From Prostheceraeus crozeri (taxonomy: Eukaryota > Platyhelminthes > Polycladida > Euryleptidae), in NCBI GenBank assembly GCA_907163375.1, contig CAJQUW010003408.1, positions 124,001 to 188,000 of the forward strand: DNA of 64,000 nt, given 5' to 3'. Shown piece by piece: positions 1 to 64,000 of this stretch (its first letter is position 1; the number at the start of each line of letters is the position of its first letter). The notes under the pieces are model-generated. The model saw nothing but the letters and a program-made list of their open reading frames with translations. It was not told the DNA's origin and searched no databases. The position numbers and the translations under genes are program-made.

Positions 1-3000
1 ACGTGTCCCACTCCTACCTCCTCCTCGAACATCGGTGTTGCCGGAGATTAATTCATTAGATGGTAAGTAACCGTGATTGGGAAATAGGAGGCTAAGACTT
101 CAAACTAAGATTTCAAACTTGAAGCATGTTACTAATCCCTTTTTCTTTTTCTCAACAGATCTGGCGACGGTCCAACCACCCACGACAACAGCAGGTAGGA
201 AGCGTCCCTCACCACCCGTCGGCTTTTCCTGTTCTTCGTGTCAGAAGACCTTTCCCACAGAGTTTGTTCTCTCTTCGCACACACTCTGTCACACGCATCC
301 CACTGAGCTTTACTCTGAAAACAACATCACTCTAAGGCTGATCAAGTTCTCCCTTGAGTGGCTCGTTCGTGACTATGAGATGGAAAGCTCTGAACCTATA
401 TAGGATATTCATCCATTCCTGTCAAATAGTGGAAGTTTAATTCATCAAATTTTGACGAGCTTTTTGCTCAAAGGTAAGTTTTATCTCACTGCTCGTTTCA
501 ATAAAGTAGACAGCAGTATGGGAGAAGTAGAGTCCACTGTGATGATTAGGATTGCCTCCTGTGCTGCTGATCTCATAGGTGATGTGAACGGGTGGATAGA
601 GAGACATGCGACCTATCTCGTCAACAACTTAAATAAATTTGATGAAGAGACAGCGGTCTGGTCTTTGATGGGATAGAGAAAGTAGACATGAAAATTAATC
701 TCTTAGAAAATTTGCAAGGGAGTGGTTGTTTCACCCTCCCCAAAGCACTGGCTGACAAAAAGGCTGTCATCAACGTAGATTGTCAGTCCCAGTGTTTCAA
801 GTATGCCGTCCTCTCCATTTTTCACTAGAATGATATAGGTATAAATCGTGAACGAATCACTAAATATCGTGAATGGGAGGATGAACTTAAGTTTGACGGG
901 CTAGATGTCAGCACATTAGATTTTAAGAACATCGCCCAATTTGAGAAACTCAATAAAATTAAGATAGTCGTCCATCTCTGGGAAAAAGGTCTGAAGGGCG
1001 TTAGGTATAACAACCGCCAAAGTAACTTCGACCGGGTTGTCAATCTCCTCCTAGTCTATAGCGACAACCACCCAGAATGGCATTATTGTGGCATTCCTAA
1101 AATTTCTAGATTGTATCGCCACTAACAAAGTTATGATGACAAACATTATTACTGTGATCGCTGCACACGACGCTTTAGGTCAAAACCATTTTTTGAACAG
1201 CATTACGAGTGATGCTCTCGGGGTAAGCTTCAAATGGAAGTCATGCCCAAAGATAAATTTTATAGGTATGAGGAAAACGGCAATGAGCTCAGTCCAATAT
1301 GTACCATCTATGCGGACATTGAATGTCACATTGAACAAGAAGACCTAGTTCATGAGCCAGCACCCATTGCCTGTTATGAAGTATGTCATCCATATTATAG
1401 GAATCAAAATAAAATGCATGTGTTGCAAGGCGAGGAGTGCGTTGAAGACTTCCTCAACTTTTTAGATAGGAAAGCCCGTTTTCATCAACGCTATGAAACG
1501 GAGCTGACTAGGAAACTCGTGTGTTTCACAGAAGCTGATAAAATCAAATTTGATAGGACCACGGAATGTCCCCGCTGCTGTTCATCCTTTGATGATCAGC
1601 AACATAAGAAAGTGAGGGACCATTGCCATCTCAGTGGTAAATGTAGGTCTGCCTTGTGTATTAAATGTAATATGAAACTTAGGCTCAAAAGGCGAACGCT
1701 CCCCGTCAACTTTCATAACTTTAAATGTTATGATGCTCACGTCATCCTCCGCCATGGATTCGATAAAATGAAATCCTGGTCATCCAAAGTGATTGCACAA
1801 AGTAAGGAAAAATTTATGTGCATCACTGTTAAAGTTCAAGTAGATAAGACGACGGAGGGGAAACCTGTCTTCTATGACATTAAGTTTATAGACAGTTTTC
1901 AATTTATGTCTTCTTCCTTAGCCGCATTGGCTAGTAATTTAGAAACACTTCCCCTCACTCAACATTTAAAGAAAGACTATCCCAACATAAGTGAAAGTCT
2001 CATGCGGTGGAAAGGGCTGTTTCCTTATAGTTATTTTAGCTCAATGGACACATTGAAAGAAACATCCCTTCCATCCATTGATAAATTTAAGAACGATTTG
2101 ACGGGTGAGGACTGTTCGCCTGATGACTATAGGTATGCAGAGCAAGCATGGTTAGAATTTAGGTGTCACACTTTTGGTGACTACATGCTTGCCTACCTAA
2201 AATTAGACGTCTATCTGTTGACTGACGTCTTTGAAACTTTTAAGAAAGTCACGCTAGAACATGACGCTTTAGACCCCGTCCATTTTGTAAGTTTGCCGGG
2301 TCTATCCCATCAGTCAGCCTTCAAGATGACGAAGGAGAGAATACATTTACTGCAAGATGCAGAAATGTATGCATTATTTGAACGTGGTATTGGGGGTGGG
2401 TTTACTTTTGTCAACAAGCATGTTATAAACAGCGCCGAAGACATAGGATCGACTACGCATTTAATGTACATAGACCAAAATAATTTATATGAGAGTGCAT
2501 TATCCAAGCCTTTGCCACAGTCTGACTTTGAATGGGTAGAACCCCATGAGATTGAGCACTTTTCCAATCCTACACACGTCATGGCGCTGGAAGAAGAGGC
2601 CGACATAGGTTACTTATTTGAAGTCGAGCTCATCTATCCAGAATGTATTAAGAATAAGACAGTTGATTTTCCTCTCGCACCTGAATCTGGCATAGTCAGT
2701 ACAGATATGTTCTCTCCCTTAATTGAGGAACACAATAGGAAGTATGAGAAGGAAAATGACTTAAAATATAAACCCACGAGAAAGTTGTTGCTCACTTAGT
2801 ATAATAAGCAGCACTACATTGTTCACTACTCCATCCTCAAATTCTATCTAAGTATGGGGATGCAACTCGATGAAGTCCATCGCGCTATCCAATTTAGACA
2901 GAAAGCTTTTTTAAAGCTCTACATAGAATTTAATAGTAAGAAATGGGCTGAATCTGAAAATCCTTTTCAAAAGGACTTTTTTAAATTGAATAACCATGCC

Positions 3001-3816
3001 CTCTTCGGCAAAACCATGGAGGATGTAAGAAAACGCATGGACCATCGTTTAGTAACAGATCCTGAGGCGGTCAGAAAATTGTGTCGCTCACCCCTCTTTT
3101 GCCATCACGATGTTATTTCCGAAGACCTGGCCGGCATTAAAGTGCTAAAATCAAAAGTAGAACTTTGCAAGCCCATTCATGTAGGACAAGCTGTCTTGGA
3201 TCACTCCAAGTTAGAAATGTATCAGTTATTTTATCAAACTTTTAAGACGTGTCCACTTCTCCAACGTGTGGAATTAGTAGGAGGTGATACAGACAGCTTC
3301 TTCCTTGCACTGACAACTACGAGCCAAGTCAAGCAGGAAGATATTTTAAACTATTTGACACCCAAGTTTGATAGTTCCAACTATCCCACCGACCATCCGC
3401 TTTACTCAATATCAAATAAAGCAAAGCTTGGCTGCTTTAAGGATGAATACGGCGGCAAAGAGATAAAGGAGATGATCTTGCTTCGCCCCAAGATGTACTC
3501 CATGAAGCCAAAATCCTCAGAGCTTTCTATAAAACGAGTGAAAGGCATATCAAAATCAATAGTAAGAAAAATGACACATCAAGATTATAGGGATGCTGTC
3601 AATTCACTCAAAATTAAAAAGGTACAAATGACCATCATAAAACCTCAGTTACATCAAGTCACGACATCGAAATTTAGGAAACGAGGCCTCTCCGCTTGGG
3701 AAGACAAGCGATGCTGGATGAGTCCTAACCACTCATTACCGTACGGCCATCCAGACACTCATCTACCTCCACCCAAGAGACAGAAACTTTCTCCTCCTCC
3801 GTCCGACGATGTGTGA
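1..3816 (+). pseudogene. Protein-primed family-B DNA polymerase of element A, broken, 5' end outside window
   Basis: The 5' part is a proline-rich exon ending at 62. An intron follows (63-158, GTAAGT donor, polypyrimidine-CAG acceptor), then one long exon. A C2H2 finger (CSSCQKTF) lies near 230-300. An N-terminal domain shared with three small genes of this family spans about 320-760. The exonuclease domain begins with YADIEC at about 1309, followed by a zinc-binding stretch and HNFKCYDAH near 1714. Polymerase motifs are DQNNLY (near 2470, where A has LYESAL against LYGSAL in B), ALFGKT (near 2995) and DTDSFF (near 3287). Breaks include stops near 401, 826, 1123 and 2797 and a one-base deletion near 645. 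The stretches 1234-2799 and 2854-3816 remain open. The family copies linear DNA from a protein primer. A lacks about 0.4 kb of finger-coding sequence that B has. Confidence 0.9.
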
Positions 3817-4775
3817 TGATGTATGCTTCCTCTCTGTTGTGGTTGATGTTTTCTTTTTCTCTCAATGGCGTTTTCTATGGGATGTTGTAAGTGAGTGCCT
3901 TGTAACATGCGTCCATATCCTGATCAGAATATATCATCGATGGTGTATCCAAAGTTTTTCCTGACTTTGTTTTGTCCCTGTACAGTTTCCTTCAATGACT
4001 TTGTTTTCTCCGGTGATGTGTGCCATAAAAACTTTGTTTTCTGCTATGAAACAGTATTGCCTATCTGTGGTGCTATGAAAATCAGTTGTGATGATGAATA
4101 ACATATCATGTACATATTGTGTTGCTTTCCTTTCACATAAAGTTGGGTTTCAAATAGGTGGGACTGACTTGGTAATAATGTCATAAGTATGTCACTGTTT
4201 GCAAGATAGATGAAATATAAAATGAAGTTAGAATCATTTCTGAGTTTGTAAGATAGGTAAGTTTATGTTTGTAAAGTTTGAAATAAAGTTAGAATCATTT
4301 CAGAGTTTGTAAAGTTAGAAGTAAAGTTGTTGCTTGTGAAGTTTGAAATAATGTTAGAATCATTTCACTGTTTAAAGCTAGAAAGAAAGTTAACAATCTC
4401 AAGCTTCTAATAAAGTTTCCAACGAATGCAACATCATGGCAATTTCTTCGGCTTAGGAAAAATCATGCACTTTGCTGACTCATGTCTATAGATAGCCCTG
4501 ACTCATGAAGTGGTAAAGCGCCATTCAATTTGATAAGAATCTAATCAGTCTTGTTCAACCTTTTCACCGACAAGTGTGTGGGCGTGTCATTCAACATCGA
4601 TGGCGCCTCACGTCAGACAGCGTGACCTTTTCACCGACAAGTGTGTGGACATCATTTCATGTCTATAAATAGCGCTGACTCATCATAAAGCGAAGAACCT
4701 TGTTGATGACCTTTTCACCGACAAGTGTGTGGGCGAGAATTCATTGCGATAACTCATTCAAAACACAACATGTGA
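3817..4775. other. Convergent intergenic region of element A with repeats
   Basis: No gene is supported. The polymerase and the TBP-like gene converge here. At 4190-4400 there are degenerate tandem units related to the longer array at 38.87-39.39 kb of element B. At about 4560-4735 the motif ACCTTTTCACCGACAAGTGTGTG occurs three times, next to TATAAATAGC-type boxes and TGACTCAT sites. All of these are conserved in inverted orientation in B. Confidence 0.75.
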
Positions 4776-5288
4776 TTAACACGATTCTATTAACTGTGAC
4801 TCATACAGATAACGCATTAAAGATTTAACAATGTCAGCTACTTTACTGATATCACGTAAACCGGTCATGATACAATGTCCATTGTGAAACACTGCAATAT
4901 GTACAGGATGCCACTTCCGAATCAGAGCATCAGGAAAGAGTTCAGTTTTACAAAATATACAATGATTACTGGTTTTAATGTTTGCCAGATTCATTAACAT
5001 CTTCAATTGAACAGACACTACTATATTCTTCAATGTTAGGGGACTGAGGCGTAGATGAGGCATGAGTGTTCGCATTTTCTTGACGACTTCGTAGCACATG
5101 GACTGCATCACGAAATGAGAAAGGTTTCCTAGGACTTGGATTTTGCCGCAGCGAAAGATTTGAAGATTTCGACCGTTGCTCATGCGAATGACCAACATTT
5201 GTGGACAACCGCGATGATACACTGAATCGGGAAGATGGGTATGCAACTGTTCTAAATCGATGTCTCTTCTGAGATTCATTTCGCGCAT
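4776..5288 (-). CDS. TATA-binding-protein-like protein (element A copy)
   Basis: 170 residues, intact, and nine residues different from the element B copy at 37966-38478. It shows the two-lobed TBP pattern. Lobe 1 has YHRGCPQMLVIRM followed by IFRCGK; lobe 2 has LKNIVVSVQL, TELFPDALIRK, then AVFHNGHCIMTG. Three of the four phenylalanines that TBP inserts into the TATA minor groove are present (in IFRCGK, ELFP and AVFHNG); the fourth is proline in both copies. A TATAAAAG box lies upstream at 5351-5358 on the same strand. The assignment is by motif and length (TBP core about 180 residues). Activity is inferred. Confidence 0.8.
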   Translation of the reverse strand: MREMNLRRDIDLEQLHTHLPDSVYHRGCPQMLVIRMSNGRNLQIFRCGKIQVLGNLSHFVMQSMCYEVVKKMRTLMPHLRLSPLTLKNIVVSVQLKMLMNLANIKTSNHCIFCKTELFPDALIRKWHPVHIAVFHNGHCIMTGLRDISKVADIVKSLMRYLYESQLIESC

Positions 5289-5541
5289 GGCGTTGATGAT
5301 GCGGATGGGGGGTATGACTCACAAATGACATGAGGGTTGAGTGAACTTCCCTTTTATACTTTTCCCATGAGGGTTTTGGAATCACAATGTAGCAGTGATC
5401 ACTATGTAGAATCATCTCATGAATGCGAATAAATACAATGCCGTCTCCTACGTTAATGACACGGCAAGACTTGGATAGGATTCCGCGATGCAACCTTCGT
5501 AGTTGAAAGCGTTCTAGAGTTATCTGAAGTTGACGTTTCAT
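4975..5541 (-). CDS. Unrecognised 188-residue ORF overlapping the TBP-like gene (A copy)
   Basis: The ORF starts with an ATG 253 bases upstream of the TBP-like start and overlaps the latter in another frame. The first 80 residues lie outside the overlap and contain hydrophobic beta-like segments (GIVFIRIHEMILHSDHCYIV). The rest is rich in Ser, Arg and His. It is open in both element copies. I do not recognise a family. The overlapped part may be a shadow of the TBP-like gene, while the first part looks like a real protein. Confidence 0.55.
   Translation of the reverse strand: MKRQLQITLERFQLRRLHRGILSKSCRVINVGDGIVFIRIHEMILHSDHCYIVIPKPSWEKYKREVHSTLMSFVSHTPHPHHQRHARNESQKRHRFRTVAYPSSRFSVSSRLSTNVGHSHEQRSKSSNLSLRQNPSPRKPFSFRDAVHVLRSRQENANTHASSTPQSPNIEEYSSVCSIEDVNESGKH
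5351..5358 (-). promoter_or_regulatory. TATA box upstream of TBP-like gene (A)
   Basis: TATAAAAG on the minus strand, 63 bases upstream of the TBP-like start, and conserved at the same distance in element B. It lies inside the upstream overlapping ORF. Confidence 0.6.
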
Positions 5542-5758
5542 ATCATGAAATGTAACACACTGACTTTTTCATGATACATAGAGGCATGCTGATAATTTCC
5601 ACATGATTTAAACATGAGTGATGAATGGTATGCCTAAGAAAGAAGGAGAGTGGTGTTCATGTGTGGCATGGTGAGTGTACATTTTCTTTCTTGATACGGT
5701 GGCCGTTAGGCCGTGGTCTCATAAAGACCGATGGTGCGTTCTCAGTGTGTGGAGAGTG

Positions 5759-6325
5759 TTACTGTAGTTGATCATCATCAACATGGACATCATTTTTGAA
5801 GGTCATGGAGACAAGATAGGGATTCAAAGTAAGCAACCTTCCGTCCCTGCGCGGACCCATGTAGATGGTTTGAATTTTAACTTCAAATGAATAGAATCCT
5901 TTTCCCAAAATGGGGAGAGGTTTGCAATTGAGTAAGTCCAATTCGTTGCCCTCCTTTTCATGGATGATGAGACAGTGTCTATCTATATGAACATACATGC
6001 ATCTTCTTTCCATGATGGGAACTTGTGACCGCTTCCCATTGTGTCGAACAATTTCTTTGGGAATGGTGAGATTTTCTTTCAGGAATGTTTCAAGAGTATT
6101 GAATTGTAACCGTGTCCAATAGTCTAACGGTACACATACAGCGAGTCTATACTGTGGTGGGATAACCTTTAGATGATCCATCCGATGACTTGGAGTTTTT
6201 ATGGTAACGACTTTTCCGTGATGAGTTATCTTTTGATTGAAAGCATTTTTACCCGATGCTAAAGTAAGGGAGTTCAGTGTACCCAGTGCGAGAGCAGAGG
6301 AGTTGATGGCTTCGAGCAACTGCAT
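5759..6325 (-). CDS. Unrecognised 188-residue protein, member of a paralogous pair (A copy)
   Basis: I chose the ATG at 6325 because a TATAAAA box lies at 6371-6377 and a CCAAT box at 6391-6395. The earlier ATG at 6355 would fall upstream of the expected transcription start. The C-terminal half contains GKGFYSFEVKIQTIYMGP and LTLNPYLVSM, shared with the larger protein at 8010-8738 (GVGFYSFHIEVPAVYVGP). The predicted character is beta-strand rich. It might be a ssDNA-binding-type or structural protein, but I do not recognise a family. It is intact in both copies. Confidence 0.6.
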   Translation of the reverse strand: MQLLEAINSSALALGTLNSLTLASGKNAFNQKITHHGKVVTIKTPSHRMDHLKVIPPQYRLAVCVPLDYWTRLQFNTLETFLKENLTIPKEIVRHNGKRSQVPIMERRCMYVHIDRHCLIIHEKEGNELDLLNCKPLPILGKGFYSFEVKIQTIYMGPRRDGRLLTLNPYLVSMTFKNDVHVDDDQLQ

Positions 6326-6370
6326 GGTTAGCGCAAGGACGGAAATGATTGCCATGAGCTCAGTCGTTCG

Positions 6371-6395
6371 TTTTATAACCCCACCTAGCTCCAAT
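6371..6395 (-). promoter_or_regulatory. CCAAT plus TATA promoter (A)
   Basis: ATTGG on the minus strand (CCAAT at 6391-6395) is followed by TATAAAA (6371-6377). The same pair with the same spacing is found at 36859-36884 in element B. Confidence 0.65.
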
Positions 6396-6727
6396 CACAT
6401 GCGTTTCCCTTTTCATGTTTTCCCTGTCTTTGTTACGTGACAAAGAGTTATCGCACGTGAACTTTTGACTGCGTGGATGGAAGCCTTCCCTATCTATATA
6501 CAAAGTCGTTCTAGTCCTCACAAAGACTTTAGTGACACGCCCCTTTTAGCGAACAAAGACCCATGAGTAGCAGAGCAGAATGACTCATGTTACTACACGC
6601 CCGTTTTACCGCACAGAGACCTATTCATCTCCCACACCAAGCAGAATGACTCATGTTTTTCTAGTGCCCACCCACACTGACAAGGGTTAATAAAACGAAT
6701 GATTCATTGAACTAGTTCTTATTTCAT
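6396..6727. other. Intergenic stretch with repeated TGACTCAT sites (A)
   Basis: No gene is seen. There are two TGACTCATGTT sites (near 6590 and 6647), each followed by CACGCCC- or CCCACC-type sequence. It corresponds to the 88-bp tandem array of element B but is shorter and more diverged. Confidence 0.5.
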
Positions 6728-7085
6728 TTACACATGTTGACAATCAAACAAAGTCGTGGATGTAAACACACTGAGTTGAATCATGATATGTTTAACAACG
6801 TATGCATTTCCTTCCATCGTCTCTTCCATTTTCTCCATAATTTTGTTCATATGTCGTGCATAAAATTGATCACTAAGAGTAATTCATTCTGAGCAATAGG
6901 ATCCAAAACGAAGTGGTTTTCGCAAATCTTTTTACTCAATATAAGCAACGAGTCTACCCTTCACATCTTCAGTTTGTAAACTCTCTATCAATCTTTTGAA
7001 GAGAGGAAGGCTTTCAGTTGCCACTACTTTTATATCATTCATCTTAATGACACATGTGGTTACCTAAGGTACGATGCGTCATCAT
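6728..7085 (-). pseudogene. Stand-alone copy of polymerase N-domain (A copy, deleted)
   Basis: Reads as the homologue of 35985-36407 in element B. The start (two adjacent ATGs) and the C-terminal part are conserved, but about 75 bases after the first 12 codons are missing and stops follow. The in-frame TGA present in B within SYC-E is also present here, so that stop predates the separation of the two copies. Confidence 0.7.
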
Positions 7086-7267
7086 AAACGTTGTGACTAA
7101 AGATTTCATGTTGCTTCAATGACTTCCACTATGAATAATAACAGAAATAACAATCATGTTCCACTGTAAGTTTATTCAACACAATCAAAATTCACAAAGC
7201 AATCAGAGAGTAGTGAATGCAATTCATGAAAAGATCATCACTCATTCGCAGGGAGCAAAAACATGTT
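7086..7267. other. Short intergenic stretch (A)
   Basis: Nothing supported beyond A/T-rich sequence matching the 3' flank of the exonuclease gene in element B, including TTTATTC (AATAAA on the minus strand) near 7171. Confidence 0.4.
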
Positions 7268-8038
7268 CTATTTACATGTACACCCATTCTGTTGACAATA
7301 ATATAGATACAGTTCATAAACGTCATAGAGACTACAATGCCAGCGTGAAGAGAGTTTTGCAATGTAGGTGGCTTTATTTCTAGTATTACAATCTGATGGC
7401 GGTCTGTAAAGGTGATGTCTCTCACCGAAACATACAGCCGTACCAAAAATAATTTCATCTTTAAACTTCTTTTGATCACAATGCATATGATAGTCTTGTC
7501 TTACACGATCTACCCAACATGGTAAATATAAATTATCAATGTGTAACTACAGTGTTGCTGCTTCTCGTTCAGAATCATTTTCTAATATTTTAACAATATG
7601 AAAACCTGACAGCCATCGTTTGAAATCACTTATCAAATACGTTTCATTTACAAATCCAAAATGAATCAAAATAGAAGGATCAAGTCCATGCACATGACGT
7701 CGTGACCATTCGTCTTTGTGTGGAGGACAGTAGGCAAATCTATGATACACACTAACAACCGTTTGATCGCTTTCCCTCATTGCAATAGCATTCAACTCCT
7801 GCATTGATTTCCCCTCACTGTCTATGAAGATGACAACCTACAATATCAAAAAGACTTCATTACAAGATAATACATTGAGCAGGAACTTTACAAGGATGTC
7901 TGCCCTTTACTTAACAAAAGATACATACAACATGATTACAATGTTTAAATTGAATATAACGCACGAGACCGCGTTTCCACATTCACTACAAACTAACTGA
8001 TTAGAATACTTAAGATTTCTCTTTGGTGGTAGCACCAT
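7268..8038 (-). pseudogene. Zinc-finger plus DEDDh exonuclease-like protein (A copy, broken)
   Basis: Homologue of 35048-35813 in B. The first exon carries the CSECG start of the zinc finger but has a one-base deletion directly after it. The second exon starts at 7837 with VVIFIDSEG, keeping the D-x-E pair of exonuclease motif I. A CAG-to-TAG stop breaks it near 7547. The C-terminal part keeps HCSLYD, which fits the H-x4-D motif III. The A copy therefore cannot give a full protein without repair. Confidence 0.75.
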
Positions 8039-8738
8039 CTTTCTGTGATGCACGACGACGTTTAGGTTTGGTGACAGGTTCTTGACACTCTTTGACACAA
8101 GAATCAATGACTTTCTCAATGTGATCAAGACCTGTTGACTCAGGTTGATGATCAATTTGAGCAATGCGCAAATTGAGAGAAATCAAATTACCGTCAGATT
8201 GATGAGGTCCCACATAAACAGCAGGCACCTCAATATGAAATGAATAAAAGCCTACACCTATCGTTGACAATTCTGTTTCAACTGACTGTTCAAATGTCAC
8301 TCCTGAAGTGACTTTACAATACTTGCATTGTAAAATGAAGCAGCGAGTGCCGCGATACAAAGGTTTATAATAAGAAGTTTTCTTTTCTGGCCACAACTGC
8401 AATAGTTCACTGGGAATAAGAGCCTCTTGCCTCACAACGTCTTCTAAAATGTCAAGCTGCTGACGCAACCAATTATCAATAGGTATACTCAGGTTTTGAC
8501 CGCAACGATTTACTTACGTATCCACTTTTGGTAAGTATACCGCCGGCGTTTGAAGATAGAGTCGAACACCATTGTAGCGCACTTGTTGTTTGTAGGTAGG
8601 ATAGCCGTGAATTACCTCTTCAATTTTTGGATTCCCCAGCTCGAGATGATGAGGATTGAGCGATGCACCAGTAGGAGCAGGATTCATGGCCATGGTAGTC
8701 TGTAACGAAAGAATACCTCTAAGTACATTCATGATCAT
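8010..8738 (-). pseudogene. Larger member of the paralogous beta-rich pair (A copy, one stop)
   Basis: Homologue of 34348-35076 in B, read in two pieces (8738-8514 and 8468-8010) separated by a C-to-T stop just after YLPKVDT. It contains LYLQTPAVYLP, GVGFYSFHIEVPAVYVGP and a basic C-terminus (KPKRRRAS). The family is unrecognised. Confidence 0.7.
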
Positions 8739-8816
8739 CAGAGAAAAGAAAATTGTTAGCTTAGCAGTGACATATGAGGTGGCCCTTAAGAGGACCTTTT
8801 GGAGTGTTCACAGGAT

Positions 8817-9035
8817 TTAAAGTTTATCACCAAAGTCTAACTCTTCGTCATCGTCCAGTAAATTAAATGTCTTGGGCTTAGGACCCAAATTAAGTTTCAA
8901 TTCCTTAAATGACTTGAAGGTAAAGCGTCTAGGTGGTGGCGATGGTTCTACGAAATAGGCTTGTACAATCATCGGCCACACACTCTCCTGCGCCTCTCTT
9001 CTAAAATGTTGGTAAGGTTTATGCCACACAGTCAT
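8817..9035 (-). CDS. Small protein with acidic tail (A copy)
   Basis: 72 residues starting MTVWHKPYQHF and ending LLDDDEELDFGDKL. The N-terminal half is hydrophobic and aromatic, the middle has a PSPPP stretch, and the tail is strongly acidic. Acidic tails of this kind are known in phage and bacterial ssDNA-binding proteins, but that link is only a hint. The start is set by where similarity to the B copy becomes protein-like. TATA (9164-9171) and CCAAT (9206-9210) boxes lie upstream. Confidence 0.6.
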   Translation of the reverse strand: MTVWHKPYQHFRREAQESVWPMIVQAYFVEPSPPPRRFTFKSFKELKLNLGPKPKTFNLLDDDEELDFGDKL

Positions 9036-9163
9036 GACACTCACTTGTAAAATTTGGAAACAGGATTGAATCGGACAAAATTGAGACGGAGAATGGCTTG
9101 TGCAAGTCACACACGCTTTTCAAGTCAAGAGAATGAAATGAAGAGATAATGGGGAGATGACTG

Positions 9164-9210
9164 CTTTTATAGGTTCCTGCGAATCCACACTTGACACTAT
9201 GAGAGCCAAT
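9164..9210 (-). promoter_or_regulatory. CCAAT plus TATA promoter of acidic-tail gene (A)
   Basis: CCAAT at 9206-9210 and TATAAAAG at 9164-9171, both read on the minus strand. Both are conserved at 33871-33916 in element B. Confidence 0.65.
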
Positions 9211-9309
9211 CAGAGTACTCCGTTTCTCCCCTGACTTCGTTGTGGCAGGGAAAAGGAGGCACGCGGACGACTGACTCATGATTGCTTTTCTCAATTCTTG
9301 TAGTCAAAT

Positions 9310-9653
9310 CTAGTTTAGCACATTGAGTTGAATATGAATGTGTTTTATACGACACAAGAGCAAGTTGGATCCATGCTCATGAAATGAATCTAGTCGAGAT
9401 GCAATTTTCGCCATGTGTCGCTGATAGAAATCTTTAGGATCATGCAACGTCTCTGCAGAATATGATGCAAAATGAAACACTACACGTTCGCCCGCATGTT
9501 CTTCAGTCAGCTTCTCAAATTCGATCTCTGCAACTAATCGTCCTTTCACATCTTTATTCATCAAACTATCCATGAGCTGTTGGAAAACGGAGTAACCTTT
9601 AGCGATAGCAAATTCCAAGTCTGACTTTTCATGATGAAATGAGATGATGTAGT
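9310..9653 (-). pseudogene. Stand-alone polymerase N-domain gene, split by hAT-1 (A copy)
   Basis: The downstream part (about 114 codons) is almost identical to 33418-33771 in B, with NKDVKGRLVAEIEFEKL and HGSNLLLCRIKHIHIQLNVLN in the open frame. hAT-1 is inserted close to the 5' end of the gene. The rest of the gene continues at 14836 on the far side of the transposon, after the duplicated GATGTAGT. Confidence 0.8.
9646..9653. repeat. hAT-1 target site duplication, left
   Basis: GATGTAGT, repeated at 14836-14843. The uninterrupted sequence in element B (near 33430, reverse complement) contains one copy. Confidence 0.95.
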
Positions 9654-10233
9654 CATTGGCGGACGCAGAAATTTCTGGTAGGGGGGGATGATTGGTGTTC
9701 TAATCAAGCAGTCAAACAGGTGCCTCGATGCTCTAGTTGAATAAATCCGTGGATTCAAATTCAGGCACGGCATTATGCTTTACAATTCAACATTCATAAG
9801 TTACATCTTCTTTTCAAACAAGCTCATTAGTTGACAACAATTTGTTGTAGCATTGATATTCTTTGGTTATCAGCAATCATTTCAGCCTATTTTCCTAGAA
9901 TCATTGAGAAATCTTATTAAAGCAAGAAATTTGATTGCAATATTCATGGGGCCTAAGGCTAAATTTGTAATTGTGTAGTCTTTATAGATCCATTCCTTTA
10001 AAATGCAATATAAGTTAGTGATAACGCAATAATGTTTTCATATGACGATTACTTGTGGCTTATTAAAGCAGCTATGGCTTACATGTATATGCATACTATG
10101 ATCTAAACGATTATGGCCAAAACGATTGAATTCTATTTGATAAATGATCATCGTTTTATTTATAAAATGATTCATTTTAGATTGCCAAAAATCCGTGTAC
10201 ATGTAGTTGCATTTTGAAATCAAAACAGGGAAT

Positions 10234-13052
10234 TCATGAAAGACTAAAGTCAGTTCGCCTTTTATACTTGTTGGCGAACACATCTATCACATGCTTAATG
10301 TCAATTTTAATTTCTGGGTGGATGTACATTAAGGCAAGTCCAGTCAAACGTTCATCTGACATTCTTGATCGCAGATAATCCTTCAGCAATTTCATGGCAC
10401 TAAAGGCCCTTTCTTCAGAACAGGTTGTTACCGGAATCGTGCAAAATATCTGGAGCATCTTCTTGATAGTGGGCAACCTGAAATATATTCAAAAAATGTG
10501 CATAAGTTTGTGTTAAATATATTCAAATCATGAATCATAAATTATTCCATGAATTATTAATTATTGTCCTGTAATTATTAATCCTGAATTATTAGTCCTG
10601 TCCTGTAATTAGTCATTTTGTAAATTTCATTGTGAAATTAACATAGCATTTTAAACACAAATGAAAGCAAGTCTGACAAGTAGGGCCTAGACCTAGGGCC
10701 TTTACTGTCAATATTTTCAATTGCAATAGGGCCTACTAGGTATGTAGCCTACTAAAAGTACATTGAATGCGGAAATTATTGAAAGATCATACTAGATCAC
10801 AGTGAATCGCTAGCAAACTGAATTGTATTTTGTAGCTTTTTAGTCATACACTTCTATGTGATTACTTACCTTTCGGGCACTAAATCAAGAGCTTCCAAAG
10901 GTGTAGTTGGGGTGTGATTTCCACTTTGGCAGAATCGCTACCAATTGAGGAATTAAATCCGCACCTCCTCTTCATTTGGTGAGCCCAAAATTGTCTTGTA
11001 CATTTCGAAGGCTGGGAGGAGATTATTCCATGTACTCGAGTTGAAGTTGGACGGAATCAGGGCAGTCATCTTTGATACCAGTGTGAAATGGGATGAAAAG
11101 CGAGATCGAAAAGATTCAAGTATGGTATCAAGATACGGAAACCAAATAGCTCTCCTGAAGTATTGGTCTTCATTAGCAGAAGGCACATTGGTTCGATGCG
11201 TTTGCCGGAGTGCAAGGCGTGGTACATGGATAGTAGCTCCCACAGATCTTCCTAGCCTCTTAGCTGCTTCGAAGGGTCCATGGGCTTCATCTGTCCATTC
11301 CGCATCATCCTTGCGCCATGTTTCCAAAGTAGATATGACGAAATCGACGTTTTCCACCGCGTTAACCAAGTCTTGGTTGACAGTTTGCAGATATCTTGAG
11401 ACGGATGCGGTCAGAGCCATAACCTTATGGGCACAAGAGAGAGCTACGATGAATGTGGGCTCGGTGATTGAACGCAGGCAGGATCTTGAAGTGTCAGCAG
11501 TTTTACGGTCAGTGGAAGACAGGAGTCGTTCAAGACATTCAACTATGTGCCTATAATTACTGCAGAAAGTGAGCAGTGCGTCATGCCGTTGAATAAATCG
11601 TGTTTCACAAAATCCTTTCAGACTTTTCATTGAGCTTCCAGCTTCTGAGAGAATTTCCCGGAGAGCTTCTCTTCTTTTGCCGCAGTCATTGAAGAAGTTA
11701 GTGGCGTCTTTCACTGATTGAAACATATCTCGAATTTCTAGGACCTCATTTGACGAGTTTGGGACTAAATTCAACACATGACTGCTGCAATGAACATAGA
11801 TCGCAGAGGGACACATTTCCTAGATCCGTTGTTGAACCCCGCTCACATGGCCTGACATGGTTGATGCTCCATCAAGTCCCTGACCTACCAAATAATCCAG
11901 ATCAAAGATTTTGGATTTCAAATTGTCCATTATTTCATTTGCAAGATTCTCCGCAGAAAGATCGATCACGCTTTTGAACTTCATAAATTCCTCTCTTATT
12001 CTATTGATTCCATTTTCTCGGCTTACAAATCTGACGCATAGGCAGAGCTGTTCTTTGTGAGAAGAGTCTGTGGTCTCGTCTGCAATTATGTAGAAGTATC
12101 GGGATTCATCGATATCATTCTTTATGCTTCTGAATACAGAGTCTCCACATATTTCAATCAATTCATTTTGCGTCGTCTTTGATATGTAAGTCGCATTCTT
12201 GTTTGCCTTTTCTAGATGTTCTTTGAGGACATTATCTCCCGCGTCGATCCGATATGCCAGCAGAGCTCTAAAGTTGCCATCTTCCTTTTCTATTTCTTTA
12301 CTCAGATCCAGCTGTCCATGATCGCGATGTCCATGGAGTGCTATTCCGATCCTTCCGCACAGAATTATTGTTTTGATGATGATTATCAGGCGATTTCTTG
12401 AGTCTTTGACATTCTGTCTGTGCTGGCTATTTATCTGAGAATAGACATCCATCGATGGTTTGTTCAAGATTTGCAGGAACAGGTTAGCGAATTCTTGTGA
12501 GGCTTTGTGATACTCCGTAGATAGATGGCACGAAAGATATCCTCCTGCTCCAGTGAGATGGCTGTATTTGTTAAGGGGAGATGCTACTAGCAGACCAGGT
12601 TCTGTTAATTTTCCTCTGTTGTTCTTGCTGTTTCACCTCAAAATTCCTTGCTGAATTCCTTGCTGAATTCCCAAGTAGACTCTTTGTGGACGCTTGCCAC
12701 CTTTCTGCGTGAAGGGAAAATCGAATTCCTTTGTTGGCATCCAATGCTCAGTTAGTAGACTCTGCTTGGTAGATTTATCCAATCTTGTCACCATACTTGA
12801 ATCTTTTTGACTTTTCTTAAAGACTATATCATTGTCTGAGCACAATGTCATATGCTCGCTTGAAGATGGAGGTGTTGATGTGGAAGAAGTGACACAAGTA
12901 GTGGGCCTGTTGCATGGAGCGTCATCCGATACTGTTGTCACACTGATGCTGTTGTCCACAGTGGATGTATTGGGTTTGGATGATGGGCCTACTCCCTTTG
13001 AGAAGAAGTCGGAAATTAATCGCATTTTCTTCTTTGGCACCTCACCAGACAT
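10234..13052 (-). pseudogene. hAT transposase (zinc-finger MYM-1-like type), broken
   Basis: Pieces in order on the minus strand: 13052-12633 (N-terminal, MRLISDFFSKG), 12467-11820 (YFYIIADETTDSS and GLDGASTMSGHVSG, the RNase-H-like core with its DGAS step), 11816-10953 (YVHCSSHVLNL), and 10476-10234 (CSEERAFSAMKLLKDYLRS, the C-terminal dimerisation domain). A stop separates the second and third pieces. The N-terminal and core pieces are separated by a region that includes a short repeat coding GIQQGIQQG. An intron probably separates the last pieces (acceptor and donor signals near 10480 and 10870). Not functional as read. Confidence 0.85.
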
Positions 13053-14835
13053 ACTTGCTGTAAATGAAATGAAATGAAACTTAGGCCTAGTTAGCTTATG
13101 AAAGAATAAAGACTAGTTCCCAAACAAAATGCATGTAGTCTTGAGCCGACATGTACATGTACAATGTTGTACATGTAATGTACAATTGTATATGCATGTC
13201 CATGGATAATGGATAACATAGGCCTACAGTAGCTACTAGTTTCAAATAAATGGCATATTGTATTATAAGCTTATACATGTATTATGCATGCTTATACATG
13301 GTAATACAAATACTATGTAGTTGCCAGGTTGTCGTCTGCTTTTGCAATCTACTTTGTTCTAAAGAATTTGCCTTCGTTCTTATGCCTTATTACAAGAAAC
13401 AGTCTCATAGGTCTCATAGCTAACTTTTGTCCAAAATTTTATTTTTACTGATTTTTCTTTGGAATTTTATAAATCTGATGTGAAGAGCAAATTACTCTTC
13501 ATTTTTTGTGTATTCTTGTGGAAAATCAACGATGAACAAAATAGTTGAAAAAATTGGCTGTGAGACTTCCTGCTAATGTACGTGTAACCTCAGCGACTTC
13601 TAAAAAGTAACTGGAAATACAAGTTCAAATTTCACCCCTAACTTAACTACTTCCGAGATGAGACGCGCTACTGACTCATGACCGGAGCTGCTGGCGAATC
13701 GATCGCAACTTTAAACTTCCGTCTCCACTCTCAGGTCGGTCCTTCTCAGATGGCATCCGATCAGGGTACCTGCTAGCTTCTCAGACTGTCAAAGTTGTTG
13801 CTTTCGACACTACACCCAGGCAGGTCATCCGGACGAAGTAGGGGAGGAGTTCTAAATTTGCTATTAAAACATACAGAAAGTGGTGGCCAGCCGTCACTGG
13901 GGTCATCCTACTTCTCATGGCCAAGTCGGTGGTACACTAAGCCCTTGAGTTATTCTTGAGTTAAGCTTTGATAGTGGAGCTCTTCCGCTTTGCCACCAAA
14001 GAGGAACACCCAGGCAGTTACCCGGGGCCGAGGTCCCTCACGCTGGAGTTAGTCGAATCTGCTGTCAGAAACGACGCAGCGACAGGGCTTCTGGTGCCGC
14101 TGAGGGGGTTACCCCATACCGTATTGTACCACCGACCTTGAATGTGAATGCATCATTTCATCATCTTCATCTTCAAAATTTGAATACTTACTTCTTTAAA
14201 TCAAAATAACCAATGATGAAGGATAGATAGGGATGAAAGTTTGCACGAAAAGTAGCAGCAGCAATTCAACTTGGCTCTCCTCTCAGTTGACATCGTTTAT
14301 AAAGCTATCAAGAACGAATAATGCAAGAATGTTGAATCATGCGTTCTCATTGGAAATTCAGGAACAAGTGGATAGCTCACTCGCCACTCGCCGCTCGCGC
14401 AATTCGGTTGGTCGTCAGGTCCAGAATCACTTATTCAACGTAAACGAAATCTTGCCGGAGTTGATAGGAATAACATCTGCAAATTACATAATTCAAGTGG
14501 AACTTCTAAAATCGGCATTAAACAGCAGGTCACCTGCGCCTCGTGCGTCAGAGATGCTACAGTTGAATGTAAGCAAACTTCAGCAGAGACCTCTTCATTC
14601 CTTGGTTAGAGGTTCTCGCCTTTCCTTAATTCATTTCTCCATGCTGATAAGAAATCCAGAGGTTTATTATATAATAACGAGAGAAACTGGGCCAAATATG
14701 TTTCAGACTACGATCATTATTTGTACTTTTAAAGAACTAATTGCCAAAATGTATTGCCTGCATTTACAATCCACAATCAAGTTTGAACTGGTGGGGGGGG
14801 ATGCATCCCTGCATTCCCCCTTGGGTCCGCCACTG
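13053..14835. other. Non-coding left part of hAT-1
   Basis: No gene is supported. At 13140-13215 there is a palindromic ACATGTACATGTACAATGTTGTACATG stretch. At 13690-14130 a GC-richer block looks like an inserted repeat of unknown class. An open frame at 14233-14883 runs across the transposon end into element A and has no recognisable features, so I do not call it. Confidence 0.5.
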
Positions 14836-15630
14836 GATGTAGTCCCTAATCACACCTCAAAGACTTTGTCGATGAAAACGTAGCGAACAAAATTCATTCG
14901 TAAACTCTACTGCATCTGTTATCTTTTTCCTATCACATCTGAGACATAGCATGAATGACACAGTTCTAACAAGAAAAAAAGTTCGAAAAACTTTTTGTGC
15001 GAATTTTAACACCAAACCTTGATAGAAGTTTGTTTCACATGTTTCTGAGCAACTTTGGTCAAAACATCACTTTTGACAAAGTTCGACTAGAGGGGGGTGT
15101 TTTTTCATCGAAACATCACCGACACAACTTTTGACGAGAAACACGATGGGAGGGGTCTCGGAGCTCAATTCTGACATTTTTAAATTTCTTTTTTTTTCAC
15201 GAAAAAATCCTAAGTGTCGGAGCCCCATAGTGAAGAAAATTTTCGAAAAAAATTTTTGTGGGAATTTCAACGCCAAACCTTGACTGAAGTTTGTCTCACT
15301 CTTAGCTTTCAAACGAGCTATTGCACGACTTTCTACGATCACTCCCACCCAAGTTGGAAGCTTGACAGGAGAGGGGGGTGTTTTTTCATCGACACATCAC
15401 CGACCCAACTTTTGACGGGAAGCACGATGGGAAGGGTCTCGGAGCTCCATTCTAACATAGGAACGGTTTCCTCCACTCGGTCCGATCATCCCCAGAACAT
15501 CCTTGGCGCCACATCACTGATGTCCGCCTGATGACTCATCGCTGCTCATTTTGCACTTGTTTTTGTCACGGGCTTTTCCATGACTCATCGCTGCTCACTT
15601 TGCACTTGTTTTTGGCATGGGCTTACTACT
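14836..15630 (-). repeat. 5' part of N-domain gene and terminal inverted repeat of element A
   Basis: 14836-14900 continues the gene broken by hAT-1. From about 14950 to 15540 there are two diverged ~280-bp units (GAGGGGGGTGTTTTTTCATCG at 15091 and 15371) related to the terminal repeat of B. The shared phrase GAGCTATTGCACGACTTTCTACGAT is at 15315. The last 100 bases contain two TGACTCATCGCTGCTCA repeats and the terminus GGCTTACTACT. Confidence 0.8.
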
Positions 15631-16047
15631 GCCGATCGAAGAATTACACTCCATGATCAATGTGTCTGGCTGAAGGCTTTGGGTTTGGAGGGTCGGAGCG
15701 AGTAAGTGAAATTTCTAAGGGTGGCTCAGTCATTGCGGTTAATGACTGTGTTGGATCATCAAATTGCAATTCGCATATGTACAATCTGCTGCTCTAACCT
15801 AACTGTGGTCATTCAGTACGTTGTGGCTTATTAATCAATTCACTTTTTCATTTGGCTCTATAAAACTGCTATAATGCATGGTGTTTCAATTGATAGACAG
15901 GCTCTCCTTTGTTGTTTTTGATGATTATAGTACAATATACTGTTTGTTTCTGAGATTTCAAATGATAAACCTAAATGCAATCCGCTTAAACATTGAAAGC
16001 AAAAGCCAATTATCATTATTGCTATTATTCACAAGAGTTTTTGCAAA
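15631..16047. other. Flank of element A, no gene seen
   Basis: Ordinary A/T-rich sequence between the terminus of A and the receptor gene stop. Nothing specific is supported. Confidence 0.5.
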
Positions 16048-17262
16048 CTATTGTTTTCTGAATATTGATAGATCTGGCATATCAGTAAAACTAGGATGTG
16101 ACATATACAGCGAATCAATAGAACTATGATGCGATTCATCCGAATTTTCAGATGATTCAAAACTAATGGAGGTATCATCATTCGCTACGTTTCTGACAAA
16201 TGATGTATATGTAGTATAATTTCCTGCAGTTGGAACAGTTAAGCATTTCCATCTGACCGCAGTTAATAGCAAACAAGGGCACTTCTTCAGGTAAGAATAC
16301 GTGATTCTATCACTCTGAGTTTTGAATGCTTCGGTAAAATAGTACAGTATACAAAAGGTAATACATTTTGGAAGTAACGATAAAAGATCAAATGCAAGAT
16401 GCTCAATCCAGTGCCGTGTCAGCCATCTGTACAATGCAATGTGCATAAAAAATACTACATTTCCAGGAATCAGAAGTATAAATGAAACAGCATTGTTATG
16501 TAAAGCTGATGACGCATATCTTTCAGTAACTGTTTCCTTTACTGTTAGTCGCCGTGTTTTCCTATTGGTGCAACATGAACAAATCGTCAAAATTAATATT
16601 GCAAAAAATGGTAACACGTAGGAAACAAAGATTGACATCATTTCCGCGATGACAGGCGCACCTGTACGAGTGCGTCTACATCTGTAAGTGACAGTGCCGT
16701 TTCGTAATTTCAAACTTAATTCACTTGAGCTTGCACGAAAAATAAAGTTGGAGCACATTGTAATCGAGCACATTGAAAGTACACAAAATAGCACTTTGCG
16801 TCTGGTTAGTTTTCGAAATTTGAGAGGATGATAAACTGCAATATATCTTGTTATGCATAAAAGAATAATTATAAGATTTGATGAACAGTAACACAGAGAT
16901 TGCATGCCAGCTAATGATTTGCAGATCACTCTATATGACATTTCGGGATGAATACCAAATCCTATTTTTAAAATGTACTTGATGAAGTATATTGTTAGAA
17001 CACCGTTGTCAAACATCACCTCAGTCATAATGAGAATGATATTGAGTTTGCCAAGAATGTCTTTTGATTTCCTTAATCGCATCTTCATAATTAGAAATAC
17101 TCTGAAATTTGAAACACTTCCTATCAAGCACATCAATATTGTCGTAATTAAAACTACCAATTGGAAAGGAGTGCTGCTCTGTCTGAAATCACCGTCGGAG
17201 TGCACCATTTCGGTCATCATATGGTACGGATAGCTGATTTGCAATCCAGGTTGACGACGCAT
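16048..17262 (-). CDS. Rhodopsin-like G-protein-coupled receptor, single exon
   Basis: 404 residues with seven hydrophobic segments: about 33-59, 72-95, 113-138, 157-175, 209-231, 257-277 and 288-309. TM1 has GSVSN, the G-N-x-x-N-type motif. TM3 starts with Cys114, which can pair with Cys195 in loop 2. TM3 ends TRYIAVYHPL, so the usual D/E of DRY is threonine. TM2 has Glu where Asp is usual, TM6 lacks the normal C-W-x-P, and TM7 has PKCITFCILYYF instead of N-P-x-x-Y. There is a possible N-glycosylation site at Asn188. The C-terminal tail is Ser-rich. Single-exon divergent receptors like this are common in lineage-expanded invertebrate families. The ligand is unknown. No break is seen. Confidence 0.85.
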   Translation of the reverse strand: MRRQPGLQISYPYHMMTEMVHSDGDFRQSSTPFQLVVLITTILMCLIGSVSNFRVFLIMKMRLRKSKDILGKLNIILIMTEVMFDNGVLTIYFIKYILKIGFGIHPEMSYRVICKSLAGMQSLCYCSSNLIIILLCITRYIAVYHPLKFRKLTRRKVLFCVLSMCSITMCSNFIFRASSSELSLKLRNGTVTYRCRRTRTGAPVIAEMMSIFVSYVLPFFAILILTICSCCTNRKTRRLTVKETVTERYASSALHNNAVSFILLIPGNVVFFMHIALYRWLTRHWIEHLAFDLLSLLPKCITFCILYYFTEAFKTQSDRITYSYLKKCPCLLLTAVRWKCLTVPTAGNYTTYTSFVRNVANDDTSISFESSENSDESHHSSIDSLYMSHPSFTDMPDLSIFRKQ

Positions 17263-18322
17263 AACTTCTGAGAGGTCGAGATAAGCTTCGTATAGGATAC
17301 CAAACGATATTTGAAAGCATTTTCAACATAACAAACGACGGCCGCAGGCAGGCAAATCTGATGGTTTCCGTTTGCTATGTACATAATACACGGAATGTAA
17401 CCCACTCTGACGATGAATTGCCTTGATATCTACTTAAAATTCTCACTATGTATTTCTCCGGCTAAAAGACAATAGATATGTCAAAGTAATAATGTTTTAT
17501 AACATTGAAAGGAAGGCATAGTACTATGTCATCTGCATCACGTTTCTTGGATCTCATTGCTTAGAATTGTTGCATGTTGTAGCATGTCCACGGCTTTGAA
17601 AATTTGCATTTTATGGCAGCTGTGTGGTGCAGCCACAATTGATCCATCATTCGAAGGGGAGCTGGAATCAAAACAGAATTATTATAACTAGAACAATTAT
17701 AATTGTTAAGAAATTTGTGGAACATGTAGTCAATGAAGTAAAGTCAAGAAATCTATTATTATATTTTCTATCATATTCTGCTGCAATTAAGTCTCCTACA
17801 ATTTGTATTTTGGAATTAAATAATAAGCATCATATGATGTACGTAACTATTAATTGTTATCAACTAATAAATAAAAGATGGAATACGTTCGGTTGTCAGT
17901 TTATATTACTTAAATGAGTTGCACCATAAACTTAATAGCTCAAGCTTTTGGTGTTGAATCAAAAATACTAATGGACTATTATAGAAAGATAGAAATACAA
18001 AGAGGCAAATGTCTCTGCATGGGCAGCATATACAAAATATACATGCATATTTTGCATATTTACATGACTGATTTCATTTTCGCTATTTGATACTCATACC
18101 CTATGCACTATTGTTCGCTAGCCATCATAAATACACTCCAGCCATTATACGACTTTGAATGTGTTTTGTTATACAGGCCTAGATATAAATCTCTAGATGT
18201 CACAAAAAATGAACTATTTTCAGGTCAAAAAATTGCGAATTCTAGTATTGGCATGTAATTAAATTAATGCAAATGCAATTCATGTTCACTTTAATGCATT
18301 TAGCAGTTTAGAATTTAGATAT
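17263..18322. other. Intergenic, no gene seen
   Basis: A/T-rich sequence with only short open frames of no recognisable character. Confidence 0.5.
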
Positions 18323-18541
18323 TTATATGGCAAGAACAAATATGATGAAAAACTTACTTTGTGCTGTTGAGGTGGTCGTAAACTCAAGGTAGAACCATTC
18401 GCTCATCGTCCTTTCGCTTAGTTCAGATAACATCGTTATAGAAAGCATGATAGATTTCCATGTGGGAAGTGGATACAGATCACCATTTTGTTTCTTGAGC
18501 TCTATGAAGAAGCAGTCCAACAGATAGTTCATCTCCATCAT
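18323..18541 (-). pseudogene. Possible Crypton/DUF3504-type recombinase relic exon
   Basis: The frame contains YLLDCFFIELKKQNGDLYPL followed by a stretch resembling the N-terminal core-binding part of KCTD1-like/Crypton tyrosine recombinases, which have a similar L-x-x-F-x-x-E-x-(K/R)-K-x-x-G-x-x-Y-P pattern. A GTAAGT donor follows SerThrAlaGlnSer at the 3' end (about 18356). Only this exon-like piece is seen. The call is from pattern memory and weak. Confidence 0.35.
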
Positions 18542-19578
18542 TTGATAGGTAATCCTTATTCAGTTCTCTTGATACCTTCCTCTGGTAGTCACGAGCCACT
18601 TTCCATTACTCATGCCTTCGCTTGAATCAGTTGAAGTAAAGCGTGACTTTTCTGTCGTCTCATTTTTGAGTCTTCTTTCAATTCCTTTCTTATTTGATCC
18701 TACCCTTTTCTACTGCTTTTCCTCAATGTCAAAGTTAAGCAGCTAAACATCAAAGTCCACTACTGCATAGTTGATGGCCGTGATCTTCCTCTCCTATTTC
18801 ATAAAAGAATCGACTATATTTGACCCATCTTGTGGAATTCTTAGATTTCCATGAGCATTTATTGCTTCTTGTATTTCTCCGTGAATTCAAATTCAAGCAT
18901 TTCTCCGCCGAGATCACTGTGATATTTACGATATTATTGAGTTTGTGTTTCATTGAAATATCTAAGTTTTTAATAAAAATGGATCTATAGAGAGCGACAT
19001 AGATCTAGAATTATGGATTGGATCTGGGATTTAATGTCTTATCGTGGGTTACAGATCAGTAACCTAGCTGTCTACTCGGAGCTTAATTCTGCGCCATTTG
19101 ATCAATACACAAGACAGAAATCGTGAATTATTGCTGTCGCAGTTTATGGAGCATAACATACCACCAAGCAAAGTCCGCAGGTATTAGCACCAATGGACAA
19201 TGGCAGATTACAGTATGCGCTCAACTAAGATGGAATTCGTCGATGGACCCAAGAAAAAACAAGCTTCTATTAATCTATTTCGCAAAATTTTGAAACAATT
19301 CTTTTATGCGCTTATAGCGACACACTAACAAACCTTCTCCGTTGAATACCAGCTCTTCAAACTGTGTATATGTGATATTTAGTCATTTAAGAATCCATGC
19401 AAATTTCCGTGTGATATTTTTCATATAATACACTGAAATCACTGGAAGACCAGATATATCTGCACTAAAGTATGCGTTATTGAGAAATATCATATTATAA
19501 ATTTATTCATATCAGAGGACAAGTCAAGTTTTCATGGTAAGTCATTACAAAAGAACGAGGTCGAGGAGGAAAAGTTGG
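18542..19578. other. Intergenic, no gene seen
   Basis: Nothing beyond short random frames. Confidence 0.45.
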
Positions 19579-20656
19579 TCACCATAATGCTTTGCCAGCG
19601 AGGCGAATGCTGAGGGCGTTACCACGCAAGACAGCTATCGCGATCCTTTGTTGGAGCCATACAGTTTCTCGTGTGTCGCTCGTGGTTTCAGAAAGGCGGT
19701 GGCCGAGTTCTTTTATGAAGCGGCTTGTGGTCTTCCCATATACACCGAAGGTTTCAACCGCTACTGGCTCGAAAATGAAAGGCCCATTGATGATGGTCGA
19801 ATATTTTGTGCGCTTTGCATTTTCGGCAGCTGAGGCAGAAGATCCGGCTTCCATGGTTGAGTCGATCAGGTGTGATTGTGCGAACGTGTCGACGCATGTG
19901 AAGTCCCACACTAGCGGTTTCCATGTCGAAGAGGGAAAGTTGACATCCCATCTGTTGACATACCGCCACAACGGCATTGGTGAGGTACACAAATCAGTGC
20001 TCCGACCCTTTGTCCGATAGCGATCTGGAAAGCATTGTCGTCCAAATGCGTACCCAGTGATGAAACAGGATAAGCAGACAACCAAGAACCACTTTATGAT
20101 CTTTTGGCACGATCAAACTGGTTGGCGTGGGCCAACAGAATGTCAAAATGATGCTCTTGTCGAATATTGTCCCACATTTCTTGCTTAGCAAAATCCTTGG
20201 AAGATGGAAACTGAAGACCAAGAGATTGCCATTCTATCTTCGCTTCCTCTATGAAAAAAGACGCAGGCAAGTCCACAACAATTTGTAAAATAGACTTCGC
20301 CAGATCCTCTGTAGAATGTAAGGAAGATAAGAAAGCTGGAAGAGCAATATCACTAGGACGTCGAATTTCTAAACCACCATGCTTCGTTGACAAAACAGCC
20401 TAAGATAAACTGGAACCTATGAAATCAACATAAGCAGTCCTCTTCAATCAATTGATGATGGTTGAATCCAAAGGTCAGCACATTTGTAGAGAGGAGTAGC
20501 TCTGAGCAAGTAAGTTAATTTTGGCACAGAAAAGCAATGTTTCAGTATGGAGAAGCCGGTATGCGAATCCAAGAGACCAACACGTTTCATCAGTATTTCA
20601 ACTTCATTATGCTTCTTTGATGTTACAGTAATAGAATAAAGACAGGTCCTGGACAC
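19579..20656 (-). pseudogene. Non-LTR retrotransposon ORF2 C-terminal relic
   Basis: In order on the minus strand: 20656-20444 (LLDSHTGFSILKHCFSVPKL, after the reverse transcriptase core), 20393-20094 (KHGGLEIRRPSDIALPAFLS), then 20085-19579 (WDFTCVDTFAQSHL, FEPVAVETFGVYG, QQRIAIAVLRGNA). This order and composition match the region after the RT domain of a widespread invertebrate non-LTR family. The catalytic RT part is absent, so it is a 5'-truncated dead copy. A related fragment lies at 59533. Confidence 0.75.
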
Positions 20657-21168
20657 AACAGAAAAAAAAATTAGTAATCTTAGGTACCCCTAAATTCATG
20701 AATTTTAACCATTTTTTAGGTTAAGAATCTCTAATTCATAAAATTATTGGTACCCACAATTTTATGATTTTTTTCAAATTTTTTCATAAATGGTATTTTT
20801 TAATTTTTCAATTTTCCACCAAAATCATGACTGTTCTAAGACAACGAAAAAATCATAAAAGTTAGGAATCTCTAATTTTGAGAATTATGATCTCCCCACC
20901 AAAATCATGACTGTTCTAAGACACAACATCAGAAAAAATGGTAATTTTAGGTACCCCTAAATTTATGAATTTTTAACCATTTTTATGTCTAAATCAGGTT
21001 AAGAACCCTCTAATTCATGAATTTAGGGGTATTTAAAATTGTGTGTCTCAAAAAAATTTATTAAAAATGGAAGAAACAAAAATGGAAACCTCAGAAATGG
21101 AAGGAACTTTAAAAATGGAAGGAACTTCGAAAATATATCCTTCGCTATCACAATAAAAAACAAGTGAA
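20657..21168. repeat. AT-rich repeats at the left side of element C
   Basis: The phrase GGTACCCCTAAATT-ATGAATTTT is found at about 20682 and 20951, and CCACCAAAATCATGACTGTT at 20817 and 20896. Short GGAAGGAACTT and AAAATGGAAG units follow at 21065-21130. No gene. The exact left border of element C is not visible. Confidence 0.55.
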
Positions 21169-21774
21169 ATGAACATTGAAAAACACAAAGATAGAGTACG
21201 TTATATGAAAGATAAGGAATCACAATTATTATTAAGATTTTTAGAACATTATGATAAATTAAGAAAGAGATGATCTAAAGTCAAGAATGTAACACAAGGT
21301 ATTGGAATATTTTTAACAGTAAGTTTAGGTGCTTTAACAATTGTTATTTTTTCTGGTGCTCTTACAATTCCTATTATTGCTACTGCTTTAACAGGTACGG
21401 GCGTTTTTACAACTTCACTTGTTACAATGTTAGATAAATCTTCAATATCTAGGAAACGAAAATCATTAGGAAATAAACATTTACAAATTAAAGAAGTTTA
21501 TGATAAACTACATTATTATTTTCAATGAGTGTGAGATGATAATGTCATTGCGCTAGATGAAATTGAAAAATTTGATCAAATAGCTAATGAAGTCAATAAA
21601 ATATCATTTCATGATAAGAATAAACAGCTCGACAAAATTTCTAATGATGGTAAAATTTCTAGTGATGGCAAAATTTTTGATGAAGAAAATGATAAAAAAA
21701 TTTTAAAAGAAAACACTTTATTAAACAAAATTTTAAACGAAAAGATGTCAGACAACAAAGCAATAAAAAAATAA
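21169..21774 (+). pseudogene. Membrane protein of element C with three in-frame TGA codons
   Basis: An ATG-to-TAA frame of 201 codons is broken only by TGA at 21271, 21526 and 21532. A hydrophobic segment (IGIFLTVSLGALTIVIFSGA and ALTIPIIATALTGTGVFTTS) occupies about codons 45-85. The N-terminal part is charged, and the C-terminal part has DEIEKFDQIANEV and a Lys/Asp-rich tail. It resembles the membrane-anchored ORFs found beside capsid genes in Polintons, but the role is unknown. The simplest view is a gene decayed by CGA- or TGG-to-TGA changes. Confidence 0.6.
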
Positions 21775-21841
21775 TTTGTTCAGCAAAATGTTTTTGTTGT
21801 ATTCCAATGTTACCACAAAATTCAAATATTATATTTTAAAA

Positions 21842-22709
21842 ATGGATAAAATTAAAGCTGATAATCAAAAAAGAATTCAACAATTAGATGATTTAATAAA
21901 ACAAAAAATATTATGAAAGAAAATCATACTCAGCATAGAATGATAAAAGCTGGTATTCAATCTGATATGTTTGAAAAAATGCAGCAAACCGAGCAAGTAA
22001 AAACTGATTTTGAAAAAACTATGGAACCATTTAAAACTCTTGAAAAAGAACTTACAAATAATGATAAACAAATTAATGTAGCAGATCCAGCACACAAAAC
22101 TATATTAGATGACTATGGATTACTAGAATCAAACATTAATAAAAAATTACCAAAATCTATGCTATTTGAACATTCTATTTCATTTATAGACGGAAAAACA
22201 ATACCTAGATTTCATCTCGGACAAAAAGAAATATTTCCACAACCTTTTCGAGGTTTAATTTTTTTTCACCAGATAAATCTCCTTTTAGTTTAGATAGAAA
22301 TTTTGTTGATCTTTTAAGAGGAACAAATTTAAAGAATTATGCTGTAGAAGATCTCATAAAATATAAAACTATGTTAGATAGAGTTGGTGCAGTAAAATCT
22401 CTTAGACGTTATAAACAATTAGAAGATTTAGTTTCTATAGGGGTTAAAGTAGGAAAAGGTTTTAAAGCAGAAACAACTGTATTCTTACCAGATGATCCAC
22501 AAGAATTACTAAATAGATTAGAGATTTTAATATCTGCAATAAAAGAAGGACATAATTCTAGTTTCAATGAAATTCATGCTATATTGAAAAGATCATTAGA
22601 AAAGAAGATTATAAATGAAGATGATTATAAAAGTATAGCTGAAATATGTCGTTTTTACGTTTTTTGTTTTTTTATAAAAAAAATATTTACTAAAAAATTT
22701 TTTATTTAA
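21842..22709 (+). pseudogene. Conserved Polinton protein upstream of penton, frameshifted
   Basis: Starts with MDKIKADNQKRIQQLDDLIK, shifts frame near 21905 and again near 22265, and then reads on to 22709. Recognisable blocks are VADPAHKTILDDYGLLESN and LPDDPQELLNRLEILISAIK with NEIHAILK. These match my memory of a conserved coiled, capsid-associated protein of Polintons whose function is unclear. The neighbours (membrane protein upstream, penton downstream) support this. Confidence 0.65.
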
Positions 22710-22771
22710 AAATTTCTTCGAGAGAATTATCATCAGCAGATTTAGACAAAATTAATAATCATTTAGAAAAT

Positions 22772-23183
22772 TTGACAGAGATTTTGGGTTCATCAAAATT
22801 TAGTACGACGTTAAAAATTATAGCAACTACTTCATCACACACTTGTAATTTAGAACCCATTCTACATTTGGAACAAAATAAAAATTATCAAATTGCATTG
22901 ACTAGTTTCTCCACATTTAACACTATTCAAAATGCTATAAAAGATGTGAATGATCAATTTAGATATTCTACTGATAAAGGCAAAACGTGGAAAATACTAA
23001 CTTTTCTTCCTGGTTCTTACGAAGTTGAATCAATACCAAATGAAATTAAGAGACATTTAGGTATAGCATTTAAAGATAAGAAACAATTACATTTCGCAGT
23101 TGAACCGGCAGTTAATAAATTTTCTCTTACTTTAGACGAAAATCATCAAGTTTATTTTTGTCATGATAGATCATTGTCAAAAC
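22772..23183 (+). pseudogene. Penton-like minor capsid protein, N-terminal half (element C)
   Basis: Open frame with LEPILHLEQNKNYQIALTSF, FRYSTDKGKTWKILTFLPGS and YEVESIPNEIKR, a pattern typical of the N-terminal beta-rich part of Polinton penton (single jelly-roll) proteins. No ATG fits the start, so the 5' end is uncertain. The frame ends artificially a few codons into the inserted transposon. The rest of the gene lies at 62468-62754, and its frame is continuous once one copy of GTCAAAAC is removed. Confidence 0.8.
23176..23183. repeat. Target duplication of the 39-kb insertion, left
   Basis: GTCAAAAC, repeated at 62468-62475. Because the outer bases are G and C, a 6-bp TCAAAA duplication with ends CCATAG is equally consistent. 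Confidence 0.9.
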
Positions 23184-23227
23184 CATAGAAATCAGATTGT
23201 TTTACTGTATTAGGCTAGAAGGGTCAT
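23184..23227 (+). repeat. Left terminal inverted repeat of the 39-kb insertion
   Basis: 44 bases whose outer 14 and inner 15 bases are identical to the inverted right end at 62424-62467. Confidence 0.9.
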
Positions 23228-24155
23228 CAGCTGATTTCAGGTGGTCATTAAAGCTGATCGCAAACCCGAACTTTTGGCGCGAATTCAAAACGTCGGACTT
23301 GTATTTCTCGAGCATTAAGTCACGTGTAAGAAACGCCAGTGAAGAAAATAATGCGCCTAGTTATTAGTTGAAGATGTTTTTGATTGTTTGTTTCATTACA
23401 TTTATGGGTGAACATGATAATACTTCAAATATCAATTGACAATGATGCAAGGATTTCACATGACAAATGTATTTGCATGATGAAATGGACTGGTATATAA
23501 TTGACATAAGTTTAGTTTTGTAAATGATTTCTCCGAATGATGAAGTTTTCTGTCTATTACTCTGGCTGAGGCGTACAATATTCTTCAATATCTCTGGTTA
23601 CTGTCAAAGTTTCTCAGTCATAAGTGACTCCTAGTCACGAAGTATATTACGAAACATGTCAGAATGGCTCTTGACTCGTTGATTTGTCCTGCTTTGTATT
23701 GCAAAATTTTTGATTGATTTCTTTGGTGATCAATGCAAGCGGTTTTTCCTGCGATAAGTGTCTCCAAAACATTCAATACGGCAAAGCCTCCATTTTTTTG
23801 TTTCATGCACCATAGACAATTTATAGTCTTAATCCGTATTGGAGATAGAGCCGGTGTAATAGCCACTGCCAAAAATTTACTGCATTCTGATTGCCACCGA
23901 AATCGAATGAACAAGCAATAGTAATCAATGTCGAATTAATAGCAATAGTTAACCCCGGATGAACCAGCACAATTAGAGTCATGCGGCTATTACCATGGCT
24001 GAGCCGGCAGCAAGCACTAGAAGTGGCCGCTAAAGGATTCAGGGGGAGAGGGTTCATGGGGGTTTAAGTGGTTGAAGCCCATGCTGTTTCAGGTAGGTCC
24101 AAGCTTTTCAATTTTTTAGAAGTATGGGACTTAAATTTGGAATCATGTTCAGCAA
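23228..24155. other. Interior of the 39-kb insertion, no gene seen
   Basis: Nothing is recognised. A short GC-rich stretch lies near 24000-24060. Confidence 0.45.
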
Positions 24156-24277
24156 GGCTGGTTACAAACAACAAGCAAAGTCAGAATACAAAATTGATAA
24201 AGTACAAGAACATCCATAACTCTGGAAATACAGAAGGTAGTAGAACCAAACTTCATATAGCACTTAACCACACCCAC

Positions 24278-26865
24278 CAGTAGCGTAGCCAGGATTTCGT
24301 TTCGGGGGGGGGCGGCGAGGTTTTTCAGTTTTTAGGCTTTATACGCATATAAATGGTTTTAGGCACAATAAGGCATATTTTTCAAAAAATGTACCGTTGA
24401 AACATTGGAGGACACACAAACATTCACAAACTAATTGTAGGCCTACTGCACACATATGTGAAGTAGACCTAATATACTTATCCCTAGATGCCCGTTTTTG
24501 GATAAAACATGCATGATTCTTTGAAATGATGTAGGTTCTATGCGTGTACATGCATGCTCGTTGCATGAAAAACTCGCTTTATGACTGATTTTAAAATTCA
24601 TTTATATTTGTAGAAATTAACTGAGTAAAAAAGCTCCCGATTAAAAGGTGTGGATCAAAACGATGAAATTAGGGGAAATCACTTCAATACAGTTTTTCTA
24701 CATTTCAAGGAAAACTCATCGATGACAGATGAAATATCGATGGGAATGTTTCGATGAATGTACATCCGTGCAAGGCCTGTTAATCTTTCATCTGTCATCG
24801 TGCTGCGCAAGTAAGACTTGAGATATCTGAGAGAGGAGAATGTCCTCTCTGCAGACGCGGTAGTCACAGGCAAAGTGCAGAAAATATGTAAATAGTCATT
24901 CAAACAGGGGTAAAAATCGGGGTTACAGTTAGACAAAGCATCTGCTGGAAAGGAAGGAGCGTCTTCATCATTCAGCCATTTCAATTGCCACCGCTCGTAC
25001 TCAGCTTTCACGTCACTGTTACTAAATGGGCAGCATGGCTGATACAGCTCAATTACATCAGAAAGATCATCGAAGCTACCAGAACCTAAGAATTTCGGTA
25101 TCAATATAGACATTTTCATTGCAATCAATGTGTGATGCGAAAAACGATTGTTCAAGGAGCAAGTCGACTATAGGAGCAAGTCGGGCTCTGTTTTCCGAGA
25201 TCTGCTGCCTTTTGCTGGAGTCAAGAAGATTGTCTATCTTGAGGCTAGGATTCTTTACTCTTTTGAGGAAGTCTTTCGCCTTATGGACCGAATTCTGATG
25301 ATAGACATCATCTTCGCATGTGTATCAAGATAGCCATCCCGACCAAAGAGACGGGAGTAGTTGGTCAAGGGCTCAACCGCTAGCTTTCCTAAGTTCTGGC
25401 CTTTGTTGTGACCAACAGCTTCAGGACCAAAAATCACACAGTAGAGACAGAACAACCCCTCTTTGTCACCGAATACGTCAGATACGGGCATCTCTTGAAA
25501 TGATCTTCTTTCAAGTGTCGTTTTTCTTCAACTCCTTTGCTCAACCGAGTGGAATACGGGAACTTGAAATTTGAGTCGGGTACGAAGGCATTCTCCAATA
25601 AGTTTAGCTTGTCACCGTCGGATAACTGCATCTTTCTGTCAATGTAACTGCCTACATCTGTCCAAGCGGAATTTCCTTCAGAACTAGCATCAACCTCCTT
25701 GCCATTGGAAATAGGTTGGTCATCTTCAACTGGCGATGAATCCAATCGACATCTTTTCTTTTCACATTCGGGTGTGAAGAAATCCAGCAGGGAACGATTT
25801 TGCTTCATTCTGAAAATAAAATAGAGATTATAAGTACGCTAAGCATACAATAAGTTTACATGAAATTCTGTAATATTGCCTTTGTGTAATTGCCCTTTTC
25901 AAGTTAGCTAAAATGTAACAGATCAAACAAGAATATCTTAAATATCTTATCACAATTTTCATATGTAACATGCATCTCAGAAAGTACATGTCTACATAAA
26001 ATTCTACATGTAAATTAAAGAAATATTCGATAGAAATTTGGGCAGCGTTTCCCCTTGGGACGGGCCCTTTTCAAGTTAACCAGAAGGTAGACTTAATGCT
26101 TTTACATGTAGGTATATCTATCAATTGTTTTAAGCATGCAATTTTTGACAACTAGAGATTAAAGATATGTGCTTAAGATAATGTTCGTTCAGTTCAACTT
26201 ACCTTTGATAGAATGGCGCTCCGGTGTTAAATTTACCCAATAATCCAACGTAGATCGTATCGCAGGCACCAGGCAGCAGCACAACTTCGAAGAATCGAAA
26301 TTTTAAAAAGAATATCACAGTTCAACTGATGATTTCGGTCAACGTACGCACGTTAGTAGGACGATCGAAAGACTGAATGAGCAGTCGAGATGCATCAAGC
26401 AAAATATCATGTGATTTGACCGCTTCAAAATTCTTGGAAATTACATTAGATCAGCATGAAAAGATTTTCATGACATAAGGATGAGCCAAAGGCGATTATT
26501 CGCACCTATTCATGGATCTCAAGATGACGTTGAGAAGAAAGTAAACAAACAGGTCTGTATTTGTTGAAGGGATTCATTCACCGGCTTTCAGATACGCGCT
26601 TCATGCTGTCATTTTCAATCAAGAAGTTAGGCTAATTTAGCAGCGATTCTTCTGTGCTGCTGCGAATGGCTCCTAACCTCTCTGCTCCTAACACGATGAA
26701 CATGTACATAATGCAATAACCAGATGTTGTTGTGTCTGATCCCTCTGCCCGGTGGCGATGTAGTGAGTCAGGAACTACAGAATGCCAATTCCTCTATGAT
26801 AGAGCTCCGCTCGGTGTTCGGGGGGGGCGGCCGCCCGTCCGCCCCCCCCCCTGGCTACGCCCCTG
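24278..26865 (-). mobile_element. hAT-2 DNA transposon, 2588 bp, internally deleted
   Basis: Inverted ends CAGTAGCGTAGCCAGG and CAGGGGCGTAGCCAGG and an 8-bp duplication ACACCCAC at 24270-24277 and 26866-26873. The transposase lacks most of its core, so it could move only with help from another element. Confidence 0.93.
24679..25808 (-). pseudogene. hAT-2 transposase remnant, core deleted
   Basis: The N-terminal piece 25808-25434 starts MKQNRSLLDFF. It is followed by a TTF-type finger region (GLFCLYCVIFGPE) at 25491-25255, then the C-terminal dimerisation domain at 25155-24679 (ASAERTFSSLRYLKSYLRST and IHRNIPIDISSVIDE). The RNase-H-like catalytic region expected between finger and C-terminus is missing at about 25160-25255. 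Confidence 0.8.
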
Positions 26866-26998
26866 ACACCCACGTGCATGATATAGCGCAATACAAAATT
26901 GAGAACAGTCCTGCACAAAAAACACGCTCATGGTAAACATTCATTATCATTAAAAATTAATTCACTTTCGTGGGATCACCAAACGCCAATCAAAAGCA

Positions 26999-29942
26999 AG
27001 CATAGTCATAGCGGCCAAGATATTCAGTCAAATCACGCAACCAATGCCACAAACCAATGTTCATGATCCCAAATGGATGCGCAATTCAGTCCCCACGTCC
27101 TCCGTGCCCTGCAACGGCCACAGCAGGCTCTCAAAGTTGACCTAATTTCACGGATTTTACTAAATTTGACCATCTCCTCTACTAATTTCAATCATAGCCA
27201 TAGCGGCCAAGATCAGGGTATCCGGGGCTTTTCCGTCAGAAAATTCCAGGACCATTTCAGGACATTTTCCAGGACAAATACAAAATTTTAGGACATTTTC
27301 AACATTCTTATGAATTATCCACAAATTTACTATTAATGATCATTCTTAATCATGTGTTTGAAAATGTTCAGGTGCACATTTGTTGAAGCAATCGTCATCA
27401 CATTAACAAGAGTCCTTCTTTTCACTTCAAGCATACCCATCATTGGCATTTATTATTTGTGTTATAAATGTTTGTCCAATATTTTTTGGCCATAAACTTG
27501 TGTGTGACTTATGAATGATCAAAACAATGTTAACGATGTTTCTTCTCACAATGATGACCGATTCAGCTAATGGATAATCAAGTCGAGTAATTGCTCTAAA
27601 TCGTTGTACGCATTGTCATGGCTTAAAGCAATGATATCAATGCAAAATTGGTTTATTGCATATAAAATATTGAGCAAGATTGAGTGTGTTGCCATCATAA
27701 AATCTTTATAAGCTAAATCAGCAGTTGAGCGTCATAAACACGCAAATGCTGTCTATGGTCATGATCCGATTGAGTTCATCTAAACCAACTGGCAAAAAAC
27801 TATTGGAATCGAGATTTTCTAACTCTAATTGCTATCGCTTGAGAAAATAAAAAGCTAGCCGAAGTTCTTCGAACGAAGGCACAAAATTGTAAATTAAAAA
27901 AAATCTGAAATATTCGGCGTACCTGCATCTTCTGTAATCGAAAGTTTATGTATATAATGGAGTATCCAAGAGTTATACTTACAGTCGCACGCGCGTGCGT
28001 GCATTCTATCTCCGGTCTTGATTGACTTTAAGATTTATGTAGGTCTACCTAGATATCACCTCTAGCTCTAACCTGTAGCTGAACCCATTTTTACGGTGTA
28101 TGTTTTTTCTTTATACCGTGTATCGCATTATGTTATGACATAGGGCCTATAGGCTAAAAGCGGTGGATTTCCTAAACCTCACTCTTCAACGTTAGTGAAT
28201 AATGCTTGTCTTTGCATTCTGCAATTTCATGTGCGCAAGGCATATATAATACTCATTGCATTTCATTTAATCGCGGTGAATCGAACCTGCTTTTTCAACG
28301 CAGCTTTTTTTGTACCGAATATATATTTGATAGTTCTATGAATATCAAAACGGAAAAGTCGATCTGCATAGTATCACACCATGGCATTAAGCTTCTCGCT
28401 TAATCATTAATATAAATTTGCCTTCGATATGTAAAGATTCGATATATTATTATACAAAACAAAACTGTTATACAGATGAACTTTTAGCAGCATTAGCACA
28501 GTAGACCAACTGTCACTTTACACGACATGAGCTGTTACATAGTATTTGGAAAAAAATTTTTACTTTCCATTCTTTTCCACAGAGCCAAGAGGTATTCGTA
28601 TAATACCAAAAGATATTTTGCAGAACAGTTTATAATTCTGAGAAACATATCAGCGTCTGTATCATCAATCGTTTTTTCATAAGTCGAGCTGCTATTGCCG
28701 ATGAAAGTAATTATATCTGCTAGGTCCACATTTTCGCCTAATCAGCCTCATTTGGGAGCAAATCCTTTAGTCCCTAAAACTTGATATTAGAAGCTTTTGA
28801 AGATGCATCATTTTCTAACAAACTTATGAACATTTTCACTATGAAATTATTTTACTGAACATTCATAATACTTCAGAAAATTGATTGTTTATATGACATT
28901 AATATTGAACAGGAAAATGGATGTATTTATATCACGTCTGAAAATTTAGCCACTGCAAATAGAAAAGCGTTTAATGAGGAAACAATAGTTAAAACGAGGC
29001 AAAACTTTGTGAAACATAGCCATGATATTTAATGAATGCCCGTCGACATTTCAATAACTTACTAATTGCAAATCTCAAATTGACCCGGGCATGACTGCAA
29101 CTTTCAATAGGAAGTTGTGTCGATGTTGAGAGATGTGAACTAGGCCTGCTGATGATTCTTGATATTGGATGAAATATCTGCTATTCAGGTCTGTTCTCAC
29201 TTTTCAACGTAGCCATTCTCGAAACTAAAAGCCCTTCATAGAAATTCTATACAAATGAATTTAGGATTTTCAGAATATTATTAATAACACTTGATGATCA
29301 TGTACCATCTGGCTCAGAATGACACCGTTTCGAAGAGGGCACTTTGGTGTTCCTATGTGTTCCACAACAAGGGCAGGTAGGACCTCCGTTCCCAAGCATC
29401 CCCCTCCGACGAAAGCTCTGGTTTGTACAGATAAAGTGATTTCAAAATTGAGACTCCTTCGACTTCAAAATACAAATTCAAATACTAAGATTTGGTGCAA
29501 GTATTGGTGTTACCTAGTTAGGGAGTTTGTCTAGCAACTTCCAGCACTTTCTCTACACGAAAAACCGGAAAATACCGATTTCCTAGAAAAATGATGTTAT
29601 CATAAAATGACGGTGCTACATGGATAATGAGTCTGTGCAGCTCTACAACCGGTGAAATAGTATTCTACTAATCATATCTGAGTTTTAACACACACTTTCC
29701 CAACACGCCGGTAGATACAGGTTATTATACAAGAATCCAGCCAGAGATATATCTGCACGTTAAGCAAGAGTTGAACATGAATTCAAGAAAATGTATCAAA
29801 ATATTTCATCAATTTATCCAGAGCGAATACAAGATTGGTTGATCGGTGTGCATAGCATTATTCTAGTGAAAATTACATCATTCCAGCGAAGAAAGATCAT
29901 TTTCCGCTTTGGTATGCTACAGAAAATCAATTAATGCTATGA
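26999..29942. other. Interior between inverted repeat arms, no gene seen
   Basis: CATAG(T/C)CATAGCGGCCAAGAT is found at about 27004 and 27194, and AGGACATTTT(C) is repeated at 27250-27300. No protein is recognised. Confidence 0.45.
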
Positions 29943-30191
29943 TTTTTTTTGATTGGTATTTGGTGATCCCATGAAATTGAATTAATTTTTAATGAGAGTG
30001 AATGTTTCCCATGAGCGTGTTTTCTTGTGCAGGACTGGTCTCAATTTTGTAATGCGCTATATCATACAGGTGGGTGTGGTTAAGTGCTGTATGAAGTTTG
30101 GTTCTACTACCTTCTATATTTCCAGACTTATGGATGTGTTAGTACTTTATCAATTTTATACTCTGACTTTGCTTGTTGTTTATAACCAGCC
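29943..30191 (-). repeat. Right arm of the inverted repeat pair
   Basis: Reverse complement of the split left arm at 24156-26998, about 250 bp. Confidence 0.85.
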
Positions 30192-30959
30192 CGAAATGGC
30201 TTAGGGCTTCAGCAATTACATTTGTAATCTACTAGTATTGATTCTGCTGAATTATATTAAGAACAAGGTCTGCAGCTTCGTATTATGAGAGGAAAATCAC
30301 GTCATGGCATTCACTTAAAGGCTGGAACAGTCACGTTTTTTTCACAACCGCAACCTATCATCTCTAAGTCACTTTTGTTTACCTGAAATTATTTAATACA
30401 TGACATAGTGGTGGAATCTCAGCAATGCTGATGTGGACATCTACCACAACATCAGACAGCTCATCCTGGTTGGATGTGTCTCTCCAATTCTCCAAATCTC
30501 CTCAGAATCAGAGAGATCGTTTTATGCCTTCAGACATCCAAAGGCGCATCTCTTGTGCACCATCTCCTAGGAATGGTTGGTAGACTGACCATCGTAGCAA
30601 AAAACTGGAAGATACAAAGACGTGTGAAATTTGGAAATCAATGATATCTGTGATCAGCACAAAATATCAATGGTAGCTCCTATCCTTCGAAGTAGAAATC
30701 ATTCGATGTCTTCGTCGAGTACTTAAATGGGATCAGGACAAATAAGTTGCTTACAAAGTTTAACATACTAAAATAAGCAAGTTTTGAAATCTTTGAATAC
30801 CGGTATTACACAGTATTTCATGATTTTTTCTGTCAATCGATGTCGCTTGAGTGATATCTGATAGGTGAGACACCATAATCTACAAGCAACATTGAGGAAA
30901 AAGGAAAAGGATGCTTACGGGGGATTTGAATTCAAGAATGTTTTTGCAGTTAGCATATA
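30192..30959. other. No gene seen
   Basis: A/T-rich, nothing recognised. Confidence 0.45.
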
Positions 30960-31040
30960 ATTATTTTCAAGAAACTGAAGTTAGCAGTAGATCTGGCACC
31001 AGATTTTTAGAAATAATTTGTTCAATCCGGATTTTCCACA
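30960..31040 (+). repeat. Outer part of a foldback repeat arm, cut by element B
   Basis: The reverse complement of this stretch matches 50098-50165 (GAACAAATTATTTCTAAAAT, then CTAACTTCAGT). The arm continues at 49297 on the other side of element B. Confidence 0.75.
31035..31040. repeat. Element B target site duplication, left
   Basis: TCCACA, identical to 49291-49296. Six-base duplications are the Polinton rule. Confidence 0.93.
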
Positions 31041-33285
31041 AGTAGTAACCCCATGGCAAAATCAAGGACAGTGCGGTGCAGTGATGAGTCATCGATGAGT
31101 CATCAGGCTGACTCAGCCCCCCCCCCTCTGGCAGGAAGGTGAGGGAGAGCGCCAAGGATGTGCTGGGAGGAATGGGTCCGAGAGGAGGAAACGGGTCCCT
31201 CCCCCCTTCTGGAAGGAAGGAGTTTTCCAGCAAGGGAAGGAAGGTGATAGGAATGTGGGAGGGATAGAGTGAGGAAAGGGCGGGTGCTGGTGGTGTTGGG
31301 ATGAGAAAGTCCATGTTTCGGCATGAAGGAGACCTCGGATGGGAAAACGGAGGCCAGATTCGGAATTTTTGGTCAATTTTGGGTTAGGAAGGATGTTTCC
31401 AGCGACATTGGAGAGAAAAAGTTTTGAGGACGTCCCCCCCCTCCTGCCAAACTTCCAACTTTGGTGTGCGAGATGGTAGAAAGTCGTGCAATAGCTCATT
31501 TGAAAGCTAAGAGTGAGAAAAATGCAGTGGAAAGCTCAGTTTGGACTAATTTTGTTGGGTTTAGGGAGGAAAATGGCAGGAAACCGTCAGAGTTGGAAAA
31601 GGCAGGTGTTGGAGGTTTTGGGATGAGAAAAGTCGTTTTTCGGGCAGAAGGAGACCTCGGATGGGAAAATGGAGTGCAAATTCGGACGTTTTGGCCAAAG
31701 TTGGGTCTAGGAATTTCTTCCCAACTCAATCGGAGAGAAACAATTTTGAAGACGTCCCCCCCCTCCTGCCAAACTTCCAACTTTGGTGTGAGAGATGGTA
31801 GAAAGTCGTGCAATAGCTCATTTGAAAGCTAAGAGTGAGACAAATGCAGTGGAAAGCTCAGTTTGGACTAATTTTCTTGCGTTTAGGGAGGAAAATGGCA
31901 GGAAACCGTCAGAGTTGGAAAAGGCAGGTGTTGGAGGTTTTGGGATGAGAAAAGTCGTTTTTCGGGCAGAAGGAGACCTCGGATGGGAAAATGGAGTGTA
32001 AATTCGGACGTTTGGTCAATGTTGGGTCTAGGAACTTCTTCCCAACTCAATCGGAGAGAAAAAGCTCTGACCCCCCCCCCCCCCACTCGGCAACGATCTT
32101 CCAACTTTGGTTGTAGACATCGTAGAAAGTCGTGCAATAGCTCATTTGAAAGCTAAGAGTGAGAAAAATGCAGTGGAAAGCTCAGTTTGGACTCATTTTC
32201 TTGCGTTTAGGGAGGAAAATGGCAGGAAACGTCAGAGTTGGAAAAGGCAGGTGTTGGAGGTTTTGGGATGATAAAAGTCGTTTTTCGGGCAGAAGGAGAC
32301 CTCGGATGGGAAAATGGAGTGCAAATTCGGACGTTTGGCCAAAGTTGGGTCTAGGAATTTCTTCCCAACTCAATCGGAGAGAAACAATTTTGAAGACGTC
32401 CCCCCCCCTCCTGCCAAACTTCCAACTTTGGTGTGAGAGATGGTAGAAAGTCGTGCAATAGCTCATTTGAAAGCTAAGAGTGAGACAAATGCAGTGGAAA
32501 GCTCAGTTTGGACTAATTTTCTTGCGTTTAGGGAGGAAAATGGCAGGAAACCGTCAGAGTTGGAAAAGGCAGGTGTTGGAGGTTTTGGGATGAGAAAAGT
32601 CGTTTTTCGGGCAGAAGGAGACCTCGGATGGGAAAATGGAGTGCAAATTTGGACGTTTGGTCAATGTTGGGTCTAGGAACTTCTTCCCAACTCAATCGGA
32701 GAGAAAAAGCTCTGACCCCCCCCCTCGGCAACGATCTTCCAACTTTGGTTGTAGACATCGTAGAAAGTCGTGCAATAGCTCATTTGAAAGCTAAGAGTGA
32801 GAAAAATGCAGTGGAAAGCTCAGTTTGGACTCATTTTCTTGCGTTTAGGGAGGAAAATGGCAGGAAACCGTCAGAGTTGGAAAAGGCAGGTGTTGGAGGT
32901 TTTGGGATGAGAAAAGTCGTTTTTCGGGCAGAAGGAGACCTCGGATTGGAAAATGGAGTGCAAATTCGGACGTTTTGGTCAGTGTTGGGTCTAGGAACTT
33001 CTTCCCAACTCAATCGGAGAGAAAAAACTCTGACCCCCCCCTCGGCAACGATCTTCCAACTTTGGTTGTAGACATCGTAGAAAGTCGTGCAATAGCTCAT
33101 TTGAAAGCTGGGAGTGAGACAAATTCAGTGGAAAACATGGCTTGTTCGTATCTGCCTTCGTTTAGAGGTGAGACGTTATTGAAAATTTTGGACCTTGGTG
33201 AAAAACGACAGAGTTAGAATGTTTATGAAAATCGCTCTAGCGGGTGACGCAAGCCTCGGACGGGAAAACAGAGACCAGATTTGGC
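31041..33285 (+). repeat. Left terminal inverted repeat of B, built from ~320-bp tandem units
   Basis: The first 160 bases hold the terminus, two GATGAGTCATC sites and GCTGACTCAG. From 31440 the phrase GTAGAAAGTCGTGCAATAGC recurs near 31473, 31797, 32121, 32443, 32760 and 33077, giving six junctions at 317-324 bp. Poly-C runs mark each junction. The inner edge ends in sequence shared with 47600-47740. Open frames on both strands here are a by-product of the repeat. Confidence 0.9.
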
Positions 33286-33378
33286 ATCAGCGTATCATGT
33301 TACACCTGTATGTCATTCATGCTATGTCTCCGAAGTGAAAGGAAGAAAGATGACAGAAGCAGTAAAGTTTACGAATGA

Positions 33379-33771
33379 ATTTGTTCACTACGTTTTCATC
33401 GACAAAGTCTTCGTGGTGTGATTAGGGACTACATCATCTCCTTTCATCATGAAAAGACAGACTTGGAATTTGCTATCGCTAAAGGTTACTCCGTTTTCCA
33501 ACAGCTCATGGACAGTTTGATGAATAAAGATGTGAAAGGACGATTAGTTGCAGAGATCGAATTTGAGAAGCTGACTGAAGAACATGCGGGCGAACGTGTA
33601 GTGTTTCATTTTGCATCATATTCTGCAGAGACGTTGCATGATCCTAAAGATTTCTATCAGCGACACATGGCGAAAATTGCATCTCGACTAGATTCATTTC
33701 ATGAGCATGGATCCAACTTGCTCTTGTGTCGTATAAAACACATTCATATTCAACTCAATGTGCTAAACTAG
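33379..33771 (+). CDS. Stand-alone polymerase N-domain protein 1 (B)
   Basis: Open frame from just after a TGA at 33376, with no ATG at its N-terminal part, so an upstream exon is likely. Similarity begins at LRFHRQSLRGVIRDYIISF. Shared pattern with the polymerase N-terminus and with the genes at 35985 and 45200: F-x-x-L-(I/V)-x-D-(Y/W), KDVKGRLVAEIE, an FxFASY-type step, DFYQRHMAKIASRLDSF, LLLCRIKHIHIQL. Function unknown. In Polintons the region before the polymerase core is a candidate for the terminal (priming) protein, so a DNA-end or priming role is a guess. The A copy is split by hAT-1. Confidence 0.65.
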   Translation: MCSLRFHRQSLRGVIRDYIISFHHEKTDLEFAIAKGYSVFQQLMDSLMNKDVKGRLVAEIEFEKLTEEHAGERVVFHFASYSAETLHDPKDFYQRHMAKIASRLDSFHEHGSNLLLCRIKHIHIQLNVLN

Positions 33772-33870
33772 ATTTGACTACAAGAATTGAGAAAAGCAAT
33801 CATGAGTCAGTCGTCCGCGTGCCTCCTTTTCCCTGCCACAACGAAGTCAGGGGCGAAACGGAGTACTCTG

Positions 33871-33916
33871 ATTGGCTCTCATAGTGTCAAGTGTGGATTT
33901 GCAGGAACCTATAAAA
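33871..33916 (+). promoter_or_regulatory. CCAAT plus TATA promoter of the acidic-tail gene (B)
   Basis: ATTGG at 33871-33875 and TATAAAA at 33910-33916. The ATG used is at 34045. Both boxes are conserved in A. Confidence 0.65.
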
Positions 33917-34044
33917 GCAGTCATCTCCCCATTTTCTCTTCATTTCATTCTCTTGACTTGAAAAGCGTGTGTGACTTGCACAAGCCATTCTCCGTCTCAA
34001 TTTTGTCCGATTCAATCCCGTTTCCAAATTTACAAGTGAGTGTC

Positions 34045-34269
34045 ATGACTGTCTGGCCTTACCAGCATTTTAGAAGAGAGACGCAGGAGAGTGTGTGGCC
34101 GATGATTGTACAAGCTTATTTTGTTGAACCATCACCGCCACCGACTCAACCACCTAGACGCTTTACCTTCAAGTCATTTCAGGAATTGAAACTCAATTCG
34201 GGTCCTAAGCCCAAGACATTTAATTTACTGGACGATGACGAAGACTTAGACTTTGGTGATAAGCTTTAA
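34045..34269 (+). CDS. Small protein with acidic tail (B)
   Basis: 74 residues, MTVWPYQHFRRE at the start and LLDDDEDLDFGDKL at the end, with a proline-rich middle (PSPPPTQPP). The frame is open further upstream, but that part includes the TATA box, so the ATG at 34045 is chosen. It differs from A by a few substitutions and small in-frame indels, which suggests a constrained coding sequence. The acidic tail resembles those that recruit partners in ssDNA-binding proteins, but no family is recognised. Confidence 0.65.
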   Translation: MTVWPYQHFRRETQESVWPMIVQAYFVEPSPPPTQPPRRFTFKSFQELKLNSGPKPKTFNLLDDDEDLDFGDKL

Positions 34270-34347
34270 ATCCTGTGAACGCAGCAAAAGGTCCTCTTAA
34301 GGGCCACCTCATATGTCACTGCTAAGCTAACAATTTTCTTTTCTCTG

Positions 34348-35076
34348 ATGATCATGAATGTACTTAGTGGTATTCTTTCGCTACACACTGCCATGGCCAT
34401 GAATCCTACTGCAACTGCTGCATCATTGAATCCTCAACATCTCGAGCTGTGGAATCCGAAAATTGAAAAGGTAATTCACGGCTATCCTACCTACAAACAA
34501 CAAGTGCGCTACAATGGTTTTCGACTCTATCTTCAAACGCCGGCGGTATACTTACCAAAAGTGGATACGCAAGTAAATCGTTGCGGTCAAAACCTGAGTA
34601 TCCCTATTGATAATTGGTTGCGACAGCAGCTTGACATTTTAGAAGACGTTGTGAGGCAAGAGGCTCTTATTCCTACTGAACTATTACAGTTGTGGCCAGA
34701 AAAGAAAACTTCTTATTATAAACCTTTGTATCGCGGCACTCGCTGCAATATTTTACAAAGAAAGTATTGTAAAGTCACTTCAGGAGTGACAGTTGAACAG
34801 TCAGTTGAAGCAGAATTGTCACCGCTAGGTGTAGGCTTTTATTCATTTCATATTGAGGTGCCTGCTGTCTATGTGGGACCTCATCAATCTGACGGTAATT
34901 TGATTTCTCTCAATTTGCGCATTGCTCAAATTCATCATCAACCTGAGTCAACAGGTCTTGATCACATTGAGAAAGTCATTGATTCTTGTGTCAAAGAGTG
35001 TCAAGAACCTGTCACCAAACCTAAACGTCGTCGTGCATCACAGAAAGATGGTGTTGCCACCAAAGAGAAATCTTAA
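34348..35076 (+). CDS. 242-residue beta-rich protein, larger paralogue (B)
   Basis: Intact in B. Blocks: YNGFRLYLQTPAVYLPKVDT at about residues 54-73, a middle with SIPIDNWLRQQLDILE, YKPLYRGTRC, then GVGFYSFHIEVPAVYVGP and LISLNLRIAQI near 168-200, with a basic tail KPKRRRAS. The C-terminal block is shared with the protein at 36929-37495. The predicted strand-rich pattern and the basic tail would suit a nucleic-acid-binding protein such as a viral-type ssDNA-binding protein, or a structural protein. This is only a suggestion. The A copy has one stop. Confidence 0.65.
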   Translation: MIMNVLSGILSLHTAMAMNPTATAASLNPQHLELWNPKIEKVIHGYPTYKQQVRYNGFRLYLQTPAVYLPKVDTQVNRCGQNLSIPIDNWLRQQLDILEDVVRQEALIPTELLQLWPEKKTSYYKPLYRGTRCNILQRKYCKVTSGVTVEQSVEAELSPLGVGFYSFHIEVPAVYVGPHQSDGNLISLNLRIAQIHHQPESTGLDHIEKVIDSCVKECQEPVTKPKRRRASQKDGVATKEKS

Positions 35077-35813
35077 GTATTCTAATCAGTTAGTTTGTAG
35101 TGAATGTGGAAAACGCGGCCTTGCGCGTTATGTTCAAATAAAACATTGTCATCATGTTGTATGTATCTTTTGTTATGTAAAGGACAGACATCCTTGTAAA
35201 GTTCCTGCTCAATGTATTATTTTGTAATGAAGTCTTTTTGATATTGTAGGTTGTCATCTTCACAGACAGTGAGGGAACACCCATGCAGGAATTGAGTGCT
35301 ATTGCAATGAGAGAAAGTGATCAAACTAATGTTAGTGTATATCATAGATTTGCCTACTGTCCTCCACACAAAGACGAATGGTCACGACGTCATGTGCATG
35401 GACTTGATCCTTCTATTTTGATTCATATTGGATTTGTAAATGAAACGTACTTGATAAGTGATTTCAAACGGTGGCTGTCAGGTTTTCATATTGTTAAAAT
35501 ATTAGGAAATGATTCTGAACGAGAAGCAACAACACTTCAGTTGCACATTGATAATTTATATTTACCATGTTGGGTAGATCGTGTAAGACAAGACTATCAT
35601 ATGCATTGTGATCAAAAGAAGTTTAGAGATGAAATGATTTTTGACATGGCTATATGTTTCGGTGAGAGACATCACCTTTACAGACCACCATCCCATTGTA
35701 ATACTAGAAATAAAGCCACCTACATTGCAAAACTCTCTTCACGCTGGCATTGTAGTCTCTATGACGTTTATGAACTGTATCTATATTATTGTCAACAGCA
35801 TGGGTCTATGTAA
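35048..35813 (+). CDS. Zinc-finger plus DEDDh-type 3'-5' exonuclease-like protein (B)
   Basis: Proposed two-exon gene. Exon 1 (35048-35176) carries C17-x2-C20 and C34-x4-C39-x2-C42 with His33, His35 and His36, a RING/treble-clef-like finger. The intron 35177-35249 (GTAAAG to TTGTAG) keeps frame. Exon 2 starts with VVIFTDSEG, giving the D-x-E of exonuclease motif I. RRHVHGLD and IVKILGNDSERE follow, and HCSLYD gives the H-x4-D of motif III. About 230 residues. The gene overlaps the end of the upstream gene by 29 bases. AATAAA follows at 35894. It may proofread or trim ends for the polymerase (inference). The intron model needs RNA evidence. Confidence 0.65.
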
Positions 35814-35984
35814 AACATGTTTTTGCTCCTTGTGAATGAATGATGATCATTTTATGAAGTGTATTCTGTACTTGTGAATTTTGTCTCGTGTTGAATAAAC
35901 TTACAGTGGAACATGATTGTAATTTCTGTTATTATTCATAGTGGAAGTCATTGAAGCAATGTGAAATCTATAGTTACAACGTTT

Positions 35985-36407
35985 ATGATGGCGCATCGTA
36001 CCTTAAGTAACCACATGTGTCATTTGACACTTGATCAACAAGGATTCGATGGATTTTTACAAGATTGGAAACTTACATTTAAAATGAAGATGAATGATAT
36101 GAAAGTAGTGCTCACTGAAAGCCTTCCTCTCTTCAAAAGATTGATGGAGAGTTTACAACCTCAAGATGTAAAGGGTAGACTCGTTGCTTATATAGAGTTG
36201 AAAGATTTACAAAAACCACTTCGTTTTGGATCTTATTGCATAGAATGAATTACTCTTAGTGATCAATTTTATGGTCGTCATATGGAGAAAATTATGGAGA
36301 GAATAGAAGAGACGTTGGAAGGAAATGCATACGTTGTTAAACATATCATGATTCAACTGAGTGTGTTTACATCCACGACTTTGTTTGATGCGCGACACAT
36401 TGTGTAG
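35985..36407 (+). pseudogene. Stand-alone polymerase N-domain protein 2, one in-frame TGA (B)
   Basis: ATG at 35985 and TAG at 36405, with TGA at 36246-36248 after SYCIE. Conserved blocks are LTLDQQGFDGFLQDWKLTF, QDVKGRLVAYIEL and FYGRHMEKIMERIE. At the TGA position the sister protein at 33379 has Thr, with no length change. The same TGA occurs in element A, so it predates their split, or else it is read through. Confidence 0.65.
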
Positions 36408-36460
36408 ATGCAATACAGATTTCTTTTCACTGAGTATTTTGTAATGGTGTATAGAGCAAC

Positions 36461-36725
36461 ATGAGTCATTGCGCTTTGTGCATTACTATCAGGCTCTTTG
36501 TTAGATAAATGAATGCGTCTTTGTTCGAGAAAAGGGGCGTGTCATAACATGAGTCATTGCGCTTTGTGCATTACTATCAGGCTCTTTGTTAGATGAATGA
36601 ATGCGTCTTTGTTCGAGAAAAGGGGCGTATCATAACATGAGTCATTGCGCTTTGTGCATTACTATCAGGCTCTTTGTTAGATAAATGAATGCGTCTTTGT
36701 TCGCTAGAAGGGCGTGTCACTCAAG
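36461..36725 (+). repeat. 88-bp tandem repeat, three copies (B)
   Basis: Copies begin at 36461, 36549 and 36637, each starting ATGAGTCATTGCGCTTTGTG and ending near GGGGCGT(G/A)TCA. They lie directly upstream of a CCAAT/TATA promoter and each holds a TGAGTCA (AP-1-type) site, so they may act as an enhancer. Confidence 0.85.
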
Positions 36726-36858
36726 TCTTTGTGAGGACTAGAACGACTTTGTAAGAGGTAAGAGGGAAGGTTTCCATCCACGCAGTCAAAAGTTCACGTG
36801 TTATAACTCTTTGTCACATAACAAAGACAGGGAAAACATGAAAAGGGAAACGCATGTG

Positions 36859-36884
36859 ATTGGAGCTAGGTGGGGTTATAAAAC
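36859..36884 (+). promoter_or_regulatory. CCAAT plus TATA promoter (B)
   Basis: GATTGG (ATTGG at 36859-36863) and TATAAAA (36878-36884). A start about 30 bases on would fall near 36908, before the ATG at 36929. Confidence 0.65.
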
Positions 36885-36928
36885 GAACGACTGAGCTCAT
36901 GGCAATCATTTCCGTCCTTGCGCTAACC

Positions 36929-37495
36929 ATGCAGTTGCTCGAAGCCATCAACTCCTCTGCTCTCGCACTGGGTACACTGAACTCCCTTACTTTAGCATCC
37001 GGTAAAAATGCTTTCAATCAAAAGATAACTCATCATGGAGAAGCCGTAACCATAAAAACTCCAAGTCAACGGATAGATTATCTAAAGATTATGTCAACAA
37101 AGTATGGACTGGCCATGTGTGTGCCGTTAGACTATTGGACACGGTTACAATTCAATACTCTTGAAATATTCCTGAAAGAAAATCTCACCATTGCCAAAGA
37201 AATTGTTCGACACAATGGGAAGCGGCCACAAGTTCCCATCGTGGAAAGAAGATACATGTATGTGCATATGGATAGACACTGTCTCATCATCCATGAAAAG
37301 GAGGGCAACGAATTGGACTTACTCAATTGCAAACCTCTCCCCATTTTGGGAAAAGGATTCTATTCATTTGAAGTTAAAATTCAAACCATCTACATGGGTC
37401 CGCGCAGGGACGGAAGGTTGCTTACTTTGAATCCCTATCTTGTCTCCATGACCTTCAAAAATGATGTCCATGTTGATGATGATCAACTACAGTAA
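36929..37495 (+). CDS. 188-residue protein, smaller paralogue of the pair (B)
   Basis: Starts MQLLEAINSSALALGTLNSL. The ATG at 36899 is too close to the TATA box. Contains PLDYWTRLQFNTLE (compare IPIDNWLRQQLDILE in the larger paralogue) and GKGFYSFEVKIQTIYMGP with LTLNPYLVSM near the C-terminus. It ends in an acidic VDDDQLQ. Intact in both element copies. Family not recognised. Two related proteins in one element suggest subunits or duplicated binding proteins. Confidence 0.65.
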   Translation: MQLLEAINSSALALGTLNSLTLASGKNAFNQKITHHGEAVTIKTPSQRIDYLKIMSTKYGLAMCVPLDYWTRLQFNTLEIFLKENLTIAKEIVRHNGKRPQVPIVERRYMYVHMDRHCLIIHEKEGNELDLLNCKPLPILGKGFYSFEVKIQTIYMGPRRDGRLLTLNPYLVSMTFKNDVHVDDDQLQ

Positions 37496-37712
37496 CACTC
37501 TCCACACACTGAGAACGCACCATCGGTCTTTATGAGACCACGGCCTAACGGCCACCGTATCAAGAAAGAAAATGTACACTCACCATGCCACACATGAACA
37601 CCACTCTCCTTCTTTCTTAGGCATACCATTCATCACTCATGTTTAAATCATGTGGAAATTATCAGCATGCCTCTATGTATCATGAAAAAGTCAGTGTGTT
37701 ACATTTCATGAT

Positions 37713-38279
37713 ATGAAACGTCAACTTCAGATAACTCTAGAACGCTTTCATCTACGAAGGTTGCATCGCGCAATCCTATCCAAGTCTTGCCGTGTCATTA
37801 ACGTAGGAGACGGCATTGTATTTATTCGCATTCAAGAGATGATTCTACATAGTGATCACTGCTACATTGTGATTCCAAAACCCTCATGGGAAAAGTATAA
37901 AAGGGAAGTTCACTCAACCCTCATGTCATTTGTGAGTCATACCCCCCATCCACATCATCAACGCCATGCGCGAAATGAATCTCAGAAGAGACATCGATTT
38001 AGAACAGTTGCATACCCATCTTCCCGATTCAGTGTATCATCGCGGTCGTCCGGAAATGTTGGTCATTCGCATGAGCAACGGTCGAAATCTTCAAATCTTT
38101 CGCTGCGGCAAAATCCAAGTCCTAGGAAACTTTTCTCATTTCGTGATGCAGTCCATGTGCTACGAAGTCGTCAAGAAAATGCGAACACTCATGCCTCATC
38201 TCCGCCTCAGTCCCCTGACATTGAAGAATATAGTAGTGTCTGTTCAATTGAAGATTTTAGTGAATCTAACCAACATTAA
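37713..38279 (+). CDS. Unrecognised 188-residue ORF overlapping the TBP-like gene (B)
   Basis: ATG start, open in both copies. The first ~80 residues precede the overlap (IVFIRIQEMILHSDHCYIVI, PSWEKYKREVHSTL). The rest is Ser/Arg/His-rich and read from the same DNA as the TBP-like protein. Between copies the overlap shows about nine residue changes in each frame, so comparison by eye does not decide which frame is constrained. Confidence 0.5.
   Translation: MKRQLQITLERFHLRRLHRAILSKSCRVINVGDGIVFIRIQEMILHSDHCYIVIPKPSWEKYKREVHSTLMSFVSHTPHPHHQRHARNESQKRHRFRTVAYPSSRFSVSSRSSGNVGHSHEQRSKSSNLSLRQNPSPRKLFSFRDAVHVLRSRQENANTHASSPPQSPDIEEYSSVCSIEDFSESNQH
37896..37903 (+). promoter_or_regulatory. TATA box upstream of TBP-like gene (B)
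   Basis: TATAAAAG, 63 bases upstream of the ATG at 37966, inside the upstream ORF, conserved in A. It implies a separate transcript for the TBP-like protein and possible self-regulation. Confidence 0.6.
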
Positions 38280-38478
38280 AACCAGTAATCATTGTATATT
38301 TTATGAAACTGAACTCTTTCCTGCTGCTCTGATTCGGAAGTGGCATCCTGTACATATTGCAGTGTTTCACAATGGACATTGTATCATGACCGGTTTACGT
38401 GATATCAGTAAAGTAGCTGACATTGTTAAATCTTTAATGCGCTATCTGTATGAGTCACAGTTAATAGAATCGTGTTAA
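37966..38478 (+). CDS. TATA-binding-protein-like protein (B)
   Basis: 170 residues, about the length of the TBP core. Lobe 1 (residues ~8-75): DLEQLHTHLPDSVYHRG, MLVIRM, then IFRCGKIQVLGN. Lobe 2 (~82-165): LTLKNIVVSVQL, YETELFPAALIRK, AVFHNGHCIMTGLRDISKV. The two lobes repeat the same order of sheet, F-x-x-G-(K/H) turn and helix, as in TBP. Of the four DNA-inserting phenylalanines, Phe45, Phe118 and Phe134 are present and the first lobe-1 position is proline. The gene is intact in both copies although the polymerases are broken. Likely role: binding the element's own TATA boxes (inference). Some large DNA viruses carry TBP-like genes; I know of none described in a Polinton. Confidence 0.82.
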   Translation: MREMNLRRDIDLEQLHTHLPDSVYHRGRPEMLVIRMSNGRNLQIFRCGKIQVLGNFSHFVMQSMCYEVVKKMRTLMPHLRLSPLTLKNIVVSVQLKILVNLTNIKTSNHCIFYETELFPAALIRKWHPVHIAVFHNGHCIMTGLRDISKVADIVKSLMRYLYESQLIESC

Positions 38479-38509
38479 TCACATGATGCGTTTTGAATGA
38501 GTCATCGCA

Positions 38510-38800
38510 ATGAACTATCGTCCACACACGTGTCGGTGAAAAGGTCATCAACAAGGTTCTTCGCTTTATGATGAGTCAGCGCTATTTATAGACATGAAAT
38601 GATGTCCACACACTTGTCGGTGAAAAGGTCACGCTGTCTGACGTGAGGCGCCATCGCTTTGTCTGATAAATAACGCCCACACACATGTCGGTGAAAAGGT
38701 TGAACAATACTGATTAGATTCGTATGACTGGCGCCTTACCCCTTCATGAGTCAGAGCTATTTATAGACATGAGTCAGCAAAGTTATTGATGTTTCCTAAG
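38510..38800. repeat. Three copies of a GTCGGTGAAAAGGT element with TATTTATAG boxes (B)
   Basis: CCACACAC-TGTCGGTGAAAAGGT begins near 38521, 38604 and 38681, interleaved with CTATTTATAGACATGA (near 38581 and 38757) and TGAGTCA sites. The same set is present in A at 4480-4735. It lies between two converging genes, so it is not an obvious promoter of either. Confidence 0.8.
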
Positions 38801-38859
38801 CCGAAGAAATTGCCATGATGTCACATTCACTGGTGAGGATGTTAACTTACAAACTCTGA

Positions 38860-39400
38860 CATGGGTATAACATTATTTCTAACTTTACAAACAGTGAAGT
38901 GATTCTAACTTCATTTACATTTCACCTATCTTGCAAACAGTGATATGGTTATAATTTATTTTATACTTTACCTATCTTGCAAACAGTGAGATGATTCTAA
39001 CATTGATTCAAACTTTACATTCATCAACTTTATTTCGAACTTCACAAACGTCAACTTTATTTCTAACTTTACAAACAGTGAAGTGATTCTAACTTCATTT
39101 TATATTTCACCTATCTTACAAACAGCGACTTGGGCATAACTTTATTTCCAACTTTACAAACAGTGAAGTGATTCTAACTTCATTTATATTTCACCTATCT
39201 TACAAACAGTGATATGGTTATAACTTATTTTATACTTTACCTATCTTGTAAACAGTGAGATGATTCTAACATTAATTCAAACTTTACATTCATCAACTTT
39301 ATTTCTAACTTTACAAACGTCACCTTTATTTCTAACTTTACAAAAAGTGAAGTGATTCCAACTTCATTTATATTTCACCTATCTTACAAAATGATTAAAA
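38860..39400. repeat. Degenerate AT-rich tandem array (B)
   Basis: Repeated phrases such as AACTTTACAAACAGTGAAGTG, ATTCTAACTTCATTTATATT and TTCACCTATCTTACAAACAG over about 540 bp. A has a shorter version at 4190-4400. No coding potential. Confidence 0.8.
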
Positions 39401-39529
39401 TTTTTACTTCTGTCTAATGAGTGAGAATTCCATCTTTATGTCAAAAGAAAAACAACACAGTATGTACATGATATGTTATTCATCAACACAACCGATTTTC
39501 ATCACAGCCACATGCAGTTAATACTTATG

Positions 39530-39645
39530 GTACCAGAAAACAAAGTTTTTATGGCTCACATCACCGGAGAAAACAAAGTCACTGATATGCAGGGAGAAAA
39601 CAAAGTCACTCATGTGCAGGGAGAAAACAACGTCAGGAAAACCAG
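39530..39645. repeat. 26-bp tandem repeat downstream of the polymerase (B)
   Basis: GGAGAAAACAAAGTCACT-AT-TGCA recurs about four times with variation. The small open frame across it is a product of the repeat. Confidence 0.65.
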
Positions 39646-39780
39646 TTTATATGGAAGTCATGATATGAAGTGATCAGGAGTTGGACGCATGTTCCAAGGC
39701 ACTCACTCACAACACCCCATAGAAAGCGCCATGGAGTAAAAAGCAAAACATCAACCACAACAGAGAGGAAGCATTCATCA

Positions 39781-42700
39781 TCAAACATCGCCGGACGGAG
39801 GAGGAGAAAGTTTCTGTCTCTTGGGTGGAGGTAGATGAGTGTCTGGATGGCCGTACGGTAATGAGTGGTTAGGACTCATCCAGCATCGCTTGTCTTCCCA
39901 AGCCGAGAGACCTCGTTTCCTAAACGTTGCTGTTCTGACTTGATGCGACTGTGATTTTAAAATGGTCATTTCTACTTTTTTAATTTTAAGAGAATCTAAG
40001 GCATCTTGATAGTCCCTATGTGTCATTTTTCTAACGATTGACTTCGAGATGCCATTCGCCCGTTTTATAGAAAGCTCTGAGGATTTTAGCTTCATGGAGT
40101 ACATCTTGGGGCGAAGCAAGATCATCTCCTCTATCTGTTTGCCGGCACACTCATCCTTGAAGCAGCCAAGTTTCGCTTTATTTGAGGTAGAGTAAAGCGG
40201 ATGGTCAGTGGGATAGTTGGAACTATCAAACTTGGGTGCTAAGTATTTTGAAATGTCTTCCTGCTTGACTTGGCTCGTGGTTGTCAAAGCTAGGAAGAAG
40301 CTGTCTGTATCACATCCTACTAATTCCACACGTTGGAGAAGTGGACATGTCTTAAAAGTGTGGTAAAATAACTTATACATTTCTAACTTGGAGTGATCCA
40401 AGACAGCTTGACCGACATAAATGGGCTTACAAAGTTCTACTTTAGATTTTAACATTTTAAAACCAGTGATGTCTTCGGAAATGACATCATGGTGGCAAAA
40501 CAAAGGCGAGCGACATAACTTGATACTCGTTTCCGGATCAGTTACGATGGGCTAGTCCATGCGCTTTCTTACATCCTCCATGGTTTTACCAAAGAGGGCA
40601 TTATTCTTAAATTTAAAGAAGTCCTTTTCGAAAGGATTCTTGGATTCAGCCCGTTTCTTACTATTAAATTCTATATACGGTTTTAGAAAGGGCTTCTGTC
40701 TAAACTGGATAGCGCGATGGACTTTATCAAGATAGAATTTGAGGATGGAATAGTGCACGATGTAATGCTGCTTGTTCAATTGGGTGAGCAACAACTTCCT
40801 AGTGGCTTTATACTTTAAGTCATTTTCCGCCTCATACTTCCTATTGTGTTCTTCCATAAAGGGAGAGAACATATCTGGACTGACTATGCCAGATTCGGGT
40901 GCGAGAGGAAAATCAACGGTCCTATTCTTAATGCAGTTTGGATAGATGAGGTCGACTTCAAATAAATAACCTATGTCGGCCTCATCTCCCAGTGCCATGA
41001 TGTGTGCTGGATTGGAGAAGTGTTCAATGTCATGGAGCTCTACCCATTCAAAGTCAGACTGTGGCAAAGGCTTGGAGAGTGCACTCCCATACAAATTATT
41101 TTGGTCTATGTACATTAAATGCGTGGTCGATCATATGTATTGGGTGCTGTTGACAACATGTTTGTTAACAAATGTCAAGCCACCCCTAATACCACGTTCA
41201 AATAACGTGTACATTTCTGCATCTTGCAGTAAATGAATGCTCTCTTTCGTCATCTTGAAGGCTGACTGATAGGACAGACCCGGCAGACTAACAAAATGGA
41301 CGGGGTCTAAGGCGTCCTGTTCTAATGTGACTTTCCTAAAAGTCTCAAACACATCAGCCAACAGATAGACGTCTAATTTTAAGTAGGCAAGCATGTAGTC
41401 ACCAAACGTGCGGCACCTAAATTCTAACCATGCTTGCTGTGCATGCCTATAATCATCCAGCGAACAGTCCTCACCCGTCAAATCATTTTTAAATTTATCG
41501 ATGGACGGAAGGGATGTTTCTTTCAATGTGTCCATTGAACTAAAATAACTATAAGGAAACACCCCTTTCGTCGTATCAGACTGTCACTTATGTTGGGATA
41601 GTCTTTCTTTAAATGTTGAGTGAGGGGAAGTGTTTCTAAATTATTAGCCAACGCGGCTAAGGAAGAAGACATAGACTGGAAACTGTCTAGAAACTTTATG
41701 TCATAGAAGACAGGCTTTCCCTCCTTCGTCTTATCGACTTGGACTTTAGCAGTGATGCACATAAATTTTTCCTTACTTTGTGCAATCACTTTGGATGACC
41801 AGGATTTCATTTTACCGAATCCATGGCGAATGATGATGTGAGCATCATAACATTTAAAGTTATGAAAGATGACGGGGAGCGTTCGCCGTTTCAGTCTAAG
41901 TTTCATATTGCATTTACTGCATAAGGCAGACCTACATTTACCACTGAGATGGTAATGGTCCCTCACTTTCTTATGTTGCTGTTCATCAAAGGATGAACAG
42001 CAGCGGGGACATTCCGTGGTCCTATCAAACTTGATTTTATCGGCTTCTGTGAAGCACATGGGTTTCCTAGTCAGCTCCGTTTCATACCGTTGATGAAAAC
42101 GGGCTTTCCTATCTAGAAAGTTGAGGAAGTTTTCAACCCACTCCTCGCCTTGCCACACATGCATCTTATTTTGATTCCTATAATATGGATGCCAAACTTC
42201 ATAACAGGCAATGGCTGCTGGCTTATGACTTAGATCTTCTTGTTCAATGTAACATTCAATGTCCGCATAGATGGTACATATGGGACTGAACTCATTGCCG
42301 TTTTCCTCATACCTATAAAATTTATCTTTGGGCATGACTTCCATTTGAAGCTTACCCCGAGAGCACCACTCATAATGCTCTTCAAAAAATGGTTTTGACC
42401 TAAAGTGCCGTGTGCAGCGATCACAGTAGTAGAAATTGTTCCTATAGGTTGCTTGATGATGGTATAACTTTGAAATTTTAGGAATGCCACAATAATGCCA
42501 TTCTGGGTGGTTGTCGCTATAGACTAGGAGGAGATTGACAACCCGGTCGAAGTTACTTTGGCGATTATTATACCTAACGCCCTTCTGACCTTTTTCTCAG
42601 AGATGGACGACAATCTTAATATTATTCAATTTTTCAAATTGGGCGATGCCTTTAAAGTCTAATGTGTTGACATCTAACCCGTCAAACTTAAGCTTATCCT

Positions 42701-44573
42701 CCCATTCACGATAGTGAGTGATTCGTTCACGATGCACCCTTATATCATTATAGTGAAGAATGGAGAGGACGGCATACTTGAAACACTGGGACTGACATTC
42801 TACATTGATGACAGCCTTTTTGTCAGCCAGTGCTTTGGGGAGAGTGAAACAACCGCTCCCTTGCAAATTTTCTAAAAGATTAATTTTCATGTCTACCTTC
42901 TCTATCCCATCAAAGACCAGACCGCTGTCTCTTTCATTAAATTTATTTAATTTGCTGATGAGATAGGTCGCATGTCTCTCTATCCACTCGTTTACATCAC
43001 CTATGAGATCAGCAGCACAGGAGGCTATCCTAATGGTCACAGTGGACTCTACTTCTCCCGTGATACTGTCTAGCTTATTGAAACGAGCAGTGAGATAGAA
43101 CATGCCCTTAAGTAAAAATCTATCTAAACTCGCCATAATTTGATGAATTAAGCCTATATGATTCATCAAGAAAGGATGAATGTCCTGCACAGCTTCAGAG
43201 CTTTCTAACTGATAATCGCGAACGAGCCTATCAAGGGAAAACTTGCTCAGCCTTAGAGTGACGTTGTTGTCAGTGTAAAGCTCAGTGAGATGAGTGTGAC
43301 AGAGTGTGTGTGAAGAAAGAACAAACTCTGTAGGAAAGGTCTTCTGACACGAAGAACAGGAAAAGCCGACGTGCGATGAAGGATGCTTCCTACCTGTTGT
43401 TGTCGGTGGTTGCCTCACACTGCCACAGGAACCGCCTCCGATGTGGACTCCCAAGTTGGTGTTGTTGTAGAACGTACGTCCACAACCTTCACACTTGGGC
43501 CGTTGAGGGATCGGTCAGCGTGTCTTCTCCAGTTCTCCCTTCGCTTTTGGGCAGCGAGAATGCCGGTGTCGCCGAAGGCAGAATGGCCTCGCGAAAACCT
43601 GCCCGCAGTCCGTACAGCTGAGCTGTCGAGCCGTAGGTCCTTCTCTCTCCCTCACACCTTCCTCCTCGATTGCAAATTCCTCTCCCACTATCTCTAACTC
43701 CTCCTGCTCCAACAGTCTCTCCACTGACTTGACGGAGAGGAGAGGGAGGTCGGTCGCTGCAGGTGGTGGTGGCGATGCAGGGATGATGATGGGACGAGAA
43801 GGAACGTCGCCGTCCAGGAGGTAGGCCGCCAGATCTGTTGAGAAAAAGAGAAAAGAGATTAGTAAAATGATCAACATTTCAAGTTTGAAGTCTTATCCCC
43901 CTATTTCCCAATCACGATTACTTACCATCTAAGGACTGTAACTCCGGCAGCAGGGATGGACGCGGAGGAGGCAGGAGAGGGACGCGAGCCGAGGGTGGAA
44001 GGGTCCTGGGCTTCGGTGTCGGAGGGACGTAATTGCGAGGAGCAGGGACTGGCGAAGGTACCGGAGCTGGTGGCGGTGGAGGTGGGGCGATAACGATGCC
44101 CGAGAAAGGGGTCGCAGCTTGGGCGGAGGTAGATGAGTGGGAAGGTAGGGTCGGAAATTCCTCGCGGCTTCCTCCCACTTCTTCTTCGCCATATCTGTAG
44201 AGAGAAAAGAGACATTAGATAATGAGACAAGGATGATGCAGAGGATCTGAAACATTATAAACATGAAATGTTAAAGATACTTACACTTGCCAAGCAACTC
44301 ATAGGCTTCCCCGATTGCTCCTTGGGGGACGGGTTCCCCATTACAAATACATTCATGCACTGAAAAAGAATGACAGCAAAGATAAGCAGAGGTAAATTTG
44401 GATTCGGTTTAAACATGAACAAAATAAGGAAGGGGCTCTTGATTTTAATGAGGATGTCTACCCTAATGATGTTAGTAATAGAGTCAATCTTGTTACAAAT
44501 ACTTACATTGCTCGATGGTAGCCTTCTCCATCTCAGCAGCAATTCGATAATTTTCAATTTTTGCGAATTCCAT
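39781..44573 (-). pseudogene. Protein-primed family-B DNA polymerase of element B, multi-exon, broken
   Basis: Proposed exons: 44573-44507 (ATG, MEFAKIENYR), 44359-44285, 44194-43926 (proline-rich) and 43834-39781. The donor after exon 2 is a tandem GTGTAAGT; using the first GT keeps the proline-rich frame. Then come three zinc fingers (CTDCGQVFARPFC near 43590, CEGCGRTFYNN near 43490, CSSCQKTF near 43350), the N-domain (about 43260-42850), the exonuclease domain (YADIEC near 42270, HNFKCYDAH near 41870) and the polymerase (DQNNLYGSAL near 41100, ALFGKT near 40590, DTDSFF near 40315, KMYSM near 40100). Stops or frameshifts lie near 43508, 42598, 41560, 41114 and 40554. It would replicate the linear element from a protein primer; as read it is inactive. 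Confidence 0.9.
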
Positions 44574-44708
44574 TTTTGTTCGATTACAGACAGCAGATTA
44601 TGTTAGTAGATTTCAATCACTGAAAAGGAAAGATGAAAATCGTTTCATTTGCCTAGTCAACGTTTGGGAACAATCATTGAAGTGACATCTAATGAGTTAC
44701 ATCTCACT

Positions 44709-45060
44709 CTACTCCATATCATAAAGACTAACTGTCGAATGGCTGAAGTACTCTGACCTGGCGAGAGAAAGCGTCACGTTGAGTATGAAGTCGAACGCCC
44801 AACATGAGCAACGGCTCAGAGGTTTCGGTCTAACAAACGACGAACAACCCGTGCAACGCAATCCCTCTACGGCAGTACCCGCCGTCCCGAAGGAACGCTC
44901 GAGCAAAGGAGGTATTACATCGATGATATGTTTTATGAGCAGAAGTGAATCTCTTGATGGCAAGAGACTAATCAACTTGATAGCAACTCAAAACAACCTG
45001 ATAGCAGGAGCTCACCGACACTCACCTTGTGAAAGATAAATGTGAAGAGCAGAGCTGGTG
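44709..45060 (-). other. Probable leader region upstream of the polymerase gene (B)
   Basis: No protein is firmly supported. The stretch follows a minus-strand TATA box and holds a sequence (CCCAACATGAG to CGGTCTAA) that recurs at 46690 in diverged form. Confidence 0.4.
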
Positions 45061-45067
45061 CACTGCC

Positions 45068-45116
45068 TTTTATAAGATTTTCCTAAGCAGTGAATGGATG
45101 AGACCTCTCGTCCAAT
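45068..45116 (-). promoter_or_regulatory. CCAAT plus TATA promoter, probably of the polymerase (B)
   Basis: On the minus strand, ATTGG (45112-45116) then TATAAAA (45068-45074). The first polymerase exon begins about 470 bases further on. Confidence 0.5.
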
Positions 45117-45199
45117 CACAGACGAGCTAGAGTTCCCGGTGTGCACACGCACATTTGTAACGCGTTATTGAAATCGTGTTAGGCAAAAATTTTGTTTAG

Positions 45200-45666
45200 C
45201 AATAGACTCAACCATAACACCTGAAGTCAATACATTGAAACATGATGATTGTACGATTCGTTTTCATCAAGAGAGCTTCGGAGGCTTAATACAAGATTAC
45301 ATCCTTGAGTTTCAAAGGGAGGAGACTGAATTGGAAGCATGTATAGACTACACACGAGAAATATTTACGGAACTGATATCTTATTTCAAAGACAGCCTCA
45401 TCAAGGCTCACTTAATTGCAAATATCAATTACATTCATTTTCCACATGGTGAAGAAGTGGAAAGCGTTGATTTTCAATTTCCTTCCTACGGACAAGAATA
45501 TGTTACTAATGCTTCTGAGTTTTATACACAACATCTGCAAAAAGTTATTTCTCGGATAGACAACTTTCATGGTTACGGCAATCATTTGCTTCTGAATAAA
45601 ATAAACCATATTGTCATTGCAATTAGTAAAGTGGGTTTCAATGATGTTAAATCAAAGACCAAATAA
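45200..45666 (+). CDS. Stand-alone polymerase N-domain protein 3 (B)
   Basis: The open frame has no ATG before the conserved part; a TTTGTTTAG acceptor at 45199 suggests an upstream exon. Blocks: IRFHQESFGGLIQDYILEF, DSLIKAHLIANINYI, EFYTQHLQKVISRIDNF, GNHLLLNKINHIVIAI. The same pattern is seen in proteins 1 and 2 and in the polymerase N-terminus, but this copy is the most diverged. The stop lies within an AATAAAG motif. Role unknown. Confidence 0.6.
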
Positions 45667-46240
45667 AGTATTTTATCATGACACTTGTGTTGTGCTAAAC
45701 TTTCTAGCGCTGTGGTGAACACTGTTTTCATATAACATTCTAAACTCTCATTGCAGTAGAAAACTGCTTTTAGTAAACCTGATGAAGCCAATCTAACAGT
45801 TATGGAGTTTGAATTTTCTAATAAGGGAACATTTGCCAACTGTCTCCAATAAAACTTTCTAACACTGTGAAAGTAAGTTACGAGACAATTAGTGCTGCTG
45901 TGAGTTCGGTCAGTCATACAACTTCAATGATTAAACTTTATTTTCACAAACGTGCGTTGCGGTAATGTTATTTGACTACACTAAGTTTGCAAACCATGAT
46001 ACACTTTCTGACTAGACTTATGAATACAACTTCAATGATCAAACTTTCTAACTATACATCAACCTGTGCTGCAGTAAAACTTTTGTACGACACTGACAAG
46101 AGCTTTTTCACTAGCGAAGAGAGAAGTCTGTGATGTGTTGCGTGTGGCACATGAATGTCCTCCCTTCATTCCTTCATCATTTCGTCTCCGTGATAGAGAC
46201 AAGAAGAACTGATGGTTCATTCTCGCATGGTTGGCCAACT
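45667..46240. other. Intergenic in B, no gene seen
   Basis: Diverged phrases AAACTTTCTAAC and CTTCAATGATTAAACTTT are repeated. Nothing coding is supported. Confidence 0.45.
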
Positions 46241-46244
46241 GTTG

Positions 46245-46900
46245 GGAGACAAGTGCAATGGAGATTTTATGAGGTTACCTGTGGCAGATAGCTAAATGTC
46301 ACCCTGGCGGTCAGAGTACAACGTTGAGACGAAAGGCAACCACTTGCAAACATGACGCAGAGAGGTTTCACAAGGATTACCATTGCCAACGTCCCGTGCA
46401 GTACTCATCGCTACGGACTTCACCGATGTCTCGAAAGATACGCCTACGGGAAGTATCACACTGAAAATCTCCGTGACTTGCACCGTCCATGACTTGATCG
46501 CCAGACATGAAAACCGGTGGAGTTGGTAAGAGGTTGGCAGACTTGGATCAGCTTGATAGCAAGCCGTAGAGAGCTTGATTCACCAGCGTTTTGCAATGGA
46601 GATGTTTAGAGGCCACCCATGACAAGATAGCTAAGACTCAACCGATTGGCGTTCAAAGTGAACTTCTTGAGAACTGTGTCAAATGCCCAACATGAGACAT
46701 GAGTTGCCCCAGCGGTTTCGGTCTAAACTATGACACACTCCCTTGCCACACTTATCACTACGGCATCGCCCGCCGTCCCGAAGGAACACCCTCTCAGAGG
46801 AATATTACAGCAAAACTCTCCGTGTCTTGCTCGCTTTCAGTGAAAAGCTGCTTATACGATGAGAAGACTGGCTCAGACATCATTAAAATCATCTAGTTGA
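46245..46900. repeat. Diverged ~350-bp tandem duplication in B
   Basis: Units start near 46255 and 46595 (TGCAATGGAGAT, then GATAGCTAA). Both contain a frame ending in T-P-x(3-5)-I-T-x-K-(I/L)-S-V-(T/S)-C. Part of the second unit also matches 44787-44900. Possible remnants of a duplicated gene of unknown nature. Confidence 0.5.
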
Positions 46901-47599
46901 CTTCAGCAGGGTCGAAAACCCCAGAAAACCTCCAAAACTAGTGAATTTAAATTTTTAACTTTTAGCACTACTTATGAAATTTTATAAGTAGTTTATCACT
47001 TAGGGCAGGTCAATAGCGACCGAACCTTTTTTGAATCAAGTCAAACGGACTTGTAGAAGCAAAGTTACAAGCCTTTAAAGTTTTGGAGTCTTTTATGGCC
47101 TGGAGACGAAGGCCATCTCCTGGCGAACCTCTAAGTCTGACGCCTTAGCTGACTTCAGCAATGAAATTTTCTAAGTCGGTTTCTTGCAGAAACCCGGTTT
47201 TTCAGATTTCCAATGCTATCATCGGAGCTCCGGAGTTCACCTACCCCAACCCAGTCGGGAGGAGAATTGATTTCCACAAGCAGAGTTTCCACTTATATAG
47301 TGTGTGGCGATCAGCTGATGACGTAATAGCCATCATCAAAACACTAAAAACCCGTCTATCTCCGGTTCTAGTGCTCCGATTGAGCTGGAAATACGCCATT
47401 TCCATGCACAATTTGACGCTGAATCCGAATCTGCCCTCCATTTTCCCATCCGATGCTTCGTTTTGGCTCTACAGCCTGCAGCCATCGCAAAAATTCCAAC
47501 AGTCGTTTTTCGGAAAAAATGATGAAAAATTTTTTTCTCTCCGATAGCTTTCAAATTTAGCATGCCGAAGCAGAATTTGACGCTGATTCTAAATCCGTT
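46901..47599. other. Inner flank of right terminal repeat, degenerate units
   Basis: 47200-47560 contains sequence loosely related to the terminal units (CCGATGCTTCGTTTTGGC, TTTTTCTCTCCGATAG). Short frames here are not convincing genes. Confidence 0.45.
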
Positions 47600-49290
47600 C
47601 TCTGTTTTTCCGTCCGAGGCTTGCTTCACCCGCTAGAGAGATTTTCATAAACATTCTAACTCTTGTCGTTTTTCGCCAAGGTCCAAAATTTTCAATGACG
47701 TCTCACCTCTAAACGAAGGCAGATGCAAACAAGCCACGTTTTCCACTGAATTTGTCTCACTCCCAGCTTTCAAACGAGCCATTGCACGGCTTTCTACGAT
47801 ATCTCACACCAAAGTTGGAAGTTTGGCAGGAGAGGGGGAGTCAGAGCTTTTTCTCTCCGACTGAGTTGGGAAGAAGTTCCTAGGCCCAACTTTGACCAAA
47901 ACGTCCGAATTTGCACTCCATTTTCCAATCCGAGGTCTCCTTCTGCCCGAAAAACGACTTTTCTCATCCCAAAACCTCCAACACCTGCCTTTTCCAACTC
48001 TGACGGTTTCCTGCCATTTTCCTCCCTAAACGCAAGAAAATTAGTCCAAACTGAGCTTTCCACTGCATTTTTCTCACTCTTAGCTTTCAAATGAGCTATT
48101 GCACGACTTTCTACGATGTCTACAACCAAAGTTGGAAGATCGTTGCCGAGGGGGGGGTCAGAGCTTTTTCTCTCCGATTGAGTTGTGAAGAAGTTCCTAG
48201 ACCCAACATTGACCAAACGTCCGAATTTGCACTCCATTTTCCCATCCGAGGTCTCCTTCTGCCCGAAAAACGACTTTTCTCATCCCAAAACCTCCAACAC
48301 CTGCCTTTTCCAACTCTAACGGTTTCCTGCCATTTTCCTCCCTAAACGCAAGAAAATTAGTCCAAACTGAGCTTTCCACTGCATTTTTCTCACTCTTAGC
48401 TTTCAAATGAGCTATTGCACGACTTTCTACGATGTCTACAACCAAAGTTGGAAGATCGTTGCCGAGGGGGGGGTCAGAGCTTTTTCTCTCCGATTGAGTT
48501 GGGAAGAAGTTCCTAGACCCAACATTGGGAAGAAGTTCCTAGACCCAACATTGACCAAACGTCCGAATTTGCACTCCATTTTCCAATCCGAGGTCTCCTT
48601 CTGCCCGAAAAACGACTTTTCTCATCCCAAAACCTCCAACACCTGCCTTTTCCAACTCTGACGTTTCCTGCCATTTTCCTCCCTAAACGCAAGAAAATTA
48701 GTCCAAACTGAGCTTTCCACTGCATTTTTCTCACTCTTAGCTTTCAAATGAGCTATTGCACGACTTTCTACGATGTCTACAACCAAAGTTGGAAGATCGT
48801 TGCCGAGGGGGGGGGGTCAGAGCTTTTTCTCTCCGATTGAGTTGGGAAGAAGTTCCTAGACCCAACATTGACCAAAACGTCCGAATTTGCACTCCATTTT
48901 CCCATCCGAGGTCTCCTTCTTCCCGAAAAACGACTTTTCTCATCCCAAAACCTCCAACACCTGCCTTTTCCAACTCTAACGGTTTCCTGCCATTTTCCTC
49001 CCTAAACCCAAGAAAATTAGTCCAAACTGAGCTTTCCACTGCATTTTTCTCACTCTTAGCTTTCAAATGAGCTATTGCACGACTTTCTACGATGTCTACA
49101 ACCAAAGTTGGAAGATCGTTGCCGAGGGGGGGGTCAGACCCGTTTCCTCCTCTCGGACCCATTCCTCCCAACACATCCTTGGCGCTCTCCCTCACCTTCC
49201 TGCCAGAGGGGGGGCTGAGTCAGCATGATGACTCATCGATGACTCATCACTGAACCGCACTGTCCTTGATTTTGCCATGGGGTTACTACT
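47600..49290 (-). repeat. Right terminal inverted repeat of B
   Basis: Inverse of 31041-33285 with five GCACGACTTTCTACGA junctions (near 47787, 48102, 48418, 48765 and 49079) against six on the left. It has a local 25-bp duplication near 48500-48550 and ends GGGGTTACTACT. TGACTCATCGATGACTCATC lies 40-70 bases from the terminus. Confidence 0.9.
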
Positions 49291-49296
49291 TCCACA
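49291..49296. repeat. Element B target site duplication, right
   Basis: TCCACA, identical to 31035-31040. Confidence 0.93.
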
Positions 49297-50165
49297 TGCC
49301 TAATGAAAAATTATCTAGGAATTTGTTCATCACATCAGTTTTCAAAAACTCCTCTCGGATCAGGGTAAAATTTTAATAAAAAAATTCACTGAGAGGTAAA
49401 CTGATGCTTTCATGATCAGGATTTTGTTCACACCAAAAAAACACGGATTCTTTTTTCCAAGAGCCATTCGAGAATTTGATCAACTCACTTGGAGTCCCTC
49501 ACAGTACTACAATACTCGCTACGAGCATAAACATAAAAGAAATCAACAACATTGTCATTTTTTCACTTATTGATACTTCCCGACGCCAAACAACACCTTG
49601 TTCACACCAAACAACCACGAATTCCCATTATAAGAATTACTCCAGAATTGTTCACTACATTCGGACTCCCTCACAGCGCTGCAAGCCCTACAGTGCTGAA
49701 TGAACACCATTTGCCTTCTTAGTAAAACTTGTTCTCCATTAAGTCATGAAAGTGATGACATTCCTGATTCTTACTCTTAATTTGCAACAGATTACATCGC
49801 CTTCAGGTGTGTTCTGGGATATGCTGTACCGCAAAATCGAATAACCGTTGAAATATATGATATACCATAGTTGTTTGGTGTGAACTCGGTGTTGTTCGTA
49901 ATCAGGAAGTGTCAGTAAGTGAAAAATGACAAGGTGAACAAGTTTTGGAATTGTTCTTAGAATAGGAATGCGTGGTTGTTTGGTGTGAACAAAATCGTAA
50001 ATATGATCAGGAAAGCATCAGTTAATCTCTCCGTGCATTTTTTGATTAAATTTTAAAATTTTACTCAGCCGAGAGGAACTTTTGAAAAATGATGTGATGA
50101 ACAAATTATTTCTAAAATTCCACTGCCATATCTAGTGCTAACTTCAGTGACTTTTATTTTCACAT
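49297..50165. repeat. Foldback (palindromic) repeat that received element B
   Basis: 49310-49640 and 49860-50130 are inverted copies (TTGTTCACACCAAA with CACG on one side, CGTGGTTGTTTGGTGTGAAC on the other). The outer part of the left arm lies before B at 30960-31034. No coding capacity seen. Confidence 0.75.
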
Positions 50166-51934
50166 TTTTGTGTCAACGTGAGGCATGATGGGAAGGTATT
50201 AAAAAAATGAAGTTTTCAAAGATGGAGTGTCAAGAAAGCCTGATATTGGGTCTATTGTTTCTTCACTTCCATTGCATTTCGAAAATATTTTGATGTACTT
50301 GTGTAGGGAAGCAACTCGCACTCAATGTAGAGATGCGTCGTGACTTACACACGCACATGTACATTGTACATTGCTCGCACTTTTTTATTTAGTCAACCCC
50401 CCTCCGTGCCGAAAAGCTGGATCCGCCTCTGACTAAGAAGCGAGTCAATCTTTGACAACATATATTTCCTGTCATTTTTAGTGTTATTGAAGTTTCTTTT
50501 AGCTAGGAAACAAGTTTGCTTCGAACAAAATTTCTCTAGCTAAAAAGTTAAGGAGATGAAGAAAAGAAGAAAGTCCGAAAACATGACCAAGCAAGACGAA
50601 GCAAGAAAAATGTGCGTGTCGATACATAGGCCTATTCTAATTCCTGATTCTTGTTATATTGAGTAATTGTTTTTGGAGCTGAAACAGGAGAGCCGTGGTA
50701 ACATGGCCATCAGAAGAAAATTGCATCGGCTCAGTGTTGTAGCAGGATTTAGTGTGTTTTCACCTGAATTATGTTAGTCATCCTGTGTCCTAGCTCTAAT
50801 TGGTCGAATTCCTTTTCAAATACCTTCATGAGATCGAATAAGTTGCGAATGTCATCTCGGTCAATCACTTGTCTCTCGGTCGTCAATCTGGATGCTTTCA
50901 CAGGGAAATGACTTCCAGCCTGCATAGCAGTCGGCTAATTGCTCGCATTTCCTATTTTCGGGTAAATTCGAAGTTGAGTGGGTGTTCCCGTATAGCCGGC
51001 GATGGATTATTATTATGTCCAAGATCAATTTGGTATCGAGATGAAAGCGGCAATGAAATACATGTGAGAGAGGCGGCGGAACCTGGAGATTACGGGTATC
51101 TAGAAGAAGTCATCTCATGACATATCCTGGAATCTTGTGAAACATAGCATAGGCCTATTGTCCTGAAATCTATCATTTCACTTCCCTTCCTTAAAATAGG
51201 CCCTACTATGTAATCTTCTCCAGACATGATTTTTCGGGTCAAAGTATGTGGCTCACTAGTTCCGAAAAAATTGCGATAAGTTCGCTGAGATTTTAATCGT
51301 TACTTCGAAAAATTCAGTGTGTATAACTCGGGAAAAATCAGGGAATTTTAAAATTGGGAGCAGTAAAGATTAAATATATCTATGACTGATGACAAAACAA
51401 ACAAATTTGCCTACTGTACAACAAGAAAAAGTGGAAATTCCATGTCTTTGATATAAACATCACTTTTTATATCCTTTGAAGATTTGATCAATAAGTGCAA
51501 ATTCGCAAGAAATGTATGGTCATTGGTCAAGCAAGTATAATTTTAATTTTGAAACATTGTACGTCTGCTTCACTAATTTTCAGCAATTTGTATAGACAAG
51601 GAGGCCAGTTTTGCTTTCATGTGCTTTCTTAGTCTGCTGCTGCACTTTTCTCCGAAGCTGCGTCCAGATCCACTCTGATGGGTGGGGGAAGCTGCTTTGA
51701 AAATGTCCAGACGGAATGTGCACACTCAGCCGAGGAAATCTGGATCCTTGGCATTAGGACGGATGCTTCGTTTTCTCATCCGACCCACGCCGTTGATGTG
51801 AGCTTGATCAGATTGATCGGTCAATGGGCGAGTTGCCTCTGGAGATTATTCAGCAGGTTCAGGACTCCCACGTCTTGAGCGTTCATATATAGTGCTTGGC
51901 TGATTAGGACTCAGATGACAGTCTGAAATCTGAA
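50166..51934. other. No gene supported
   Basis: At 50396-50433 a CCCCCCTCCGTGCC stretch followed by TGGATCCGCCTCTG looks like one end of a hAT-type element, but the partner end was not found. Short frames at 50869 and 51678 have no recognisable content. Confidence 0.4.
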
Positions 51935-52200
51935 ATGCTACGAAACTCACGTAAATTCATCGCGGATAAATGGATTTTCATTGTTCACAGAAGGTATTGG
52001 ACTGAAGACAGAGTGATGACAAGATACCTGAATTCTAGATTTCTTGGTCATGCTCATACATCTGAGTTGCACAAAGCTCTTGAAGGATTGTTCGATGGCC
52101 TGGACAATTCTAAACTCCTGCAGGTGGTAGTGGATGGTCCAAATGTCAATATCGCAACTTTACATGAGGCATCTACCTGTCACCGCTACCTAGCACCCGC
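51935..52200 (+). pseudogene. hAT-like transposase relic fragment
   Basis: Frame with RYWTEDRVMTRYLNSRFLGH and LLQVVVDGPNVN. A D-G-P-N-V-N step after a hydrophobic strand is found in uncharacterised hAT-like proteins of invertebrates, where it occupies the place of the second catalytic Asp region. Only about 85 residues are readable. Identification is by memory of the pattern. Confidence 0.45.
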
Positions 52201-52800
52201 ACATATGCTTCTTTTACCAACCTTTTCAATTCGCATTTACATGTAGATTAGTCTACATAGATAAGTCTACGTTACATAACAACCAAAATATTTATCACCT
52301 AAAAAGTCAAATCCTACCTGCCTAACGCTTTATTGCATTTCTAAATTCTGCAGATATTCCTTCTTCCTCTGTGATTTCATATATATCGCATATAACAGTA
52401 TGGCAGTATATTTGGCATCAGGAGTTCGATTCTCCGCTCAAAGTGTTAAAGTGAGCCTGGGGGATGCTAATGCTGACCGTGCTAATATGTGCTTTTCATT
52501 GCTAGTGTGTTCAAAGTAGTGAGATAATCCAACACACTCGAAACTAAAGAAACATCTCATTGTGGAAATGCTTTTCTGTGGTTTTATCGATGTAGAAAGT
52601 GTTTGGGACTATCAGCTTCATCACATCATTCATCGGAAAATTTAGTTGAATTTTGATTCAAGTGGAGAACATCTTATAGCAGGATTTGGTAAGTGATGAA
52701 CATTTATATCATGCGTATAAATAAAAAATACATGCAATGAAGGCTGAACTATGTTGCGTGACAGAAAACACTTATCTAATCAATGACCTTTGTTAAATAT
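52201..52800. other. No gene seen
   Basis: A tRNA B-box-like AGTTCGATTCTCC at 52425 has no matching A-box arrangement. Confidence 0.4.
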
Positions 52801-52804
52801 TTAA

Positions 52805-55530
52805 CCCATTAGGCGCCAATGTTCCACTTGTGGAACATTGCTAGATTTTGGAAATATGTCTTATTGAATGTGGGACATATGATATTTTACAGTAAATAAT
52901 TACAATGTGTGGCAACCTTGGTGTGTTTTGGTGTGATCTGACTCATTAAAATATCATATCTTTAGATTTTATGCGTACAATTCAATCAAAAAAGATTAAT
53001 TATGCTTTTCAATGTTCAATTTGGTTACAGCGATTTTTCAGCAGCTCTAATTAAGCAAAAGCAATTGATTGGTTCTCAGATTTAAGCTACTTATCATATG
53101 TATACCTCTTCATATAGGTATGCTGTATACAAAAATATTTCATTCCTATTATATTTTTCGAAATATAGTGACAAATTCAAAATGTTCCACTTGTGTAACA
53201 TTGGCGCCTTGGGCCTATACAAATTAGATCGCTGACAAAATATTTCTGAAGGATTTATAATGAAATATCTTGGTCTGCCTGTCAATCTGATATGAATAGT
53301 GATGTATGCTAGTTTGATAATCAGAATTAAAGTTTACCATTTTAAATATTTTGTTTAAATTCAAAATATTGAAAAGCAGTGAAAGTTTTGTTTTGATCTG
53401 AATAAGAACGTCCTGTGACAAATATTTTGCTGCTCTACATGGTAAATGTAAGATGTCCGTGCAACCTTCCTTCTAACTAATGCTGCCAGAGTTGATATAT
53501 AGACAGTCTTGTGATTTCATTCTGCTTTATTCTATCTATAAGCTTATGTAAATAAAATATTGTGAGGTACTTGGCGGCATAGAACTTACCAAATTTATGC
53601 CCCTGCGATAAAGGTTTGACCTAATCTTTAGTTAAAACAATTATTAAAAAGAAATATGTCAATTATAACTTAAGAGTACATGTATATACATAGTCTAAGA
53701 ACTTAGTTTCAGTCAAAAAGGCAGATGAAACTATGCAAAAGTAGTAAAGCTGGAAAACATACACAGGTTCGAACCTGCTTCATCCAACTGCATCGCCGCG
53801 TTTTAGCTCCCACGACTATTGTAGCTCACAGGGTTTCTGTTCGCCTTTGAATTGTACACTGGCAAATCAAATTTTCTATCCCAGGTTCTCCCCTTGTTGA
53901 ACAAGTGACCGAACGACTCACACAGGGCATTGATTGTAAAGCAAAACATGTTCTTTACATGGATAATTTTTTTCCTCTACTAACATGTTTAGAGAACAAC
54001 TTCAAGTAAACCGTCTACGTTGTACTGGTACTGTCAGGCGCAGCAGAATAGAAAAATGCCCTCTGATATCAAAAGAGGCGATGGCAAAATCTCAGAGAGG
54101 ATTTCATAAAAGTTACAGTGGTTTACAGTCGTGGTCTGCCACTGGAACGACAATACCCCCGTTATAGCTATCAGTTCAAATGAGGGCGTTGGTTACTCCT
54201 ATCAGTCAGGCGACACGCTGGAGTCGAAGTGATAGGAAGAGAACTGCAATTCAACAACCAGTTATGATTGCCTCCTATACTTGTCACATGGGTGGAGTTG
54301 ACCTATTGGACAGGTTTTTTCGGATTGTCGGCCTCAGCTGCGATCAAAGAAATGGTGGTGGCTATTATTCGCAATTTCATCACTATGGGCATGGTGGCTG
54401 CTTGGAGGTTACAAAGACACATTCAAGTCAATAGGCCTACATCTCATCTGGATTTCCGAAGGTTAGATCTATATTTTGTATTATCTTATATTTTGAGATA
54501 AAACTTAAAGATTTTGTTGTGTTACAAAATAAATAAATAAATAAGACGTTTATTTCAAAAAACCGAATAGAAATCGTGGGGTCTCAAGACATGAATATGA
54601 ACATCAAATCAATTAATAAAATACTAAAACATAACATAGTAATTGTCACAAATAAATCAGAAAATATAAGGTCGTCAGAAAGTAGATGATATATACACAC
54701 TTTACAATGTAAATCTGTCATTCGATAATTTGGATATAGAGATGAAAAAGCTGTTACTGCTTATCGAAGTTGAACACAAATTGCTACAACTTAATACTAA
54801 TGCATATAGACTTTTTAAGTCATCTTGTGTTTAGTCAATTATGCTCTCATTTTATCAAAATATGCACGTGAAACATTCGTTTTCTTTCAGAGAAGTTGTG
54901 AGGTATCTTCTGAGTCTTCTGACTGTTCGAGAAATTTGACCTGGACTTTCACGAACACCTGCCCTCCCCACAAGACTTGGAAATGTTGGTCATCTTCCAA
55001 TACCAGCCGGTAAACAGGGCCGCTGTAAATTATGCATGAAAAATACGAAAATGAAAGTGTGACACATGCAACACTTTGTTGCATACAAGTTGCTTCGTCC
55101 AATACTATCTTTGAACTCTGAAAGATGTTACTGTTAACTAGTTTCGAAAAAAATACATTCGTGATTCTGTCTGTATTTTTCCTGTTTCGTTTACCAAAAT
55201 ACATCAAAATTCTTAATATACTGCTTTTGCATAAAAATTAAGATTAACGTATGAGCATAGAATATTATTTTAATGTATAAACAAATATGTCAAATATAAG
55301 CAATCTGTCAAGTATAAACAAATATACAACGGCTTATATTCTTCAAAAATTTTTAAAAAAATGTATAGTCTCAAGGCGCCAATGTTCCACATGTGGAACA
55401 TCATCAAAAACGATGAAATGAACATTCATTTTCGGTAAGGTCGTCATAAAGTATCAAAACGTGATTGAATAATATGGTTCCATTCAAATTTTTGACAATT
55501 ACTTTCAAAAATAATTCGGCGCCTAATGGG
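52805..55530 (+). mobile_element. piggyBac-type transposon, 2726 bp
   Basis: TTAA at 52801-52804 and 55531-55534. 13-bp inverted ends CCCATTAGGCGCC and GGCGCCTAATGGG. Subterminal palindromes TGTTCCAC(T/A)TGTGGAACA lie near both ends (52820, 55384), with a third partial copy at 53183. Contains a broken transposase. Confidence 0.92.
53835..54434 (+). pseudogene. piggyBac transposase relic, C-terminal part
   Basis: Readable blocks across frameshifts: FAFELYTGKSNF, KHVLYMDNFF (with a catalytic Asp of the family), RCTGTVRRSRIEKCPL, MGGVDLLDRF. The N-terminal half with the first catalytic Asp is not seen. Inactive. Confidence 0.8.
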
Positions 55531-56081
55531 TTAAGTCGATCTTGATCTCAAACAGATTTCTACGTGTATATGCCTTTTCTTGCATGAACATATGATGATA
55601 CCGTTCATCCTTTTGCACAGGATCAACGTTTGTCTAAGTTTGGACATCGTAGAATTGCAAATTTTGCTGTCGTTTTGATATAAGTCGTAACTGCATGATG
55701 AAGCACCAAGATAAAATCGTAAACTGTTGAAATGATTCGATCAACGTCTGAAAGAAGCGGGATTTAAATCCTACAGATTGTGCGCATACCGCTCAAGCTT
55801 TTTGAATTTTAATGAATTTATGAAGACATTTTTTAGTCCTGGAGCTAGCGTGAGGATGAATGAACATATTTCAGGTCACACATCGGAGGATAGTCAGTTA
55901 TCAACGATGAGGATCGATCTTCCTTCTCGTGTCATTTTTTCGTCAAATTTTTGCATATAGTCATCGAAGACATTGCTGATCATCCACGATCTTCTGTTCT
56001 TTGATGAAAAAAATCCTCCGTTATTGCTCTTTTTTTGATTACGTGGAAAGAGTCGAATTTGGAGTTTTCGATACCAAACGG
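54435..56081. other. 3' part of piggyBac and flank, no gene seen
   Basis: Up to 55530 this is non-coding piggyBac sequence. Beyond it nothing is recognised. Confidence 0.45.
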
Positions 56082-56877
56082 CTATCCTCCTCTATACATA
56101 ATCAAAGAAAGATCTTCTGTTAGCTTTGTAAGTGCCAGGCAACTTTCTGATCCTAGAGAAACATCAACGTTTTTTTCGAATAGGCTGACATCAAAGAGCC
56201 TCCTTTTATGAGAACCGTCTATGTTTGCCATTGCCATTATAGTCATCTGCTGTTTGCTTTGTTTTCTTCCAATGCATTTGTTGCCTTTTAATGCTAACTT
56301 CGAATCTAAAAGCAATTGCGAAAGACAAAGGAGTTTCGTCGGTGTTATAGACGTCTTGTAAATGGTATTCTTTTACAATAGTCTGCATGTCATCTTTCCA
56401 CGTCGCAACAGAAGCCAATGGAGCGGATCGACATTCTCCATTCACGGGTCGGTATTCGATATTCGATGTCATGCAGTGACTTGAAGCGTTGGAATCATCC
56501 TTCGTTGTACTTGAAATTGAACACGCCAATTTTTGAAGCAAATTGATTGGGTTTCTCTCGATGGGTCGATGGGGATGCTGCCTGTTATTGGGATTGCTTC
56601 TGATCTCTTCTGTCGAAGCCATTGCAATAAGCTTGATTCCATGTAAAAACTCCGGAAAATGAATTCTTTTGCGACTGCTCCCAAAAGTCGATCTTTCAAT
56701 ATGCGTGTTTATCTGATCGACCTCTGTAGGCCATGAGTTGAATGCTTGTCGTTTCACTGCATATTTTCTTTCAACATCACTCTTCTGCAAATCGTTCTTA
56801 CAAAAATCTGGAATGATTTCTGCTTTATTACGAATGTTCACCGGTGAAGATTGTAGTAGTTTCATTGCCTTGAGCAA
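56082..56877 (-). pseudogene. Tigger/pogo-type (Tc1-mariner) transposase relic
   Basis: The N-terminal helix-turn-helix of CENP-B type is visible (NKAEIIPDFCKNDLQKSDVE). A DDE core follows with LQDVYNTDETPLSF and a shifted downstream frame NKCIGRKQSKQQMTIMAMAN leading to DGSHKRRLF. Frames change several times and much of the middle is lost. Dead copy. Confidence 0.8.
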
Positions 56878-57589
56878 TTTAAACGTGAAATTGATCGATT
56901 GTAATCGTTCTTTGAGTCATCAAGCAGCAACTTTCTATTGTACATTTTCCTATCATGACTTCAATCCATAACAATGCTCAGATGTCGACAAAATGTTCAC
57001 ATGACAGCAAAGCCAAAGAACTCACCTTCAATATTTGAATACCACTCCACCCTCGCTCGCAGCTTCACACTTCTATCAAAGGCTCACCGATATCAACAAA
57101 GGAAACAAGTGAACCGGGAAGTAAACAGTAATAGCGATGGAATACAAAAGATCCACTTACGATTCATTCATCAGGTGTCCTACGTATTTTAAATTTAGAC
57201 CTTTGCTCTCATTCTCATTCAATCAACGTTAGCTCTTTTGAATAGCACCTCTTCAGCAGTCACTTGAAAGCAGCATCAGTTTCCTTAGTCCGTTCGATTC
57301 AGTAAAATGTTTGTGGGTAGGGCGGATCACAATCGCTTCTACTGGTGCGTAGTTGTGTCCGCAATATGCAGTGAAGACATCGGGGATGTCATCATTGGAG
57401 AATACGGAGCCAAAGAATTTATCTGACTTATCAGCATGTTGTTCAGACTGACGATTATTTTCAAAAAGGATTGTATTGAATTTTGGCTACGAATTACTAG
57501 TTAAGCGATTGTCTAATACATTGACATAGGAAACTGTCGGGAAATGAAGCAGCCGACTAGTTAAGTAAATATGACAAGCTAGCCATCTA

Positions 57590-59050
57590 ATGAGCTAAAG
57601 GTGGGTTGCTGAAACTTAACAAAAAGGGAGAACTGCATATATTTATGAGCACTGTATTTGTCTCGTAGTAGACCAATGATTCAGTGTAGAGAACCACTTT
57701 TCTGATTTAGGTGCTGGTTTGTCATCTAAATTTGACAAAAATCAGACTAGCGTTCATTGAATCTTTCGTAATTCCTGGAATAGTGATTCTAAGTTTTTGT
57801 TCTGCTTAACTACCGATGGAAGGTTCTTGCTTTCTCTTTTCCTTGGAACTACCTTCATGACAGTTCCATCTTCTGTATAATTTATAACCGCCTGTTATGC
57901 AACATTCACGGGTATTTCGTCTGCCTGCATTTCGCATTTCAACCAACGATGGACCGAACTTTGTGGAGATTATAACATAATGATATTGATGGCTTCAGCA
58001 TGCCAGTTTTTTAATATTCAGGCCATGCTTCGGGCAATATCATGTCCATGTACAAAGCTTTACATATTGGAAACAGTTTCTGTCCAATATAGATCTTTAC
58101 CTAGCCAAGCTCTAAAATGTGCAAAATTTTCATCACAAGCATGTAAATGAATATTACAATCACTAAGTTACGAGTTCTAAACATTAATTTCAGACGATTT
58201 TGTATCCTTACGCAAAGTTTCAAATAGTGGAAATAGTTTCCATCCAAGATAGCCATGTCTTCCAAGTCAAACTCCACAAATGTGAAATTTTAATCATAAA
58301 TCCTGTAAATGACTAGTCATGTCACTTACTTTAACGTTTTCAAAGAATCAGTTCATCATCTTAATGCTTAACCAGTTTTACGGATCTCTGCAGCAGTTCA
58401 TGCAGCTGCTCACAATCGAGTCGGCATTTGTATTCGAACTCCCATAGTACCGGAGTGGAGTCTTTCAACTCCGACACAAATACACTATCTTCCATAATTG
58501 GAGCAACACATAGTATGGATTAAATTTAAATCATTTGTAGATAATGCATGAATGAAATTGAAGTTGAGATTTAAGTTAATCTAAGTTAAGGCAATTGAAT
58601 TGGAAAGTATGAATGCTGCTTGAAAAAATTGCACGAATCTAAACTGAAATATGAAAGTGTCCCGCCAATGATTTACTCAAATATTGCTAAACGAAAACAA
58701 GTTGTGCAGCCCCTGATCTAACGAGTTAACAGTGGCTTACCGTAACTTCACAAAAAAAGAGAACCTGTATGCATTTATGATCACTGTAGAGCACCACTTT
58801 TTACTGATTTGAGTCCTGCCTTGTCAGCTAAATTTGACAAAATTCGCAGTAGCGTTCATTGTATCTTCTGTAATTCTTGGAACTACCTTCATGACAGTTC
58901 CATCTTCTGCATCATTTATAACCGCCTGTTATGCAACATTCACGGAAATTTTGTCTGACTGTATTTCACATTTCAACCAACGAGGACTGAATTTTGTGGA
59001 GATTGTGGAGGGCGCATTCGACTTGCCAGCTTGCTTGCATCCTTGAAGTA
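57590..59050. repeat. Diverged direct duplication of ~400 bp
   Basis: 57590-57990 and 58710-59010 share CTACCTTCATGACAGTTCC, ATTTATAACCGCCTGTTATG and TTTCAACCAACGA. The second copy opens a 70-residue frame with a hydrophobic start, but no gene is supported. Confidence 0.7.
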
Positions 59051-59532
59051 ATATTTCTATCTTTGCTTGACTTCTTATGACTTCTATGTTGATTGTACTG
59101 TAATGCTAATTCCTAGATTTTTGCTTATTTCTCTATTGCTCATCCTAGTGCTGATGTCTAAATTTCAAATGTCTAGTTGTTGCTCTTCGAAGTAGTTTGC
59201 TTCTTGTCGCCTCCATAATAAGTTTGGTACGTAAATTGGAATTGTAATATGTTTTCAATGTAAATCTGTAAATAGGTTTGATTCTCTTGCAGATACCGCC
59301 AAATAGCAAAGTTGCTTTCCACACAAGTCGTTTTACGTGGCGCGTTTATAGATTATAACATGATGATATTGACGATTTCAACGTGCCTGGAATAAAATTC
59401 TAGGTCGCTTTCAGCAGCACAATCTGTGTGGAGTGGGTCATAGCTTCATGTGACTCCAGTTTCAAGTATTGTCACAATACTGTATAGTGACACTACTCGA
59501 ATAACAGTGACACTTCTCATAGGTGCAGCAGT

Positions 59533-59733
59533 TTGCTGAAAATTCCCTGCAATTGCGGTGACGTAAATGGCAAATATGGACTGCACACCCTATCTTGTCG
59601 ATATAGTGCCGGACACTCGGTCATGAATGAAACTGTTCTCAGAAACTGGAAAAATGCGGATTTTCGCCAATTATTTAACCAGTTTGGAATGGACAATGGC
59701 GATGGGAAGCGGCCAGATGGAGTCAGTGTCTGA
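59533..59733 (+). pseudogene. Non-LTR retrotransposon ORF2 C-terminal fragment
   Basis: KIPCNCGDVNGKYGLHTLSC, YSAGHSVMNE and DGKRPDGVSV match the Cys/His region that follows the RT domain in the same type of element as the relic at 19579-20656. Short and truncated on both sides. Confidence 0.65.
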
Positions 59734-62423
59734 TGTAGAACGCAACATGCAGAGATATTCGCTCTCGAAAAGGACTGCATGAATTAGCCACCAAAACTGG
59801 TTCCACAGCCTCATCAGGAGAGAAATCAAACTCGTTCACGTTTTCCTATCTAGCTGATCCTTTTCTTTTTCAACTAATCGTGGTGAAAACCTCGCTCGAT
59901 GGCCCCATGGACGATGCATTTCTCCAGATCACTTTGCAGATTTCAGCCATGCAGAGGGAATCTGTGTTGGTAATGCTGAAAAAGGCATGACTACCTTTAG
60001 TTTTTTGCAAGCATTTTTACACTGTTTTGCTCCTTGTTGCTCTAAATATATGTATATCATTGCGTAGCTGTTCGAAAAAGCAGCGACCATTCTTTCATCG
60101 TCAATATGTCAAAAACGTTTTAAATCCGTAGGTGTTCTGGAAGGGAGGTTTGAAGTCGTTGCACCAACATGAATCCAAAAGTTGAAAGCTACAAAAGCAT
60201 GTAGCTATCTCAAAATGCCACTCATCCCGGTATGATATTTACACTCTACATCGGAATCACACTCCGAAGCTAAACAGATGTCAAGCTTACCTCATCGATT
60301 TGGGAAATTGGTGAGACAATTACATACCCGGTAGCAGATAGTACAGGAGCATGCGGCTATCACATTGCGGAAAGCTTAATTTTGATCAAAAGTGTTGCCC
60401 TATCCCGTCAACAGACAACAAAACTCACTCTTCTTCCAGGAAAATATATTCTTTAGACCTCAACTTCATGTTTTGATACTCAACTTTCTATGTACTCATT
60501 CAATGCAATTTATTAATCATTATTTTTCAATTATTTATTGAACATGAAAAAGTCGACGCTGTTGTTACAATCAACAATTCGCACCTTTCCGTTATTGGAA
60601 ATAGCTAATTACAAAATCATCATCATTTCATCAATATGAATGTAAATTCTGTCATGGTGTATAAACGAACTTTAAAAATTGAACAACTACAACACAACAA
60701 TTACAAGGCAAGTCTGGGTATGTGAGCATATATGCATGTGCAAATTTGGTTTTATGCGACTACATATCATTTTTGTCGATTAATAATAATATTTGTCAAG
60801 AACCAAGTGCATGAAAATTGTAGTCACAACAAGTAGAAACTGACAAATATCAAACCCATGACGGGCTAATGAATGAAACTTCAAAGAACAGTTTACTAAG
60901 AATGGATAAAGGTGTTCATGTTTACCATAGGTCCAAGCGCCTGAAATTTTAACCCTTGTCCTGACGTAAGTTTGATAACCTAACCCGCTGACCCTTCCTA
61001 TCCTGTAAGTTGATTCCAATGACGAACGGAGTCAACAGTGAAAAACATCGGTCTGTGTTGGTGATGTACTGGCATCAGCAATTTAAATGGATTCCCACCC
61101 TCGATTTTTGAAAAGATGACATATCTTGACATAATCATTAAATTGGAGGTTTTTCATATGTGTGTCTCTTGGTATTGAACATGCTAGAATTAGACTTGTG
61201 CTTCTCAGGAATGGACCTCCTTCGATCGGTATTCGGAAGTGCACGGTGGTAGAAACATAGAACGCTCGTGATTAGTTCGGATTGCACACAAAAATCAGAT
61301 TATCTACGTAAAGCAATTTCCTTAAAATTGTTTCTTTCATGCATTTAGGTACTTCTTATTAAAGTGCGTCTAGACATTTTTATTGGTGGTAGGCAACAAC
61401 AACATGCGGGTGTCCAATTGTCATCAAAATCTGTACTACATTGATTCACGACAGTATCTTTGCAATCAAAATCTGTCTCTAATAAATTCGCGTAAACATC
61501 TTTCTCATCAATGTTCACTACGCAGAACATGTGTTACAAATCAACTGTTTCATCTGGTAATCTGGTTTCATCAGTTGCTAAGTTGCAGTAGGTACAAAAT
61601 GGGTTTTGCACAACCCAAAAATAATAAAGTATCAAAACCTTAGTTCCTAAACATTCATTTAACATTATATATTTTGTCATTTTCCACATAAAATCGATAG
61701 CATTGGATATTATAACAGAAAGACCACGACCAATTCTATTGGTATTGGTGGCTCTTACAAAGTCTCAGTCTAACCAACAAGGTTGTTCATGCTATTGACA
61801 GGGCTGAGATATATTTAAGATTAGCGCGTGTCTAATTGATCTATTAAAAATTCACAAATTGCTTCAAGTCTAGACTAAATTAAGATCATCAAGATGAATT
61901 TTTGGATGCCGATAGATGTCTAGGTAGAGATAATCAATCTGACTTTTGCAACCTGTCATATCCATTAACACCATCCGCCAATTATTATTTCAGAACATAA
62001 ATGGGTGAATTAAAGTCAAACTATCACTGAAAATATGTGAATAGCGGTGCTCCTGCTACAGTTATTGATAATGTCACATCACATACTTTCTTCTAGGCGG
62101 CTTGAGTTAGTAGTAATTGTAGCACTCATTCATGTAGCACTCAGATGCGGTGAAATACAAACCGGTGTGTGTCTATTTCAGAATACAGCAAGTCTAGTTG
62201 CTTATAAAAATTAATTATGTTTTCACTTCTACGGTTCAATGACAAAATAGAACGCTAACTCATGGAATTTACGTTCGCTAACCCATTTACCGCTGTAATT
62301 TCAACGGGCGCAATCATCTGCGAACAGCTGTAAAACACGTGGGTTATCATTTTAAAAATGAATTAAAGCTGCTCGGAGTCCCGAACAATTCGTGCCCACG
62401 TCGGGATAGGCGGTTTCAACACC
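59734..62423. other. Right interior of the 39-kb insertion, no gene seen
   Basis: Only short frames without recognisable motifs. Confidence 0.4.
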
Positions 62424-62467
62424 ATGACCCTTCTAGCCTTTATATAGTATAGTATCTGATTTCTATG
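62424..62467 (-). repeat. Right terminal inverted repeat of the 39-kb insertion
   Basis: Ends CTGATTTCTATG; inverse of 23184-23227 in its outer 14 and inner 15 bases. Confidence 0.9.
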
Positions 62468-62754
62468 GTCAAAACTATTAGGATTTAATAAACAAACCTA
62501 TAGTCAAGGTCATATAGGTGAGAAGATTCCAAAAATAACTGAATTAAATTCAATTGTTGTACATTGTGACATTGTTGAAGGAGGATATATAAATGGTAAA
62601 TTGTCAAATTTAATATTCAGTTTTCCAGCTTTAACTGTACCCATTGGATATAGATTAAATGTATTTCCACAAACATTAATATATTTCCCTATTACAAGAA
62701 AAACTATTAACAGCATTAACATTAGAATTACGGATGAGAAAGGAAATATATTTT
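62468..62754 (+). pseudogene. Penton-like minor capsid protein, C-terminal half (element C)
   Basis: Directly after the duplicated GTCAAAAC the frame continues in phase with the N-terminal half. It includes PKITELNSIVVHCDIVEGGY, SNLIFSFPALTVPIGYR and FPITRKTINSINIRITDEKG, typical of the C-terminal part of Polinton penton proteins. A TGA follows NIFWR near 62752, where the family usually continues a little further, so the last residues are lost or shifted. Confidence 0.8.
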
Positions 62755-62824
62755 GGAGGTGAAGAGATTATGATAGATCTTTTGATTAGAAAAGTTAAAT
62801 TTTCTTAAAAAAATTTTATTACAA

Positions 62825-63572
62825 ATGAGTGAAGAAATTTTTACAAAATTATCATCAAATAAAAAAAACTCAAATTTAATCATCATCCAAATTTATCTAA
62901 TAAAGTTTTGTCAGTTATTTGTTGAAGATCAGGATGTGGAAAAACATATTTATTATTTAAAATCTTAACGACTCCAAATTTTTTGGATTGCAATAATCTT
63001 ATAATTTATACAACAACAGCAGAACAACCCGTCTATCAATTTTTGAAATATGGATTTGAAAATATTCTTCAAAAACAGCAATTGCTTCATTATTCAAAGA
63101 ATATGAAAAATCTGAATATGAAGAAGAAATAAGTTTGTGGTGTGAGGAAGCAGCAAAAAATAATCAGTTAGTAGAATCTAATAAAAATAAGCATATATAG
63201 ATACAATTAATAGATAATATGCAAGATCCTAGTAAACTAGATAAAGCAATGAAACATTGTGTAATTTTTGATGATTGTGTTAATGATAGAAATCAGTCAG
63301 TTCAGAGAAATTATTTCACAAGAGGTTTTTATTTAACACAAAGTATGTATTCATTAGATGGAAGTGTTATTAGAAAGAATGCAAATATATTTATACTATC
63401 TGAAATAAATGCAAGAAATTTATGTGATTTGTTAAGAGACTTATGTATAAGAGATAAAGATGAATTTAAACATTCGTGTAATAATGCTTGGTCAAAAGAT
63501 TATGGCTTCATTACAATTAATATTGATAAAAATATACATGATAGAGTTATAGAAAATATTTTCGCGGAGTGA
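62825..63572 (+). pseudogene. FtsK/HerA-type packaging ATPase (element C), broken
   Basis: The start ATG is at 62825. After a frameshift near 62870 the Walker A region reads RSGCGKTYLLFKIL, preceded by TGA where the family's conserved Gly stands (GGA to TGA). Walker B is CVIFDDCVND near 63255. FTRGFYLTQS and IRKNANIFIL follow. Further breaks near 63080-63200 include a TAG. The family packages DNA into capsids. The FTRG-to-YLTQS spacing is shorter than usual. Confidence 0.8.
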
Positions 63573-63638
63573 TCGAATAATTTATTTTTCCTGGATTGAA
63601 ATTTTTTTCCTGGATTGAATTTTTTTCTAGATTGAAAT

Positions 63639-64000
63639 TTAAAGAGGTAAAGTAGTCATTCTATCAGGTAAAATTTTATCATCAAATGGATCTAATGCTA
63701 ATTTATGTTCCTCTTTTAAATACATTTTGTGTTTCTTTGAATTAAGTCTACAATTACATGCTGTTTTTATTTCATTATTAAATAATGCATTCTTATAATC
63801 TTGAAATGTTACTTGGCTAGCCACTGATGCCTTTGAAGTTCCTTTTAATGTTTTAGATGTTTTCGAATTTGTGTTAGAATTTGTGTTATAACAATAACAT
63901 TTACATTTTAAAAATACAGCTTCTGCTATGTACTCTTCATTTCCTTCTAGTTCATCTTTTACTTTACATAAATCAGAAGGATGAATGATATCTTTTATTT
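63639..64000 (-). CDS. Polinton DNA polymerase B, C-terminal end (element C), partial
   Basis: Frame open from the window edge to 63639. The tail VTFQDYKNALFNNE, NSKKHKMYLKEEHKLALDPF and DDKILPDRMTTLPL matches the conserved C-terminal end of Polinton polymerases. The upstream part (DELEGNEEYIAEAVFLKCKC) continues the same frame. Catalytic motifs lie outside the window. The gene converges on the ATPase gene. Confidence 0.75.
   Translation of the reverse strand, partial: IKDIIHPSDLCKVKDELEGNEEYIAEAVFLKCKCYCYNTNSNTNSKTSKTLKGTSKASVASQVTFQDYKNALFNNEIKTACNCRLNSKKHKMYLKEEHKLALDPFDDKILPDRMTTLPL

Follow-up and report, generated by a model that had tools for sequence, protein, structure and literature searches.

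The element and its gene content

The 64,000-nucleotide stretch of Prostheceraeus crozeri DNA considered here (the window) holds a mobile element whose body measures 18,250 bp between its target-site duplications. The same six bases, TCCACA, stand directly outside both inverted repeats, at 31035 to 31040 on the left and at 49291 to 49296 on the right. The left terminal inverted repeat (31041 to 33293, plus strand) begins AGTAGTAACC, and its partner (47580 to 49290, minus strand) ends GGTTACTACT; tandem repeats of about 320 bp occupy 31273 to 33134 and 47740 to 49138 within them. A second copy of the element occupies 1 to 15387 on the minus strand; it runs in the opposite direction, is truncated by the start of the window and contains an insert at about 9655 to 14836. 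The two copies are 86-94% identical in gapped blocks and up to 99% identical in ungapped stretches.

Reading from the left, the plus strand encodes a stand-alone protein akin to the N-terminal domain of the polymerase that the element itself carries (33379 to 33771; 34 bits by phmmer against a tiny database) and a 74-residue protein with an acidic C-terminus and no Pfam match (34045 to 34269), which has TATAAAAG upstream at 33910. There follow a gene resembling that of a single-strand-DNA-binding protein (SSB; 34348 to 35076), a conserved open reading frame (ORF) that looks like a nuclease by eye only and has no Pfam match above the cut-off (35250 to 35813), and a second, truncated relative of the polymerase N domain (35955 to 36248), which scores 38 bits to the first by phmmer in a tiny database. 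The second SSB-like gene (36899 to 37495) is a paralogue of the first (43 bits by phmmer, again in a tiny database) and is matched in 20 of 20 genomic copies. The third N-domain relative lies further downstream on the same strand (45172 to 45666); it scores 89 bits to the gene at 33379 to 33771 in the same type of small search and is present in three of three copies. These three stand-alone genes are possibly replication partners.

At 37966 to 38478 on the plus strand lies a gene for a protein with TATA-binding protein (TBP) domains, the main subject of this report; TBP itself is the factor that sets the points at which transcription of genes starts. It is overlapped in another frame by a 188-residue plus-strand ORF (37713 to 38279), the first 84 residues of which are free of stops in 20 of 20 copies. 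Within the overlap, the two window copies differ by 0 synonymous and 11 non-synonymous changes in the frame of the ORF, whereas the TBP frame has 5 and 6; with all differences there non-synonymous, the ORF was rejected as a second gene for the overlap, and this part of it is probably non-coding in that frame. The 217 bp just upstream (37496 to 37712, from the second SSB-like gene to the ORF) are identical between the window copies, which elsewhere differ by 1-14%, and this identity may reflect gene conversion or constraint.

One ORF found in other copies is absent from the window copy. At the corresponding site (46182 to 46942, minus strand), three other copies carry a minus-strand ORF of 405-468 residues (L071:3153-4367, L072:2853-4256 and L073:3394-4638), which by eye has a cysteine- and histidine-rich start followed by a coiled coil. 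It was considered as an integrase and rejected, with no Pfam match above the cut-off and no convincing match in the PDB.

The minus strand also encodes a family B DNA polymerase of Polinton type, broken into several ORFs between 39781 and 43514. A tblastn search with the polymerase of a Polinton-like virus gave 5e-114 against the window and 4e-138 against the second copy. The Pfam DNA_pol_B_2 profile scored 21.6 bits on one piece of the window gene (cut-off 25.8) and 52.6 bits on a piece from the second copy. As the original prediction had it, neither window copy has an unbroken polymerase.

That prediction had also called the element Polinton-type, and its structural part stands. An excerpt of PMC8097293 describes vertebrate Mavericks with (AGT)2//(ACT)2 end motifs and 6-bp target-site duplications, and the window copy shows AGTAGT//ACTACT ends, inverted repeats and a family B polymerase, together with a 6-bp duplication recorded for this copy. 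The exact 12-base end is missing from 20 ten-kb copy pieces, though a piece of that size may stop short of the element's termini, and a 9-base form of it is absent from three further pieces. What separates the element from the Mavericks and Polintons of that excerpt is its gene content: it has no recognised integrase, packaging ATPase or capsid gene and does have a TBP gene, two SSB-like genes and three polymerase N-domain genes. An integrase search with one query, which a strongly diverged gene could escape, gave no match in the window, the 20 copy pieces or the three further pieces, and none appeared in Pfam scans of chosen ORFs. Two packaging ATPase queries and four capsid-like ones, most of them labelled by eye, gave no match below E 0.1 in the window and copy pieces, in a search whose sole positive control was the polymerase, a better conserved protein. 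Judged on its sequence, the element is Maverick-related, and a complete Polinton is unsupported for lack of recognised integrase, ATPase and capsid genes.

Polinton-like virus contigs from IMG/VR (L001 and L002) encode a polymerase whose relationship to that of the element extends along most of the protein (4e-138 with the second copy). Unlike the window element, L001 also has an integrase and an ATPase by Pfam and capsid genes by eye. A profile of the TBP family described below had no match up to E 10 in L001 (14,586 of its 17,398 bases) or L002 (12,826 of 15,128).

Several features of the window lie outside the element. Two AT-rich stretches (28-31% GC), at 62460 to 63998 and at about 20000 to 24000, contain ORFs that by eye look like parts of another Polinton-like element, namely the end of a packaging ATPase, the end of a polymerase and fragments of minor capsid proteins; these ORFs have no Pfam match above the cut-off. 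By eye, ORFs like hAT transposases occur within the insert of the second copy (9655 to 14836) and at 24679 to 25838. A 404-residue ORF at 16048 to 17262 has the look of a receptor of the rhodopsin family (Pfam 7tm_1, 28.1 bits, below the cut-off of 30.5), a sign that the host is an animal, and there are no tRNA genes within the window.

The TBP-domain protein and its relatives

From its first ATG, the gene at 37966 to 38478 encodes 170 residues, and upstream of that ATG its frame stays open to 37936 with no further ATG in the stretch. The two-lobe layout that had been proposed for it by eye, with the motifs NIVVSVQL and TELFPAALIRK and the F-x-x-G-(K/H) turns, is present in the ORF. A search with the Pfam TBP profile (PF00352) matched two stretches of it at E 6e-20 and 71.3 bits, well over the curated cut-off of 22.9, and the ORF of the second window copy matched at 1.8e-16. 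When the 170-residue protein was searched against the PDB by phmmer, TBPs were found, the best being 1mp9 (2.6e-10). Structure prediction likewise returned the two-lobed saddle expected of a TBP, with a pTM of only 0.60, so that the angle between the lobes is unsure. Identity to TBPs of known structure is 19-24% (19% to human TBP). Three of the four DNA-inserting phenylalanines are kept, as the first reading had it, and the canonical set of four is thus incomplete. Taken with the conservation described next, the profile match and predicted fold bear out the TBP-like assignment, and by these sequence comparisons the gene encodes a very divergent relative within the TBP superfamily.

A protein database search yielded 109 relatives among 121 candidates, all with the Pfam TBP domain, 39-98% identical and located on contigs of up to 20.5 kb. 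Residue conservation was scored over 110 family rows, each denominator being the rows with a letter at the site; positions are numbered as in yeast TBP, and the roles given to them (groove, kinking, TFIIB contact) are those we take to apply from cellular TBP. The groove asparagines are retained (N69 in 84 of 85 rows, N159 in 108 of 109), as are three phenylalanines (F116 in 108/108, F190 in 110/110, F207 in 109/109) and T215 (108/109). The E-x-E-L stirrup that contacts TFIIB is kept as well (E186 in 107/110, E188 in 110/110, L189 in 105/110). The first lobe is altered, with proline for F99 in 101 of 103 rows and leucine for T124 in 101 of 108. The family thus shares with eukaryotic and archaeal TBPs (PF00352) the two-lobed fold, predicted here, along with the groove asparagines, three phenylalanines and the TFIIB stirrup, and differs from them in the two first-lobe substitutions, in its 19-24% identity and in its separate long branch.

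That branch emerged from a tree of 28 of the 109 relatives, both window copies, 8 of 12 viral loci and five cellular TBPs, none from an animal. The viral loci left out were L015, L017 and L018, which are duplicates or near-copies, and L020, a 17-kb IMG/VR contig on which the TBP gene is split into two ORFs (7489 to 8031). The 28 family proteins and the window pair form one clade with support of 100/100 and a stem of 4.18 changes per site. The tree is flagged for three long branches and for long branches meeting, which leaves the attachment of the clade unsure, and we use only the unity of the family.

The original prediction had suggested looking for the same element in other genomes, and the scans of IMG/VR and GTDB turned up no relative of the TBP gene within its DNA context. 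In IMG/VR, neither the TBP family alignment nor the polymerase ORF of the second copy, a close polymerase alignment or an SSB-like alignment found a relative; a wide polymerase alignment gave two matches. Among GTDB contigs there was no TBP match and there were eight polymerase matches, none of the eight with a TBP match. Pairing of family TBPs with polymerases on shared contigs was dropped, as the size range of the search excludes full-length polymerases and the comparison extends to the best 120 of 657 matches.

TBP genes outside cells are not new in themselves. TBP-like proteins of large DNA viruses in BFVD, such as that of Heterosigma akashiwo virus 01, share the virus-borne TBP fold and differ in their low identity (9-18% among 24 matches below 1e-3) and in that the gene described here sits in an 18-kb element. 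The genomes of those viruses are large, and to our knowledge TBP genes are otherwise known from cells and large viruses. Excerpts of two papers report TBP in 59% of mirusvirus genomes (PMC10132985) and sporadic TBP genes in algal elements of putative mirusvirus origin (PMC10675990). The portions of the open-access literature consulted hold no report of a TBP gene in Polintons, Mavericks, Polinton-like viruses or adintoviruses, in agreement with the earlier statement that no described Polinton carries one. Virus-borne TBPs being already known, what is new is that a Maverick-related element with many copies carries a divergent branch of the family.

Copies in the window and across the genome

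The TBP ORF of the second window copy lies at 4776 to 5288 on the minus strand. It is open throughout like the first and differs from it at nine residues, as had been noted. That openness alongside broken polymerases had been offered as a sign of selection; with 15 differences between the copies, the chance of meeting no stop is 0.63, and the argument falls. The comparison of substitution rates that had been proposed fares no better. The ratio first obtained, 0.39, was discarded as evidence when simulation found the synonymous excess not significant (P 0.35), the number of synonymous differences being 6 or 5 according to the treatment of codons with two changes.

The window pair is in fact atypical. 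Eighty-six of the 110 family rows reach upstream of the window's first ATG, and all 40 of the 40 other copies examined from the genome have an in-frame ATG upstream of that point, which both window copies lack, so less damaged copies exist. The second copy is further changed at positions 28, 114 and 120, where the family has R in 103/103, E in 107/110 and A in 110/110 rows. On these comparisons both window copies look damaged at the start of the gene.

A search of the genome (2.05 Gb in 14,165 contigs) with the TBP protein found at least 150 copies, the best 150 of 11,332 candidates, all covering the 170 residues at 95-100% identity and 148 of them without a stop. In a gene-content sample of 20 copies from the top of the list, 10 kb each, all 20 hold the SSB-like genes, the conserved ORF at 35250, an N-domain gene and the ORF before TBP. 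A polymerase piece is present in 19 of the 20, and both tested pieces are full and stop-free in 13.

Selection was assessed in forty TBP-gene copies, which share a mean identity of 98.4%; they are the 20 highest- and 20 lowest-ranked of the best 150 among 11,332 candidates. With the window pair added, variants seen in at least two rows are synonymous in 21 of 27 cases, against a neutral expectation of 27%, and singletons in 43 of 105. The two classes differ (Fisher P 0.001) and the contrast points toward selection on the TBP gene too, with the bias that ranking by TBP protein similarity favours synonymous change (16 of 20 singletons are synonymous in the top 20). Two genes outside the ranking have near-neutral singletons (17/50 and 10/30 synonymous) and mostly synonymous shared variants (16/21, and 11/14 in ORF 35250 to 35813), and by this pattern the element lineage has been under selection. 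The sequences of these genes support selection on the element and do not speak for TBP itself.

A candidate promoter factor

TATA boxes offer a possible link between the protein and the element. A TATAAAAG box at 37896 to 37903 (plus strand) precedes the first ATG of the TBP gene by 70 bp and lies inside the overlapping ORF; it is found at that distance in 32 of 38 readable genomic copies and is absent in six. TATAAAA also stands ahead of two other element genes, at 33910 and 36877. The earlier observation that such boxes precede several genes holds for these three sites, and as a general property of the element it is weaker, the overall enrichment being mild: the core contains 12 TATAAAA where 2.8 are expected, with 3 of the 12 in a tandem repeat, and its density of 0.84 per kb compares with 0.08 and 0.58 in two window stretches outside both copies.

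We think it probable, from the sequence comparisons, that the TBP-family protein is a dedicated promoter factor that recruits host TFIIB and RNA polymerase II. It would bind TATA-like boxes of the element's own genes and bend the DNA, kinking one end of the box. The conserved stirrup of its second lobe, a surface that presumably corresponds to the one holding TFIIB in cellular TBP, would then recruit host TFIIB and, through it, RNA polymerase II, allowing element genes to be transcribed without full dependence on host TFIID. The grounds for this role are the TBP domains, the predicted fold, the retained contact residues, the fixed place of the gene, the Maverick-type ends and the TATA box at a fixed distance; DNA binding, promoter choice and TFIIB recruitment are what we infer from them. 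Confidence in the promoter-factor reading is raised because the TBP gene holds its place in many copies. Canonical TATA recognition is not assured, since F99 is proline and T124 leucine in nearly all rows, and these first-lobe changes predict that half of the TATA box is read in a relaxed or altered way.

Other readings have to be weighed against a promoter factor. The protein might be a decoy or inhibitor that occupies TATA boxes or ties up TFIIB, damping host transcription or silencing. Such a role would suit a stirrup retained in 105 to 110 of the 110 rows next to first-lobe contacts that are partly changed, but a TFIIB sponge has no need of the two groove asparagines and three phenylalanines that are also kept, and we regard it as improbable. 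Much the same low likelihood attaches to a protein that serves replication or integration instead of transcription, by bending the DNA of the element's ends or repeats: its gene adjoins SSB-like and polymerase genes, and TATAAAA occurs inside the tandem repeat near 39 kb as well, but there a conserved TFIIB stirrup has no reason to exist. Recent capture of the host's own TBP, a gene established to be present in all animals, seems very remote, given 19-24% identity to TBPs of known structure against 39-98% to the 109 database relatives, and the union of 28 relatives with the window pair in one clade (100/100, stem 4.18) in a tree that lacks animal TBP.

A reading of a different kind concerns the two window copies alone, namely that both are relics that make no working protein. 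This is rather likely, if slightly less so than the promoter role itself: the upstream ATG present in 40 of 40 other copies is missing from both, the second copy is altered at three constant or nearly constant sites, selection between the two is not significant and the polymerase is broken in each. Against it, the ORFs are open across the TBP domains and translation could start at the later ATG. Being limited to these two copies, it is compatible with a promoter factor encoded by the element.

The analysis suggests an element that supplies some of the machinery by which its genes are switched on. Virophages, in contrast, are believed to depend on factors that their giant viruses provide, according to an excerpt of PMC8547959. 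The full picture, that of a Maverick-related and apparently capsid-less lineage which reached high copy number and carries an unrecognised TBP family as a private promoter system working on host TFIIB and RNA polymerase II, is one we put forward tentatively, as somewhat nearer to doubt than to belief. If true, a general transcription factor is encoded by a transposable element of 18 kb, and its presence in such a high-copy element would show that one small gene can confer partial independence in transcription. The question bears on the movement of transcription genes between Polinton-like elements and large viruses, and a natural TBP with one lobe rebuilt would be material for asking which lobe sets TATA specificity.
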